Positions 1 to 64,000 of a DNA stretch of 64,000 nucleotides are shown here, one piece after another (the first letter of the stretch is position 1; each line of letters starts with the position of its first letter). Position numbers and translations under genes: made by a program. The stretch is from Inonotus obliquus (lineage: Eukaryota > Basidiomycota > Agaricomycetes > Hymenochaetales > Hymenochaetaceae). The stretch is from contig JAJHTX010000012.1 in NCBI GenBank assembly GCA_032164295.1, forward strand, positions 1,854,769 through 1,918,768, written 5' to 3'. A model generated the notes under the pieces. The model did no database searches and was not told where the DNA came from. It worked only from the letters and a program-made list of their open reading frames with translations.

Positions 1-437
1 GGCTTCTTTGTATTCACTAGTACAGAAGAATTTTGCTGAGGGACATAGCCACCCTCGCTTGGCCTATTTATACCCGAAGCTTCTATCTATTGAGTTACCC
101 GGGCTCCCTCGGGCACAGCCTCCTGATCTTTCCGAGCACAGCCCCTATCTTGTCCGATACCCCGCAATCTCCAATCGGGTGGCGATGCACTTCCGATTTC
201 CTCCTGCAACCTTCCAGATCCTTCGATATGACTTCATACCTGGTCCGTGCATGGCGATCACGCCATCACCGGCCAATCCTGTGGCTGTGCGGAGCTCCGT
301 GCCTTCCGCACTGCCACGTCAGTCCTTCTCAAATGTTCCTTATGATGTCATGCACAGCAACTCGAACAGTCTGCCATGTCTTCATCCTCTGCAGGTGCTG
401 CTGGGCCATTCGGCTGTCTCGGTTGACTCAGGCTTCC
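1..437 (-). other. downstream flank of the 438-1157 ORF, LTR-like promoter candidate
   Basis: Read on the minus strand, this stretch follows the ORF at 438-1157 and carries a TATA-like box, GGTATAAATAG (about 65-75 on the plus strand), near the window edge. A TATA box downstream of a single small ORF suggests the start of a 3' LTR, but the window ends before a second repeat could be seen. The arrangement resembles the ORF at 49413-50189, which is also followed by GGTATAAATAG. No gene is supported here. Confidence 0.25.
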
Positions 438-1157
438 TCACTCAATAGGATTAGCTCGATTATCAATCACCGGAGCGGCAGGCCTATATGGTTCTGCCTG
501 TACCATGGCAGGTAACCCAGTCCACCAGATCGTCGCTCGGCGATATCCGTCGGGTATCTGTATCTCCGTTCCTTGCACCTGATCGCCACTGATCCCTTCC
601 ATGACAAAGGTTAAGATTGCCCCGTTGATCCGTTCCCTCGGTTGAGAGATTTCCAGTGCTATTATCCCCGGTAGTTGATTCTGCTCCGATTTCCATCGTG
701 CCACTATGTTGCCAAATAGATTATTGCGTAGTGCTTGATGTTCTCTTGTAGCTTCCGCATGTACTGGCCAGTCGAGTTGTATTGCCACTCGTCGGCATAG
801 CTGGGAATGTATCGATCTTCTTGTCCATGCAATTACACCTGCATTCGCAATGTAGTGTAACCCCCTTCCTGTCCAAACCGTAACTTCGTGCAAGTATGCA
901 TTTGGTGTAGGTGTGAACAATGGTTGAGTTGTTTCTGCAACCGTTGACCAATGGTGGTTGGTTCGAATTGAATACGGGTCACTTCGAAGCATATGATTTA
1001 CTGCGTCCTCGAGTATCCATGTCTGCAGTATCCATGCTTCCTCATGTGCCCATTCACAGAACCTGCATATTGGTGTATTGATTTGTCCTGGTAATGTTGA
1101 GCCCCAGGGACAATAGCGTGTGCGTGTGTAATATGTTCGATCGAATTGTCTTTCCAT
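438..1157 (-). CDS. hypothetical protein, 239 aa, uninterrupted
   Basis: This is an uninterrupted minus-strand frame of 239 codons starting at ATG 1157, by far the longest in the first 5 kb. I do not recognise the family. It has an early C-x2-C pair (ICRFCEW, about residues 32-35) followed by a probable helix, then a Trp-rich region (HHWST, WTRR, LDWPV, ARWKS, IWWTG) without membrane segments. The length, a lone CxxC near the N-terminus and a TATA-like box downstream recall the 258-aa ORF at 49413-50189. A weak G-x3-x-W-[KR] match in the second half is the only residue-level similarity I can see. It may be the sole ORF of a non-autonomous retroelement rather than a host gene. Confidence 0.45.
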   Translation of the reverse strand: MERQFDRTYYTRTRYCPWGSTLPGQINTPICRFCEWAHEEAWILQTWILEDAVNHMLRSDPYSIRTNHHWSTVAETTQPLFTPTPNAYLHEVTVWTGRGLHYIANAGVIAWTRRSIHSQLCRRVAIQLDWPVHAEATREHQALRNNLFGNIVARWKSEQNQLPGIIALEISQPRERINGAILTFVMEGISGDQVQGTEIQIPDGYRRATIWWTGLPAMVQAEPYRPAAPVIDNRANPIE

Positions 1158-1612
1158 GTCTGATGTTCATGGGAATTTATCGGGTTGTAGCGTCTCTGGA
1201 TCTGCATGCCAAATAAGTCAATTTCTTCTGACAGTTACTGCCAAGAATCAGGTTGGGTGACGGCGGGATTGCACATTTGCACCTTCACCGATCACCATGT
1301 TGACCATTCATTGACGTTGTGTTGTCCCAAAAGCACCAATGGCACTTCGTTATATGCATGTTGGAAGGTCCTGGGCCTTTTTTTGCTCTGTAAGTAAAAT
1401 ATTAACCTTGGTCGCAGATATGCCGGATACGCCTTATAAGATACACGCAGAACCGGATCTGATAGCAGCCATGAAATATCCGGGCAGATATATATGTGGA
1501 TGCGACTGAAAATATCTGCACGTATCTTATAAGATACACTGCAGAGCCCTAGCTGGGATTAGTCGGGCCATGTTTCGGTGGTGGAATGAGAAGGTGCTCT
1601 TTGCCTTTGTCC
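1158..1612. repeat. gene-free stretch with palindromic 16-mer and direct repeats
   Basis: No gene is seen. A 13-bp word (TTATAAGATACAC) occurs at about 1435 and again near 1528. The second copy lies inside a perfect 16-bp palindrome, GTATCTTATAAGATAC (1522-1537). The two words bracket about 90 bp containing ATATATGTGG. This could be the end of a small transposon, but no boundary can be shown. Confidence 0.3.
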
Positions 1613-2778
1613 TCAATAACGATGGTTGTATGTTCGTCGTGACAATCGCTGGATCATGGGTTTGAACTTGTACATGGCTTGGGAGAAGCAGGGGATGATG
1701 TGGAGCGCTGAACCGAAGAAGTCTGCACGTTCTTTGGAGAATCGGTGTCTGCCTTCTGACTGCTTTGCAAATTTTGTCCAGTGTTCGTTTTTGTAATACT
1801 TGCTACCTATGAAATTTTTGCTGTTGTATGTAGTTGACACTCTGAAAAGGGAGTAAATGAATGTGAATGAGATGCAGGTCATGATCAACGTACCTATCAG
1901 AAACAATGTTGTCTGTTACTGCCGAAACATATGCAAACTCAATGTGCAATATAGCATCACCAACAGAGAAACTGTTGGTACGGCCGGGTAGTGTGGAAAC
2001 GAAGGAAGAAATGGCGGATGTCAATTTCTTCTGGTTTCTTTTTGTCTTGTCAGTTCAATAGAAAACATCATTCTGATTTGTTTAACATACTCAATCAATG
2101 CTTCCTTAGATAGCTGTAGAGTGCTCAATTTTTCCCTTTCCACATTCTGAGCCTTCGCCCTCTCATTGTAATCATGTTGCAATTCTTTGGGCAAAGCATT
2201 GAACACTAGCTTGTGGGCTTTCATGTAAAGGCCTTGCTTGTTGCCATCAGATATGGCTTTCAGAGCATCGTGCTGCCTCAGGACTTCTTTCCTGTTCTCG
2301 TCTGCATATAGAGCCTGGCCGGATAAGTTGCGCTGGGTTTGCTTCTCAAAAAACTGCATGATCATAATTGAATCATTCTTATTGACAGACTCGCATAGCT
2401 TGGTTGAACGTTTGTCGTTGGAGAACATCCTTTCAGCACGCTCCAAAATGGGTTAGCAAACAGACCACCTCACGTTTTATGACAACAACTCACACCTCTC
2501 CAGTAACGCATGTCTTTCTTGAGACAAAAGTGAGACACATAGTCCTCAGCATATCTCACCTTCAAGGTGGTGACTTCACTGCTCTTGTGCTTCTCGTGGT
2601 TGAGTGTATAGAACTTTTCCCTGTATGGGCAGAAGAAGTCTTTCTCTTGTTTGGTATAGGAGAAGTGGCAGTTATCTTTGTTCTTGTTTTTTTCGTAGCA
2701 GGCAGCCTGGGCAGCAGGGAGATCGATGTTTGATGAAGGCAAGGTGTTAGCATCGGAATCAGTAAACTGAGGGGTCAT
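1613..2778 (-). pseudogene. hypothetical protein gene, broken or with unresolved introns
   Basis: The likely start is ATG 2778 (MTPQFTDSD). The first exon runs to about 2500 and ends KDMRYWRG just before a GTGAGT donor. The frame resumes at about 2436 (MFSNDKRSTK) after a 60-65 bp interval ending in AG. The second block is Lys/Glu-rich and helical (ENRKEVLRQHDALK, KELQHDYNERAKAQ) and resembles a coiled coil. At about 2030 the frame changes (ETRRN-stop against KKLTSAISSF), so there is either a frameshift or an exon I cannot place. A last block (FIGSKYYKNEHW to RRTYNHRY) ends at 1613. I do not recognise the family. Cys pairs and basic helices suggest a nucleic-acid-binding or transposon-associated protein, but this is inference. 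Confidence 0.35.
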
Positions 2779-5372
2779 GACGACAGTGAAGGGGGAGTGG
2801 CTCACCCTTCACCACATCATTATTTATACACAGGTGAGCCACATCCTTGCACACAATGCCTGGACAATGCTGTGCTCGGCTATGTGAGTTGGGACCAATG
2901 CATGGACATGAGAACATCACTTTGACAAGGTTGATGAGCCACCACTGGCCATGGCTAAAGCACTAAGTCTCTCTAAACAAGAGAAAATCTCTTCTTTTCC
3001 CTATTGTTGAGATATTATCAGAAATGTCCACTCCGGAAGTCAGTAAAGGCATTGTGCACAATAGTTTAATTGTATGGCTTCAGTGACAAGTAAGTGGAGC
3101 TCATACATATACTATGGGCAAGCATTAAAGGATTTGTGGCCTGGTTTCATATTGTGGCCCGGGATGCCCAAAGTCGGGTTACATTAGTTTGAGGTGAATG
3201 AAACACCTCGATGGAGGCTTTCCACCCATATTGGGAAGGATTGAGGTGACCGGCCTCGGCACACCAAACTTTGACCATCTTCTGGCTCTCTGCCTACTTC
3301 CTTGACTTTAACCCTTGTTGAGTTGCATCTCAAATACACTTCACTGCAAACTCGGGCTAGTAAATCTAATCAATTTATAGCGAAGCATAATACCAACAAT
3401 TTCCTGCAGACGATTCCCTGCCCACAGTCCATTACTACTTTATGCAAGATGAGACAATTAGCTTTGTCACGACGAGGAAGGTGATATGCGTACCAAATAA
3501 GGCTATGTCGATCGAAGAAGCTAATGACGTCACTTACTGTTGACACACAAGAGCAAGCTTAAGCCACGTGGATTCCTATGATGTTATATTAGTCATGTGT
3601 ACATCAGTTACATAATCATAGTAAAATGGGAATTTCTGGGTCATGTGATGAGCAAGCTTTGTAAATTGAGTTATTCAACTTGTACAGACTGGTGTGTTGA
3701 ATCTGAAGTTGAATCGATGAGAGGTGTAGTGAGCGATGGAAGGGAAAGGCAACTCACAGATTCCTTCTGTGTGTTGCAAGGACACTGGACCACCTTCGAA
3801 CTTTCAACCCACAAATCCTATTGCACAATCAACCTCAAGCTGTTTGCCAGCAAATCAACATTGACCATCTCATCTCCTGAGCTTAAGCACCCGTTCGACC
3901 GTCCTTAAGCTGCTTGCTGGTGAATCAATGTTGTCCCTCCTCGTCTCCCGAACTCTAGCAACCATTTGACCATCCTCAAGGTTGACTGTTGTTGTATCAA
4001 CAAACTTGAATCTATGTAAGTCAGAGCTCACCTCCACTTTGTGCAAGGCACGTCCATTAACACTCACAGCGATTAGTCTCATTATGCTTCACCGTCTCTT
4101 CTTGTCAAAACTGTCTGCAGCTGTATCGGTTCTTTGGCACAACTCTTGCAAATATGCAAAAAATCCATCATTCAAAGCTGAAGTCGAGGATGCCACACAC
4201 CAAGTCGCAGAGAAAATCAAGAAAGTTAAAATGCAAGTGACAATGGCAGAAATACGGTACATACCTTCAGCAGCACGAAAATACAGTTCACAAATTTACA
4301 GACACTGCTAGTGGGGGATTGCATTCCCAGAAGCCTGACCCGAATCGGCATGTCACTGTGCAACTGAACATGGACAAGAACAATAAAATAGGGATGATGC
4401 ACATACCGTACAACAGTCTGCACAAGGTAATTTTCCGATTTCGCTGGCTTCTGTTCTATGCTAACTGATACACTAGCGGTTCAACACTGCAGATGCAACT
4501 GTGTCTTTTGTAGGTTCTCGAAGGATTCAGCAGGTTTCTGATTTGAAATGAAAAGAAATAAGATCATAGCAACTGTATTCCTTTTTCTGTATACTTACAA
4601 AGATTATTTGTTTCTGAAAATACATTGGGCCGTTCCTATCTGTTTGTAGGCGTACATGTAAAGCACAATCTGCTTGCACTGAGTTAATACTACAGAGTTT
4701 TTATCCTATTGCCTCCATCGACAAGGTAGCTTGGGCCCAGGGTCTGGAGGATGTGTCTGTATTTGTGTGGGTGTCACCAGAGAATCACCCCCTTCGTTAA
4801 AACAAAGAGTATTTGGAGTAGACGGAACCTGTGACAAAGTTTATACTTTTAGTCTTATGCGCATCCACCCTTGGCAGCACAAGATCCTAGAAACCAAGAG
4901 TCGTTAGACATGTACGCGTGGTTGCAAATACTACATTCTGCATTTACTTTGAGTTCAAGCTGCGAATTTCATGTGGTGATAAAAAGCAATTTAGAAAAGC
5001 GATCTGAGGGCGAAGGACGAGATAAGATATAATTTCCCTCAAGGTCATTACAATAATTCAAAAAGTAGAGATATACATTGACAATAGTCAATCTGTCTGA
5101 GCAAAAAAAAGGGTGTGAAGGAGTTCGACCGAACCTGCAACCTAGTCGGGTAAGATGGAGGGATGCTCAAAAGATATTGAATGCCCAGTTGAACGGGCAG
5201 GACGCTTCTCATTAATAGTGTGACAAATTCCTCAATTTGGTGTCACCTTGACTCGCTTGCTACTAGCACCCGCCATTTTTCTGTGGCGCACGCGCCTCTT
5301 GCAGCCTGGAGTCGGAGTTGATACCATATTCACATCTGAACTTGTCAGTTCTTCATCATCAGGCCCTGAACC
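2779..5372. other. gene-free stretch
   Basis: Only short unsupported frames occur here. Two related sentences, CTTAAGC-[AT]-x(4)-GTTCGACCGTCCTTAAG-like and ACTCTAGCAACCATTTGACCATCCTCAAGG-like, lie within about 90 bp at 3880-3980 and look like a degenerate tandem duplication. No RNA gene or transposon boundary is visible. Confidence 0.4.
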
Positions 5373-6448
5373 TCATTTGGACTTGTAACACTGTCCAGGA
5401 CTACTCAATTCAGAATAGGAAGTGTCATCCTCCGATGCTGTGGTGCTGATATCAGGGTTCGTCATCATGTCTACAGGGCTGAAGGCAGTATGAGACTCTA
5501 GCAAAGATGATTGTGATGCAACGGGTGGAGACAACTGTCTGTACACAAACTTTCTGTACCAGCTTTTCTTGACAGTATGTGGGGAAGGGAGAGATGAGCT
5601 TTCTGAAGCAGAATCCTGTTGTTCAGCTCCTGGACGGCCATCCTTGAAGAGCCACCCTCTTGCATATGCTAGTCTTGCTTTCACTTTCACTTTGTTCTTC
5701 TTGATAGAACTGCTAACGGGCCTGGGACTGGACTTCCAGGGTGGTGAAGCTGTACTTCCCTTGCCCTTTCAGCCAGTAGGTGTCAACTTTGTGGAGGATC
5801 ACTGCAATTGAGAGCTACTTGCTATGTAGGAAGCCAATCTTAAGGGAGGAGTTTCCATTTGCACATCGCCTTTGTCATCTATATCCCAAGAACAGTTGGA
5901 TCGCTGGATTTCGTTGACCTTCTCGAAGTTGATCTTTCTCTTGAGAGATGATGGCACCAAGGACATCCAGTTATCCCAATTTTTTTTGTGTATATCCTTG
6001 CCTAGCATTGGCTGAGGGTCCAGATGGAGAACAATGCCAACAAAGGCAGCTATCTCCTCTGGCTGCAGTTGTAGACAGGACGGCATCAGAGTGTCCATCT
6101 TATAGTTAGGGTCCCTCATCAATGACTTACACTGTTGATGATCATGAATCATAATTGTACACCTTGTAGAGGATAACATACCATGAAAAACAGCTTCCCA
6201 AAGGAAGCCAGGGTCTTCTGTTCACCGAGGCCCAGCATCACCTCGTGTTCTTCAGGTTCATTCAGGCACTTCTTCTTGCAGGATAACACCATATAGTTGA
6301 AGACTTCTTTACAAGCATCAGGGCCAGGGAGAAAGGCCTTCAGAAGGACCATGACACAAGCGTCGACACCATTGGGAGGGTGCTTCAATACTGGGTAGAA
6401 TTTCATAATGCAGGTAGTGTTGGAAAGTTCAAGGTGATGAGAGAACAA
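5373..6448 (-). pseudogene. hypothetical protein gene, probably spliced or broken
   Basis: Three consecutive minus-strand frames read as one protein. The first (6448-6182) contains CKEVFNYMVLSCKKKC and ends at FGKLFFM before a GTATGT donor. The second (about 6130-5820) contains LQPEEIAAFVGIVLHLDP and WDNWMSLVP. The third (5690-5376) is Ser-rich and starts in a basic segment. A stop after the second block separates it from the third. I do not recognise a domain. The clustered Cys residues in block one could bind metal. There is no clear promoter, and nothing in the neighbourhood suggests a role. Confidence 0.3.
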
Positions 6449-7964
6449 TTGGCTAACTGGTCTATTTGTATACTACACATGATTTACTAAGGCCTATGTA
6501 CAGACTGGCCACGCCATTGGTTGAGGACATTGACATCAAAGAGCCACATCAAACTTTATTTGTCCTGAGTTGAAAAGTCTTGATATGCATGCCTTGGTGT
6601 AATTGTCCACGCGTTTTGAGCCATGGTGGCACTTAAACATAGTCTTCATTAATGCTGTGAAGGAACAACACATAATTCCACTTGTCATGACAACGGAATG
6701 TGCAAGAGAACAAGTGTATGATTAGCATCTGAAATTGAGTTAGAGAAATCGGATGAGCGCACTAATATCATCATCACTGTCATCCTCCACCCATTTCCTC
6801 AGCTTTGATTACTGGCATCTGAATCAAATAGCTCGACTCATCTCGCGCAACATGTAGAACTGCAACCACGAATCACAAGTGTTTTTGAAAGTCGGAGGCT
6901 TGTCTCTTTGCTCTTGATTGATTAGTCCTACTCACGCTGAGGTCTTGTCAGCTTTGGCATAGTGTAGCATACACTCGGACACCATTTCAATCTAGCAATG
7001 CTCTTGTTAATGCCAGAATCTTGTCTGCCTAGCTACATTCTTTTTTTGTTCTCTGTACAAATTCACTTACAATTATCATTAGTTTACATTTCTATATATG
7101 TACGTACAATAATAATCCTTCCTCCATCGTTGTGTATGGCTACAGTGAGCAAAAAGCTCGCCTTGCTTTTCCAACAATGGTGGTGGAAGAGAAACGTGCC
7201 ACAAAGTGCTCTGTGTTGTTTTCTGCACATGACACGTGAGAAAAGTTTCCTGTAAGCAGAATTCAGAGCTGGCAATAACTTCAATTGGATAAGTGAGAGA
7301 GTGGAAGGTCAAACCAAAATTAGAAAATGATTCTTACGTGTCATGTGCAGAAAACAACCCTGAGCGCTTAGTAACAACCTTTCTCTCCTCTGTCAACATT
7401 CTGTACCTCGCAAGGCCACGTCTCGACATCTAACCACAATTTTTACTTCTTTTAGCTGTAAGTGCTATTGTATCGGTCTTGTCCAGGCTGCTGACCATTT
7501 TCCAGTAAAAAACACGGTTACTATTGACCTAAAGTAAGTATGCCAGCTGTCGTGTAGCATAGCAGTAGTATACTAGTAGTTTAGCACTGCAAAAAAAAAT
7601 TTGCATTATCTTAAGGATGGAGTGATGAATTTGAAAAGAAAAAACAAGTAAACAATGCACGTACCGACTGTAGATAGAAAATAAACAAACAACAGAGCAG
7701 TGTACTGCTGCATGCTAGAAATTGTGGCTGAATCTCCTGTAATTGAGTAACAAACACAGAGGTGAACGGGACAGAATGTGCGGAATAATGTGATGGAAAG
7801 AGCACGTTACTGAAGCGAGGCAACCAAGGCCCTGTTAGACCCTTCAGTTTCCTACCTACAGTCAGTTGCAGCCACAGGTCAGATTGACGAAGATTAGTAT
7901 TGATGTTCGTTACCTTCAGATGATTTTCAATATCAACAACCCGGTTTGCAAGTTCCTCGATCTC
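6449..7964. repeat. gene-free stretch with a 22-bp inverted repeat
   Basis: No gene is seen. A perfect 22-bp inverted repeat, TTGTTTTCTGCACATGACACGT at 7216-7237 and its reverse complement at 7336-7357, is separated by about 98 bp. Degenerate similarity continues outward into GTGCTCTG / CTGAGCGC. It could be the remains of a small foldback element. No target duplication was found. Confidence 0.4.
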
Positions 7965-8307
7965 ATGGCAAACTTGTTTTCTGGTGATGAAGAGGGTGAG
8001 GATGGTGAGGAGGGAGAATCTGAAGGTGAGTTGGGCAAATTCATCTACCTACCTCCTTTTATTAAGGATGCAATTTAGGGGGGTGACTTCATCGATGACT
8101 CTGCGCAGTCTGCACAGTTGTTACATTTCTCTGTGCAGCCAAGTGCTAGTGACGCTCTCAATCATGGTTGCACCCCTAATTGACCCTGCAAGGCATTGTT
8201 CAACAACAATGATGAGGCTGAAGCCATAGCAGAGCGATTCCAAAAGCGAGCACAGCTTGAGGCACAATGGGACGTGCACGCTCTACCATCGACAGGTGGG
8301 CTGGGTA

Positions 8308-9111
8308 CAGTCATTCACGTGTCCTTTAAACATACCCCGTTCCTTTGAACACAAGCCGTTTTTCGCTCAATTCTTGCTCTATCTCCTCGAAAATTGGTAC
8401 ACACGCTCACAGAATATATACTAATATATGTGCAAATTTTGAGAAAAATCCATCAAGTGGTTCTTTCTCTGATAGCTATTTACCTCGAAAAATGAGCAAA
8501 TTCTGACATTCATGCAGAGGGCAAGTTTTCCTGCACCAATTATTTCCTATAAAATCATGACTTAACTTATGATATAGCTTGTACAGTGTACTAGCAATGC
8601 CCTGTACAAGTTTCACAAGATTTGAAGCAGGGGTTACATTTATATCAAGCAGACAAGTGAAAAACCTCAAGAAAATGTGACAAATCGAGTGATCGATGCA
8701 ATTACATAATTTGTATTAGCATGTGCATAGTGTCACTTGTTGTAAACAAATGAGCAATGAGGGCTACACTTCCCTCCATCTGCACATAAAAAATGATACA
8801 TAGGACATTAATACCAAGTATAAAAATGGCAGATAGTATATCTAGAATAAGGGAGGAGTGGGAAGGCAGTATTCAAGCTAGTGTGACATAGTGTCACGAG
8901 TGTTCAAAGGAGTTGGTTTTGCGTGACAGGGACCCCATTTCTTCACATTCTCATATTTATTTTTTCACTCAATTTCTCGCCACCAAAAAATTACACAAGG
9001 TGTATCCTGCTGGGAACTATACATACATGTACTTAAAGTGAGAAAAAAAAGTGTGTGATGGGTGTTATTTTGAAGGATCGAATAGGTGTTTAAAGGACGC
9101 GTGAATGACTG
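8308..9111. mobile_element. MITE, Tc1/mariner-type, 804 bp
   Basis: The ends are inverted repeats of about 25 bp, beginning CAGTCATTCACGTGTCC on the left and matching the reverse complement of the right end with one mismatch (CACGTG against CACGCG). The element is flanked by TA on both sides (8306-8307 and 9112-9113), the target duplication of the Tc1/mariner superfamily. It has no coding capacity, so it must have been moved by a transposase encoded elsewhere. It lies inside the Spt5-like gene, probably in an intron. Confidence 0.75.
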
Positions 9112-10851
9112 TAGGAGTAGGTTTCCTGAAAGCTGGGACCTTGAGATTGATGACACAGAGCATTTGTTGTTTATGATTCAAGCTGTGAGTTATTGGTTAT
9201 CCAGTTGTAATTTCTACTTACATTTTCTAGCCCCATTCCACCCGTGAGCAAGCTAAACGTGCAGTGGCACGCCTACCAAAATCCTGCCTAGCTTTCTTTG
9301 TCCCCTCTTTACCTAGCCGGTACTACATTTGGGCTCCAGACATGAAGACTTTCGTTGAAAGTCTACTATCTCAAAACATGCACATTCCTGATAGCCAGAT
9401 CAGTTTTGTCCCGCTGGAGGAAATGGAAACCATCTTTAGGTGTCGTGACGGAGGATGCCTTTGTTTACTGAACACAGGAGACTGGGTTACTATTTTCCGG
9501 GGAGTTCATCAAGGAGATTATGGTGTCATGAGAGACATGCTGGAAAAAGGTGATCTCCTCAATGTAGCTGTAGTCCCACGCATTTCACCAGATGAAGACA
9601 CTGGCTCTGGTCATCCTCAACCACTTTTAGCTAATCGGGAATGGTTGGAAAGCATATATCCCAGAGAAAAAGTCAAAGATGCTGGACCGGATTTGTTCAA
9701 GTTCTGCAACAAGCTATTTGAATCTGGTCTGCTTATTTTGATGCTCTCCTCACTTCATTCCATACGCCCTGGTTACCCCTCTGTGGCTCATTGTGAGAGA
9801 TGGTAGGGATAGTAGTTGATATCACAGATGACACCGTCATATTAGAGCAGGTGTGTAGTATCGGGGAGTCTGCGGCTGGCAAATTACAAAGGGGAGAGGT
9901 CTAGCTGCACCAGCAGGTGATTGACTTGGCTGGACCTCGATTACCAAATGCGAGTTGTGGCTGACAAGAAGTACACCGCATTCTAGAGCCTGGGGACAAC
10001 GTCACCATCAAGCTCAGGCCATGACAAGGGCAGGATGGGGTCATCATTGCTGTAGAAGGTCAATCCCTGCTCATCTATACTAGAGAGACAGAGCCCTTTG
10101 TAAGTTAAGTTTCATTTGCTGTCATAAATTCTGTTTCTAACTGTGGACAGACAGATTGATGTGCCAAGAACGTGGGTAGAGACAATAACACTAGACGGAG
10201 TAATGCGGAAGATGGCTAAGTCAAGATTATGCACAGAGGAATACTGTTTCATCAAAGAGGGTGTATACAAAGGGTATGTTGGAATTGTAGGAGCGGTAAC
10301 CAAAAAAGAGTTCACGGTGAGGCTTACATGAGAGAGGGCTCGTAAAGAAGATGGGCAGGCTTGAGTAAGTGGCTTATTGTGAGTGCATTGTTATGAAGAC
10401 ACTTATGTGTATCTGTCCAGCTAAGCCTCCCAATGGATTGCACCATAGTGTGTCGGAACCCTGAGAGCGATCCAGCCACCTTGGCGCAGTATGCCGCCTA
10501 TGTTGAGCAGCTGTTTGTATACCAGAAAATGAAATGGAGCCCATTACTTGGGCTCTGGGTCTTCATAAGAGGGAATGATGGTGAAGCCCGACTTGCTAAG
10601 GGATCGTTCGGTGAGGTGATGAGTGTGGATCAAGAGAAGTGGACCACTCAAGTAGCTTACTTGGGCAGGTTAGGGACTTTCTCATTGAAAAGTCTGATAG
10701 ACGTGTAAGTAACTTTCCTCACTGAGATATTCTCAAATTCTCAAATTCGAACAGAAAATTTGTTGTCTGTCTTGATGATGCACACTTGCTCTCCAATAAA
10801 GAGAGAAAATGGTATTCAAAGAGGTTACTGGAACTGAAGCAATACAATGTA

Positions 10852-10855
10852 TCGC
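10852..10855. repeat. 4-bp target site duplication TCGC (left)
   Basis: TCGC directly precedes the left LTR and recurs at 24159-24162 directly after the right LTR. The same TCGC also follows the adjacent solo LTR at 25470-25473, giving three copies in the order site, Gypsy element, site, solo LTR, site. Confidence 0.8.
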
Positions 10856-12507
10856 TGAATGTGCGAGAACGCGGCCGGTATTAGAAATACCGGATGAGGG
10901 GGGTACGATTTAGATGCGTTGGGAGGGCCGGTACGTGGCGGTACTAAGTCGTACAGTCACAGACAAGTCGTCAAGAGAGAATAGTAGGGCCTGGCGAGAC
11001 GAATCCGTCGATACCGAGTCGTCTGGTGTCTGGTATTACGGTAGAGAGAACGAAGCAGTAGAGGAAGCGAGCTGAGGAGGTGTTTTTGATAGGACTGGTC
11101 GTGAGACGAGAGACGAGGGCGACGAAGACGAGAACGACGACTACCGGTATCGATACCGGTGACTACGAGACGAGACGAACGAACGGGGACTTGAACGGGA
11201 TGAGCAAAACCCGGACCTTCACTCTGGAAGTTCCTCTCAGATTAGCTGGTTTGCTACAGTAGAACATGCAGGCTATAAATACCATAATACCGTAGCCATT
11301 CAAGATACCAAATGGGGGGTTTTTACAAGTCGAATCGTACCGTAATCCGGTACAAGAAATGGAACATAAGGTCGAATCGAATGTAAAATTACAATCAGGG
11401 GAAACATAAGATGATGAATGAATAAGAAGTTTTATCAGGGGGTAGCTAAGAATAGGGTGGGACGAGACAAGAACCCAATGAAAACTCACGACGAGCGATA
11501 CCGAGGTAGGGCGGCGATACCGACGTCGACCAGCGCTAAATTAAGGACGTGTCTCAAGCTACCGCATGGGCGCTCCTGGCGATGTCCCTGTCGTAGGAGA
11601 AGCACGTCATCCTGATTTACCTTTGTTCCGGTATCATGATCCGTGCGGCGTCAGTCTGGGCGTCTACCGATCGATCGGACGGCGTGCTCCGATGTAGACG
11701 TGTCGGTACAACCCAACCTTGGCAATGGGGTACTCTACCGTTCGGTACCAATCAGTACCCTGGGATCGTCCCTGAGCATCGCTCTAGCCCCTCGATATCG
11801 ACCGGTACGCGTCGCCTGACTCGACTGGGCATTGCTTGGCTTCCCCTCCGAGTCGGATCGATGGCCTCCTCCGAGATCGAAGCAGCGTACGGAGGACTTG
11901 ATTCATTTCCCAACCTTCCTCTCGACGTAGATCTCCGATGGCGTGGTCTCGACCTAGCACACGTAACGAACTCCGGTATCGGAGCGGACCATCGGTATCA
12001 ACACCGGTATCGTCGGTATCGATGTATGGCGGTTCGGAAGGGCATACCGTCGGGCTTGGAACCTCGACCATGATCCAACTCTTCGCAGCAACGTATGGCA
12101 GACCGAGTGCAGCTTTGTGAGCCTTTTTCTATGGTATGGGCTGTCGAGGGCGTAGTATCGACTAGGTGTGGAGTATTAAGCGTCGGTATCAGGACGGGTG
12201 GACGGTACGGTATCGGTATCATCGGTATCGAAGTCTGGTGGTTCGGTACTATGATGGAAGACGGGCGTAGGGATTGGTGATTCGGTATTGGCGCAGAAGT
12301 GGACCAGTTCTCAATCGCTCTCAGCCTTGTCGAATCGCAGAAGCCTCGTACTTTGTTGGAACCGCAGGCGTAGATAGGACGGCAGAAGTACCGTGGTCCG
12401 AAGAGAAGTAAGAAGCGGTAGAATCGCAGAAGTATTGTTAATTGGAAGAAGCGGTAGAATCGCAGAATTAAGCCCATATCGATCGTAGCCTCCGGTATTA
12501 CTCTTTA
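10856..12507 (-). repeat. 3' LTR of the Gypsy element
   Basis: It has the same 1652-bp length as the right copy. On the plus strand it reads TGAATGTGCGAG...TTACTCTTTA, so in element orientation it is TAAAGAG...GCACATTCA, a TA...CA terminus instead of the usual TG...CA. It is unusually long and contains many CGGTA/TACCG words. Short ORFs inside it are repeated exactly in the other LTR and are not treated as genes. Confidence 0.93.
11143..11160. promoter_or_regulatory. 18-bp perfect palindrome ACCGGTATCGATACCGGT in the LTR
   Basis: This is a perfect inverted repeat with CCGG at each arm and ATCGAT at the centre. It is repeated at 22794-22811 in the other LTR. In the older solo LTR at 45300 the corresponding site reads CTGGTATCAATACCAG, eroded by CpG transitions. 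Fungal Zn2Cys6 proteins typically bind inverted CGG/CCG half-sites, and this element encodes such a protein, so it is a candidate operator. That binding is inference. Confidence 0.4.
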
Positions 12508-12514
12508 TCTCCCC
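12508..12514 (-). other. polypurine tract candidate
   Basis: In element orientation the internal region ends GGGGAGA directly before the 3' LTR (TAAAG). This is the position and composition of the purine tract that primes plus-strand DNA synthesis in LTR retroelements. It is short but exactly abuts the LTR. Confidence 0.6.
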
Positions 12515-12666
12515 GGTACTTTAGATAGTGACTGTCCCCAGTCACCAACCTTCCGTCTTGATCACGTGACGAATCGATTGGCGGGAGAAGATGGGCGTTT
12601 ATAGACATTTTTGGAGCGCGACTTCGGTAATTGCAGCCTTCCAAACGTAACCTTCGCTTGACCACA

Positions 12667-14330
12667 ATGGCTCGCACAACGCACACCAAGACCTACGGGC
12701 GTCACAACCGCAGCAGCAACAACAACAACAACGGCAGGGATGATCGCAACGATGACCAGAACCGCGACGGCGACGGCGACAAAAACGACGCGAGTGGTAG
12801 ACGAGTACCGCGTATCCGCATCCGGCGAACGTCCGTGCTCCTGGCGAGCCTGAGGCGTATCTCCTCAGCTGTCCGGGAACGTTTGGCATGGTACGTGGAG
12901 CATCGTGAGGAGCTGTTGGTGGAGTCTCGTGCTGGAGGAAGAAAACTACCGACGCACTGGCGGCGGTTGAAGAGGTTTTTGTGGTTCAAGGTGTGCATCG
13001 GTATTAGATTGTCTGGCTTCTCTCTGTACTGATTGGTCGATAATAGTTGTTGTTCGAGCGTACCATCCGAGAGTACTACGGTACGGTACCGGTAGCGGCG
13101 CGACGTATGGGAGACGTGGACTGGCGCGGGTATTGGACGGTAGTTCGTGCCTGGAGTGAGCTGCGCTGGATGGTGCAGCTCAATTTGCCTAGGGCCGTAC
13201 GCTCGGTCATCCGCAGGTTGAGGCCGTACGGGTACTCGTCGTCGACGGAGATCCTCCCCCTCCCATGTTGGTTACCTGACCTACCACCTACGGGAGGGGA
13301 GATGGACGCGTTTCTGTACCCTACGGGAACGGACGAGGGGGTCGCTGAGTACATACCGCCCGAGCGTACACCGGTACCGACGTGGGAACGACCTGAGCGA
13401 TGGTTTCCACAAATACCGGCGTCGATCAGCGAAGTACCGGAGTCGGTACCTGTCAATACCGAGATCGGCGAAGACGACGAGGATGACGATGATGACTACG
13501 ACGGAGACGATTTTGACGACGGTAATGAGGGCAACGGCGGACCAGCCATACCGAGGCGCTTATCAAAGGGTAAGGGGAAGGCGGTACCGCGCCGTCAAAC
13601 ACGACTGCCGCCGCACCGACCTCGACGCGTGTGGCCTCCCTCCTCGGAATCAGTCGGTATTTCACGAGTGAGGGCTGCGCAGCGTCGGTATGCGAGGCAG
13701 CGGCATCAACAACAGCAGCAGCAGCAACGGCGGCCATGGTTTGGCGAGGCGTCGGACAACGGACCGTCGGAGTTCGTACCGATGGCCGGCCTTCCTTCGG
13801 AAGGTTCTTCTTCTCGGCGTCGCGAAGCACGGTCCACTCCGTCAGAACCTGGGCCTTCGAATTGGCGTTTCGGTACACACCAACAACGACAACAACAACA
13901 ACAACAACAACAAACAAATCCATACGAGTATTTACTCGACGATCCCTTGCTAATCCCTCACAGCCACGACTTTTTCTCTCCTTCACAGGCGGCTCTGCTC
14001 GACGTCGACTCTGCTTTCTTCATACCGGTACAGTCTCAGCAACAGCAACAACAGCAACTACCGATCGATCGCTGGTGGCCGTACGACCAAAACGAGACGT
14101 TCGTCGTCAGTCGTGCGCAGTCGGTATCCGTGGAGCGCGTAAGGGAAATGCTGGGCCAGCTGGCAGAACAACGGGAGCGGGTGGCGAAAGGTCGAGAGGA
14201 GGGTGAAGCGTCGACCCCTTCTGGAGTCGAAGGCGCTACCGAGGCGTCTACCGAAGGGGAAGCGCCAACGACGACAGCGACGACGGCGAGCGAGACCGCT
14301 ACCGAGGCGGTAAAAACGGCGACGACGGCA

Positions 14331-14361
<31 letters not shown>

Positions 14362-16031
14362 TGGCAGACGTCGGTACCGCAGTCGAGGTACCGTCGTCGA
14401 CAGTTATTTCAGAGGAGACGGAACTGGAGCGGGAGACGAGGCTGACCGCGCTGGCCGACGAGGAGCAGCATAGGCGGGACTTGGAGGCGCTGGACGAGCT
14501 GCTGGAGCAGCAGAGGATCATGCGGGAGAGGATTGCGAAGCGCGAAGCTGAAGCTGCGCGCAGGGCGGCGAAGGCAAGGAAGCCTGCTCCCGTTACCGAG
14601 GAGAGCGCACCAGCCACAGCAGCAGCAGCAGCAACAACAGCAGCTGCAAGGACTGTAACCCCCACGACGGCTGTGCCAGAGGACTCCAGCCCCGCTACCG
14701 AGGTCCCAGCTGCAGTGGCAACAGCAGCAACAGCAGCAACTGCAACACTGGAGGCTGCTCCAGACGATGCTACCGCCACTACCGAGGCTCCCGTAGACAT
14801 GCCTCCCAGTGAGCTCCAGCAGCAACAACAACAGCAGCAGGAGCTACCGCTCTTCCTTCCAGAGTCGCTTGCACATACCGACGAGCAGCTGCAGCAACAA
14901 CAGCAGCTTCCTACTCCAGAGCCCGTCGACGTCCCTTCCACGGCTACCGAGCCGACTCAGCTGCAGCAGCAGCAACAACAAACACCAGAGGAGCCCGTCG
15001 AGTACGTTACCGACGTGGTAGAGGACGCTATGCAGCAGTCGCCTGCTCAGCCTCCTTCGGTAGAGGTGCCAGTACAGCAGCAGCAACAACAACAGCAGCA
15101 GCTTGAGACGCCTGCTCCGTCATCGTCGGTACCGCTGCCTCCACAGCAACAACAACAGCTACCGCAACCATCGCGGGTCCCTCCCTCAGCACGTCGAGCA
15201 CGGCCTTCGAAGAAGAAGCAGCCGCCTCCTTCTCAGCAGGAGCCATCACCTCCACGGCAGCAGCAACAGCAACAGCAACAGCGGCTGCGTACCGCCGAAG
15301 AGCTGGCAGAGGAGCACGGCCTCGTCATTCTCAACAGCATGGGGAAGTCTCGGTACCCAGGTCCTCCGCCGGTACCGTACGCCTATGCGTGCGAGAGGTG
15401 TCGGAAACACAACGCGGAGTGTGTGGGGCGGGAGGGGAAGTCTTGCTTCCTCTGCACCCTCAAGTGGCGTGTGAGGTGCGAGCACGCGTCTCATCGTAGG
15501 TCGCAGGCTCCAGCAACAGAAGCAACAGCAGCAACAACAACAGCAGCTGCTACCGCCGTGCCACCTGTCTCTCGCCCTCCACCGTCGGTACCGTCATCCG
15601 CCCCACCTCCAGCAGCAGCAGCAGCAGCAACAGCAGCAAAGCCGACCGCTACCGCCAAGACTACCGCGAAGAGGAAGAGGACTGAGGCCTCGGTAGAAGC
15701 ACCACCCCCTCCCAAGCGCAGGCGCGCCCCTCCCTCGTCCAAGCAGCAGCAACAGCAACAACAGCAACAGCAACAGCTGCAGCGGCCTGTGGCCGGACCG
15801 AGCCAGTTCCCAGGCTCGTTCGAGGACATGCGCCGCTCCCTCTCCATGGATGGGGCGAGCGGCCGTGTCAGGCGACTGGCGGAGGCACAACGGGACATCC
15901 GCGAGGTGTACCGCCTCGGCTCACAGCTCACGCGGCTCGCTGAGGGCACGCTGTCGCGGATCAACGTGTTGCTGTCAGAAGTGGAAGGGGAAGAGGATGA
16001 GGATGAGGATGAGGATGAGGACGAGGAGTGA
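12667..16031 (+). CDS. antisense polyQ Zn2Cys6 zinc-cluster protein of the Gypsy element
   Basis: The spliced gene has exon 1 at 12667-12990 and exon 2 at 13047-16031. The 56-bp GT...AG intron is phase 0, and the product is 1102 aa from ATG MARTTHTK. Upstream in-frame codons lack ATG, so this start was chosen. In order, the protein has an Asn/Arg/Asp-rich N-terminus, a basic helical block (RRTSVLLASLRRISS), an Arg/Trp-rich block, an acidic run (DDEDDDDDYDGD), and long Gln tracts coded by CAG/CAA alternating with Thr/Ala-rich stretches. Next come a zinc cluster at residues 890-919 (C-x2-C-x6-C-x7-C-x2-C-x7-C, starting CERCRKHNAEC), a KRKR/PPKRRR basic patch likely to be a nuclear signal, and an acidic tail (EEDEDEDEDE). 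Zn2Cys6 proteins are fungal transcription regulators, usually with the cluster near the N-terminus. Here it is near the C-terminus. The gene points away from the 3' LTR and against gag-pol, so its promoter is probably in or beside that LTR. The role is unproven. Confidence 0.8.
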
Positions 16032-16420
16032 AAGGTCGGCGCAGAGCTCGGTACGTCGGTAGTCGACGGTATCGAGGTGTTTGTTTCGTGTGCGATCGGA
16101 CTGTCCGCGTGTTTCTGTTCTGAAAAAAAATCCCTGCCTTTGATAAAGTAACCAGTAGATAAAAGACTTGTAGTTTTATAATACGGTTGCAAAAAAAGTA
16201 GTGGTTTCGTACGAAAAGAGGGTGAAATAAGAATGGAGTGCAGAAGGTGAAGTATAAGAGGATTGGCATACCGATACCGAAGGAAGCTTCGGTATCGACG
16301 AATAACATAATATATGGTTAGACGCATAATGGGCGGAATCATAGGACTTCAAAAAAAAAATGAATCATAAGGCATGGAAATTGTCATAAGGCATAGAGCA
16401 TTGTCAGACGGTATCGGTAT
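16032..16420. other. intergenic region between convergent antisense gene and pol
   Basis: This stretch of 389 bp separates two genes that end towards each other. It holds AT-rich runs (AAAAAAAATCC near 16125, CAAAAAAAGTAG near 16190, AAAAAAAAAATG near 16350) that could serve as 3' ends for both transcripts, and one CCGATACCGAAGG-like inverted pair around 16270-16296. No gene is seen. Confidence 0.4.
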
Positions 16421-19400
16421 TCAATCCGAATCAGACGCTGAGTCGTCTTCGGTGTACCGATGTGGTGTCATCATTTCGTGCTCATCCTCGCCCGACTTCA
16501 GAAGTTCTTCGATGGGAACAGAAATCTCCGAACGGGGAAAATAAGGAATCAAACGAAATGCAGCCACACTGAAACGGGATACCGAACCATCCAACTCCAT
16601 AATAATATACGTACCGGACCTAGTCCTCCTCACTACCACGTAGGGACCCAAATACCGAGGTTTCGTCTTCCTATCCAACTCCTTCTCGACTCGAGTGTTA
16701 CGCAGTAGCACGAGGCTACCGGGGTCGAAATCGTAGTCTTTGATCGTATGCTTGTGGACCTCGGCGAAATGTCTGGCGTACCGGTGGCGAGCGTCTAAGA
16801 CGATACGGGCTACTCGATCGAGGTCTTCCTGTCGCTTCTGCAGCTGTCTGGCACGCACGGAGATCAATTCGGTGGTCGAAAGCGGTCTACCGAAGTCTTC
16901 TACGAGATAGGTGGCTTCGGCGAGATCGAATGGCAATACTGGTTCGACTCCATGTACCATGTAGTAAGGCGACATTCCGGTATCCTTACCGATGGTAATT
17001 CGTTCGGCCCAAAATACCGAGTAGGCGTGTTCGTGCCATTTCGTCGCATTACCGCCGCTGGTCTTCATGAGGGCCTCTTGCACATCGTAGTGTCGACGTT
17101 CCACGATCCCATTAGCACGAGAGTTGTAAGCGGAAATACGGATGTGGTTGATGTGATACCGATCGCGCAACCAGTCTAGCGCCATGATGAACGGAGTACC
17201 GTTATCGGTAACGAGCTCTGGACAAGCGCCATACCGACATAACAGGTCCTGGAAGATAAACTGACCGATCGTATGACCAGTCTGCTTGCGTAGCAACCTA
17301 AACTCGGGATAACTAGTGAGCGAGCATCGAGCTTGGACAATATAATGGTATCCTCCAGACGCAGGCATGTGCTTTGTGTCGATATGTATCTTCTGGAATA
17401 TCGGCGCTACCGACGGTACTGATGGCGGTATCAACACCTTCGTCGTCTGTCGGTATTGACATTCGTCGCAGGTCCTGACGAAATATTTGACATCGTCGCT
17501 GACAGATGGCCACCAGAACCTTTCGAGTAAGCGTTGACGTACGACGTAGACTCCTTTGTGACCGAGGTTGTCGTGCGCATCCTGGACGAGGTTCCAGCGT
17601 TTCGCCAGTTCCACCACTAACTGAGGGGATTCCGATCGAGTCTTTCTCCAGAGTCTTCCCTTCTTCGTGAAAAATCCCGAGGCGTATCGAACGAAGCCTT
17701 GGAGGTGCTTCTCCGGTATGTCTTCTGGTCGAATACCGGACTCGAGGAAGCGTCGAACCTGCCCCAGTCGAATTTCCTTCTTCTGGGCTGCATCGGTCTT
17801 CGGAAACTCCAACCTTGGCGATGCATCGGTTTCGCCGGCGGTATATACCTCCCCTAATCCCTTCGAGACGCAACTTATCGCATGGGTCCTAGCGGGGTTG
17901 ACTGTCGAACTCGAGGGTGAAATACCGACTAATACCGAGGCGACGGTGCCAAGTACCGAAGTCATTACGAAAGCATAGGCATCGTCGATCCACTCCTCGA
18001 AGTCGTCTTCTTCTACTGGGTCTTCAGGGGCGGCTCTCCTTCGAGATAGTCCGTCGGTACAGGTGAATTCGGAAGCCGGTACATGTCGTAGTTTGAAGTC
18101 GAATAATAGGATACCGGCTATCCAGCGATTGATGGTAGCGTTTGGCTGGAGGTCTGGATTATTGATCATGCCTTTGACGTAGGCGGCGTCCATTTCTACC
18201 ACGAAGGTCTTGACTCCATAGATGAATAACCGTACCGCTCGCAAGGCACGAAAGAGTCCGAACAATTCTATCTTCGGCTGTGAGTACTGCGCTTGTACCG
18301 GCGACCAATTTATTGAACCGAATCGATTGATACGTCGTCTACCGTCAGGGTGTTCTTGTCCGAGGGTCCAACCTACTCCGATGATTGACGAATCTACCGC
18401 GAGCACCACCTCTCGTTCCGCCGAATAGTCGATAGCTGACAGCGCCGGGCACTTGATTACTGCTTCTTTGAGCTTGTCCATGGACTCCTGTTCGTCGTCT
18501 CCCCACTGAAAATTTAAGTTCTTTCGTGTTAACTGCGTGAGCGGTCTGGCCATCATCGAGTAACTTTTGATAAAAACGCGTAATACTCCTGCGGTACCGA
18601 GGAATCCTCGAACTTCGGTAAGCGTCTGGCAAGGCGGCCAGTCTCGAACTCGTTGTATCTTCGAATCGTCCGCTTCACGTCCGTTGTAGGTGAGTTTGTT
18701 ACCGAGAAATACCGCTGCGTCTGAGCAGGCCTGGAACTTCTTGCCTGAAAACGTCCCTCCTACTACTCTGACTCGTTGCAACACTCTGTTGACGTCGCAT
18801 AGGTGCTCGTACACAAACCTGCGAATACCGGGGTTGTCTGGCAGGGTTTCGAAAGTACCGTCATCGTTCTCATACCGAGCGAATCCTCCTAGGGTGATTA
18901 CGTCATCAGCATACGGTAGAGCAACGTCCGGTATCTCTTCATTTAGAATAAAGGTTACGTCACCGTGCATAATCTGCAGCGAATTCGTATACCCCATGGG
19001 CAGTACCTTGAGTCGGTAGGCACCCAGAGGCGTTTGGATCGTGGTAAGGTCGCGGGATCTCTCGTCCAGTGCGCGTTGGTCGAACGCAATCGCTAAGTCG
19101 AGCACGGTATAGCATGATCTCCCTCCACAACCGTCCACTAGGGTTTCGATGTTCGGCGGTACCGCTGAATCGCGAATTGATACTCCGTTTAGGTCCTGCA
19201 GATCGATTACGAATCGCAGCGAATCTCCATCTTTCTTGACCAGACAGAACCAACGGGATCGGTACGACGAATTCGATTCTTCTATGACGCCAGCTTGTAT
19301 CTTGTCCCGTAATAACTGGATCGTCTGCTTGAGTATACCGGGCGGTATTGGTATGTTCTTGCGCACCCACGGTACATGCGGTACCGTAGGCATTCGTACA

Positions 19401-20158
19401 GGATCGAAGTAAAGGGGGTCGAAGGTACCGCGTTCGGATTCGGTCCAAGCGAAGGCTCCTTCCTGCAACATCATCAGGTTGACTACGAGGTCCTCTTCGT
19501 CTGGCCACAGAAATCCATCGGGATTTAGCTCGAGTGCGTCCATTCGTTCTTGAGTTAGTTTCGTTGTCGGTACGAAGGGTATAGGTTTCGTCGGTAGAGT
19601 TGGCATTCCTCGCAGTGGATCAGGATGTCTTCGTCTGACTATCCTGAATTCCTCCGGTAAGACTCCTGGAACAGGCCTCACCTTCTGCGCTACCTTTTTA
19701 TATGCGAATACTTTGAGGTCGGTACCGTCGTTGGGATAGTCGAGCACCACCGAATCGAAGGAATCGTAATACTTGTCGAGCATTAGAGCGTTTTCTGATA
19801 ATAAATACCTGAGTCGATTCGAGAGAAGAGACGGCGAGAAATCGATAAATGTTTTTCGAATGTTTTCAGTGTTTCTTGATGAACGATACTGGCTACCGAC
19901 GTGGTCGAGCATAGAGGAGTGGGTATGGTCGTCGGTACCGAGGATAGAGAGAATCGATTTGAGCGAAGAGTCGAGTGGATTTGGGATATCGGTATCGAAA
20001 TGGTTAAGGATTCTGGAGTTGGTAACATGTCTTGCCGTACGGTTTAGGAGCACCGAGAACTCAGGATCGTCTCGCCGACCACTGGTCAGTTCCTCGACTG
20101 GGCAAAACCCGAGTCCGGTACACGCGTGTAGTTTCGTACTCCGGTAGCGACCATACAT
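16421..20158 (-). CDS. pol: Gypsy pol polyprotein: reverse transcriptase, RNase H, integrase
   Basis: The uninterrupted frame is 1245 codons from ATG 20158, although it is probably expressed by frameshift from gag. Reverse transcriptase shows RFVIDLQDLN, VLDLAIAFDQ and the catalytic box PYADDV. RNase H follows with VVLAVDSSIIGVGW, a QPKIELFGLFRA Glu block and VVEMDAAYVKG. The integrase zinc finger is H-x3-H...C-x2-C (HDNLGHKGVY ... CDECQYRQ). The catalytic core has IHIDTKHM, VTDNGTPF and NGIVERRH, giving D-D-E. The C-terminus has a GPY/F module (KPRYLGPYVVVRR). There is no chromodomain. All catalytic residues are present, so the enzyme should be functional. The overlap with gag is 73 nt in the -1 frame. 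Confidence 0.93.
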   Translation of the reverse strand: MYGRYRSTKLHACTGLGFCPVEELTSGRRDDPEFSVLLNRTARHVTNSRILNHFDTDIPNPLDSSLKSILSILGTDDHTHSSMLDHVGSQYRSSRNTENIRKTFIDFSPSLLSNRLRYLLSENALMLDKYYDSFDSVVLDYPNDGTDLKVFAYKKVAQKVRPVPGVLPEEFRIVRRRHPDPLRGMPTLPTKPIPFVPTTKLTQERMDALELNPDGFLWPDEEDLVVNLMMLQEGAFAWTESERGTFDPLYFDPVRMPTVPHVPWVRKNIPIPPGILKQTIQLLRDKIQAGVIEESNSSYRSRWFCLVKKDGDSLRFVIDLQDLNGVSIRDSAVPPNIETLVDGCGGRSCYTVLDLAIAFDQRALDERSRDLTTIQTPLGAYRLKVLPMGYTNSLQIMHGDVTFILNEEIPDVALPYADDVITLGGFARYENDDGTFETLPDNPGIRRFVYEHLCDVNRVLQRVRVVGGTFSGKKFQACSDAAVFLGNKLTYNGREADDSKIQRVRDWPPCQTLTEVRGFLGTAGVLRVFIKSYSMMARPLTQLTRKNLNFQWGDDEQESMDKLKEAVIKCPALSAIDYSAEREVVLAVDSSIIGVGWTLGQEHPDGRRRINRFGSINWSPVQAQYSQPKIELFGLFRALRAVRLFIYGVKTFVVEMDAAYVKGMINNPDLQPNATINRWIAGILLFDFKLRHVPASEFTCTDGLSRRRAAPEDPVEEDDFEEWIDDAYAFVMTSVLGTVASVLVGISPSSSTVNPARTHAISCVSKGLGEVYTAGETDASPRLEFPKTDAAQKKEIRLGQVRRFLESGIRPEDIPEKHLQGFVRYASGFFTKKGRLWRKTRSESPQLVVELAKRWNLVQDAHDNLGHKGVYVVRQRLLERFWWPSVSDDVKYFVRTCDECQYRQTTKVLIPPSVPSVAPIFQKIHIDTKHMPASGGYHYIVQARCSLTSYPEFRLLRKQTGHTIGQFIFQDLLCRYGACPELVTDNGTPFIMALDWLRDRYHINHIRISAYNSRANGIVERRHYDVQEALMKTSGGNATKWHEHAYSVFWAERITIGKDTGMSPYYMVHGVEPVLPFDLAEATYLVEDFGRPLSTTELISVRARQLQKRQEDLDRVARIVLDARHRYARHFAEVHKHTIKDYDFDPGSLVLLRNTRVEKELDRKTKPRYLGPYVVVRRTRSGTYIIMELDGSVSRFSVAAFRLIPYFPRSEISVPIEELLKSGEDEHEMMTPHRYTEDDSASDSD

Positions 20159-22431
20159 TTCCTGTCCGGCTCGTTCGGATCAGTAAGCGTAATATGCTGC
20201 TCACCGCTTAAGAAGTCCTTGGTCTCGCATTCGGTAATGGCGAAGAAAGGTCTCCCAAGTAAAACCTCAAACGGCGCTTTTTCGACCACGTGAACCTGAA
20301 GCCTCAGCTCAATACCGGCTACCGAGAACTTCGCGTTATGGATCATCCCCTTCGTGGACGACCTTCCGGTATCGGCTGTTTCGAGTACCATTTTCTTGTC
20401 GCTCCTTAGGTGCACTCCCAGCTTCTCCCACACGTCTTCCCTAATCAGACACATGACGGCTCCTTGGTCCAAGATCGCCACACACTCGACGGAATCTTCG
20501 ATACCGACTCGAACGGTACGCAAGGGCAGCGTGTCTTCTGCAGCCGGTAGACTACCGAACAATATCGACGACGGTTCTTCGGTATCGAATGGATCCTCGT
20601 CCTCGCCAACACTGACTATATGCGCATCTCCAGGGCTGACCCTTCTCGCGGTAGTCAGGTCCTTCATCTGCTTCCTCAGCTCGTACGATAGTGCTAATAG
20701 CTCTCGTTGGGTGACCGTGATGGGTGCTTCTAACGAACGAGCAAGGACACGTTGCGCCAGGGTTGGGTCTTCGATAGGGGCCACCGATCGATACTGCGGC
20801 GGCTGCGGATTAGTTGATGGTTGACTCGACCGCTGCGCGTACCGTGGCACTTCTTTAGGGGCATCAGTGCGAGGTGTGACTGGGGTCTGCTTGTTCGATC
20901 CGGTATTGGCTGGGACTTGGGGGTTGTTAGGCCTCGAGACGCGGGGAATTTCGACGCCATCGAATTTGGCCTTTCGTACCGCAGAAGCTTTCTTCTTGGC
21001 CTCGTTAAGCATGACTTCGAGACGGGCCACATCTTGGTCCCCTTCCCAATCGCGGGAAACGTCGGTAACGGCGGCGACCATATTAGAACCGTCGGTATTC
21101 GATACCGGTTGCGGTCCCAATTCGACGAGGTTTACTGAAGACTGGGCGGAGGACAGGTAGTCTATACGTTCCATCATGTTTCTACCGGGTAGGGAGTTCG
21201 AAGGATAAGAATTGTCGGGTAGGGTAACACGTCCTTCGGTATTTCGTTTACAACGTCCCAGGGTAATGTATTCTGCGACCTTCGGACAGGAACGAATGAA
21301 ATGAGTAGGATCGCTGCAGAAGGCACAGCCCCCGGGGCGAGACTGCGGAGGTGGCTGTACGCTGGGTCTTCTTCCCAACTGCTCGATCTGTAATTGAAGA
21401 CTCCTTACGGTATCCCACACGTCATCTTCTTTCTTGACAGCCGGCTTCGCAGCTTCGGCTAGTCCGGTACGGGGTGCATCGTCGAAGAAGTCGGTACCGA
21501 GAATGTGTTCTGCGTGCTTCACGATCTGATCTACCGAATAGACTCTTCCAGGTTCTGGGTCGGTCTCCTTCGTCTCCAGCCGCAGACGTAGACGTTCTCG
21601 AAAATTCCCTGTGAAGGCGGTGAAGAAGCTTCTTGCTGCTTCGTCCGCGGAGAAGGTACCGAGGTTTCGTAGGTAACTGGACCTCACTAAATATTCGTTT
21701 CGGTAGTCGGCCAAATCGAGACGAGATCTGAACCCCTTTCTACGCCAGGTCTCTACGAGTCGATTGACGTCTTCTCTCGTGAACCTAGACCCTTGGGTTA
21801 ACGTAGGGTAGAACGAGCGGATAGCTTCCTTGGCCCGGGCCCAATCAGCGGCGTCGGAGGCAACTCCAGGGGCGGTCTCCCACAGCTCAGCTACCGACGA
21901 TGAGGCGTAATATTTGGCGTACCGAATCTTCTGGGCGTCGTCCAAACCGCAGTCCACAGCTATAAATTCGATATCTTCGAGGTACCGGAACAGTTCTAAC
22001 GGCTCGCTACCGTCGAACGATGGGGCATCCCTTGCTCCACGCCTGGGAGGTCTAGCTGCCATGGCGTTACGGAGGTGAGGGGGTGGGCCTCTTACTGGAG
22101 GAACTATGGTGGCGTTTCTGGGGCGTGACGGGGTGTGAGTGGTGTTGGGGTTTGGTGACTGTGATGTGATAGTCGGAGGGGTGCTGCGGCGTTCGGTACC
22201 GCTACGGTTGGTAGAAGTCTGGTTAGCCAGCGAATTCTCACTCGGTAAGATGAACTCTGGGGCTTCGTCAACAGGGGACGGGCTTGCCGAGAACAATTCT
22301 CTACCGGTAGAAGACGGTGGTAACGAACTCAATACCGAGACAGTACTAGAGGCGGCAGTTACTTCTTCTGAGATGGAAAGAGAGGCGAACGATAATTCCA
22401 GTGACTCGTCGTCTGAATACGATTCTTCCAA
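20086..22431 (-). CDS. gag: Gypsy Gag with C-terminal aspartic protease
   Basis: The minus-strand frame codes for capsid, nucleocapsid and protease. After a Ser/Pro/Thr-rich N-terminus, a retrotransposon Gag capsid domain starts around FDGSEPLELFRYLED and continues through WARAKEAIRSFYP and FRERLRLRLE. One zinc knuckle follows, C-x2-C-x4-H-x4-C (CAFCSDPTHFIRSC). An aspartic-protease-like region near the C-terminus has ILDQGAVMCLI, with DQG in place of the usual D-[ST]-G, and later the flap and dimer part VLLGRPFF. The codon at 22431 is TTG. The first in-frame ATG is at 22062, giving 658 aa. The frame stays open upstream through the primer binding site into the LTR without an ATG, so the true start is unresolved. 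Confidence 0.88.
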   Translation of the reverse strand: MEESYSDDESLELSFASLSISEEVTAASSTVSVLSSLPPSSTGRELFSASPSPVDEAPEFILPSENSLANQTSTNRSGTERRSTPPTITSQSPNPNTTHTPSRPRNATIVPPVRGPPPHLRNAMAARPPRRGARDAPSFDGSEPLELFRYLEDIEFIAVDCGLDDAQKIRYAKYYASSSVAELWETAPGVASDAADWARAKEAIRSFYPTLTQGSRFTREDVNRLVETWRRKGFRSRLDLADYRNEYLVRSSYLRNLGTFSADEAARSFFTAFTGNFRERLRLRLETKETDPEPGRVYSVDQIVKHAEHILGTDFFDDAPRTGLAEAAKPAVKKEDDVWDTVRSLQLQIEQLGRRPSVQPPPQSRPGGCAFCSDPTHFIRSCPKVAEYITLGRCKRNTEGRVTLPDNSYPSNSLPGRNMMERIDYLSSAQSSVNLVELGPQPVSNTDGSNMVAAVTDVSRDWEGDQDVARLEVMLNEAKKKASAVRKAKFDGVEIPRVSRPNNPQVPANTGSNKQTPVTPRTDAPKEVPRYAQRSSQPSTNPQPPQYRSVAPIEDPTLAQRVLARSLEAPITVTQRELLALSYELRKQMKDLTTARRVSPGDAHIVSVGEDEDPFDTEEPSSILFGSLPAAEDTLPLRTVRVGIEDSVECVAILDQGAVMCLIREDVWEKLGVHLRSDKKMVLETADTGRSSTKGMIHNAKFSVAGIELRLQVHVVEKAPFEVLLGRPFFAITECETKDFLSGEQHITLTDPNEPDRKCMVATGVRNYTRVPDSGFAQSRN
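20104..20110 (-). promoter_or_regulatory. -1 ribosomal frameshift heptamer G-GGT-TTT
   Basis: In gag frame the overlap reads TCG GGT TTT GCC, so GGGTTTT fits the X-XXY-YYZ slippery rule exactly. Slipping back one base moves ribosomes into the pol frame, 16 nt before the gag stop (TGA at 20088-20086). This is the expected way to make Gag-Pol in Gypsy elements. I did not identify a downstream pseudoknot. Confidence 0.7.
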
Positions 22432-22486
22432 AGCGGCTCGATTGCGTTGCCAGGCGTTCTCTCGACGTCGAGTCAGTTTGAACCCT

Positions 22487-22504
22487 CCCTCGCGGTGGGC
22501 TCCA
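22487..22504 (-). other. primer binding site candidate
   Basis: On the plus strand this reads CCCTCGCGGTGGGCTCCA, ending in CCA two bases from the 5' LTR. It looks like the 3' end of a tRNA, so its complement in the element RNA (TGGAGCCCACC...) would pair with a tRNA primer. I could not assign the tRNA. Confidence 0.6.
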
Positions 22505-22506
22505 GT

Positions 22507-24158
22507 TGAATGTGCGAGAACGCGGCCGGTATTAGAAATACCGGATGAGGGGGGTACGATTTAGATGCGTTGGGAGGGCCGGTACGTGGCGGTACTAAGT
22601 CGTACAGTCACAGACAAGTCGTCAAGAGAGAATAGTAGGGCCTGGCGAGACGAATCCGTCGATACCGAGTCGTCTGGTGTCCGGTATTACGGTAGAGAGA
22701 ACGAAGCAGTAGAGGAAGCGAGCTGAGGAGGTGTTTTTGATAGGACTGGTCGTGAGACGAGAGACGAGGGCGACGAAGACGAGAACGACGACTACCGGTA
22801 TCGATACCGGTGACTACGAGACGAGACGAACGAACGGGGACTTGAACGGGATGAGCAAAACCCGGACCTTCACTCTGGAAGTTCCTCTCAGATTAGCTGG
22901 TTTGCTACAGTAGAACATGCAGGCTATAAATACCATAATACCGTAGCCATTCAAGATACCAAATGGGGGGTTTTTACAAGTCGAATCGTACCGTAATCCG
23001 GTACAAGAAATGGAACATAAGGTCGAATCGAATGTAAAATTACAATCAGGGGAAACATAAGATGATGAATGAATAAGAAGTTTTATCAGGGGGTAGCTAA
23101 GAATAGGGTGGGACGAGACAAGAACCCAATGAAAACTCACGACGAGCGATACCGAGGTAGGGCGGCGATACCGACGTCGACCAGCGCTAAATTAAGGACG
23201 TGTCTCAAGCTACCGCATGGGCGCTCCTGGCGATGTCCCTGTCGTAGGAGAAGCACGTCATCCTGATTTACCTTTGTTCCGGTATCATGATCCGTGCGGC
23301 GTCAGTCTGGGCGTCTACCGATCGATCGGACGGCGTGCTCCGATGTAGACGTGTCGGTACAACCCAACCTTGGCAATGGGGTACTCTACCGTTCGGTACC
23401 AATCAGTACCCTGGGATCGTCCCTGAGCATCGCTCTAGCCCCTCGATATCGACCGGTACGCGTCGCCTGACTCGACTGGGCATTGCTTGGCTTCCCCTCC
23501 GAGTCGGATCGATGGCCTCCTCCGAGATCGAAGCAGCGTACGGAGGACTTGATTCATTTCCCAACCTTCCTCTCGACGTAGATCTCCGATGGCGTGGTCT
23601 CGACCTAGCACACGTAACGAACTCCGGTATCGGAGCGGACCATCGGTATCAACACCGGTATCGTCGGTATCGATGTATGGCGGTTCGGAAGGGCATACCG
23701 TCGGGCTTGGAACCTCGACCATGATCCAACTCTTCGCAGCAACGTATGGCAGACCGAGTGCAGCTTTGTGAGCCTTTTTCTATGGTATGGGCTGTCGAGG
23801 GCGTAGTATCGACTAGGTGTGGAGTATTAAGCGTCGGTATCAGGACGGGTGGACGGTACGGTATCGGTATCATCGGTATCGAAGTCTGGTGGTTCGGTAC
23901 TATGATGGAAGACGGGCGTAGGGATTGGTGATTCGGTATTGGCGCAGAAGTGGACCAGTTCTCAATCGCTCTCAGCCTTGTCGAATCGCAGAAGCCTCGT
24001 ACTTTGTTGGAACCGCAGGCGTAGATAGGACGGCAGAAGTACCGTGGTCCGAAGAGAAGTAAGAAGCGGTAGAATCGCAGAAGTATTGTTAATTGGAAGA
24101 AGCGGTAGAATCGCAGAATTAAGCCCATATCGATCGTAGCCTCCGGTATTACTCTTTA
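22507..24158 (-). repeat. 5' LTR of the Gypsy element
   Basis: It has the same 1652 bp as the left LTR, with one visible difference. It should carry the promoter for gag-pol, reading leftwards. The palindrome at 22794-22811 and dense CGGTA/TACCG words are conserved. It ends at TTTA directly before the TCGC target copy (24159-24162). Confidence 0.93.
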
Positions 24159-24162
24159 TCGC

Positions 24163-25469
24163 TGAAGAGAACTACATACAGCTAAGCCCGGTATTGAGCC
24201 CGGTATCCCATTCTACGCTTACCCCATGCTACGGTACAGTCCTGTCTACACCTTCCAGTATCCACCAGCACACCTGAAGAAACCGTTGGTCCCATTTCTC
24301 GAAGTACCAAACACCGAGAGTACCAGTACCGAGTGCCAAGAAACCCGGTACCGAGAATGCCGAGAGTACCGAGTGCCGAGAAACCCGGTACCAAGACAAT
24401 TTGACAATTTGACATGCTCTCATGATGGATTGGACGTCTCCCTCTCTGGTATTCATTCTTGATAGTTGGACTATGCATGCTGGTTCTTTGGGGAAGCTCA
24501 GGGTCGGTATCTGTTAAGGTTTTCAGGTCCGGTACCACCAGGAACATGTCAGTATCAATTGGCAGGGGCTCAAATCTCTTGTCCTGAGGACTTTTCATCC
24601 AGGAGTACTATATGTTATGTTTTCATTGGTATCTCGTCCTACCTAACCCTTTCTTGTTGTCCCTCTGATGGCTCTACTGTATTCATTCTTCTTATGACAT
24701 TTTTCTTTGTTTTGATCTTCCTTTTCTACTTTCCCCTTTTGGAATTATGAGCTGACTACGGTACAGTAGTATAGATATCTCCTCCTGTATGTAGTAGCTC
24801 TCCAGGTAATCTTAGGAGCTAGCCTCTAGCATGAGGGCTCGGGTTTTCTCACCCCCTTCTCAGTTCTGTCTCAGTCTTGTCTCGATTTCCATCCCAGTCC
24901 CATCCCAGTTCCATCTCAAGTGAACCTTCAGAGTTAGCCTCCCGTGTGAGGGCTCAGGTTTGCTTCCCAGTCCAGTTGACACCTTCATCTACCAGTCTCT
25001 CTCATTCAGTTTCTTGCTATACCACCCCGTGCCAGCTGTTTTCTTGCAGTACCGACGTGTACCGACATTTTTCTCACAGTACTGACCTTTTGTTATCCTT
25101 TGTATTCTGCATGTCACCCTTTTGTTCCTGTACTGATCTTCTTGTTTGACAACATACCTTTATGTACTGACCCCTTTCCTTCTGTACCGACCTGTACCGA
25201 GGTTTTTTCCATGGTGTTAGACTTTTGTTTTGCTACATTCTCCCTTGTACTGACCTGTACCAAAGTTTTTCCCACATTCTAAACTGTCCTTTTCATACCA
25301 GAATCACATACTCTTCGCTTCTGGCCCATCCATTCAATCCTCCATTTCATAGACAACAAGTACCGTGAGCGTACTGGTTAAGTACCGGCGCGTATTAGCC
25401 CTCCCCCACTTAAAACCATACACCCCTCGTCTCGGTACCTCCGGTACCGGACGCGATCTCGCACATTTA
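24163..25469 (+). mobile_element. divergent solo LTR of a related Gypsy family, 1307 bp
   Basis: It starts TGAAGAGAAC directly after the TCGC copy of the neighbouring element and ends CTCGCACATTTA directly before another TCGC (25470-25473). The last 60 bp match the end of the other LTRs (GGTACCGG...TCTCGCACATTTA against GATACCGG...TCTCGCACATTCA). Its interior is also rich in GTACCG words but otherwise differs, with tandem TACCGAG-type words at 24300-24390 and GTACCGACC-type words at 25040-25260. It lies in the opposite orientation to the complete element. It was there first, and the younger element then entered its left target copy. Confidence 0.65.
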
Positions 25470-25473
25470 TCGC

Positions 25474-26189
25474 AACACCATAAACTACTCTGCATTGGAA
25501 CACCTCCACCTAACAAAGAGCCAGAGCTAGAACAAGAGGATGAAATGACATCAGGTGAGCACTTTTCATTGTTGATAACGTGGCACTGTAATCTAATCAA
25601 GATTATTGCTAGGTGCTTCCTTTGATTGTATCAATTGATAAGATTCTGATAGAGTTACAGGTTCTGCTTTCTCATTGTCAGTCTCAATCTCAGGACATAT
25701 TCCACCCGTGACAGGTGAGGGTAATCCCAGCCTGAGAGCAATGAAATGTTCAATCATCTAACACAATCTATTGTATGGCTAGATTTTTTGCTTCCTGGAA
25801 TGTGGCTGTTGCACCCTCTTATGCAGCCCTTGTATTTGCAATACAAGATTTATGTCCAAGTCCATTCCAAAAAGAGGCCCGGGTATGTTCCAAGGACTGG
25901 ACTTTGTGTAGATCACAAGAGCTGCTGGATGGATCATAAATGCAAGATACAGCTTATGGTCGATATTGGCCATAACTATTTGGCAACTATGGTGGACTTG
26001 GAGGACATACAGCCATTAATCCTCAAGAAAAAAGGAATGGTTGTCATGATTCAAGGAGCGAAAGGATCCATTGGGCTGTTATTCCAGGTGGTTGGGTTAC
26101 CTAGATACTTTGCATCGGATAGACCTTACAAACTATGCAATTTCCATGACACAAAAGCAACATGCAGGACAATGGATTCAAAACAATAA
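25474..26189 (+). pseudogene. Spt5-like gene, 3' part
   Basis: The sequence continues from 10855 once the two LTR insertions and their TCGC copies are removed. A Glu-rich exon (KEPELEQEDEMTSG) ends at a GTGAGC donor. The last exon (about 25746-26189) contains VDIGHNYLATMVDLEDIQ and a KOW-like turn, KKGMVVMIQGAKGSIG, before a stop. Spt5 has its last KOW domains in this position. The KDZ gene starts shortly after on the same strand. Confidence 0.5.
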
Positions 26190-26359
26190 ACAAGGATCGA
26201 GTGCTGGTAGGTCTAGTGAGCATGTAACTTATTGTTATATATTGGACATTTTAGATATACTACAATGGGAATATATGCAATATGGAACAGTAATAAATGG
26301 TGGTGTTCTCCAAAGCATGCAACATCGTCAGAACTATACTCCGTGGTGCATTTCGGTCT

Positions 26360-29300
26360 GATCTTTTGCAGAAACAGGATAACAGGGAGAAAGAAGTGCG
26401 TAAAGCTTGCAAAGCTTGCACATACAGCTGTTCAGGGCCTACATGCAAGCAAGATTTGGGATGATGACGATATGGTATCATGGAGTGATATAGAATCGAG
26501 CGATGAAGAGTTGGGTTTGGATAAGGAACTGAATTTTGGAGTGAACGAAGGTTTTTCATCTTCCCAGGTAAGCCGCCCCTCATCTTCATTGCAGGCTTGT
26601 TGACCAACAAGATGTATATAGGGAAGCTCGACTTCTTGTGTATCGTCTGGAAGCGGCGAGAGAGGAAAGACTCCGAGCATGGTAAGCCCCCTCAATTCTG
26701 TACAGTCGTGTCCTCATTCTTCACAGGGACAATCTGCAGAGGCATATCTAGTAGAATTCACACAGCATTACAATATCATTTTGCAAGCAATTGTGGATCA
26801 AGATTTTGATGCAGCTGTGGGGTCTATATGCAAATGTGCTGCTGGGAGAATAAGAAAGTTCAGGTGTCGTGACTGTGGTCGACTCGACGTGATGTGCAAG
26901 GAATGCCTGGTGGAGAGACATCGATAGAACCCATTTCATTGGGCTGAAGAATGGACAGGAACATATTTCAAGCGCATTCATATGAGTGCCTTGAGGCTCG
27001 ATATTCATCTCAACCACCAAGGAGAACCGTGTGCGGCTGCTAGGGAGCCTGACAGCCAAAAAATAACCATAGTTCACTCGAATGGAGTCCATAAGTGTAA
27101 TTTTGTCCTGTGTTTGTGTCCTGATAAAGTGAGTCGTTTTGAACAGCTACTTCATTTTGGACTCTTTCCTGCATCCATCAAAGAATCTCAGACAGTGTTC
27201 ACCTTTTCCATCTTCAATGAGTTTTATCTGGATACCGTAGTTTCCAAAAAAGCGGCTTTTGATTTTCTTGAGGTGATTCACAAGAAAACAAACAATCACA
27301 TTCCATTCTTGGTACGTCCCTGAAGAGACAGATTGTTATTATTTATGCTGATTCTAGTTAGGTACCCGATATTCAATTCTGTCGGCTTACAAGGTTGTGG
27401 AGGAAATGCAAAGCTGACTTGAGGTCTGGTCGTTTCTATGGACTCGATGACGGGGCTATTCAGCATCCCATGCGATCTCTTGTTATTCCATGTGTTGCAT
27501 GCCCAATACCTGGTTTCAACACACCGGGGGACCTTTCAAATGAGTGAGCGCATATTCTCTTTCTTATAGATCTTACACAAAAATCATATGCACATTGTGT
27601 AGATACAAGAACTCCAAGTTCATATCTGCAGATGCAAACTTTCATCTTATCAACTTGAACAAAAAAAACAATGTGAATGAGAAACTGCTCTGGGAAGGAT
27701 GTGGGTTCATCAGGAAGCAGGATGAACTAGATGCGCATCTAACAAAACATCACAGTGAACTTAAAGAGGAGGCACGTACTTACTACATTTATTTAATCAT
27801 ACTGTTAATAGATACATGTAACAGAAAAGTTCTTGTTTGGACTTCGCTGCCATCCAGAATGCAAACAATACATTGAGACACCGTGGACAAAATGCAAGCA
27901 GCTTGGTAGTCATTCTATGTCGGCACAGCCTATGCAAGCTGAAAGGCGCAGTGAACTTGCAAAAAGGCGAATGGTAAGTTGTCATGTAATTGCTCCAAGG
28001 GGACGTCTCATCTAATGTAAAAGGCAGACACATAAATGTGGACTACACCCTGAGCCGAGCACTTGAAAATCTTGCAGGAATTCCGAAGATCAACTTCTCA
28101 TGTGACATTAATTGTCAGTACAGTGTCAACCTCATTTCCAGGTTTGAGAAGTGTTTTTCCGATCAAGTGGATATCATTTGGGACAGAATGGCATTTTTCA
28201 TTGGCAAATTCCACTCTGTCGCTCACAAGAATGCTTGCCAGTTCAGATTCTTGCTTTTGTATACTCAAGAGACTGGGCGGACGGACGGAGAAGAGGTGGA
28301 ATGTTTTTGGACCGAAATGAATCAAGTTGCGGGTAGTACTAAGCAAATGGGACGAGGGAACTGATGTGATACTCTAGATGACTTTATTACAGCTTCAAAC
28401 TGGATGAAACTGGAGACGATGAGTTTGGATTTTATATTTTATGATAATCATTACTTATGTCTAATATGATAGCTAAATCTCTTTATGAGAAATGCAAGGT
28501 GGTGATCAATTTCATCAACACCTATAAGGATCTGCTGCAGAAGAAGCTGGATCGCAACTGGAAAATGTACAGTAAAGAGATAGTTTTCAATTGGCTCAAT
28601 GCAGATCTGCGACTGACTAAAGCCTCGAAAGGAAACTGGACAAGTATATATGAGTTACAAGCTGACGGTATAACCTTCATTGCCCTGTGAGCTTAATCTG
28701 ACCTGTATCAGGAAAACCATCTCTGCAGGAACTTATGACAACCAAAGGAATATTGTTCCAGAGAGCCAGTGGGATGATGAACAACACCATGGACGAACGG
28801 ACATCCTTTCTGATGAGGGCAATCATAATTCAACAGCGACAGTAAGTCACATGCAATTCTGATTGAGTACATACTAATTCATATGTTGTTGATAGGCACG
28901 CTCTACCAAAAGATGTGTCAGACGAGGTGCTGAACACTTTCATTACCGAACTGCAGCTCTGGCTTAGTGATGCACGCCGGTTCATGCCCATACTGAAACA
29001 ATATGATTTCCAACCATCTTAAGAGCAAGTCAGGACGTTCACTTTGCGTCTCCCTTCTTCATTACAACAGGAGGAACATTTATGATGTAACGTGGAAGAG
29101 CTTGTGCGAATCAAGTTTACCTTACGTGAAGGGGAGGCTTATGATGCGCTGGCTTATCTGAGGGAAGCCATAAGTGCACTAGTGAGGATCAATCACCTCA
29201 AAGGGAAGTATACACATGGACATAGAGGGAAGACAAGGACAACCAACATGAAGAATTACTGGTTGGAGATCAAGCATGCTGTGATGAAGAGTTACAGACA

Positions 29301-31510
29301 TTCTTACAGATGTCTGCAAGCATTAGGCTTACCTTCGAGTTATGAGCTGTGAAAGTTAAAGGATGACGATACATATATGCCTGACATCCTTGAACCGCTA
29401 AAGGGTAATACCAGAGGCTACGATTGATATGGGCTTAATTCTGCCATTCTACCACTTCTTTCAATTAACAATACTTCTGTGATTCTACCACTCTTACTTC
29501 TCTTCAGACCATGGTACTTCTGCCGTCCTATCTACGCCTGTAGTTCTGACGAAGTATGAGGCTTCTGCAATTCGACAAGGCTAAGATTGATTGAGAACTG
29601 GTCCTGCATGCATTTAGCCAGACTTCTGTGCCAATACCGAATCACCAATTCCTATGCCCATCTTCCATCACAGTACCGAACCACCAGGCTTCAATACTGA
29701 TGATACCAATACCGTACCATCCACCCGTCCTGATACTGAAGCTTAATAGTCTACGTTTAGTCGATACTATGCCCTCGATGGCCCATACCAAGGGAAAGGC
29801 TCACAAGCTACAATCGGTCTGCCATACGTTGCTGCAAAGAGTTGGATCATTGTCGAAGCTCCAAGTCTGACAGTCTGCTCTTCTGAACCGCCATGCATTG
29901 ATACCGATGATACCAGTGTTGATACCAATGGCCCACTCTGGTACCGAAGTTTGTGATGTGTGCTAGGTCAAGACTGCACTCTCGGAGATCTAGGTCAAGA
30001 GGAAAGTTGGGAAATGAATCTGGTCTGCCATACACTATTCCGATCTTGGTAGGGACCATCAATCTAACTCAGAAGTGAGGCCAAGCAATGCCCAGTCAAG
30101 GACAATCCCAATGTACTGATTGGTACCAAGCGGTAGAGTACTCCAATGCCAAGATTAGACACCCAGACTGGCGCCGTACGGATCTTGATACTGGAACAAA
30201 GGTAAATCTGGATAGTGTGCTTCTCCGGAGAAGAAGACAACAGGCCCATTGTCAGGAGCGCCCATGCGGTAGCTTGAAACACGTCCTTACTATAATGCTG
30301 GTCGATGTTGGTACCGCCACCCTACCTCAGTATCATTCGTCATGAGTTTTCATTGGATTCTTGTCTCGTCCCACCCTATTCTTAGCTGCCCCCTGATAAA
30401 ACTTCATATTCATTTCTCATCTTATGTTTCCCCTGGTTATATTTTACATTCATCTCGACCTTATGTTCGCCTTCATGTACCAGATTGTGGTACAATTCGA
30501 CACATAAAAATTCCCCATTTGGAATCTTGAATAGCTACGGTATTATGGTATTTATAGCCCGCATGTTCTACCGTAGCAAGCTAGCTAATCTGAGAGGAGC
30601 TTCCAGAGTGAAGATTTGGGTTTTGCTCATCTTGTTCAAGTCCCCATTCGTTCGTCTCGTCTCGTAGTCGCCGGCATAGGTACCGGTAGTTGTTGATATC
30701 ATCTGTTGTCTTCACCCCTCGTCTCATGGCTAGTCCCATTAGAAACCCACCCCTTACTCATTTTCTCTACTGCTTCGTTCTCGCTATTGCAATACCGAAC
30801 AACAAACGACTTGGTATCGACAGGTTTGTTTTGGTATCGTTCGTCTCCTGATACTTTGTCTCTTGAGTGGTCACCTAGAGCCCCCCTGTACTCATCAATC
30901 CAGCCAGGCCCTACTATCTCTCTTGACAACCTTTCTGTGACAGTACAACTTAGTACCACTATGTACCGGCCCTCCCAATGCACCTAAATCGTACCCCCCT
31001 CATCTGGTATTTCCGATACCGGCCGCATTCTTGCACATTCACCGCATGAACTGGGCTCCGGAAGGAAACCACCTGGTTGGATATGGACCATTTCGGGTGA
31101 CCGACTGCTAACAGATGCAGAACCAGTAACACATGAAGGTGCGACTAATGATGCTTCCTGTTTTGTCAGTCTGACGTTTAGTTAGAGAACTGAGTACTAC
31201 TGTTACACACAATGGCCACCTATGATCAGTGGAAGGAGGAAAGTGTACTACTTGAAGAGGAGTGTCAACGGAAGCTTCATGGATTCGAAAAGTGGTCGGA
31301 GCTTTGGTGTAGCGCTGCAAAAAGTCATCAAAATAGTGGTAGAAGAGCTGATAGCACATATTGCTATTGAAAGAGTGCAATATTCGCAGAGATGGCAAAC
31401 AATGTACGTTTATGCAACCTGGAGCTTAAGCTCAATGACAAGAAAGTATGGGGAACTGCTCCATATTGGAGAAAAAGAGAATGAAACGAGAAGAAATAGA
31501 TAAGTAAAGT
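26360..31510 (+). pseudogene. KDZ-family transposase gene with CxC2 cluster, decayed
   Basis: This is the transposase of a Kyakuja-Dileera-Zisupton DNA transposon, a family expanded in basidiomycetes. The N-terminal CxC2 cysteine cluster is at 26828-26920 (CKCAAGRIRK, CRDCGRLDVMCKEC), followed by ITIVHSNGVHKCNF and FFP-like LFPASIKES. The catalytic region has INVDYTLSRAL, CDINCQYSVNL, IGKFHSVAHKNACQ, GRTDGEEVECFW and NQVAGSTKQMG (27990-28364). The helical C-terminal part follows (REGEAYDALAYLREAI; PGWIWTISG; LLEEECQRKLHGF). Short GT-AG introns separate exons. A TAG at 26925-26927 and further stops (about 29020, 29352) show it is dead. A solo LTR splits it at 29399; removing the LTR and one CCGC restores the frame across the site. 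Confidence 0.85.
29399..31041 (+). mobile_element. solo LTR of the Gypsy family, opposite orientation, 1643 bp
   Basis: It is the reverse complement of the LTRs at 10856 and 22507, beginning TAAAGGGTAATACC and ending TTGCACATTCA. It is flanked on both sides by CCGC (29395-29398 and 31042-31045). It has diverged from the young LTRs mainly by C-to-T and G-to-A changes at CpG. There is no internal region, so it arose by LTR-LTR recombination. It sits inside the KDZ transposase coding sequence. Confidence 0.88.
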
Positions 31511-32926
31511 AGGTTGTAAGTTACCTACTTCAGTATTCCTACTGACGAACCTCAATAGAAAGTTGATGAGCAGGGAAACATGGATGGGAGTGAGGAAGCG
31601 TATTGAAAGCCCAGAAGTGGGGGAGGAAACACATATATACCCTGGGGCATCACAGCCACACTACCAGAGGCTGCAAGGGCCTCGTTGCTTGGCAAAATTA
31701 TGATGTAGGCCAAAGTGTTGGCCACGAGCTCCCGCAGCCGTGATCAAGTGCTCTGGGCCATCTGCCAAGTTGTTATTAAGAAGCTACGTTGGAGCGGCAC
31801 ACTTCTCATAGCAATATTGTATCGAACTGTGAGTAGGCAACTGTAATGTGTAACATGAGTCTTGTTGTGTCGCTTCAGTAATGTGTGATGCAGGGTTGGT
31901 TGCATGATCAAACATGCATAGATCTTACGGAGTCGCAGATAGAGATATCTGTGGCTTGGTAGTCCAAGTTGTGGCCTATAATACGTAGGTTGCATCATTT
32001 CGAAGCGCCACAAACGTAACACTTTGCACCAAGGTTGCCTACTCACAGTTCAGTACAGTAATCTGTCCCATGAAATGCAAATTTATTGCGCACATCAATG
32101 ATGTAATCATATAAGTGCAAAAGTACCAGTACTAACTGCATAAATTCAAATTTTTAGGGATTATTGGAATGAAGGCAAGGAACCCAATTTGATTTGCACT
32201 TTTTTAATAATATAATAATGATATTCAAGACTAGGCATCACAAGGGTTGCATTGTCAAGTCAAAGAAGGAATGTATCGGGTCACGTGATAATTGCACGCA
32301 TGCTCTCACTCACCATAGGTCAATAGAATCTCAAGAGAACAAGCGTCTGAACAATGACAGTTGTGCTTCTTGAGTTCTTCGTCATAATCTATAACAATCA
32401 CTCGCATACTCGGAGCAACGAGCTTTGTTGGCTTTAAATTTTTGTTTTAACACCTCTTCCATGAAACTAACTCATAATCTTTGCAATTGACTTGCTCTAC
32501 TCATATATCAGCAGTGTACTATTTGTCACATTAAATGTATGTGTTTACAACTCTGTTGACTTGCTATGCTCTACTGACCGACTCTAAAGCGAACTCGTCC
32601 CAACAAGAGAACAGGTCTCTCAAGCGATGCAGTGAACAATATCTGTTCGACACTTTAGGTGCGTGATTTACTATTCACTACCACTAATGACCAACCCTAA
32701 ACTATTTGATTTTAGTCCTGCTTACCGAAGTATAGTACTGTTGTGTCACTGCGATAAATCCCATTCATGGAAATAGCCGAGTGTGTTAAGAGCATCGTGC
32801 ACCACAAATTTCAGCTGTTTCTGTTGCAGTGCACTCTCCTTCACTCAGAGCAAATATTGCAGCTGCGAATAAAACTCATATTGAGACTCAGCCATCTTTG
32901 AGGAATCCAACTCGATTGTTCAAGTA
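31511..32926. other. gene-free stretch downstream of KDZ
   Basis: Apart from the small MITE at 31822-32053 I see no gene. The KDZ element should end in this stretch, but I could not match its 5' end or a target duplication. The part from 32060 to 32900 is AT-rich with no long frame. It may include an upstream region of the SMR gene. Confidence 0.35.
31822..32053. mobile_element. small MITE, 232 bp
   Basis: The inner part of the inverted repeat is GAACTGTGAGTAGGCAAC at 31824-31841, with its exact reverse complement at 32034-32051. Weaker pairing continues inward (GTGTAAC, GCTTC, GATGCA). TA lies on each side (31820-31821 and 32054-32055). There is no coding capacity. Confidence 0.55.
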
Positions 32927-33512
32927 ATGCAGTCGTCGTCTGCTCACGAGACTCCAGAAGCTCTGTTGGCTCCCAGATGCGAAAGGCCTGGCCAGTATTA
33001 CCATAACTTGGCTAGGCAAGCAACCAGACTGTTAGTTGAAGCGAATAGGAGGCATAGGGCAGCATATAAGGTGGGTCATATGGGAGAATACAATCAGGTG
33101 AGTTGTACTTATTTCACTCTTTCTGTATTATATTCATCCTTTGTCATAGTTTGGCAGTGAATGGAACATGCACAACAAGGATGTAATGAGGTACAACAGA
33201 CTTGCAGCTGCTGATATCTTTGCTGTGAATAATCCTGAATACCACGATGAAGACTCGCTTGGTCAATGCGATCTACACAACCTTCTTGTTGACGAGGTGA
33301 AGTACTACTGCAAGAGGCATCTGGCTAACTGACATGCCACAAATTTGAACAGGACGGTTGTCATTGTTGGAAAGGGGATTTATAGTGTGCAGGGCGAGGT
33401 GATAGTCAAGCCGGAAATCAAGAACATGTTGGATGGTATGTCGGAAATGGTGGCTACTTTTGACAAAGAAAACAAAGGTTGTATTGTTGTGGAATTCACA
33501 GTGGCTGAATGA
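32927..33512 (+). pseudogene. SMR/DUF1771-domain protein with one premature stop
   Basis: SMR (small MutS-related) domains are nucleases or RNA-binding modules, and fungal proteins often have DUF1771 directly before them. Exon 1 (32927-33097) starts MQSSSAHETPEA and covers YYHNLARQATRLLVEANRRH, the start of the DUF1771 helices. A 52-bp GTGAGT...TAG intron follows. Exon 2 from 33150 continues with NKDVMRYNRLAAADIFAVNN and then SMR: CDLHNLLVDE, VVIVGKGIYS and GCIVVEFT at the end. TGA at 33330-33332 breaks the frame between the two SMR strands, perhaps from CGA. All else is open to TGA 33510-33512. It is a recent pseudogene or a truncated protein. Confidence 0.72.
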
Positions 33513-34326
33513 GCTTTCAAAGCACGCGATTTCTTGCTATTCTTTCTCAGAGACCAAAGCTGAATCTACTGTTGTGCTACTCGCCGATTTGCTATTTTGA
33601 TTGCTATCTTGTCTACTTATCTTCTAATATGTACAGTCCTGAAGAAATCACAAGCAAACTTAGCACTCCTAAACCCACATCCTCATCTTCAATCCAATCT
33701 CAATCGACAATAACAACTATGTTACAGGTCCGATGGTTCAGAAGATGTATACTATGATCTGGATTGCGTAATCCATAAACGATGGGATGATTGATAGTTG
33801 ATCCACCCCTTCTTCACCAAGGGTCCCTTTACCATCTTCAGCATCGATTCAAAACAGAACGTATGGATTAATTGGCTCCATAGAAGCAACACAATACGAC
33901 GAGTTAAAATTTAAGCTTGCTGCAGAATGTGATGTATGGAAAATTGATTGAGGCATGGTCATGCAGCTGAGTAATAGTTTATGTCATTGCTCTTTGGGGA
34001 AGGCTTGGTAATGTAAGTGCTTCGGTGCAATTGATCCAATCAATTTAAATTTGAATTAATTGCTGATTAGTACCGCTAACAAGATGTATTGATGTGGACT
34101 ATTAAACGTGAACGAATCAATTAATATTAATATTATCGAGCGATGGAACCAATCAAATAGAAGTGCAACAAAAGCAAGGAAAAAATGGTCCAATTACATA
34201 ATTAAATGAATCAATAAGAAAAAAAAATTAACGAAAAGAACAGATCAAAAAAGGATATGAATCAATCACAAAAATGAAAACAATACATAAATGTAATAAA
34301 TGCTGAACAAATACCATAACATGTTA
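33513..34326. other. AT-rich gene-free stretch
   Basis: No gene is seen. From about 34030 to 34300 the sequence is strongly AT-rich, with runs such as TTAATATTAATATTAT and AAAAAAAAAATTAACG. The ATG11 duplicate begins abruptly at about 34327, so the breakpoint of the segmental duplication lies at the right edge. Confidence 0.4.
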
Positions 34327-34535
34327 CCCCAAATCGACACAACCAACTCTGACATGCTTTATCCCAAGCTGAAGCATGTAGATGCTCTCCTGCACAAGGA
34401 GCTTGAAAGTATCGCTAATACCAAGAATCTTTCAACAGAACTCTGCATCAGAGCTCTCCAAGGAATTAGTGTACTCAACGTGGATCTAGAGCAGCTTCCG
34501 ACTCTTATGGGTGCATTGCATGAAAAGCAACTTTA

Positions 34536-35617
34536 CAGGGAAATTCATAAAAATCTGGACACGTGCCAAATTGCCAATTTCAGCGCCTTCAGTACCTCAG
34601 AACACAGAATAAATCATATCTCACTCAATTCTTGACCGTTTCGTGTTATCTAGGTTGCTAAATTCATGCCCCGATCGTGCCATCCGAACTATAACAAACC
34701 CGAGCAAACTCTGGCAAGAATTGACCCCAAAACGGCGCAAAATGTTGTTTTTTTATATATTCCTCATGTCCATTTTTTCCTGCACTCAATTCTGGGTCTG
34801 CAGCACCTACAAGTGTCTCAGAATGCTCATATGGAATAACTGTGAATTTAGGGCCTAAGTTTGAGATGTATCTGAAGGTGTATGTGCTGGTCTGGGGGCA
34901 TGCCTGGAAGGCAGAAATGCCTCCTCATCCCTCAAGCTCCCCATGCCCTGGAAAAAAAATCTGAAGCCCAATTCATACATGAAAAATCATTCCATGCCTA
35001 TTGAAAGTGATCTAAGTACTTCTCATGTCTTTTATGAGGATTGGTGCATTGTTTGAGGTGGGGGAGACAGGGCATATGTACCATGCTTCCCTGCCTTTTC
35101 CCAGCTTCCCGACATATCCATTTGATCTGGGAAAGGCTCAGATCACTTTCAATAGGCATGGAATGATTTTTCATGTATGAATTGGGCTTCAGATTTTTTT
35201 TCCAGGGCATGGGGAGCTTGAGGGATGAGGAGGCATTTCTGCCTTCCAGGCATGCCCCCAGACCAGCACATACACCTTCAGATACATCTCAAACTTAGGC
35301 CCTAAATTCACAGTTATTCCATATGAGCATTCTGAGACACTTGTAGGTGCTGCAGACCCAGAATTGAGTGCAGGAAAAAATGGACATGAGGAATATATAA
35401 AAAAACAACATTTTGCGCCGTTTTGGGGTCAATTCTTGCCAGAGTTTGCTCGGGTTTGTTATAGTTCGGATGGCACGATCGGGGCATGAATTTAGCAACC
35501 TAGATAACACGAAACGGTCAAGAATTGAGTGAGATATGATTTATTCTGTGTTCTGAGGTACTGAAGGCGCCGAAATTGGCAATTTGGCACGTGTCCAGAT
35601 TTTTATGAATTTCCCTG
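34536..35617. mobile_element. hairpin element: 478-bp inverted repeats around a 126-bp loop
   Basis: The arms are 34536-35013 and 35140-35617 with a 126-bp spacer. They are nearly identical; I saw one difference (CAGCGCC against CGGCGCC). The ends are CAGGGAAATTC...GAATTTCCCTG, flanked by TA on both sides (34534-34535 and 35618-35619). The empty site in copy 2 reads AACTTCAACCATATT, which shows where it entered. The matching 71-codon frames in the two arms are mirror images, not genes. TA duplication suggests a Tc1/mariner-type mover. Confidence 0.85.
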
Positions 35618-36157
35618 TAACCATATTCAACGACTGCACAATATGGTCTGCGCTTGTGGAGCAACTGTAATTGAGATTGTCCAGCAAAAGGAATTTTCAC
35701 GTTTCTTCTACTAACGTGCTCAGACTATCTTAGAAGTGATGGTGAAGCTAACCTCTGCGGAGTGTCACCGGCACCAAATTTATCGCAGTGAAGTGCAAGG
35801 GCAGCTGCCGTTCCGATGATTCCATGCCTACCATCAATTTCTCACCATCTGGAGGAAAAGGTATCGATGGCGACCAGACATTTACGCTCGAACGTGCGGA
35901 TATGGAAGCTGTCATACAAGTCCTTGATGAGCTTGAGCAGAGAATGCAAGCTGAACCTTGCACCCCTACACATTCACTGAAGGAGACATATGCAGCGTTT
36001 ATGAGGCTTTTTGGAAGTAGAGGATTGAAGCATCCTTGAGAAAGTAGTGGAACTTTCATGTATGCAAATTCATTCACATTTCACTCCCCTTGTAAAAGCT
36101 GATTGTAACTGAGCAGTAATATCGTCCTCCTGCATGTCACTATCTCAGAGAAGACGT

Positions 36158-37885
36158 TGTTGTGCTGGAAGGGTATTGGTTGTTGATTCCAACTACACTT
36201 CCACTGAGTCAACTGGTCTATTTATCTAGATGGGTAGTCTTCCCAGTTGTTCGTTGAAGCTAAAGGCAACTTGTTGTGGCTGGATTGAATCAATTAGTGG
36301 GTTAAGGGATTAGATGTAGAGGGAGAGATGAATCTCTATCCAACTCCTTTCAAACACAAGTGGTGGGTTACTGTGGGTGAGGATCAATAAATTGTCCACA
36401 TCGAGATAGACAATAACAAACTATACGAGATAGCTGTTCACTGTCTAAGGAAACTCACACACACTTGATATCTCAAGTGGTTAGATGTTGACTCAAAGAA
36501 ACAAGATACTACCACTGATCACACGATCTAGAGATAATACAATGACATGGACTAGTACCAAACTAGTCTGGAGCAACACAGTTACCCAGTCTTCTCTGAG
36601 CTGAGGCCGACTGTCTGCAGAACGATACTTGAACTTAAAGATTGTGTGGTGCCGAGACACACAGTGACGAAACTTGCTAGATTCTGAGGTAAATTATGGG
36701 GCCTGTCTGAACAGTACAGTGTCTACTGTGTCTGTCAGGCAGTATTTAGATGGGTTGAACTTGGAATTCTATGATGATGTTCTCTTGGATGTTATCTAGA
36801 ATGTTATTTTAAGGGGGTACATGCTGGTCCTTATATACCAATTCCAAGCCTATCTTATGTAATCTTTTACACAAACTAAAAATAGATGAAACACCTTAGC
36901 CACATCAATCATCCCATCAAAATTTAAAGTAATGTTCTCGGAGCAGTATATGCTGTGCGTGCTGTGCATGCCGAGCACATCATGCTGTGCAAATCATGTA
37001 GCACAGGCTGAGCAAGTAATACACCTGGGCTGTGCAAGCTGAAACATCACTATTTTTAAAATAATGTTGATTAATCAACTCGGAGTGACATAATAAATGA
37101 TCCTTCTCGGCGGGAATATAGTATCCTCGGCGGAGTTAGTATCCTCGGCAGAGTTAGTATTCTCGGCGGACATAATATTCCCGGCAGAGTTGATTCTTTA
37201 TTTCCAGTATATTGCTTCCTTGTTATTACCTATAGTTTAGGTAACTATGGTGCCTGTTTCTAGCTTCTTCAAATTTAAGACCGGGTTCTTGGTTTCTCTT
37301 GACCAATATATTGGTTGTCTATTGAATAGAGCCAGTAGGCTGGTGCAGCTAGAAGTTCTTTGGTCTTATTTTCCTGTAAATCTTAATCAGTTTGAGAGAA
37401 ATGAGTTTCTTATCGCCGCTTTGCTACCTGTTGTGTAGCACTTTATCCTTATGCCCTCATCATGACTTTGTTCACAACTTTTTCACCTACTCTGCCATGC
37501 TTCTAATCTTCTTAGGCTGGCTTTTGTGGATCATCGTGCCTCTTACAACCCAATTCAGTTAGTTTCTGTTCTCAAGATACTAAGTTCTTTTCTGCTGATA
37601 GCGTGAAGAATATTTGTAGAGACGACAGTAACAATTGAGGAGGAGTGGGTCGAGTGGGTTCCTGTACTTGTATCAAGGCGTACCATGCTTAAAGCTCTTT
37701 GGTAAGATTATTTCTCTTCCTTGTATATTTCGATATACTGATTCTTGATATAGAACCATGATTTTGCCTTCTGGATTTAATATGACGTTAGACTTCTTTA
37801 TGACTGTATTTCATGTCCTGGCTGGATAATGCGATAGTTGTGCATATTGTGACAACTTATGTTCAGGTTAGAACCTGGCCTGACA
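36158..37885. mobile_element. probable LTR retroelement remnant or long solo LTR
   Basis: This stretch is absent from copy 2, where the flanks join as GAGAAGACGTGAGTAC. The insert begins TGTTGTGCTGG and ends CCTGACA (TG...CA) and is flanked by ACGT and ATGT, a possible 4-5 bp duplication with one change. It contains a TATA-like CTTATATACC near 36830 and a tandem TCGGCGGAGTTAGTATC-type repeat at about 37109-37190. No recognisable protein domain is visible. The short frame at 37247 is unsupported. Confidence 0.5.
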
Positions 37886-38119
37886 ATGTGAGTACACTAC
37901 CCCATCTATTCCATGCTTGCTTAGCTGATCATTGATTACTGTAGTAACCGAAGCGGACTCGGTAACATTTCACAATCTTTCTGAAAGAGTTGCTTCTGTA
38001 GAAAAGGAGAATGCCAAGAGGAAAGGTACTTTTGCAAAGGAGTGGGAGCAATACGAGGCTGAACTCGCTCAACTCAAAGAACAGTTACACAATTTGTCGG
38101 AGTTTATCTCGCATCTGTG

Positions 38120-38661
38120 GACAAAAGCTTTTCGCAATTGTCCTTCTGTGGTGGAAAGGCTCATCTGCAAAGAGCCTCAGAAAACAAAGAGAGCCAGGGA
38201 TGGTGCCAAGTGAAGTCCCCCTGGACCTCATCGCTCAACGCTGTCTTGATGCCCTAACCTTTATCTTCAGGTCCGATAGGCTTACTTCATTGTTTTTCTT
38301 GACGGAGCATAAACTACCAGCCGGGCTGAAGAGAATTATGGCAAAGAAATGAAAAGGCAAGGAGAAGGAGGCCTTCCAATCTTACTATCTCATCGTCTTG
38401 CTTCTTGGCCTCCTGCATCACCAGGTACTGCTGAAAACACAGAGCGTAATGGACTCATCACAGATATATTGGATGCGATAACACGACTACAACAAGCTTG
38501 AAGGGAGACCTTAAGAAGAAAGAAGAGTCTGGCGAAACGCCTTTAGCAACTACAGAGATACAAGCTCAAATGAGCATTTCTAGTGCTCGCCACTGCAACT
38601 GAGGCTCCCGCAGCTGCGACTAATGCCAATGGTAGGAGTTCTAAATGTAGTCAATGCTATC
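38120..38661 (+). pseudogene. TOM1/HUWE1-type HECT ligase fragment, copy 1 part a
   Basis: From KAFRNCPSVVERL the text changes from ATG11 to the region upstream of HECT in TOM1/HUWE1 ubiquitin ligases: SEVPLDLIAQRCLDALTFIF, TSLFFLTEHKLPAGLKR. A few frames are shifted. The ATG11-to-TOM1 joint occurs at the same place in copy 2. The LINE entered at 38650-38661. The sequence continues at 47502 and then 52663. Confidence 0.7.
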
Positions 38662-38706
38662 CATCATCGCTTCTCTCTCTCTTACCACTACCTTCCTAAT
38701 ATAGAA

Positions 38707-40590
38707 GATGAGCAAACTACACCAATACAATCGAACATAGAAACCACCGCAGCAAGACAGAACCCTGGACACAAGAAACGCGCTAAGGTTGTTGCTGTCG
38801 AACCTGACGGGATGGATTTGGAGGATACGCAGGAGATGACGGACCAAGGTGTATTGCAAATCATGTCCGAGCCATGCCTCCCATCCCCCCACACTCCAAC
38901 GTGCCTAGAGACTGATCGTTCCTCCCAATGGAGTGAACAAGTCTTCGGCCTGCGATTCTCCAGCCCCCTAGTGATAGATACTCCTGCTCTCCAGCGAGGT
39001 CAGAAAAGACCTTTGTCTGAGATACTCTAGCCCCATTGACCCACTACCAGGGGCCTGGACAATGTCCACGAATGCAGAGCCATAATGCTCCTTTCGTGTT
39101 TCGGTCCAGCACTGGAAGTTATAAAAGATAAGGTGGAGCTCCAGCTCAGAACTGCACCCTCTGAAGAGGAGGCTATTGCGGCAATGGGGAAACTCATTGG
39201 GTCTATACTTGCCTCGGCGATAAACATGATTCATGAGTTGACAAAGCTGGGGAGAGGAGACACAATAGCCCAGGCGGTCCTAGCACATGCTAAAGCCGGC
39301 TACAATTCTGAAGGGGGCAGAGACTTCCTACCACTCGAACAACTGATGACCCAGGGCCAGCAAAGCCAACAGACAGGAGCAAGTGCTCCCATCGAGGCGG
39401 CTCTAGCACGCCTTTCAGCAGAAATCCAGACCCTCAACAACAAGTTTACGGGCCTCCAACAACAACAGCAAACCTGCCCAACCCAGAACATCAGACCACT
39501 CCCCAGAACGCTCAACGGGGGGACAATACCACCACAAGCACCAGCAATGGCAGCGACGATAGGGACAATGTATGCCCAAGCCGTCAGCACAGCCACACCC
39601 ATGCCATCCACCAGCCACCCAACCAATCGACCCTCATCCCCAGAACCAAATGTGCCCAAACGCAGGAAACTCCCACCAATTACCACCAAGGCAAAAGACC
39701 CCACTCTACAACCCCCCAATCCTAGCCAACAACCACCCAACTGACTACCTACTCAGCAAAGCTGCTAGGGACGCTGTACAGACCTTGCTGACGGCTAACA
39801 AGCTCCGGGTTCTAGCTGCCAGATGGAACCCTAAGGGACACGCCATCCTTACCTTCACGGTGGAAACAGCATCAATGAACAAATTGACCTCCAGGCACAA
39901 GCAATAACTAACTGACTAATTAATACCACCTCCGAAGTCGAGGCGCGCAGGGTTGTACCGCACGCCACACTCAACATATCCATGGTACCCGTACGCTTCA
40001 ACATACAGGACCAAGCTTTCACACAGGACAAGGTCCTAGCGTAACTGAGAGCTAACCCTATCCTCCAGCACGTCAAATGGGCGACAACTCCCTACTACAC
40101 CACCAGACCAAAACGGCTGGTGGAACAAGGTGAGCGCGCCCTGCTTACGTGCCCCATCTCCATTACTTTTGACAACCCCAAGGGGGATGTCCGCGAGTGA
40201 CTTGTGAGCAAGCCGCTCATATACCTCTTCGGGAGGAGGCTGAGGCTGTCATACAGACACCCTCACCCCCCCTTTACACAATGCACTAAGTGCCAAGCGC
40301 TGGGACACACAGCTAAAGGCTGCAAACGAAACCCCCTATGCACATACTGCAACCTAAACCACAGAACAGATGACCACTGCGCGAAGTGCAAACTTTGTGC
40401 GAGTGAAGGCATCCCAGCTGGCACAGACTGCCCCCACCCAAGACTCTGCCATAACTGCTTGGGATGCCATTCGGCCACCAACCCAATATGCCCCAGGTGC
40501 AAAAAGTACCAACCAATGGCGCCCATCATCTACACCTTCTCAGCTAGCGAACCTGGCTCCAAAATCGAAATGAGCGAAGAAGAAGTTTAA
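38707..40590 (+). pseudogene. LINE ORF1 (Gag-like, CCHC zinc knuckles), frameshifted
   Basis: The reading is scattered over at least four frames. A polar N-terminal part runs to about 39028. A helical and Gln-rich part follows at 39085-39741 (MGKLIGSILASAINMI, LSAEIQTLNNKFTGLQQ). A short block comes next (about 39745-39900: LLSKAARDAVQTLL). Then comes a Cys-rich C-terminus at 40204-40590 with CTKCQALGHTAKGC, CTYCNLNHRTDDHC and further CxxC/H pairs. Zinc knuckles bind the element RNA. Stops at about 39028, 39742, 39907 and 40200 disable it. Confidence 0.75.
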
Positions 40591-40634
40591 TGGTGTGAAT
40601 CTACCAATAGAATGTAGGATGGCACCGAGCTGCC

Positions 40635-43600
40635 ATGGAGCAACTTATTGCAAACTTCGACAAAATCCCAATTACTCATAGACCCCTACTAATACTAATC
40701 CAAGAACTGCCGTGGTACCGAATAGGAATCACTCCATCACTAATAGACAAGGAGGAAGAGAAGGTCTTTGGCCTCCCCAACCTCCCAGGCTACACCGCCT
40801 GTTTACCCTGGGGTGCTCCAAAGGACCGCCCAAGGGTGGCCACTCTCGTATCCAAACTCCTCCCCTTGTCAGGATGGACAATCGTAGGACCTCTATCACA
40901 TGGCACTGATGTGCTAACCATCCAAATACAGGGTACTAACATCTGCAACTTCTACAGCTGCCACCCCCCAGACTCCAGATGCAGGGACAACCACCCTGAA
41001 GTGTACCCTGGAGAAAACTTTCTCTTCACTCTCCCCTTTAGCCTCGCTTTCCAGACCATTTTTGCAGGGGACTTCAACCGCACTTGACCAAACTGGACCT
41101 CCCTGCCGGTCCAGCTCTACCGGGACTGACAAGGCAAGAGAATGGACGATTTCTTTCAAGAAAATGCCCTCCAGTCTGCCTTCGATCCCGACACTCCAAT
41201 GCACAAGAAAGCCAACAGCCTTATAGACATGATATGGGTACCAGCAACAACGGACGCCACACAGATCCGCGACTCCTATGTAGTAGAATACACCAGACTC
41301 TCCGATCACACCCTACTCAAATGGTCCCTCCAACTGGACCTTCCTGATGCACCTGAATCCAGACCACCACTCGACAAGTCAAAGAAGAAGAACTGGCTCA
41401 ACATAGTAGTACCAGCCACAGTGAGACTCCTGGCGCAACTGGCAGAGGACGAGAGGGAGCTGGACTTAAGGGTTGAATGACTCACGAAGGTGATGCGGGA
41501 AGCAGCTTTACAGCTGTGCCCTGCAAAACCCACCAAACTCAAAACGGTGGATTGGTGGAATGACCACTGCTGCCAGGCTCTAACCAATCTATGAGAGTGC
41601 TGTCATAAACTCACCTTTTATTTCTTGCTTTTCCTTTTCTTTTCCTTTCTTTCTTTATTTTCCCATCACCTGATCTTCTAATCATATGTACTCCTTATTT
41701 GTCATCAGCCCTTAGTAATTAGTCACCTGATCCGGAACCTTCTAGAATATTAGCTTAGTAATAGTAGCTGTTGCACAGCTACACTGTAGGGTATATAAGT
41801 AGCTCGTAGTACTCCCCTGTACCCTAGCTTTGACCTAATCTAACCTCTGGTTAGCAGCAGCCCAATCTATTCTCTTCACTACCACTCTCTTTGCAGCGAC
41901 TGAGTAAAGGCATAGCCCAGCAGTAAATCAGTACTGTTAGCTGTTGCTGATAAGTGCCCCCCTTCCGAACGCAACGCGAAGGCCGCTGGCCTAAGCACCG
42001 TGATTCGGAAGGCAAAAAGGGTATTCTACAAAGAAAAAGTCTCTAATGCTAACCAATACAACATATGGAACTGGGCGAAGGTAGGTAGGGGCATCCGCCC
42101 CACGCCAATACCGTCACTCAGGACAGGGAATGGCTTCACTCAAACGGACATGGAGAAAGGTGAACTGTTCTGCCAAACCTACTTCCCACCCACACAAGCA
42201 GAACCCCCACCTCCAGCTAATGCCCGCAATGACACCAGCGAGCGGAGGTTGCAACCCTTCACCAAGAAAGAGATGATGGATGCAATTCGCCACACGACCA
42301 ACCTCTCTACTCCTGGCCTCTCGGAAATAGGATACCGCCCACTCAAGTGGCTACTGGCAGAACTACCTGACAAGTTCCTCTCACTCTTTAACAACTGTCT
42401 ACGTCTAGGGCACCACCCGAAGACATGGCGGGCGGCAAAGGTAGTGATGATTTGCAAGCCCAACAAGATGATAGCTAACTCTCTACAATACCTAACAAAC
42501 ACGGAGAAGTGGCTGCTGCTAAACCAGTTTAGTGGCCGCCAGGGCCATGCCATACACGATGCAGCCCTCTCACTGACTAATCTAGTGGAGATGGCATGGA
42601 GGAGGAACCTGAAATGCTCAGCCCTAGCGGTCGACATCCAAGGTTTCTTTGACAAGGTTGAACCCATCAAGCTGAGGGAAACTCTGGACTCCCTAGGCTG
42701 CCCAACAGACATGAACTCATGGATCTACTCCTTCATGACGAAGAGGAAAGTAGCCCTGTCTTTCGACAGCATTACCCTTGACCCCCAGCCCAAACCCGAT
42801 GTAGGAACACCACAAGGCTCTCCCATCTCCCCTATCCTAGCCACCATCTATGCCAGAGAGGCTCTAGAAGCCGCAAGACGAGTCACGCAGACTGAAATCA
42901 TAGCGTACGTGGACAACCACCTACTAGTAACCTGGTCTAGCGACTATGCCGAAAACTGCCGCATCCTGGTGAAGGCATGCAAACTCCTCCGAGACAGACT
43001 CCGCAGCCGTAACATGGATATTGAGGCGGAGAAGTCCGACATCATTCACTTCCGTCGACAACAGGACAACACTCCAGATGGGGCCAACTTAGTCGTCACA
43101 CTGGAGGATGCAACAGTCAAGCCTCAATACCCCATGCGATGGCTCGGCATTTGGTTCGACCCGCACCTCAACTTTAGGGAACATGCAGAAAGAATAAAGG
43201 CTAAAGCCTTCTCCACTTTAGCTGCCATGTGTCTCATCACCAACACCCAGAGGGGGATGTCCCCTGAACTACTCTACAGGCTGTACATCACCTGCGTACA
43301 ATCCATTCTCACTTGGCGATTGACGGTTTGGTACTACGGCAGCTGCCAAAAAATGATTGTTGACTCCCTCCAGAAAGTACAAGACAGTGCCACAAGGTGG
43401 ATCCTTGGGGTCTACCACAGTGCAAATAGTATAACTACCAATTTCCTTATCTCTCTCCCTCCCCTTAAATTTTCTCTAGAACTTTTGAAAACTAAAGCCG
43501 CTCTCAGACACTACCGAACATCACACAATCATGGGCTAAGGCCACTTTCCTCTCTGCGTAAAAAACATATAGGTAATAGAAATAGTGTAATTTCCTTTTC

Positions 43601-44807
43601 TTTCAGAGACCGAGTGCCAAATGCCCAACCAGTTCCCACGTACACGCATGCCCCCTGGGAAGAACCCCTGGCCTTCACTGAAGGACGAGTGCACTTCTAC
43701 ACACCACCCACACTGACAGATGCTGATACGCGCCAGGAGCACATACAGGCGGCATTAGATCTGTCCGGTGACACTAGCCATCTACTAGTCTTTATGGACG
43801 GCTCAGTGAAAACAACACAGGCACACCGCAAAGTAGGCGCCTCCTCAGTCATCCTCTACGGCGGCAACACCATCGCCACAAGGAAGATGACAGCAGCCTC
43901 CACAACCACCGCCACAGACTGCGAGATTATGGTGCTAGCAACTGCACCCACCTGGACTGCGTGCCACCTCCCATCTTCAGACACACCTCCAAGGGAAATA
44001 CACTTTCTCTCTGACTCACTGCCGGCCCTCAACCTCCTAGAAACATGGCAAAGTGCGCCAGGCGTGCACCGCCTCCAGCAGTGGAGGAAGGGAGTGCAGA
44101 CCCTGCTCGACACCTTACCAACCGTGCATATCCACTTCCACTGGTGCCCCGGACACGTGGGCATCAGCAGCAGTGAGTTGGCAGACAGGTTGGCCAAGGA
44201 AGTAGCAAACCTCCCACCAATGAGTGAACTCCCCTCTACTGCCACCCTACTAGAGAAGGCAATCGACAAACTCCTATCCTCCTGGAACGGCGAGATCAGC
44301 CGCTCTACAGACAACAGACCACAGTACCTCGGCATCAATGGGCCAGCCTCGAGGAAACCCAGAAAACTACTGAAGCTCACCCGACAGCGAAAGGACATCG
44401 CACACGTCGCACAAGTGCTATGCAACGCAGGCCCGTTTAGCAGCTTCTTCAAGCGACTCCTGAGGGTGTACCGCCTACAACAGAGAATCACAATCCACTG
44501 TTGCTGGCACAACCATCCCCCCTGGACAGTACAATCCCCAGCATACATTCTCAGTGGCTGCGAGGTCCTGGCTAGGACACTAAACTGGCCGGCCACCACA
44601 TGCCCGCCTACACACTACACCGAATGGGTTGAGGATAGAAACCTTAGACTCCTTGCAGACTGGTTAAAGGAAACTACACCTTTCTTCATCACAGACCGAG
44701 CATCCGCCGAGGCTATAGCCTCAGTGTTAGGACGGACGAGGTGGCGGTGCACACTCGAGGCCTGTTCTCACAAAGGTCATCAAGAGACAACCTCTACTGT
44801 GTCTTGA
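40635..44807 (+). pseudogene. LINE ORF2: AP endonuclease, reverse transcriptase, RNase H
   Basis: The endonuclease has LLILIQELPW, AGDFNRT and SDHTLLKW (40635-41480), with TGA stops at about 41085 and 41127 and another at 41478. A 352-bp solo LTR interrupts the linker at 41601. The remaining frame at 42000-44807 is open for 935 codons: RT with WRAAKVVMICKPNK, NQFSGRQGHA, DIQGFFDKV, GTPQGSPISP and the catalytic box YVDN, where YxDD is expected. The text between PNK and NQFSG looks shortened, with the usual A/N-x-YRPI segment missing. RNase H follows (VFMDGSVKT, CEIMVLA, FLSDSLPA, HWCPGHVGISSSELAD). The element cannot move by itself. Confidence 0.88.
41601..41952. mobile_element. short solo LTR, 352 bp
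   Basis: It begins TGTCATAAACTC and ends GTTGCTGATA, flanked by AGTGC on both sides (41596-41600 and 41953-41957). It contains a promoter-like GGGTATATAAGTAG at about 41790. It separates the endonuclease and RT parts of LINE ORF2. It is not related to the 1.65-kb LTR family. Confidence 0.7.
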
Positions 44808-45299
44808 GGGGAGTATACAGTCGTTAGCGACGTACATCTAAGGGGATGAGCCTTGAGTAATGTACGCGTCTAGGAACAGTATACGACTAAGACGTGGTGG
44901 TGGTAAGTAGATTGAATAAACTAAGTAAGTACAAGAGAGGAATACCTAAGACATCATGGTGGTAAGTAGAAGAGTCGAGTGGGGAAGACGAGACAAGATC
45001 TATCTACTTATATACACATGAGACGTGGGAAGGTATTACTCTAAGAAGGTGCTGCGCAGCAGCATGACAATATAAACAAACAAACAATGGGGCCCGACGA
45101 GTCAGCAAGAATGAGTAAGCGTGAGTAAGCGTCATCGGGGTTGGGGCAGAATTAGTCATGCAGTATTAGTAATATATCGGGATGGGGCGGAGGGAGTCAT
45201 AAGGTATTAGTAATGAAAAGGAATTAGTAATATAATGGAATATGAAAAATAAGAAAAGTCAAAAAAGGAACAGTGTTCTTACACTTGGCGTATGCGCGG
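44808..45299. other. stretch between LINE ORF2 and nested LTR; possible Copia remnant
   Basis: No gene is seen. TTGAGGGGAGTATACAG at 44805 looks like the polypurine tract and LTR start of a Copia-type element. The related words GTGGTGGTAAGTAGA (44897) and ATGGTGGTAAGTAGAA (44956) and the pair GAGTAAGCGTGAGTAAGCGT (45112) are small direct repeats. No boundary can be proven, so it may equally be LINE 3' sequence. Confidence 0.25.
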
Positions 45300-46940
45300 T
45301 GAATGTGCGAGAACGCGGCCGGTATCAGAAGTACCGGACAAGGGGTGTACAATTCAGGTGCGTTGGGAGGGCCGGTACGTGGCGGTACTAAGTCGTACAG
45401 TCACAGACAAGTTGTCAAGAGAGATAGTAGGGCCTGGCTGAATTGGAGAGTACAGATGGCTCTAGGTGACCGCTTGAGAGACAAGGTATCAGGAGACGAT
45501 CGATACCAAGTCGAATCTGTCGATACTGAGTCGTTCGTTAATCAATAACGCAGTAGTGAGAATGAAGCAGTAGAGATGACGAGCGGAGGGGGTATTTCTG
45601 ATAGGACAGGTTATGAGATGTGAGGCGAGGACGACGAAGACGATATCGACGACTACTGGTATCAATACCAGCGACTACGAGACGAGACGAACGAACAGGG
45701 ACTTGAACGAGATGAGCAAAACCTGAATTTTCACTCTGGAAGCTCCTCTCAGATTAGCTGGTTTGCTACGGTAGGACATGCAGGCTATAAATACCATAAT
45801 ACTGAAGCCATTCAAGATACCAAATGGGGAGTTTGAACAAGTCGAATCGTACCACAATTCAGTACAAGAAGGGGAACATAATGTTGAAATACATGTAAAT
45901 TTATAATCAGGGAAAACATAAGATGACGGATGAATAAGAAGTTTTATCAGGGGGTAGCTAAGAATAGGGTGGGACGAGACAAGAACCCAATGAAAACTCA
46001 CAACGAGAAATACCGAGGTAGGGTGGTGGTACCAACATCGACCAGCGTTATAGTAAGGATGTGTTTAAATCTGCCGCGCGGGCACTCCTGACAATGGACC
46101 TGTTGTCTTCTTCTCCGGAGAAGCACACTATCCTGATTTACCTTTGTTCCGGTATCAAGATCTGTGCGGCACCAGTCTGGGAGTCTAACCTTGGTATTGG
46201 AGTACTATACCGCTCGGTACCGATCCGGATCGTCCTCGACTGGGCATTGCTTGGCCTCGCTTCCGAGTCGGATCAATGGTGCCTACCGATGATCGAAGTA
46301 GCGTATGGCAGACCAGATTCATTTCCCAACTTTCCTCTCGACCCAGACCTCCGAGGGCGCGGTCTCGACCTATCATACATCACGAATGTCGGTACCGGAG
46401 TGGATGGTAGCACCAGTATCGTCGGTATCGACGCATGGTGGTTTGGAAGGATGGACCATCGGACCTGGAGCTTCGACACTTTTGATGATCCAACTCTTTT
46501 CACAACAACGTATGGCAGACCAATCATAGCTTGTGAGCCTTTCCCTCGGTATGGGTTGTTGGAGGCATAGTACCGACTAAACGTGGACTATTAACCATCA
46601 GTATCAGGATGGGTGGACGATATGGTATCGGTATCATTGGTATTGAAGTCTGGTGGGTCGGTACTGTGATGGAAGACAGGCATAGAGATTGATGATTCGG
46701 TATTGGTGCAGAAGTCTGGCCAATCGCATGCAGGACTAGTTCTTAATCGATCTCTAGCCTTGTCGAATCGCCAAAGCCCCGTACTTTGTTGGAACTGCAG
46801 GCGTAAACAGGACGGCAGAAGTACCGTGGTCCGAAGAGAAGTAAGAAGCAGTAGAATCACAGAAGTATTGTTAATTGGAAGAAGCGGTAGAATCGCAGAA
46901 TTAAGCCCATTTCAATTGTAGCCTCCAGTATTACCCTTTA
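45300..46940 (-). mobile_element. solo LTR of the Gypsy family, 1641 bp
   Basis: It lies in the same orientation as the complete element, TGAATGTGCGAG...ATTACCCTTTA, flanked by GCGG on both sides (45296-45299 and 46941-46944). It is nested in the LINE and therefore younger than the LINE. It has lost many CpG sites compared with the young LTRs, for example CGGTATCATTGGTATTG where the young copy has CATCGGTATCG. Confidence 0.9.
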
Positions 46941-46944
46941 GCGG

Positions 46945-47489
46945 ATGGAAGAAGAAGGCCTGGATACTCATGATGACCACATCAACCTGGGGATTGCATG
47001 CAACTATGCACAAGAGGAACTGGGACCAGAGGCGGAGACGCCTCTGGAATGGGCATGGCAACTCACAAGGTCAGATTCTTAATTGTTCATGACTCAGTAA
47101 TGTTCCCCCCCCTCCCCCGTTAATACTACTCCCTTCCACACTCCTATCTTACCTGTTTCCTTTCTTTTCTTATTTTCTTCTAAGTCATATGTTTATATGA
47201 TTATGACCGGCCCTAAACAAACTTGACCGAAACGGGCAATTTTTTGTAAATAACTCTATTATGATTATCTAATTCTAAAAAACGTTTCTGTTACTCCTTC
47301 TCTAATTCCCCTACCTCCCCAGCATCGCACCCTTTAGTCCTTTCTTTAGAGCACCATACTACTACCTTTTTCTCTGCTTTTCTTACTTTACCACTCTTAG
47401 AGTTCCCACCACCACGTAAATTTTGTCTGCCGTGCACTTGTAACTAGAATTACTGATGCGCGTAATAAATACATTTTTTTTAAAAAAAG
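46945..47489 (+). other. LINE 3' region and A-rich tail
   Basis: A short open stretch (EEEGLDTHDDHINLG...) follows the nested LTR and may be the end of ORF2. The rest is T- and C-rich untranslated sequence. The LINE ends TAATAAATACATTTTTTTTAAAAAAAG before the target copy at 47490. Confidence 0.5.
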
Positions 47490-47501
47490 GTCAATGCTAT
47501 C

Positions 47502-47614
47502 GCTTTGACTTAGCTTTTGCTTTATGATCCAGAGTAGAATCGTCCCCAGCTTAACCACCTGAAGCATCAGGAAGCAACCCAACAACAGTAGAGTCTGTCG
47601 AAGAAGAGATCCTG
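47502..47614 (+). pseudogene. TOM1-like fragment, copy 1 part b
   Basis: These 113 bp match 58492-58606 of copy 2 (intron end, then exon text around PEASG and ATVESV). They lie between the LINE and the TIR element. The TIR element interrupts the sequence after GATCCTG. Confidence 0.75.
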
Positions 47615-48549
47615 CATCGGGAGAAAGGCGGATCACATACATTAGCTTACGTTGCATATAGTATGCCATAATCAATCTATAGTCATAAGGGAATTTTCAG
47701 ACTTCCAATCTGGGTAGATGGTCGATCGAAGTCAGCTATTCGCATATAAGGTAGTACAAGGTGAAGACACACCATTCAAGTGGTAAATAATCCTTTTACT
47801 TTCGTGTATGGACACTCGAATGACGATTGTGTGCTTCTAAAGAAACATCAGTCTGGTTAATCTCATACAAATCAGAATTACGCCGTGTTTCTTTATTATT
47901 TGCATGGTATCTGAGTTTTATTCCTCATGTACTGTTTAATAATCTGCCTATAGTCATACAGGCTGAACGTCACCTTTGTCTAAACAATGGACGGATTTAA
48001 TTTGGTATATAACAATACAATATACCTGTTAGCAGTCATTTCCGGAATGTACCATTGTTTTACTTGGCGTATATATGCTCACCTTGTCTGTTGGTGCGCA
48101 TATATCTCAGAGGAAAGAGGGAATCTTGATTATATATATAGTACTGGGATTGTGTGGTGGGTGTTATCCTACACTACCTGGGATCCTATTTATCAACAGC
48201 GCTTGATCTGTTCACAGCTGCTTCCATGACAAAATCAGTATCAGACGATGAAGAATTGTATGTTATCATCAAGGAAGTATCTTATTCTCCTTAGCCTTCT
48301 TGCCACCAGCGAATAATCATGATGAAGTGATCATATATTCATAGCGTTGCATGCACTTTTGCCCGAGGGTGTCGAAGATATTGACGATGCATACAAAATA
48401 AGACGAGAAGAATGGACAGAGTGTGCCTCCTAACATGACGTATCTTTTGTCCTGACAGTACCACGGAGCAGACTCGTCTATCAAACATCAAACAAAAAAA
48501 CACCGATCAGATAACTCTCTTCCAGAGAACACAAAAGAGAGAAAGAATA

Positions 48550-49198
48550 CGCACCCTGCGAGCGGCGATAAGACCGACTTACTGATCAGGAACAGCGGAA
48601 TGAGCAATGATGGAAGCCTTCCCGATATGCTGGTGGTTACCACCACCGTGAGGATGATCACCCAAGTTCATGGCAACATATGAAAGGTGTACTTGCAACA
48701 TTTAGCCTTGTATTTGTGGTAAGCACGACCTGCCTTATGGAGAGGCTTGTCAATATGTCCACCTCCAGCAACAATACCAACAGTCGCACAAGCCGAATCA
48801 GAAACAGCCTTCTTCGTATCAGATGGGAGATTAGTCCTCGTCCTGTTGTCTTCAACCGAATGCCCAATAATTGCCTGAAGTACGCGCAAGAGCTCCACGA
48901 TCCTCAACCTTCTCCTCGACATTACACGCGACCGCCCTTTCTGGGAGTTGCACGAGTGGTATGACATTGCCAACAGTCAAAGCAGCTTTCTTGCCACAGT
49001 AGACGGAAGTACCAGTTTTCCACCTACAGTAGCGATAAAGGTCTCTTACAAAGTTTGTACCGCTAAGGGGGTCACGGTATACGACACGAGCAAGAGGGGC
49101 ACCACGTCCTGGGTCGTGAATGATTTCTTTTACGAAACCGCCAGCTTGTGTTCCGCAAAATCGAGGTTACGAAGCTTGGCGGGCACTTTACGGTGGTG
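48550..49198 (-). pseudogene. 60S ribosomal protein uL2 (RPL8) fragment
   Basis: On the minus strand the text runs [100 protein letters not shown] and VGLIAARR, which are signature blocks of uL2. The order and spacing are right, but at least three frameshifts and a stop (SAVPDQ-stop) are present, and both protein ends are missing. It starts abruptly at HRK and stops after AARR. It lies inside the TIR element and is cargo. Confidence 0.9.
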
Positions 49199-49412
49199 AG
49201 TGTGCGCATACAAGTGAGTGACGTCACAATCCAGAGTACATAAACTTGCCTGCCTCCCAGTCAATCAGTTGCGTCGTCTCTCTTTCCCTCACCCTCACCA
49301 TCTCAGCACACTTACACCTGCTCACAGAGCCATCTCTTCTCGACCAGAGCACGGTGAAAGGATTGTGCTGAAATTTTGATTCGATTAGGAACGCCGATCG
49401 AAACTACCCCGG

Positions 49413-50189
49413 ATGGGACCGGTTAATTTCACTGGCCGGAGACGATCAGGATCGACAGCGAGAAGCGGAGAACACGCGAATCTAATACAATCCGAAGCCG
49501 ACGATCAAGAAGCATCGGCTAGCAACGCTAATCCCGACGATCACACTAAACCTTCGCAAACGATGCAGCAAGTACAGCAACCTCCAACGGCTTGCTATAA
49601 ATGCAGAAGAGTGCGACAGATCATCGAAGACCTACACAAGATAATACTACGGGAGGCAACGGGCATGTTAACATATCATGTGTCCAGCGAACGAGCAACA
49701 GCTTATCGAGAATATCACAATCCCCCGGAGGTCGTTCGAAATCGCACGAGGTCAACAATAGCAATGGATACGGCAATAGGCATGCAACCAAAGACGCACT
49801 GGACAATAGTAGGAATCCACGACATATTAGCACTCGAGTGCCCAAGCACATTCGTGGAGATCAGTGCAGACTATGTTACGAACCGCCGCTCACCAATAAC
49901 AGCGGCATGGGTTGCAAACACACTCAGGGAACTATGGGCATACTGCAAAGCTATTCGACTACAAGGAGACCTATACCTAGGCTGGAGAATACCTTCGAAC
50001 GATACTCGACGAAGTGTACGGCTACTCATCGCCATAGGCACATACGTTAAACCACCTTGGTTTCCCCACGATGATATCCGATGTCGAATCACACTTGACG
50101 GCCCCGAACAAGAGTCCCGAGGCGACAAGCAAATCACAGCCTTCATAGCCCCAGATGCTATACAACGGAACCCCGACGGAATTCCTTAA
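49413..50189 (+). CDS. hypothetical protein, 258 aa, uninterrupted
   Basis: The open frame starts at ATG 49413. The N-terminal 60 residues are polar and probably disordered. A CYKC pair (about residue 62) is followed by a helical stretch (RQIIEDLHKIILREATG), then mixed text with RSPITAAWVANTLRELWAYC and RSVRLLIAIGTYVKPPWF. I do not recognise the family. After the ORF come GGTATAAATAG (about 50518) and a T/C-rich region that look like an LTR promoter. The upstream GGACCGGTTAATTTCACTGGCC has no clear partner. It may be the single ORF of a small retroelement nested in the TIR element. Confidence 0.45.
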   Translation: MGPVNFTGRRRSGSTARSGEHANLIQSEADDQEASASNANPDDHTKPSQTMQQVQQPPTACYKCRRVRQIIEDLHKIILREATGMLTYHVSSERATAYREYHNPPEVVRNRTRSTIAMDTAIGMQPKTHWTIVGIHDILALECPSTFVEISADYVTNRRSPITAAWVANTLRELWAYCKAIRLQGDLYLGWRIPSNDTRRSVRLLIAIGTYVKPPWFPHDDIRCRITLDGPEQESRGDKQITAFIAPDAIQRNPDGIP

Positions 50190-51044
50190 ACGCACGAGCA
50201 ACTGCGGACGAGCGAACTCTAACTACGGTGCAGCCATGCAAAACCAATGGCATACGAACACGCATTCAATGACTCACTCACTGACTCACTCTATGCACAG
50301 GGCGCAGCACAAGGCCGACCCCGAGCATAGGTTTCAATTCAGTTCAAGTCAAGATGAGTCAACGCCGAGTCATCGCCTTGCACAGGGCGCAGTCGATGAG
50401 TCAATCCGCAGCAGAACAATGGGAATACCAGACGAGTTCGGAAGCTAGAACAACGAATCAGATCGAGAGTAGGAACTACGGAGCGTAGGAAGTGGTCCGT
50501 CCACAACATGAGGAAAAGGTATAAATAGTTGTAGACTTAGACCGTAGCTCCCTATCTTTCTTTCGATCGTCTTGTACATCGAGTCCTCTTAGGCATCTAG
50601 CTTCTAATCTGAAGACCACCTAATCTGCTTAACCTCTCTTACTCTACGGCGTGGAACGATTGATTAGTCGTCCACCGACTAGGGAAGCTTACGAACGGCA
50701 GTCGACACTGTCCTACTAGTCTGTCAACGAGGTTGAGGCCCGACTTGATCAGCTAAACGAAAACGTCTGAGGCAACGCTTAGTATACTTGGGAATCTGCC
50801 CTGCTTGTGAAAACCGAGTAGGCTCCGGAAACTCTTAGAAAAGCATCGCCGAATCCGTAACACTGAGGCCGTCCTATTGTGGTTACTGTATAGTCCCATT
50901 AGGGCGAGCGTTTTCTAACACACGGTGATGAGGATTACATTAAGCGACTGAAGAATGCATTTATTCTGTTCCGACGTGAGTGCCACCTGACACACTCATC
51001 CAAGCTGCTCTTCCTCTTCCTCCCACCATTAATTCTGACCAACT
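50190..51044. other. gene-free stretch with LTR-like promoter
   Basis: It holds CACTCA-type short repeats at 50262-50295, the TATA-like box at about 50518 and pyrimidine-rich sequence after it. No second LTR copy was found. No gene is seen until the ERV29-like fragment. Confidence 0.3.
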
Positions 51045-51957
51045 ATGACCTCCCGCATCAACATTGTGCGCCCGACGGGTACATCAGCATACAGCCGTAG
51101 CTACAGCCCTGATACGCATGGATTTAGCAATTCACAAAGCATTGGATTTCGCGCAGCAAACGTGACAAAGTCGGACAACCTCCTGGACAAGTTGTTCGCT
51201 TCGAAAATCAAGGCCTATATTGAAACTTACTCGCGACCTTTGACACCACATTTGCCGGCCATTGACTGTTTCCTCATTGTCGTCACTTTATTGGAGTATG
51301 CGTGGGGAATCACGACACAATGGGACAACCCCTTGTGGTACTTGCAGAGGTTTGAATTGTTTAGGTGATCTAGAAATGCTTTACTCACATACTCTGTTAC
51401 CGTGTACTAGGCAATGAAAGTTCCCCTGGGATTGTCACATATGTTCCTACTGCTCAATGTCATTGTGAGTCTTGTTCAGTTCTTGTGAAGCGAACAGTGT
51501 TACTTGGCTTTTGGTCGCTGAGCTGTCGAACCCTGCTATATGTCCTATGCGTCAACAGTACCACTTACTTATCCCTCTCCTTTAGGTCATGACCATTGCA
51601 TCTGGTGCAGTGATCACCAAGCAACACACTGGATACGCCGTTATGGGCCTCTTGGGTGTTGTTGTTATTCAAGGTTTTGGCTTCAGCCTCATCTTCGACC
51701 TAATGTTCTTCCTACGAAACCTATCTTTCACTTTCAGCTTGTTTATGGTCTTAGACCAGCTGATTGATGATTATCCTTGTTTGCATTGCTTGTACTCCGG
51801 AGTTCCAGTTTTTGCGGTGTCGCTGGTTCTATGGAGAGCAATCACGGTTCTCTCCTTAACCGTCGCATGTTCGAACGAGAGGTGGAACAGGTTGGCATTC
51901 TTAACTATCGTCTATATATACCGCTTTTATGCTGATGGATTCTGCGCCCATAGATGA
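51045..51957 (+). pseudogene. ERV29/SURF4-like cargo receptor fragment
   Basis: Erv29 (animal SURF4) is a multi-spanning ER-to-Golgi cargo receptor. Exon 1 (51045-51355) contains DKLFASKIKAYIETYSRPL, HLPAIDCFLIVVTLLEYAWG and QWDNPLWYLQR, matching the start of the family. After a short intron ending ACTAG, VPLGLSHMFLLLNV follows. After a second, longer GTGAGT...TTTAG interval comes YAVMGLLGVVVIQGFGFSLIFDLMFFLRNLS, the family's most conserved block (split here for length). The remaining C-terminal text diverges and the KKxx-type end is missing. Introns are kept, so it was copied as DNA, not from mRNA. Confidence 0.82.
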
Positions 51958-52662
51958 GTGAATAAGTTGCTGTGGTCTACCACTGAACAGCCTGCATACC
52001 TCACTATGCCAAATCGTGCTGAATAACTCGTCCACTGTCGGTGAAGCTCACCATCTGAATTTGATAGATCAAGACACTGGATCACCGTCCATCAATGTCA
52101 CTAGCTAACTTTGACAAGTGAGCTCTGTATATTGGTCTACAAATTCACTCATTGACACCATCCCAGGGATCCTGAAACTGCGTATACCTTGCTCATTGTT
52201 CCATTGAGTCGCTAATGTTATACCGAATTTTAGTGTATCAGATAGACCGTATCACCGGAATGACAATATAATCCATTATTACCGCTACTTTTGCCTGATA
52301 AAGTGCATTATATATTTTACAAGAAGACCTGACTGACAGACCCTTGTACCGCTTTTACCACATTATAAGCAACCAAAAGCATGACCAAAATCGATCAGCA
52401 TTTCACTACCTTTTCCTCAATCGAGATCCTATGTAGTAGCTTGTGGATACAAACCAGCATGCACAAGAATAATCGAGCCTTTGCAAATTCGACAAGGTAC
52501 TTAATATCTTCTAAAGTACTAGAATATTTCTTTCGCCTTATGGTGGATTATAACACCTTATCCGCCGACCGAGATCCATTATACATGCTTGTATTGATTT
52601 TACTCTTTTGGCTCTTTTACAACCATATATGCTAATGTAAGCGAACTGACTTTCTCCCGATG

Positions 52663-54113
52663 TGTTGGCGAACCCTATCCAAATTCCTCATCCCACGCTT
52701 AGATCCATCATCAACATCCTTACCATTGGAGAGTGCTCTAGACGAACATTCCAACATACTCTGGCGCTCATTCAACATCTTCCATTCCTACCTGATGCAA
52801 GGGATGTTATCACCAAGGATCTAAATCTTGAAGCGCACGACCTCATGCTCAGCCTTTCCGCAGAGCTGGATGTACTAATCGCAGCAGTACAAACCAGTCA
52901 GGCAAAGGATGGCCTACCGCCGTCAATTGTGGCGAAGTTCTCCTCGGACCAAGCGAAGTTCCTTCGCGTCTTGAAAACAATCAACTATATGTTCCAAGGC
53001 CAAGGCCGACGCGAGCAGCTCCGCTGAAATGCCAATGAGCGATCGCGTTCGTGAAATTTATCCTACTTTCCGATTTATTCCTCCTTGGAGAAAACTCAGC
53101 GAATATTAATGTCTTACGGTAGTCGAAAGCAGGGACAACGTGAAGCATATTCAATGCTCCTACCATTTGATCGAATCGTCGATGGTCGTCTGCAAGAATG
53201 TTGGCGCGAAGAATTCCCCTCTAGCTCTTCTTCCGTGTTCTCCTCGCTCGCCGCTTCCATCTGAGCAGTCTGCGGAAGAGCCGTTCGTCTCATTCACTGA
53301 CGAGCACCGCAAGGTCTTGAACATGATGTTACGAAATAGCCCTTCGCTAATGTAAGGCTCGTTCTCGTTGCTTGTACGAACCCTAGGGCTCTTGACTCTG
53401 ACAACAAGCGCATTAACGTTAACCAGCAGCTTCACACGCGACCGTATCCCAGAGAACACTATGCGCCTCTTCAAGTTAATGTGCGCCGCGCACGAGTGTT
53501 CAAAGACAGCTTCTGATGTTCCATGCCTTCCAACACAAGACTGGTGACCAAATGAGTAATGGAAAGCTCAGAGTACGGTTCTATGTTGAGGAGGGTGTCA
53601 ATGCGGAAGGAGTTACATATGAATATTAATGGTTCCAAATTCTTGCTTACCAGATGTTCAACTTGAACTATGCTCTATTCAAATCCTGCGCAGCCGACAG
53701 GCAAACGTATCAGCCAAACCGGGCGTCCGAGATCAACCTTGATCATCTATCATACTTCAAGTTCGTCGGAAGAGTCATCGGGAAAGCTATTTATGATGGG
53801 CGGCTAATGGATGCTCACTTTGCAAGAAGCTTGTATGGTATGCTTCTTGGTATACGTGTCGACTATCATGAGTGGATCCAGATCATTACAAGTCGCTATG
53901 CTGGATTCTTGAGAATGACCTGGCCGTTTCGGACTTGGCCTTCATCACTGAAGTTGATGAGGTCCGTATCCCTTCTCTTTTGTCAAAGTTACGACTACTG
54001 ATGCTCTGCTTCTTTATTTACTAGTTTGGTCACCACAACTATATTATTCCGCTGAAGGAGAATGGCCAGACAATCCCTCAAGTTGACGCATTAGCAGAAG
54101 CAACGAAACCTGC
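52663..54113 (+). pseudogene. TOM1/HUWE1-type HECT ubiquitin ligase fragment, copy 1 part c
   Basis: HECT ligases transfer ubiquitin through a cysteine in the C-lobe. The text starts ANPIQIPHPTLRSIINIL and goes through FLRVLKTINYMFQ and SFTDEHRKVLNMMLRNSPSLM to the HECT N-lobe: QMFNLNYALFKSCAADRQTYQPNRASEI (split family block) and LSYFKFVGRVIGKAIYDGRLMDA. A later exon has FGHHNYIIPLKENGQTIP. The C-lobe with the catalytic cysteine is absent. Several stops and frameshifts (about 53030, 53355, 53515) are present. Confidence 0.85.
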
Positions 54114-55939
54114 ACAAGAAATTTCGATTCGAACTTTCGCGAATGCACAAAGAGCTTGAGGGAAGTGAAGACACTCGAAGCGACTCACGCGAAATGTGTA
54201 GCTTGCCACTCGCTGACCAGACAGAAAAACAGTTTGAGGATCTCCCAGCACAATTTGAGGCGTCTCGATGGCATTGAACCAGCACAGAACATCAAACTTA
54301 TCATTTTTTTGTATTATTGTGATGAATAAATTTTATTTTGTGTGGATCCAATTGCCCGAAGGAGGGTGCGAGTGTCACACTCACTCCCGGCACATCCAAC
54401 CAGCTGTTCGGCCCAATGGGGCAGCTCACGCGAAAGAGAAGCAAAACTTAGATCGTTCCGTGAGCCGCCTGACATAACCCTGCCGGTGCTCGGCAGGATT
54501 ACCTCCAGCTGGGTCAGGCTGCCGCTCGGCATGCCACGCGGTTGCGCACAGCCCCCGTCTGGGCTGTGACCAGCCCCGGGCGTGGCGCATACACACACCA
54601 CACCTCCGGCTGTCCGACCAAGACCCACCCACACTCGCCCGTTCCCAACACATCCAACGCTTGACTTATCACTCGACATCACGCCCTCCGCAGAGCATTC
54701 ATGACCATCAACATCCGGTGTTTTCATTTTTGACTTGGTGAAGATTGTACAAATGATAGAAATGGGTGCTCGACGGATGACATTGGAGAGCAATCCAGAT
54801 GTACGTCTACTCTCTATGCACGTAGACGGCGGACTGAAAGAACGACTCATCAGACCTTAGATAATGTATGTGGGTTAAGTTCAGCTACTTGCTCTGCAGG
54901 AACGTGCCTACCCCCACTTTCAGCCCGAACAGCACCATCGTACCATGTCTTCACAGCCCCACCAGCAGCACCAGCACCAACAGCAATAGATTTCGCAGGC
55001 GCAGACTCAACAAATCGGCGGTGCACCTTTCTTACAGGTGCCGACACAAAGGGCAGTAAACACAACACATTCAGGAGCTTTGCGCAAATTTTCCCCCATA
55101 CTCGTCAGGCGGCGGGAATTCTGAGCTCGAGCATGACCTTGAGAGTGACGACTTCGTTTATCACAAGGACTTTGATGATTGCTCGGATAATGAAGATGTG
55201 TCGGGTGGGCACGTCCACCACCTTGGCATCCCAGCGAGCGGCTCTCCGATTCCCGAGTTACAATTCACCCAGAGAGTATCCGGAACGCCATCTGACTTCA
55301 TGTGCGCGAATGTCATGCTTTATGGTACGAACCCTTCAAACTGGCCAATGGGAATCGGCGGGCTACCAGGAGGCGGCGGCTTTATGGATACTAGTACCGG
55401 TCCAGGAACAGGTCCAGCTGGCTCCTCTTTGACTTGAATGGGTGGCAGCGGTGGTAGGGGTAAAGCGGCTATGGTCTTCTCTGACTGTTGCAACAGAACT
55501 GTGCTGAACTTGTTGCACGAAGTCACCAGTCACAATCGGCCCCTGAAAGCCCTTTGGCGCAGTTAGCAATGCAAGGGCATTGTGCCAGTGAAATTCTCCA
55601 CGGACGGATTAGGCTGATATCTCATGAAATAAAGAAAAGACACCGCACTCGAGCCGCATGTGGCCATCAGCCTGCAGTTCGGCCATCTGATGGCCTTATT
55701 TCGCTTACCCGGCTACCTCACTGGTTTTTTCCACCTTTTTCTGGTGGTTCACGCCATTCCTCGAGCAACTTAGTGAATGGCGTGAGCCCGGCTAATAGGT
55801 GGTGAATCCGCGGATTGGGTGCTAGCTGGGCTCACGCCATTCTCTAAGCAAATATTGAATGGTGTGAGCCCGGCTAGCACCTCAGGTCCTGTGAGTCTCA
55901 CTTCTCTTTATTTTTTGCCGGTTTCCCTTGTATCTGATG
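54114..55939. other. spacer between the two ATG11-TOM1 copies; unrecognised remnants
   Basis: After the HECT fragment a coiled-coil-like frame (about 54110-54330: EVKTLEATHAKC) ends in a stop. The segment 54350-54650 is GC-rich without a supported gene. From 54950 to 55440 there is a broken frame with a His/Gln-rich start (MSSQPHQQHQHQQQ) and later GGHVHHLGIPASGSPI and GLPGGGGFMDTSTGPG. I do not recognise it. Two hairpins lie at 55747-55880. Confidence 0.35.
55747..55880. repeat. two tandem hairpins with shared arms
   Basis: The left hairpin pairs GTTCACGCCATTC (55747) with GAATGGCGTGAGCC (55775). The right one pairs GTGCTAGCTGGGCTCACGCC (55820) with GGTGTGAGCCCGGCTAGCAC (ending 55880), 24 bp with two mismatches. 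All four arms share CTCACGCCATTC, so a small inverted-repeat element was duplicated here. The function is unknown. Confidence 0.6.
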
Positions 55940-55959
55940 CTCCCTTCCAGCCTGCCTTC

Positions 55960-57929
55960 GTCATCCCTCTCCTCCCCCTCCCCTTACCTCCCCTACACTG
56001 CATCTCCATGCAAAGACGGTAGTTTAGAACAGTTTCCTCAAAATGCCGTCTTAGCATATCTCTCAGACGGGCATCGCTTGACGAACGAGAATGTACGCGA
56101 TCTGGCTGGGGCGCAAGATGATGTGAGTCCCCTTCTCATACTTCTCATGCTAAGCACTCATTGCCTCCCAGACAATATATGTCTTTAATAAGTTCTATTT
56201 GGATTACGATTTGCACGAGGTTTTACGTAAGCTGCGTGTCCAGCCTCGTTTACAACCACAAATTGAAGGTAAGCACTCGACTCTGCAATGTCACCACTTA
56301 TCAATTGTGAGGCAGATATGTCCTCATTGACGCCTCCGTTCCGCCCACAACAACTTACCAAAGCTTACCTTCACACCGCTCACCTGCATTACGACACGGT
56401 CTCACACATCGTGGACACAATTCGACAGCAGAACATCGCTCTCAGTATAGCTTCGCGTAGCCTCGATCTAAATATCCTAGCTCTTTCTGAGGCGTTTGAA
56501 CCATTCTCACAGAATGCACAACAGCCCCTCACAAAGCAGAGACAGCTGCTCTCCGCTCTCGACGCAGATCTAATTGCTATCTCTGTCGTCTAGATACATC
56601 CTGTGCTTCTTAGTGTCAATGTGCGAAAAGCGATGGAAGCCGGGAAGCGGAAACGGACTCTAGGCGATTATGTGGATAACGACAAAATGTGCAACGTTGT
56701 TGAAGGTTGTGCGAAGTTGAACGGTGCGCTACAGCATTCTATATGTTTAGTAGAAGATTCCATTAAGCCTTATTCTCAGACACTTTGACGCAACGATACA
56801 GCCAAACCTATGAATGCATGGACCGCCTGACTGATGGTGCCGACCGGATCCGTTCGACGCTACAGACGAATCGTATCCTTGAAAGTGCGGAATCATGCGA
56901 GCGACATGCACATAATGCCTTCGAGAAAATTAGCGACATAGTTTCCCGAATCGACACAACCAACTCTGACACGCTTTATCCCGAGCTGAAGCACGTAGAT
57001 GCTCTCCTGCGCAAGGAGCTTGAAAGTATCGCCGATACCAAGAATCTTTCAACAGAACTCTGCATCGGAGCTCTCCAAAGAATCAGTGTGCTTAACGCGG
57101 ATCTAGTGCAGCTTCCGACTCTTATGGGCGCGCTTCAAGTTGATTTCCGCGCGAAAAGCAACTTCAACCATATTCAATGACTGCACAATATGGTCTATGC
57201 TTATGGAGCGACTGTAATTGAGATCGTCCGGCAAAAGGAATTTTCACGTTTCTTCTACCAACGTGCTCAGCGAAGTTAACCTCTGCGGAGCGTCGCGGGC
57301 GCCGAATTTATCTTGGTGAGGTACATGGGCAGCTGCCGTTCGAACCTCGCGGACTGGATGATTTCATGCCTACCATCGATTTCTCACCATCTGGAGGAAA
57401 AGGTATTGATGGAGACCAGACATATACGCTCGAACGTGTGGATGTGGAAGCTTTCATACAAGTCCTTGGCGAGCTTGATCAGAAGTTGCAAGCCGAACCT
57501 CGCACTCCCACTTATTCGCTGAAGGAGACACGTGCAGTATTTATAAAGCTTATTGAAAGGATGGATGGGATTGAAGCATCCTTTGAGAAAGTAGTGGAAC
57601 GTTCACGTATGCAAATTCATTCACATCTCACTCCCCTTGTAAAAGCTGATTGCAACTGAGTAGTACTATTGTCCTACCGCATGTCACTGTCTCGGAGAAG
57701 ACGTGAGTACTCCGCCCCATGTATTCCATGCTTGCTCAGCTGATCATTGATTACTGTAGAAACCGAAGCGGACAAGGTGGCATTTCACGACCTCTCCAAA
57801 TGAGTTACATCTCTCGAAAAGGAGTATGCCGAGAAGGAAGGTGCTTTCGCAAAGGAGCGAGAGCAATACGAGACCGAAATCGCTCAACTCAAAGAACAAT
57901 TGTACAATTTGTCGGAATCAACCCGTCGC
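55960..57929 (+). pseudogene. ATG11 N-terminal and coiled-coil fragment, copy 2
   Basis: This is the selective-autophagy scaffold Atg11. The N-terminal ubiquitin-like region is present (GSLEQFPQNAVLAYLSDGHR, NVRDLAGAQDD), then across short introns FNKFYLDYDLHEVLRKL and the coiled-coil part TKAYLHTAHLHYDTVSHIVD and DLNILALSEAFEPFSQNAQ. MEAGKRKRTLGDYVDNDKM, DTLYPELKHVDALLRKELES and FSPSGGKGIDGDQTYTLER follow. Breaks include TAG at about 56591, a stop at 56786 and frame changes near 57180, 57660 and 57800. It serves as the uninterrupted reference for copy 1. At about 57925 it joins TOM1 text. Confidence 0.85.
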
Positions 57930-59620
57930 GTTTTAGACAAAAGCTTTTCGCAATTGTCCTTCCGTGGTGGAAAAGCACCTGCTCACGCATCTGCAAAGAG
58001 CCAGGGCTCTCTACTTGGCGCTGAGCAAAGTCCCTCCAGACCTCATCGCTCAATGCTGTCTGGATGCCCTAGCCTTTGTCTTCGGGACCAATGTGCTTAC
58101 TTCATTGTTTTTCTTGACGAAGCATAAGCTACCAGCCGGACCGAAGAGAATCATGGCGAAGAAATGAAAGGGCAAGGAGAAGCAGGCCCTCCAATCCTAC
58201 TATCTCGTCGTCTTGCTTCTTGGTCTCCTTGATTGCCAGACACTGCTGAAAACCGCAGAGAATAGCGCATAATGGACTCCATCGCAGGCTTATTGGATGC
58301 AGTGACACGGCCACCAAAACGCTTGAGGGGAGACTTCAAGAAGAAAGAAGAGTCTGGCGAGACACCTTCGGCAACTACAGAGATACAAGCTCAAGAGAGC
58401 GTTCCCAGTGCTCCAGCTTCGGCCGCTGCAACGGAGGCTCCTGCAGCTGCGACTAATGCCACTGGTAGGAGTTCTTAATGTCTTCAATGTTATCGTTTTG
58501 ACTTAGATTTTGCTTTATGATCCACAACAGAACCGTCCCCAGCTCAGCCACCTGAAGCATCAGGGAGCAACCCAGCAACAGTAGAGTCTGTCAAAGAAAA
58601 GATCCTGTTGGCTAACCCTCCCCAAACTCCTCATCCTGCGCTTCGATGCATCGTCAACATTCTTACCATTGGGGAGTGTTCTGGATGAACATTCCAACAT
58701 ACTCTGGCACTCATTCAACACCTATCATTCTTACCGGATGCAAGGGATGTCATCACCCAGGAACTAAAGCTTAAAGCGCACGACCTCATACTCAGTCTTT
58801 CCGCAGACCTGGATGTATTAATCTTAGCACTGCAAACTGGCCAGGCAAAGTTCTTCGTGTCTTAAAAATGATCGATTACACGTATAACAACCAAGGCTGG
58901 TGCGAGCGGTTCCGCTGAAATGCCAATGAGCGATCGCATTCGTGAAACTTACAAAACTTTCCGATTTACATCTCTTTGCAGGAAACTCAGCGAATGTCTT
59001 ACGGTCGTTGAAAGTAGGGACAACGTGGAGCATATTTCGGCAATACTCCTGCCGTTGATAAAAGTTGATGGTCTTCTGCAAGATTGTTGGCGCGAAAAAT
59101 TCCCCTCCGGCTCTTGTTTCGGGTTCTCCTCGCTCGCCGCTTCCATTTGAGCAGTCTGTGGAAGAGTTGTTCGTCTCATTCACCGATGAGCACCGCAAGG
59201 TCTTGAACATGATGGTGCGAAATAGCCCTTCGCTAATGTCAGGCTCGTTCTGTTGCTTGTACAAGAACCCTAGGGTTCTTGACTTTGACAACAAGCGCAT
59301 CAACGTTAACCAGCAGCTCCACACGTGACCGTACCCCAGGGAACACTATGCGCCTCTTCAAGTTAATGTGCGCCGCGCACGAGTGTTCGAAGACCGCTTT
59401 CAATGTTCCATGCCTTCCAACACAAGACTGGTGACCAAATGAAGTATGGAAAGCTCAGAGTACGGTTCTATGCTGAGGAGGGTGTCGATGCGAAAGGAGT
59501 TACGCATAAATGGTTCCTAATTCTTACTCGCCAGATGTTCAACTCGAACTATGCTCTATTCGAACCCTGCGCAGCCGACAGGCAAACGTACCAAGCACGA
59601 GTTGCGCGAGGCGAGGCACA
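57930..59620 (+). pseudogene. TOM1/HUWE1-type HECT ligase fragment, copy 2
   Basis: The text starts KSFSQLSFRGGKAPAH, then SKVPPDLIAQCCLDALAFVF, SLFFLTKHKLPAGPKR, MDSIAGLLDAVTRPPKRL, NPPQTPHPALRCIVNIL-like sequence, SFTDEHRKVLNMMVRNSPSL, NPRVLDFDNKRINVNQQL and the start of HECT (KYGKLRVRFYAEEGVDAKG, MFNSNYALFEPCAADRQTYQ). It breaks off at about 59590 in the N-lobe, earlier than copy 1. Premature stops and shifts occur at about 58684, 58862 and 59326. No catalytic cysteine is present. Confidence 0.85.
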
Positions 59621-60146
59621 TTGAATGGGTCCTTCGGAATGACCTATTGGAAGGGTGAGCACTACAGTCGGACTACAGACTACAGATCGCCGATTGTGAC
59701 CGTCTTGTTGCACAGATACTAGACGTGGCCATCACATTCCGCAATTACCATCCACTCCACTCAGGATGGCGTAAACGTTGAAGGCGCTTATGTGTGCTGG
59801 CGCTTTGGACTGCGTTCTTTGGTTTAGAAGTGATAGATTTTGACGCCCGCGTTGATCTCCAGTCCGATTCATACACGATTCATAAAATCTTTTTACAGGA
59901 AGTTTGCTTATGACAGTTGACTGGGAGAAGGTATTAGGGAACAGCTGATGGTTTTCTTTGTATTGTAGTAGTGTTGAATAAGTTTCTCTTGTTGCGAAAT
60001 GTGTGTTGTGAGTGAAATGTCTGTGACTCGGATATGTGTGACATGTCTGTGATGCTGCTGTCATTGTCGTGCCCGTGAGGTTTCACTCTCTACCTTTGCC
60101 CATCAACTGCCCATCAACTCACAACTACATAACCTACCTACCTCCA
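59621..60146. other. gene-free stretch before the tyrosine recombinase
   Basis: The TOM1 duplicate ends and the recombinase element must begin here. I could not find its terminal sequence or a target duplication. TGTGTGACATGTCTGTGATG-like text near 60030 has short direct repeats. No gene is seen. Confidence 0.35.
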
Positions 60147-61841
60147 ATGGCTATTTCGCAGACCGAAGCCCAGTTACTTGGCTCTATTCTTGGAAACAGT
60201 GATGCTTCTGGTTTCATCAGTGATGCTGTGACAGAAGGCACTTCGAAGGACTCAGAAACTCAGGTGAGTTAAATATAGTATTAGAACTTCTTATGGCTGA
60301 TTTCAACTAGTTTTTAGAGTGTTCTCTTGAACTTCAGTGCAGAGGATGATGCCTGGGAGCTGGATAACCTTCAGGAACTGGTTAAGGACCATTTAGAGGC
60401 GTTTCAGGATGTTGATCCATCACCGGAGGGCTTATTTGCGTCAGACATGGTGAAGTCCCACATAACTAATAGGACATTGAAAGGTCATATAAGGTGAGTA
60501 GCCTACCATTATTTCTAAGGTTCTCTGGGCTCATCTTGCTACATAGAGTTATCTCAAACTATATTTCCTTTCACCGCAAGCGCAACTCTACTTGGGATCC
60601 TAAGGCAGTTACTAAGCGGACACCTCATGACATTGTCCTTTTTCTTGCCTTTAAGTGTGGCCCTAAGGAGCAAGGCTTTCAGGGGAATAAGGTATGTACT
60701 TTGTAACTTTATTGATATTTATTCAATTTATATAAATTCTAGTATGCAACTGCTGTCTCAACTCGAGCTGCAATTACCTATTGGTATCTGCTTCTTAACC
60801 CTGGTGCAGATTGAGTTGCATGGTCCACTAATGACCAAGGCAAATGGTAAGCAGCCTTGCAATTTTGAATATTTATATGTTCTTATTTACTCTGTTTTTA
60901 GTTTTGGCCTTCCATCTCGCTCGCTACTTGTTATATGCTTTATGCAAGGCTTAAAGAACAAGCTAGCAAGACAGGGTGATGTATTGACATCTGCTTGTGC
61001 CATTACCAAAGAAGATATGGAGAATCTCTACCGCATCTGTATTACTGCACCAAATCTGTCTATTGCTCAAGTGCGCTCTGGTGCAGTCAGATATGTATAT
61101 TTATATTTTATTTAATCTATTCTCAATTCAACTGACTATCTTCAGTGTGTTTATCTCTTTGCCTGGCTGCTGCTAGAGCGTCTTAATGAGACTCTAAGTC
61201 TTACTTTTGCTAATATTGACTGGAGCTCAAGTATGTTTCTCTTTTCTCAATTTATTATTATTTAATTCTAATTCTTTTATAGAGCGAAAGTTTGCAGTTA
61301 CTATGCATACAAGAAAGAACATGCAAGGTGGTGGCTGTCTGCGAATGGTCCTGTATTTGAATGATGCAGAGCCAGCTATCTGTCCAGTTAGGGCACTCTT
61401 GCGCATTATTGGCCTATACAAAACAAATATTCAATCTAAAGGTTATCTTTTCCTTTCTGTTGATAACCAAACAGGACAGGTTAATTTTAATAAGCCTTTG
61501 GTGAGTGTCTTCTATCTACTTTCTTATTCTCTTACTTATTACTGCATATCCTACAGAGTTCTTCCTCCTTAACTCAAATGTTTCAAAAGGATCTTCAGAA
61601 TCTCAATTACAAAAGGTGGGCGGCCTATGGAACTCATTCATTTCGACGTGGTGGCTGTCAGTTTCGTCTCAAAGAAAGAGGTTGGAGTCCTGATATGGTT
61701 GGTGCCTGGGGTAACTGGTCTTAACAAGAGGCTGTAACTATGTATCGTTATTTCTTCTCTCCTGAGGATAACCATCAGTTTGTAGAAGACTATGATAAGA
61801 TTGGCATGCCATCTGTAAAGCGTATGTGTACTACACTGTAA
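60147..61841 (+). pseudogene. fungal tyrosine recombinase (Crypton-like), two in-frame stops
   Basis: Tyrosine recombinases of this kind move DNA by cutting and rejoining with a catalytic tyrosine. Eight exons fit: 60147-60263, 60318-60493, 60547-60691, 60743-60846, 60902-61094, 61146-61230, 61283-61500 and 61557-61841, with GT-AG introns of about 50 bp. Conserved text includes RTPHDIVLFLAFKCGPKEQG, ATAVSTRAAITYWY and LPSRSLLVICFMQGLK. CPVRALLRI and the catalytic end GTHSFRRGGCQFR (H-x2-R), with MYRYFFS as the probable tyrosine, follow. TGA at 60812-60814 and TAA at 61722-61724 lie in frame, so it is probably dead unless read through. It faces the gene at 61877-63062. Confidence 0.78.
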
Positions 61842-61876
61842 CATACTCTACTCTCTCTTCATTACATATTTAATAG

Positions 61877-63062
61877 CTACCTATGCATCTTTTCAATTTT
61901 TCTACCAATATAGTACCAGTGATCAATTGGAAATACTTCCTTCCATTTCTTCTGAGAGAATACTCCCTCCTCATAATATCTTCCATCCATCTTTTCCTGT
62001 TCAACCATCTGCTTCCAAAGAACCTCCATAATCTCAAAGCGATTCAAAACTCTCCAGACCTCCTCCCACTTTCCAGCCTCTGCATAAAGTGATTTGCACC
62101 TCTCCTCCTTTATTGTCTCATTACAAGCCTTATTGAGCTCATCTCCAACCAGTCTCACTGACAGCAGACCATCCGCATTATCAGAGTGATGTCCACCTGG
62201 GCCAGAATGATTAGAAAGCTCCTCAGGTCTTTTGAAGAAGCTGGTGAAGCGATCCATGTCCTTGGCAAAGTCCTCAAAGACTGCAAAGACCCTTCTGATA
62301 ATATTTTAATAATTAGTACATTTGATATATATGAATAAATTTGCAACTTACTTATGACGGTTAATGGTAGCCTTGTGCCTTTGATACTCGTGTTTGTCAA
62401 GACTGTCGACAAAATCAGCCAGTTTGCCTGAGGCAACTCGCTGAATAACTTCTGTCAAACTAGAAGCTTTGCCAAGGTCGTTGATGCTGATGTTTAGTGC
62501 ATGGGACACGTGAGAGGACGTCTGTGGCATAGATAGAGCAGATGGAGCAGATGCATGTGGCAAAGGAGTAAAGGAAGTTGGAAACCGGCTAGAGGATACA
62601 AGCTGATGGAGTTGATCAACAAGTCTCTGAGCATCAACAGCTTCATGATCAACTAGATCTATGTGTAAGATAGAAATAAGTTATTATTTTTAATTTATGG
62701 AATTGTACAGACTCACCTGAGGTTGCAAAACGATAATTCTCCCTCCCTCCCCACTTTTCCCATTCTTTTATCATGTCATCAAGCTGCCCCTGAAAGATGG
62801 CCTCATCAGTGGTGCTGAGGGCTGGTTTGACATCTTCAGGCTGATGCTCAATAGAGGGAGCCATGAGATCGATGTTTAGATGATTAGCCAAGGCTTGACA
62901 GAGGCCTTCCTTGTTCAAAGAGAGGCTCTTGATTGCTTTGGTGCCCATAGACGTGACGGATTGCTCATTGATCAACCGAGCCCATTGTTTGAGTTGAGCA
63001 AGTGAGGCAGCCTTCAGCTGAGCTGCAGTGGTTGGTAGTGTGAAGGGTTGGGGTGTTGACAT
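61877..63062 (-). CDS. hypothetical 356-aa protein, partner gene of the recombinase
   Basis: Three exons give an intact frame: 63062-62717, 62658-62352 and 62294-61877 (357 codons with stop). The donors are GTGAGT and GTAAGT and the acceptors are TAG and CAG, with introns of 58 and 57 bp. The start is ATG 63062 (MSTPQPFTLP). The N-terminal 40 residues form helices (AAQLKAASLAQLKQWAR) reminiscent of a SAP-like DNA-binding fold, which is inference. A Ser/Pro-rich linker follows, then a charged helical C-terminus (EEVWRVLNRFEIMEVLWKQM). I do not recognise a domain. It ends 35 bp from the end of the recombinase gene, tail to tail, so both probably belong to one mobile element. Confidence 0.72.
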
Positions 63063-63878
63063 GGTCAGTGGAAGGTAGGAGTTGCGTCTGAGGCAATGGA
63101 GTCAAGCCAGGTGTTGTTGTGGAGTTGAGACAAGTTGCGACGCAGTCAGTGTTGGTCACAAGCAAGATATATCACATGTATGCTATCTACATTATACCCT
63201 ACACCCTATCTACTCTTGCGACGAGTGGCAGCAGCCAGAGGAAACTCACAAAGGAAGATTTACCAGGGCCCGAAGTGGTGTACACTATCATATACCATCA
63301 CTGGGGCAGCCCCGGGCCAACCCCGGGTATCAAGGAAGTCATAAAAGGGGCATATGTGCGAGCCCGCTGTGGTGTGAATGTGAAGGTAGCTGCTGATTAA
63401 CAAGCAAGTCGCCTCGCACGTCTCGCACGTGTGTCAGACCGTTGAGTGATAAGTCGAGCATTGGATGTGTCGGGAATGACAGAGCAGGCGAAGTTGGAGA
63501 AAGACTATCCACTCGCTGAGAATGGTCGTGCATGGCAACACCATCCTCGTCAATAGTATGCTGTGCCTGCAATGAGACGAGAGAAGTGAAAATGCATGCA
63601 GAAAACCGATACTGTATGAAGTTGCAAAACAATATATGCTCGTGCAAAAGAAAAGAGAAATAGAACAAAGAGCCCGATGATAGCGAGTAAGTAAATGGGC
63701 ACGTAAATCGATTAGGCATTTTTGTCCGTGTATGTGTAAGTGCGCGGTGCCCAAAGGAAATGAAACAAATTAAACCCAAGAAATCGATAGCGTTTATGCG
63801 TTTGTAGCAGGAATGTATGCAGGGTACAATGAAAGCATCATCGGCATCGAAGAGAGGGCGCTAGATCGCCTGTGTGTG
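63063..63878. other. subtelomeric gene-free stretch
   Basis: No supported gene lies between the partner gene and the telomere. Short frames exist on both strands without domains or splice logic. A CCCCGGGCCAACCCCGGG-type inverted pair sits at about 63307-63328, and CGCACGTCTCGCACGTGTG is a short direct repeat near 63415. I see no subtelomeric helicase gene here. Confidence 0.5.
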
Positions 63879-64000
63879 TTAGGCTTGGGTTAGGCTTTAG
63901 GGTTAGGCTTAGGGTTAGGCTTGGGTTAGGCTTAGGGTTAGGCTTAGGGTTAGGCTTAGGGTTAGGCTTAGGGTTAGGGTTAGGGTTAGGGTTAGGCTTA
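63879..64000 (+). repeat. telomere, TTAGGG with interspersed TTAGGC
   Basis: From 63879 to the last base the sequence is made of TTAGGG and TTAGGC units with a few TTGGG and TTTAGGG variants. G-rich strand 5' to 3' towards the right end is the orientation of a right telomere. Mixed units often alternate (TTAGGC-TTAGGG); the longest pure run is TTAGGGTTAGGGTTAGGG near 63971. The window therefore ends at, or inside, the chromosome terminus. Confidence 0.95.

Follow-up and report, generated by a model that had tools for sequence, protein, structure and literature searches.

A Ty3/Gypsy retrotransposon of the basidiomycete Inonotus obliquus carries, on the strand opposite gag-pol, a spliced gene for a protein with a cysteine cluster, and the locus raises the question of what such a protein could do for the element that encodes it. 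The element lies within the window, the whole 64,000-nucleotide stretch that was analysed, which forms the final 64 kb of contig C12 in a genome of 36 Mb and ends in telomere-like repeats. It is read from the minus strand with both LTRs present (Table 1). Pfam recognises reverse transcriptase (RT), RNase H, integrase zinc-binding and aspartyl protease domains in its frames, and the LTRs flank gag, protease, RT, RNase H and integrase in that order, the arrangement of a Ty3/Gypsy element. A short repeat, (A)TCGC, is common to both flanks. The LTRs, described as nearly identical in the initial annotation, indeed differ by a single mismatch in 1654 aligned positions; the element is young, and near-identical LTR copies are numerous genome-wide among the matches listed. 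Rfam gave no match over positions 10000-25000 of the window, and neither did the viral contigs searched with pol.

Table 1. Features of the window element and of its immediate surroundings, in window coordinates.
Feature	Position	Strand	Basis or remark
3' LTR	10856..12507	-	comparison with the 5' LTR; edge refined via the LTR inserted in the C13 copy
Antisense gene, putative promoter and 5' leader	12508..12666	+	predicted by eye
Antisense gene, exon 1	12667..12990	+	ATG at 12667
Antisense gene, intron (GT-AG, 56 bp)	12991..13046	.	predicted; GT and AG kept in other copies
Antisense gene, exon 2 (polyQ/polyA/Thr tracts, cysteine cluster, acidic tail)	13047..16031	+	stop at 16031
Six-cysteine cluster, C-x2-C-x6-C-x7-C-x2-C-x7-C	15390..15479	+	spacing; PF00172 score below cut-off
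pol open frame (RT, RNase H, integrase)	16421..20179	-	Pfam
gag-protease open frame	20086..22560	-	Pfam
5' LTR	22507..24158	-	LTR alignment; edge refined via the LTR inserted in the C13 copy
LTR of the gag-only family	24163..25473		similarity to that family's LTR

The antisense frame sits between the pol stop (16421) and the 3' LTR, does not overlap pol, and runs stop-free over 1102 spliced codons. Its coordinates and its open frame, as first annotated, are confirmed, and the polyQ, polyA and threonine tracts and the acidic tail reported with them are found in the product. The intron contains a branch-like TACTGAT, and its GT and AG are kept in all four of the other copies that cover it. The putative promoter and leader directly adjoin the inner edge of the 3' LTR (about 12507); CACGTGA, ATTGG and TTTATAGA were recognised by eye in the sequence about 60-105 bp upstream of the ATG. 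The gene would be transcribed antisense to gag-pol.

A search of the genome with pol located this pol at C12, C2, C5, C9, C11 and, in two pieces, C13, and the antisense gene is present, whole or in pieces, at all six of these loci. A seventh locus, C10, was found through the antisense gene alone; seven more short matches to the gene, of 29-47 bases each, were left out of the count. The C5 and C2 copies are nearly identical to that of the window and their frames contain no stop. In-frame stops, all of the C-to-T type, occur in the C9 copy (97% identical; one stop) and in the partial copies at C11 (88%; two) and C10 (90%; three), and at C13 an LTR is inserted inside the gene. The initial annotation had allowed that related elements might lack the gene or carry it only in disrupted form. 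No locus with this pol lacks it, and the intact frames of C5 and C2 speak against its being present only in a disrupted state, such as it does have at C9, C11, C10 and C13. One in-frame stop is common to C9 and C10, and reflects either a parallel CpG change or a lineage that still moved with a broken gene.

These copies make it possible to ask whether the frame has been selected as protein. Relative to the window copy, exon 2 has a dN/dS of 0.24 in C9 (p=1.6e-8) and of 0.33 in C11 (p=1.7e-13), values inflated by the changes that decayed copies accumulate after insertion; the whole gene gives 0.26 and 0.33, the short C10 piece 0.43, and pol 0.165-0.21 in C9, C11 and C13. In the two other forward frames of exon 2 the ratio is 0.98-1.29, and on the reverse strand it is 1.0-1.5 in two frames and 0.35 and 0.36 in the third. 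This last frame runs in step with the third codon positions of the gene and contains 10 and 9 stops, and we take it to be a shadow of the gene. A chance open reading frame was also considered, and is ruled out by this frame-specific selection. All 15 indels in the antisense coding sequence are multiples of three, as against none of the nine outside it (shared indels being taken once per copy); since slippage in the tracts could yield multiples of three, we place the weight on dN/dS. The six cysteines are intact in all four of the other copies that cover them, including one that is only 88% identical. The purifying selection expected at the outset, on the frame and on its cysteines, is thus borne out, and the antisense gene is almost certainly a selected protein-coding gene.

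What the protein resembles is less straightforward. It is largely of low complexity, and to the eye its basic patch and acidic tail recall a nuclear regulator. Zn2Cys6 clusters follow the spacing C-x2-C-x6-C-x5-12-C-x2-C-x6-9-C, which the C2C6C7C2C7C cluster of the antisense product satisfies. The 51-residue cluster fragment scores 13.0 bits against PF00172, for which the curated cut-off is 21; a Pfam search with the whole protein found no family at an E value of 1 or lower, the TRP28 domain (PF04195) included, and NCBIfam has no match to the exon 2 product or to the cluster. Among PDB sequences there were two weak, unrelated-looking matches and no believable relative, and a single-sequence fold of the cluster reached a pLDDT of 58. 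Residues 48-232 have no relative among 1330 database candidates of 606-1928 residues, and outside the element the genome offers no match to the N-terminal part at E 1; pol residues 150-500, searched against the same database, matched at least 1241 proteins, and several of these relatives, among the 120 of 1241 listed, come from named mushrooms. The same genome also contains, outside the element, five weaker matches to the cluster (E 5e-4 to 0.05). Three of them read as open frames, all with C-x2-C-x6-C-x7-C-x2-C-x6-C and with the C-x-G-x-x-G-x-x-C middle of the element's cluster, and one is 43% identical to the latter over 28 residues. The original label of Zn2Cys6 regulator is not supported in the form first given: the match is one of spacing and likeness, and the profile score falls short of it. 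Because this score lies below the cut-off and the N-terminal part has no relative in the database or the genome, we call the protein Zn2Cys6-like, a term of resemblance in sequence that places it outside the PF00172 family.

A second peculiarity of the element is a five-base word. CGGTA, counted together with its reverse complement TACCG, occurs 203 times in positions 10856..22506 (one LTR plus the internal region) where 26.1 are expected, a density of about one per 57 bp. Relative to dinucleotide expectation (in brackets), the excess affects every part: 37 (5.2) in the LTR, 67 (6.7) in the antisense-gene region and 99 (14.3) in gag-pol. The host stretches 1-10855 and 47001-64000 are not enriched, with 6 (6.0) and 14 (16.0). 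The strands are almost equally served (99 and 104), and within pol, gag and exon 2 the word is found in each of the six frames. Its 15 one-mismatch neighbours add up to 281 where about 376 are expected; CGATA, the most frequent of them, is mildly raised (40 vs 25.8). When codons were shuffled synonymously, preserving protein sequence and codon usage, the mean counts were 15.0 in pol, 8.4 in gag and 10.5 in exon 2, against 64, 37 and 54 observed; none of 1000 shuffles reached the observed count in any of these three frames or in the gag of a second family described below.

The words stand in 202 distinct 15-bp contexts and were therefore not spread by tandem duplication. Of 15 words with at least 60 copies, CGGTA is the most evenly distributed (variance/mean 0.35 in 500-bp bins, p=0.002). 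Its flanks are nearly uninformative, with a weak preference for T on the 5' side and C/T on the 3' side; there are 14 instances of the overlapping palindrome CGGTACCG, where flank composition predicts about 2. No other spacing between CGGTA pairs stands out in the element, including the paired CGG arrangement of Gal4 type, and no convincing periodicity was found. In the LTR, three paired CGG at spacing 8 compare with a shuffle mean of 0.8, a value to which we give no weight as the best of many spacings.

Comparison of copies indicates how the word has been kept. The words present in decayed copies are nearly all present in the window copy as well (172/176 for C9, 86/88 for C11, 96/100 for C13 and 35/38 for C10), against 92, 78, 88 and 70% for CpG-containing control words of equal G+C in the same direction (p 0.005, 7e-7, 0.012 and 0.0035), some of which may have been created by decay. 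From the window copy to the others, CGGTA is kept hardly better than the controls (p 0.013, 0.077, 0.41 and 0.25), and lost words have mostly become TGGTA or CAGTA, that is, have undergone CpG transitions. Our reading is that CGGTA is maintained in the mobile lineage and lost through CpG decay in dead copies. The word is very probably selected at the level of DNA. Searches of the open-licence PMC literature listed no fungal Gypsy element that has a gene or a word of this kind.

CGGTA is not confined to this family. Three CGGTA within short distances were matched 1433 and 1212 times per strand genome-wide, in matches that overlap one another, where the reversed pattern used as control gave 47 and 46, and among the matches listed, all on C1, two LTR types recur. 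The stretch C1:217900-222400 (L053) is a different element. Its LTR (82-1443 of L053) has no overall similarity to that of the window element, its gag frame is open over 893 codons of the stretch read (901 by a second count), and the one copy read has no match to pol or to the antisense gene. The spacing of the repeated LTRs of this family leaves about 3.2 kb between them, space for gag only. L053 contains 97 CGGTA where 8.3 are expected, 22 of them within repeated stretches, and 90 of 96 contexts are distinct. The gag proteins of the two CGGTA families are 59% identical over their best-matching part and 60% over 224 aligned codons, which hold 11 and 12 CGGTA sites, five of them co-located. 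Twelve near-full gag copies of the gag-only family, 88-100% identical, include ten without a stop. Given these open copies, the gag-sized interior and the lack of pol in L053, this family has amplified with an open gag and probably borrows its pol.

Other Gypsy families of the genome provide a comparison for both the gene and the word. Family B, with 13 loci and an RT part of pol about 51% identical to that of the window element, likewise has an antisense gene opposite pol, between pol and the 3' LTR. A TATATAA lies about 70 bp upstream of its ATG, a 58-bp GT-AG intron interrupts it, and its frame has 256 codons. This frame is complete and stop-free in seven of 12 aligned loci, the reference included, and is cut, gapped or broken in the remainder; two more listed loci were left out of the alignment. 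The six other complete frames differ from the reference by eight synonymous and three non-synonymous changes altogether, which is not enough for a selection test. The family B protein is unrelated to that of the window element, its cysteines differ, and it has no Pfam match and no relative among 1747 database candidates. An antisense gene thus occupies the same place in two Gypsy families of this genome, with different proteins. Family B has no CGGTA enrichment; the pol parts of B and of a further family, D, contain one CGGTA each, equal to expectation, and a word search of family B found only TCGA raised, about twofold, a word that is mildly up in the window element too. A family with an antisense gene and no such word counts against a model in which the antisense protein reads the word. 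A brief look downstream of pol in families D (L041) and E (L042), one copy each, found no comparable long antisense frame.

We propose that gene and word are two halves of one system. The antisense gene would have a promoter to itself where the 3' LTR meets the internal region, would be transcribed in convergence with gag-pol, and would give rise to a nuclear, sequence-specific DNA-binding protein whose cluster presumably holds zinc. This protein would recognise the element's own DNA through CGGTA, in the LTR and in coding DNA alike, and its binding would keep the element transcribable, by anti-silencing, by activation or by both. It could also act in trans on the gag-only family, which has CGGTA without the gene. 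We propose self-encoded recognition because CGG is the usual half-site of Zn2Cys6 proteins and CGGTA is enriched. According to the cited part of one study, CGG is the triplet bound by most well-studied Zn2Cys6 proteins, usually in pairs; two sites of Pho7 contain one CGG each, and binding by AlcR is monomeric (PMC5559640). The lack of Gal4-like spacing fits binding to single sites, with coverage achieved by density. Since the exact word, which contains CGG, runs through the entire element, the likely target is more than the LTR. Protein and word are linked circumstantially, and CGG or CCG is found in about 9% of all 5-mers, which weakens the link. Taken as an entire chain, in which a self-encoded protein reads CGGTA, keeps the element active and serves the gag-only family, the proposal falls in our estimate a little short of an even chance. 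Put in its broadest form, with a self-recognition code in all of the element's DNA, the antisense protein as its reader and a gag-only parasite served in trans, it is possible and on balance doubtful.

The antisense gene may instead regulate transcription from the LTR or of host genes while CGGTA is read by something else, be it a host DNA-binding protein, the integrase or Gag. Gene and word are each well supported and the link between them is not, and the gag-only family combines Gag and the word without the antisense gene. The near-equal strand counts, however, speak against an RNA packaging signal, and neither the two host stretches of the window nor the pol parts of B and D are enriched in CGGTA; we regard a separate reader as less likely than not. 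A protein with another task altogether, such as RNA export, counter-defence through protein contacts or the targeting of integration, its cluster being structural, is unlikely. Such a role would sit well with a mostly low-complexity protein whose cluster falls under the Pfam cut-off, and with family B, where an unrelated antisense protein with other cysteines implies that place rather than fold is common to the two families. It would sit less well with a spacing that suits a zinc cluster and nearly matches the one in three host open frames, or with the regulator-like basic patch and acidic tail seen by eye. Host open frames with a similar cluster do occur, yet a captured host gene carried as a useless passenger is disfavoured and very improbable, in view of a gene retained, whole or in pieces, at all six loci with this pol, selected in frame, with intact cysteines and an N-terminal part unmatched outside the element in this genome at E 1. 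Lastly, although the element is rich in CpG (o/e 1.22) and TCGA is also mildly enriched, the CGGTA excess can hardly be an artefact of composition or mutation, or a side effect of codon usage, given the depressed neighbour words, the shuffles of four frames, its occurrence in LTRs and all frames, and its lack in the tested parts of B and D.

If the antisense protein does read CGGTA, the element would contain a sequence-coded system for telling self from non-self, for which the closest known case is that of the plant VANDAL DNA transposons. Silent sites of gag and pol could then be selected as binding sites, the continued mobility of a gag-only element would be in part accounted for, and fungi would offer a compact, directly testable anti-silencing factor. 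The role of antisense genes in Gypsy elements, an old question, becomes testable.

Antisense genes at this position have counterparts elsewhere. In the plant Gypsy elements Retand, Grande and RIRE2, as described in the cited part of PMC11963269, most copies likewise have an antisense ORF in the interval from pol to the 3' LTR, as is the case here, whole or in pieces, at all six loci with this pol; those plant ORFs are predicted to encode DNA-binding proteins and a regulatory role has been proposed for them. The plant elements of Retand type have a TRP28 domain, of which none was found in the fungal protein, whereas the latter has an intron, a cysteine cluster, measured selection and a word running through the whole element (PMC11963269). 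The HBZ gene of HTLV-1 is likewise antisense and on the 3' LTR side (PMC11963269), and its product is a nuclear regulator; Pfam finds no domain common to the two proteins, and the fungal frame does not overlap a sense gene. With Gal4, AlcR and Pho7 the antisense protein would have in common the six-cysteine spacing and a CGG-containing candidate site, and it differs from such factors in its sub-cut-off Pfam score, the position of its cluster near the C-terminus and its residence in a retrotransposon (PMC5559640). Fungal DNA transposons with TET/JBP genes are also fungal transposons with an accessory gene, one that likely counters silencing; there the agent is an enzyme thought to strip methylation (PMC12730594), and Pfam finds no TET/JBP-type domain in the three frames of our element. 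Extra ORFs have been described in bdelloids as well (PMC5408684).

The nearest working precedent for the proposed recognition, by analogy, is VANC21 of the Arabidopsis VANDAL elements. According to the cited part of PMC5735166, this element-encoded protein binds a 9-bp motif found at high density in the family it belongs to, and it brings about a loss of DNA methylation. Family recognition through a dense short motif is shown for VANC and proposed here, and a short motif at high density is found in both cases. The VANC motifs, of 8-9 bp and belonging to DNA transposons, are located for the most part in tandem repeats of non-coding DNA, with a single orientation (PMC5735166), whereas the fungal word has 5 bp, is found in coding and non-coding DNA on both strands and in distinct contexts, and would be bound by the antisense protein. 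Motifs of VANC6 are also present in an unrelated element, which responds to it (PMC5735166), much as the gag-only family might respond to the antisense protein of its neighbour.

Family B, the second Gypsy family of the genome, has an antisense gene between pol and the 3′ LTR that is unrelated to the antisense gene of the window element. This intron-containing gene of 256 codons is preceded by a TATATAA box ~70 bp upstream, and its protein is cysteine-rich in the middle with a Ser-rich tail. The tandem arrays of the family B LTR are possible binding arrays for this family's own antisense protein.

Features in the window and in other stretches (L) of the same genome
Feature	Position	Details
Family B antisense gene	L039:269-1097 (C1:3698668-3699496)	minus strand
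Family B LTR tandem arrays	L039:1925-2305	12-bp unit (ATCGATTA-type) and 29-bp unit
Window-element-type LTRs	window 29399-31041, 45297-46940	older, diverged; opposite orientation
Gag-only family copy	L053 (C1:217900-222400)	
Open frames with similar cluster, outside window element	L051:668-1402, L051:2430-3281, L052:964-1632	
Telomere-like end	window 63860-64000	TTAGGG intermixed with TTAGGC

The two older window LTRs contain fewer copies of the CGGTA word and more TGGTA/CAGTA, a loss and gain that represent CpG decay. Many genomic LTR copies among the matches listed carry ~68 bp extra at LTR position 140 (about window 10995), and both LTRs of the window element are without it. The CGGTA word is also common to the gag-only family, whose gag frames are open; a 33-bp tandem repeat lies within this gag (L053:3285-3454).

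The window element is subtelomeric. Two separate cases of repeated sequence were also observed: window 3-1031 has a 91% copy at L057:2-1025, and two mutually similar ORFs with a C-N/S-TCRPA stretch lie downstream of a D-family pol (L041:2494-3384 and L041:4253-4906).

Two of the three cluster-bearing frames are neighbours on contig C4 and are coiled-coil in appearance. The L051 and L052 frames share the spacing C-x2-C-x6-C-x7-C-x2-C-x6-C, which resembles the cluster of the window element.
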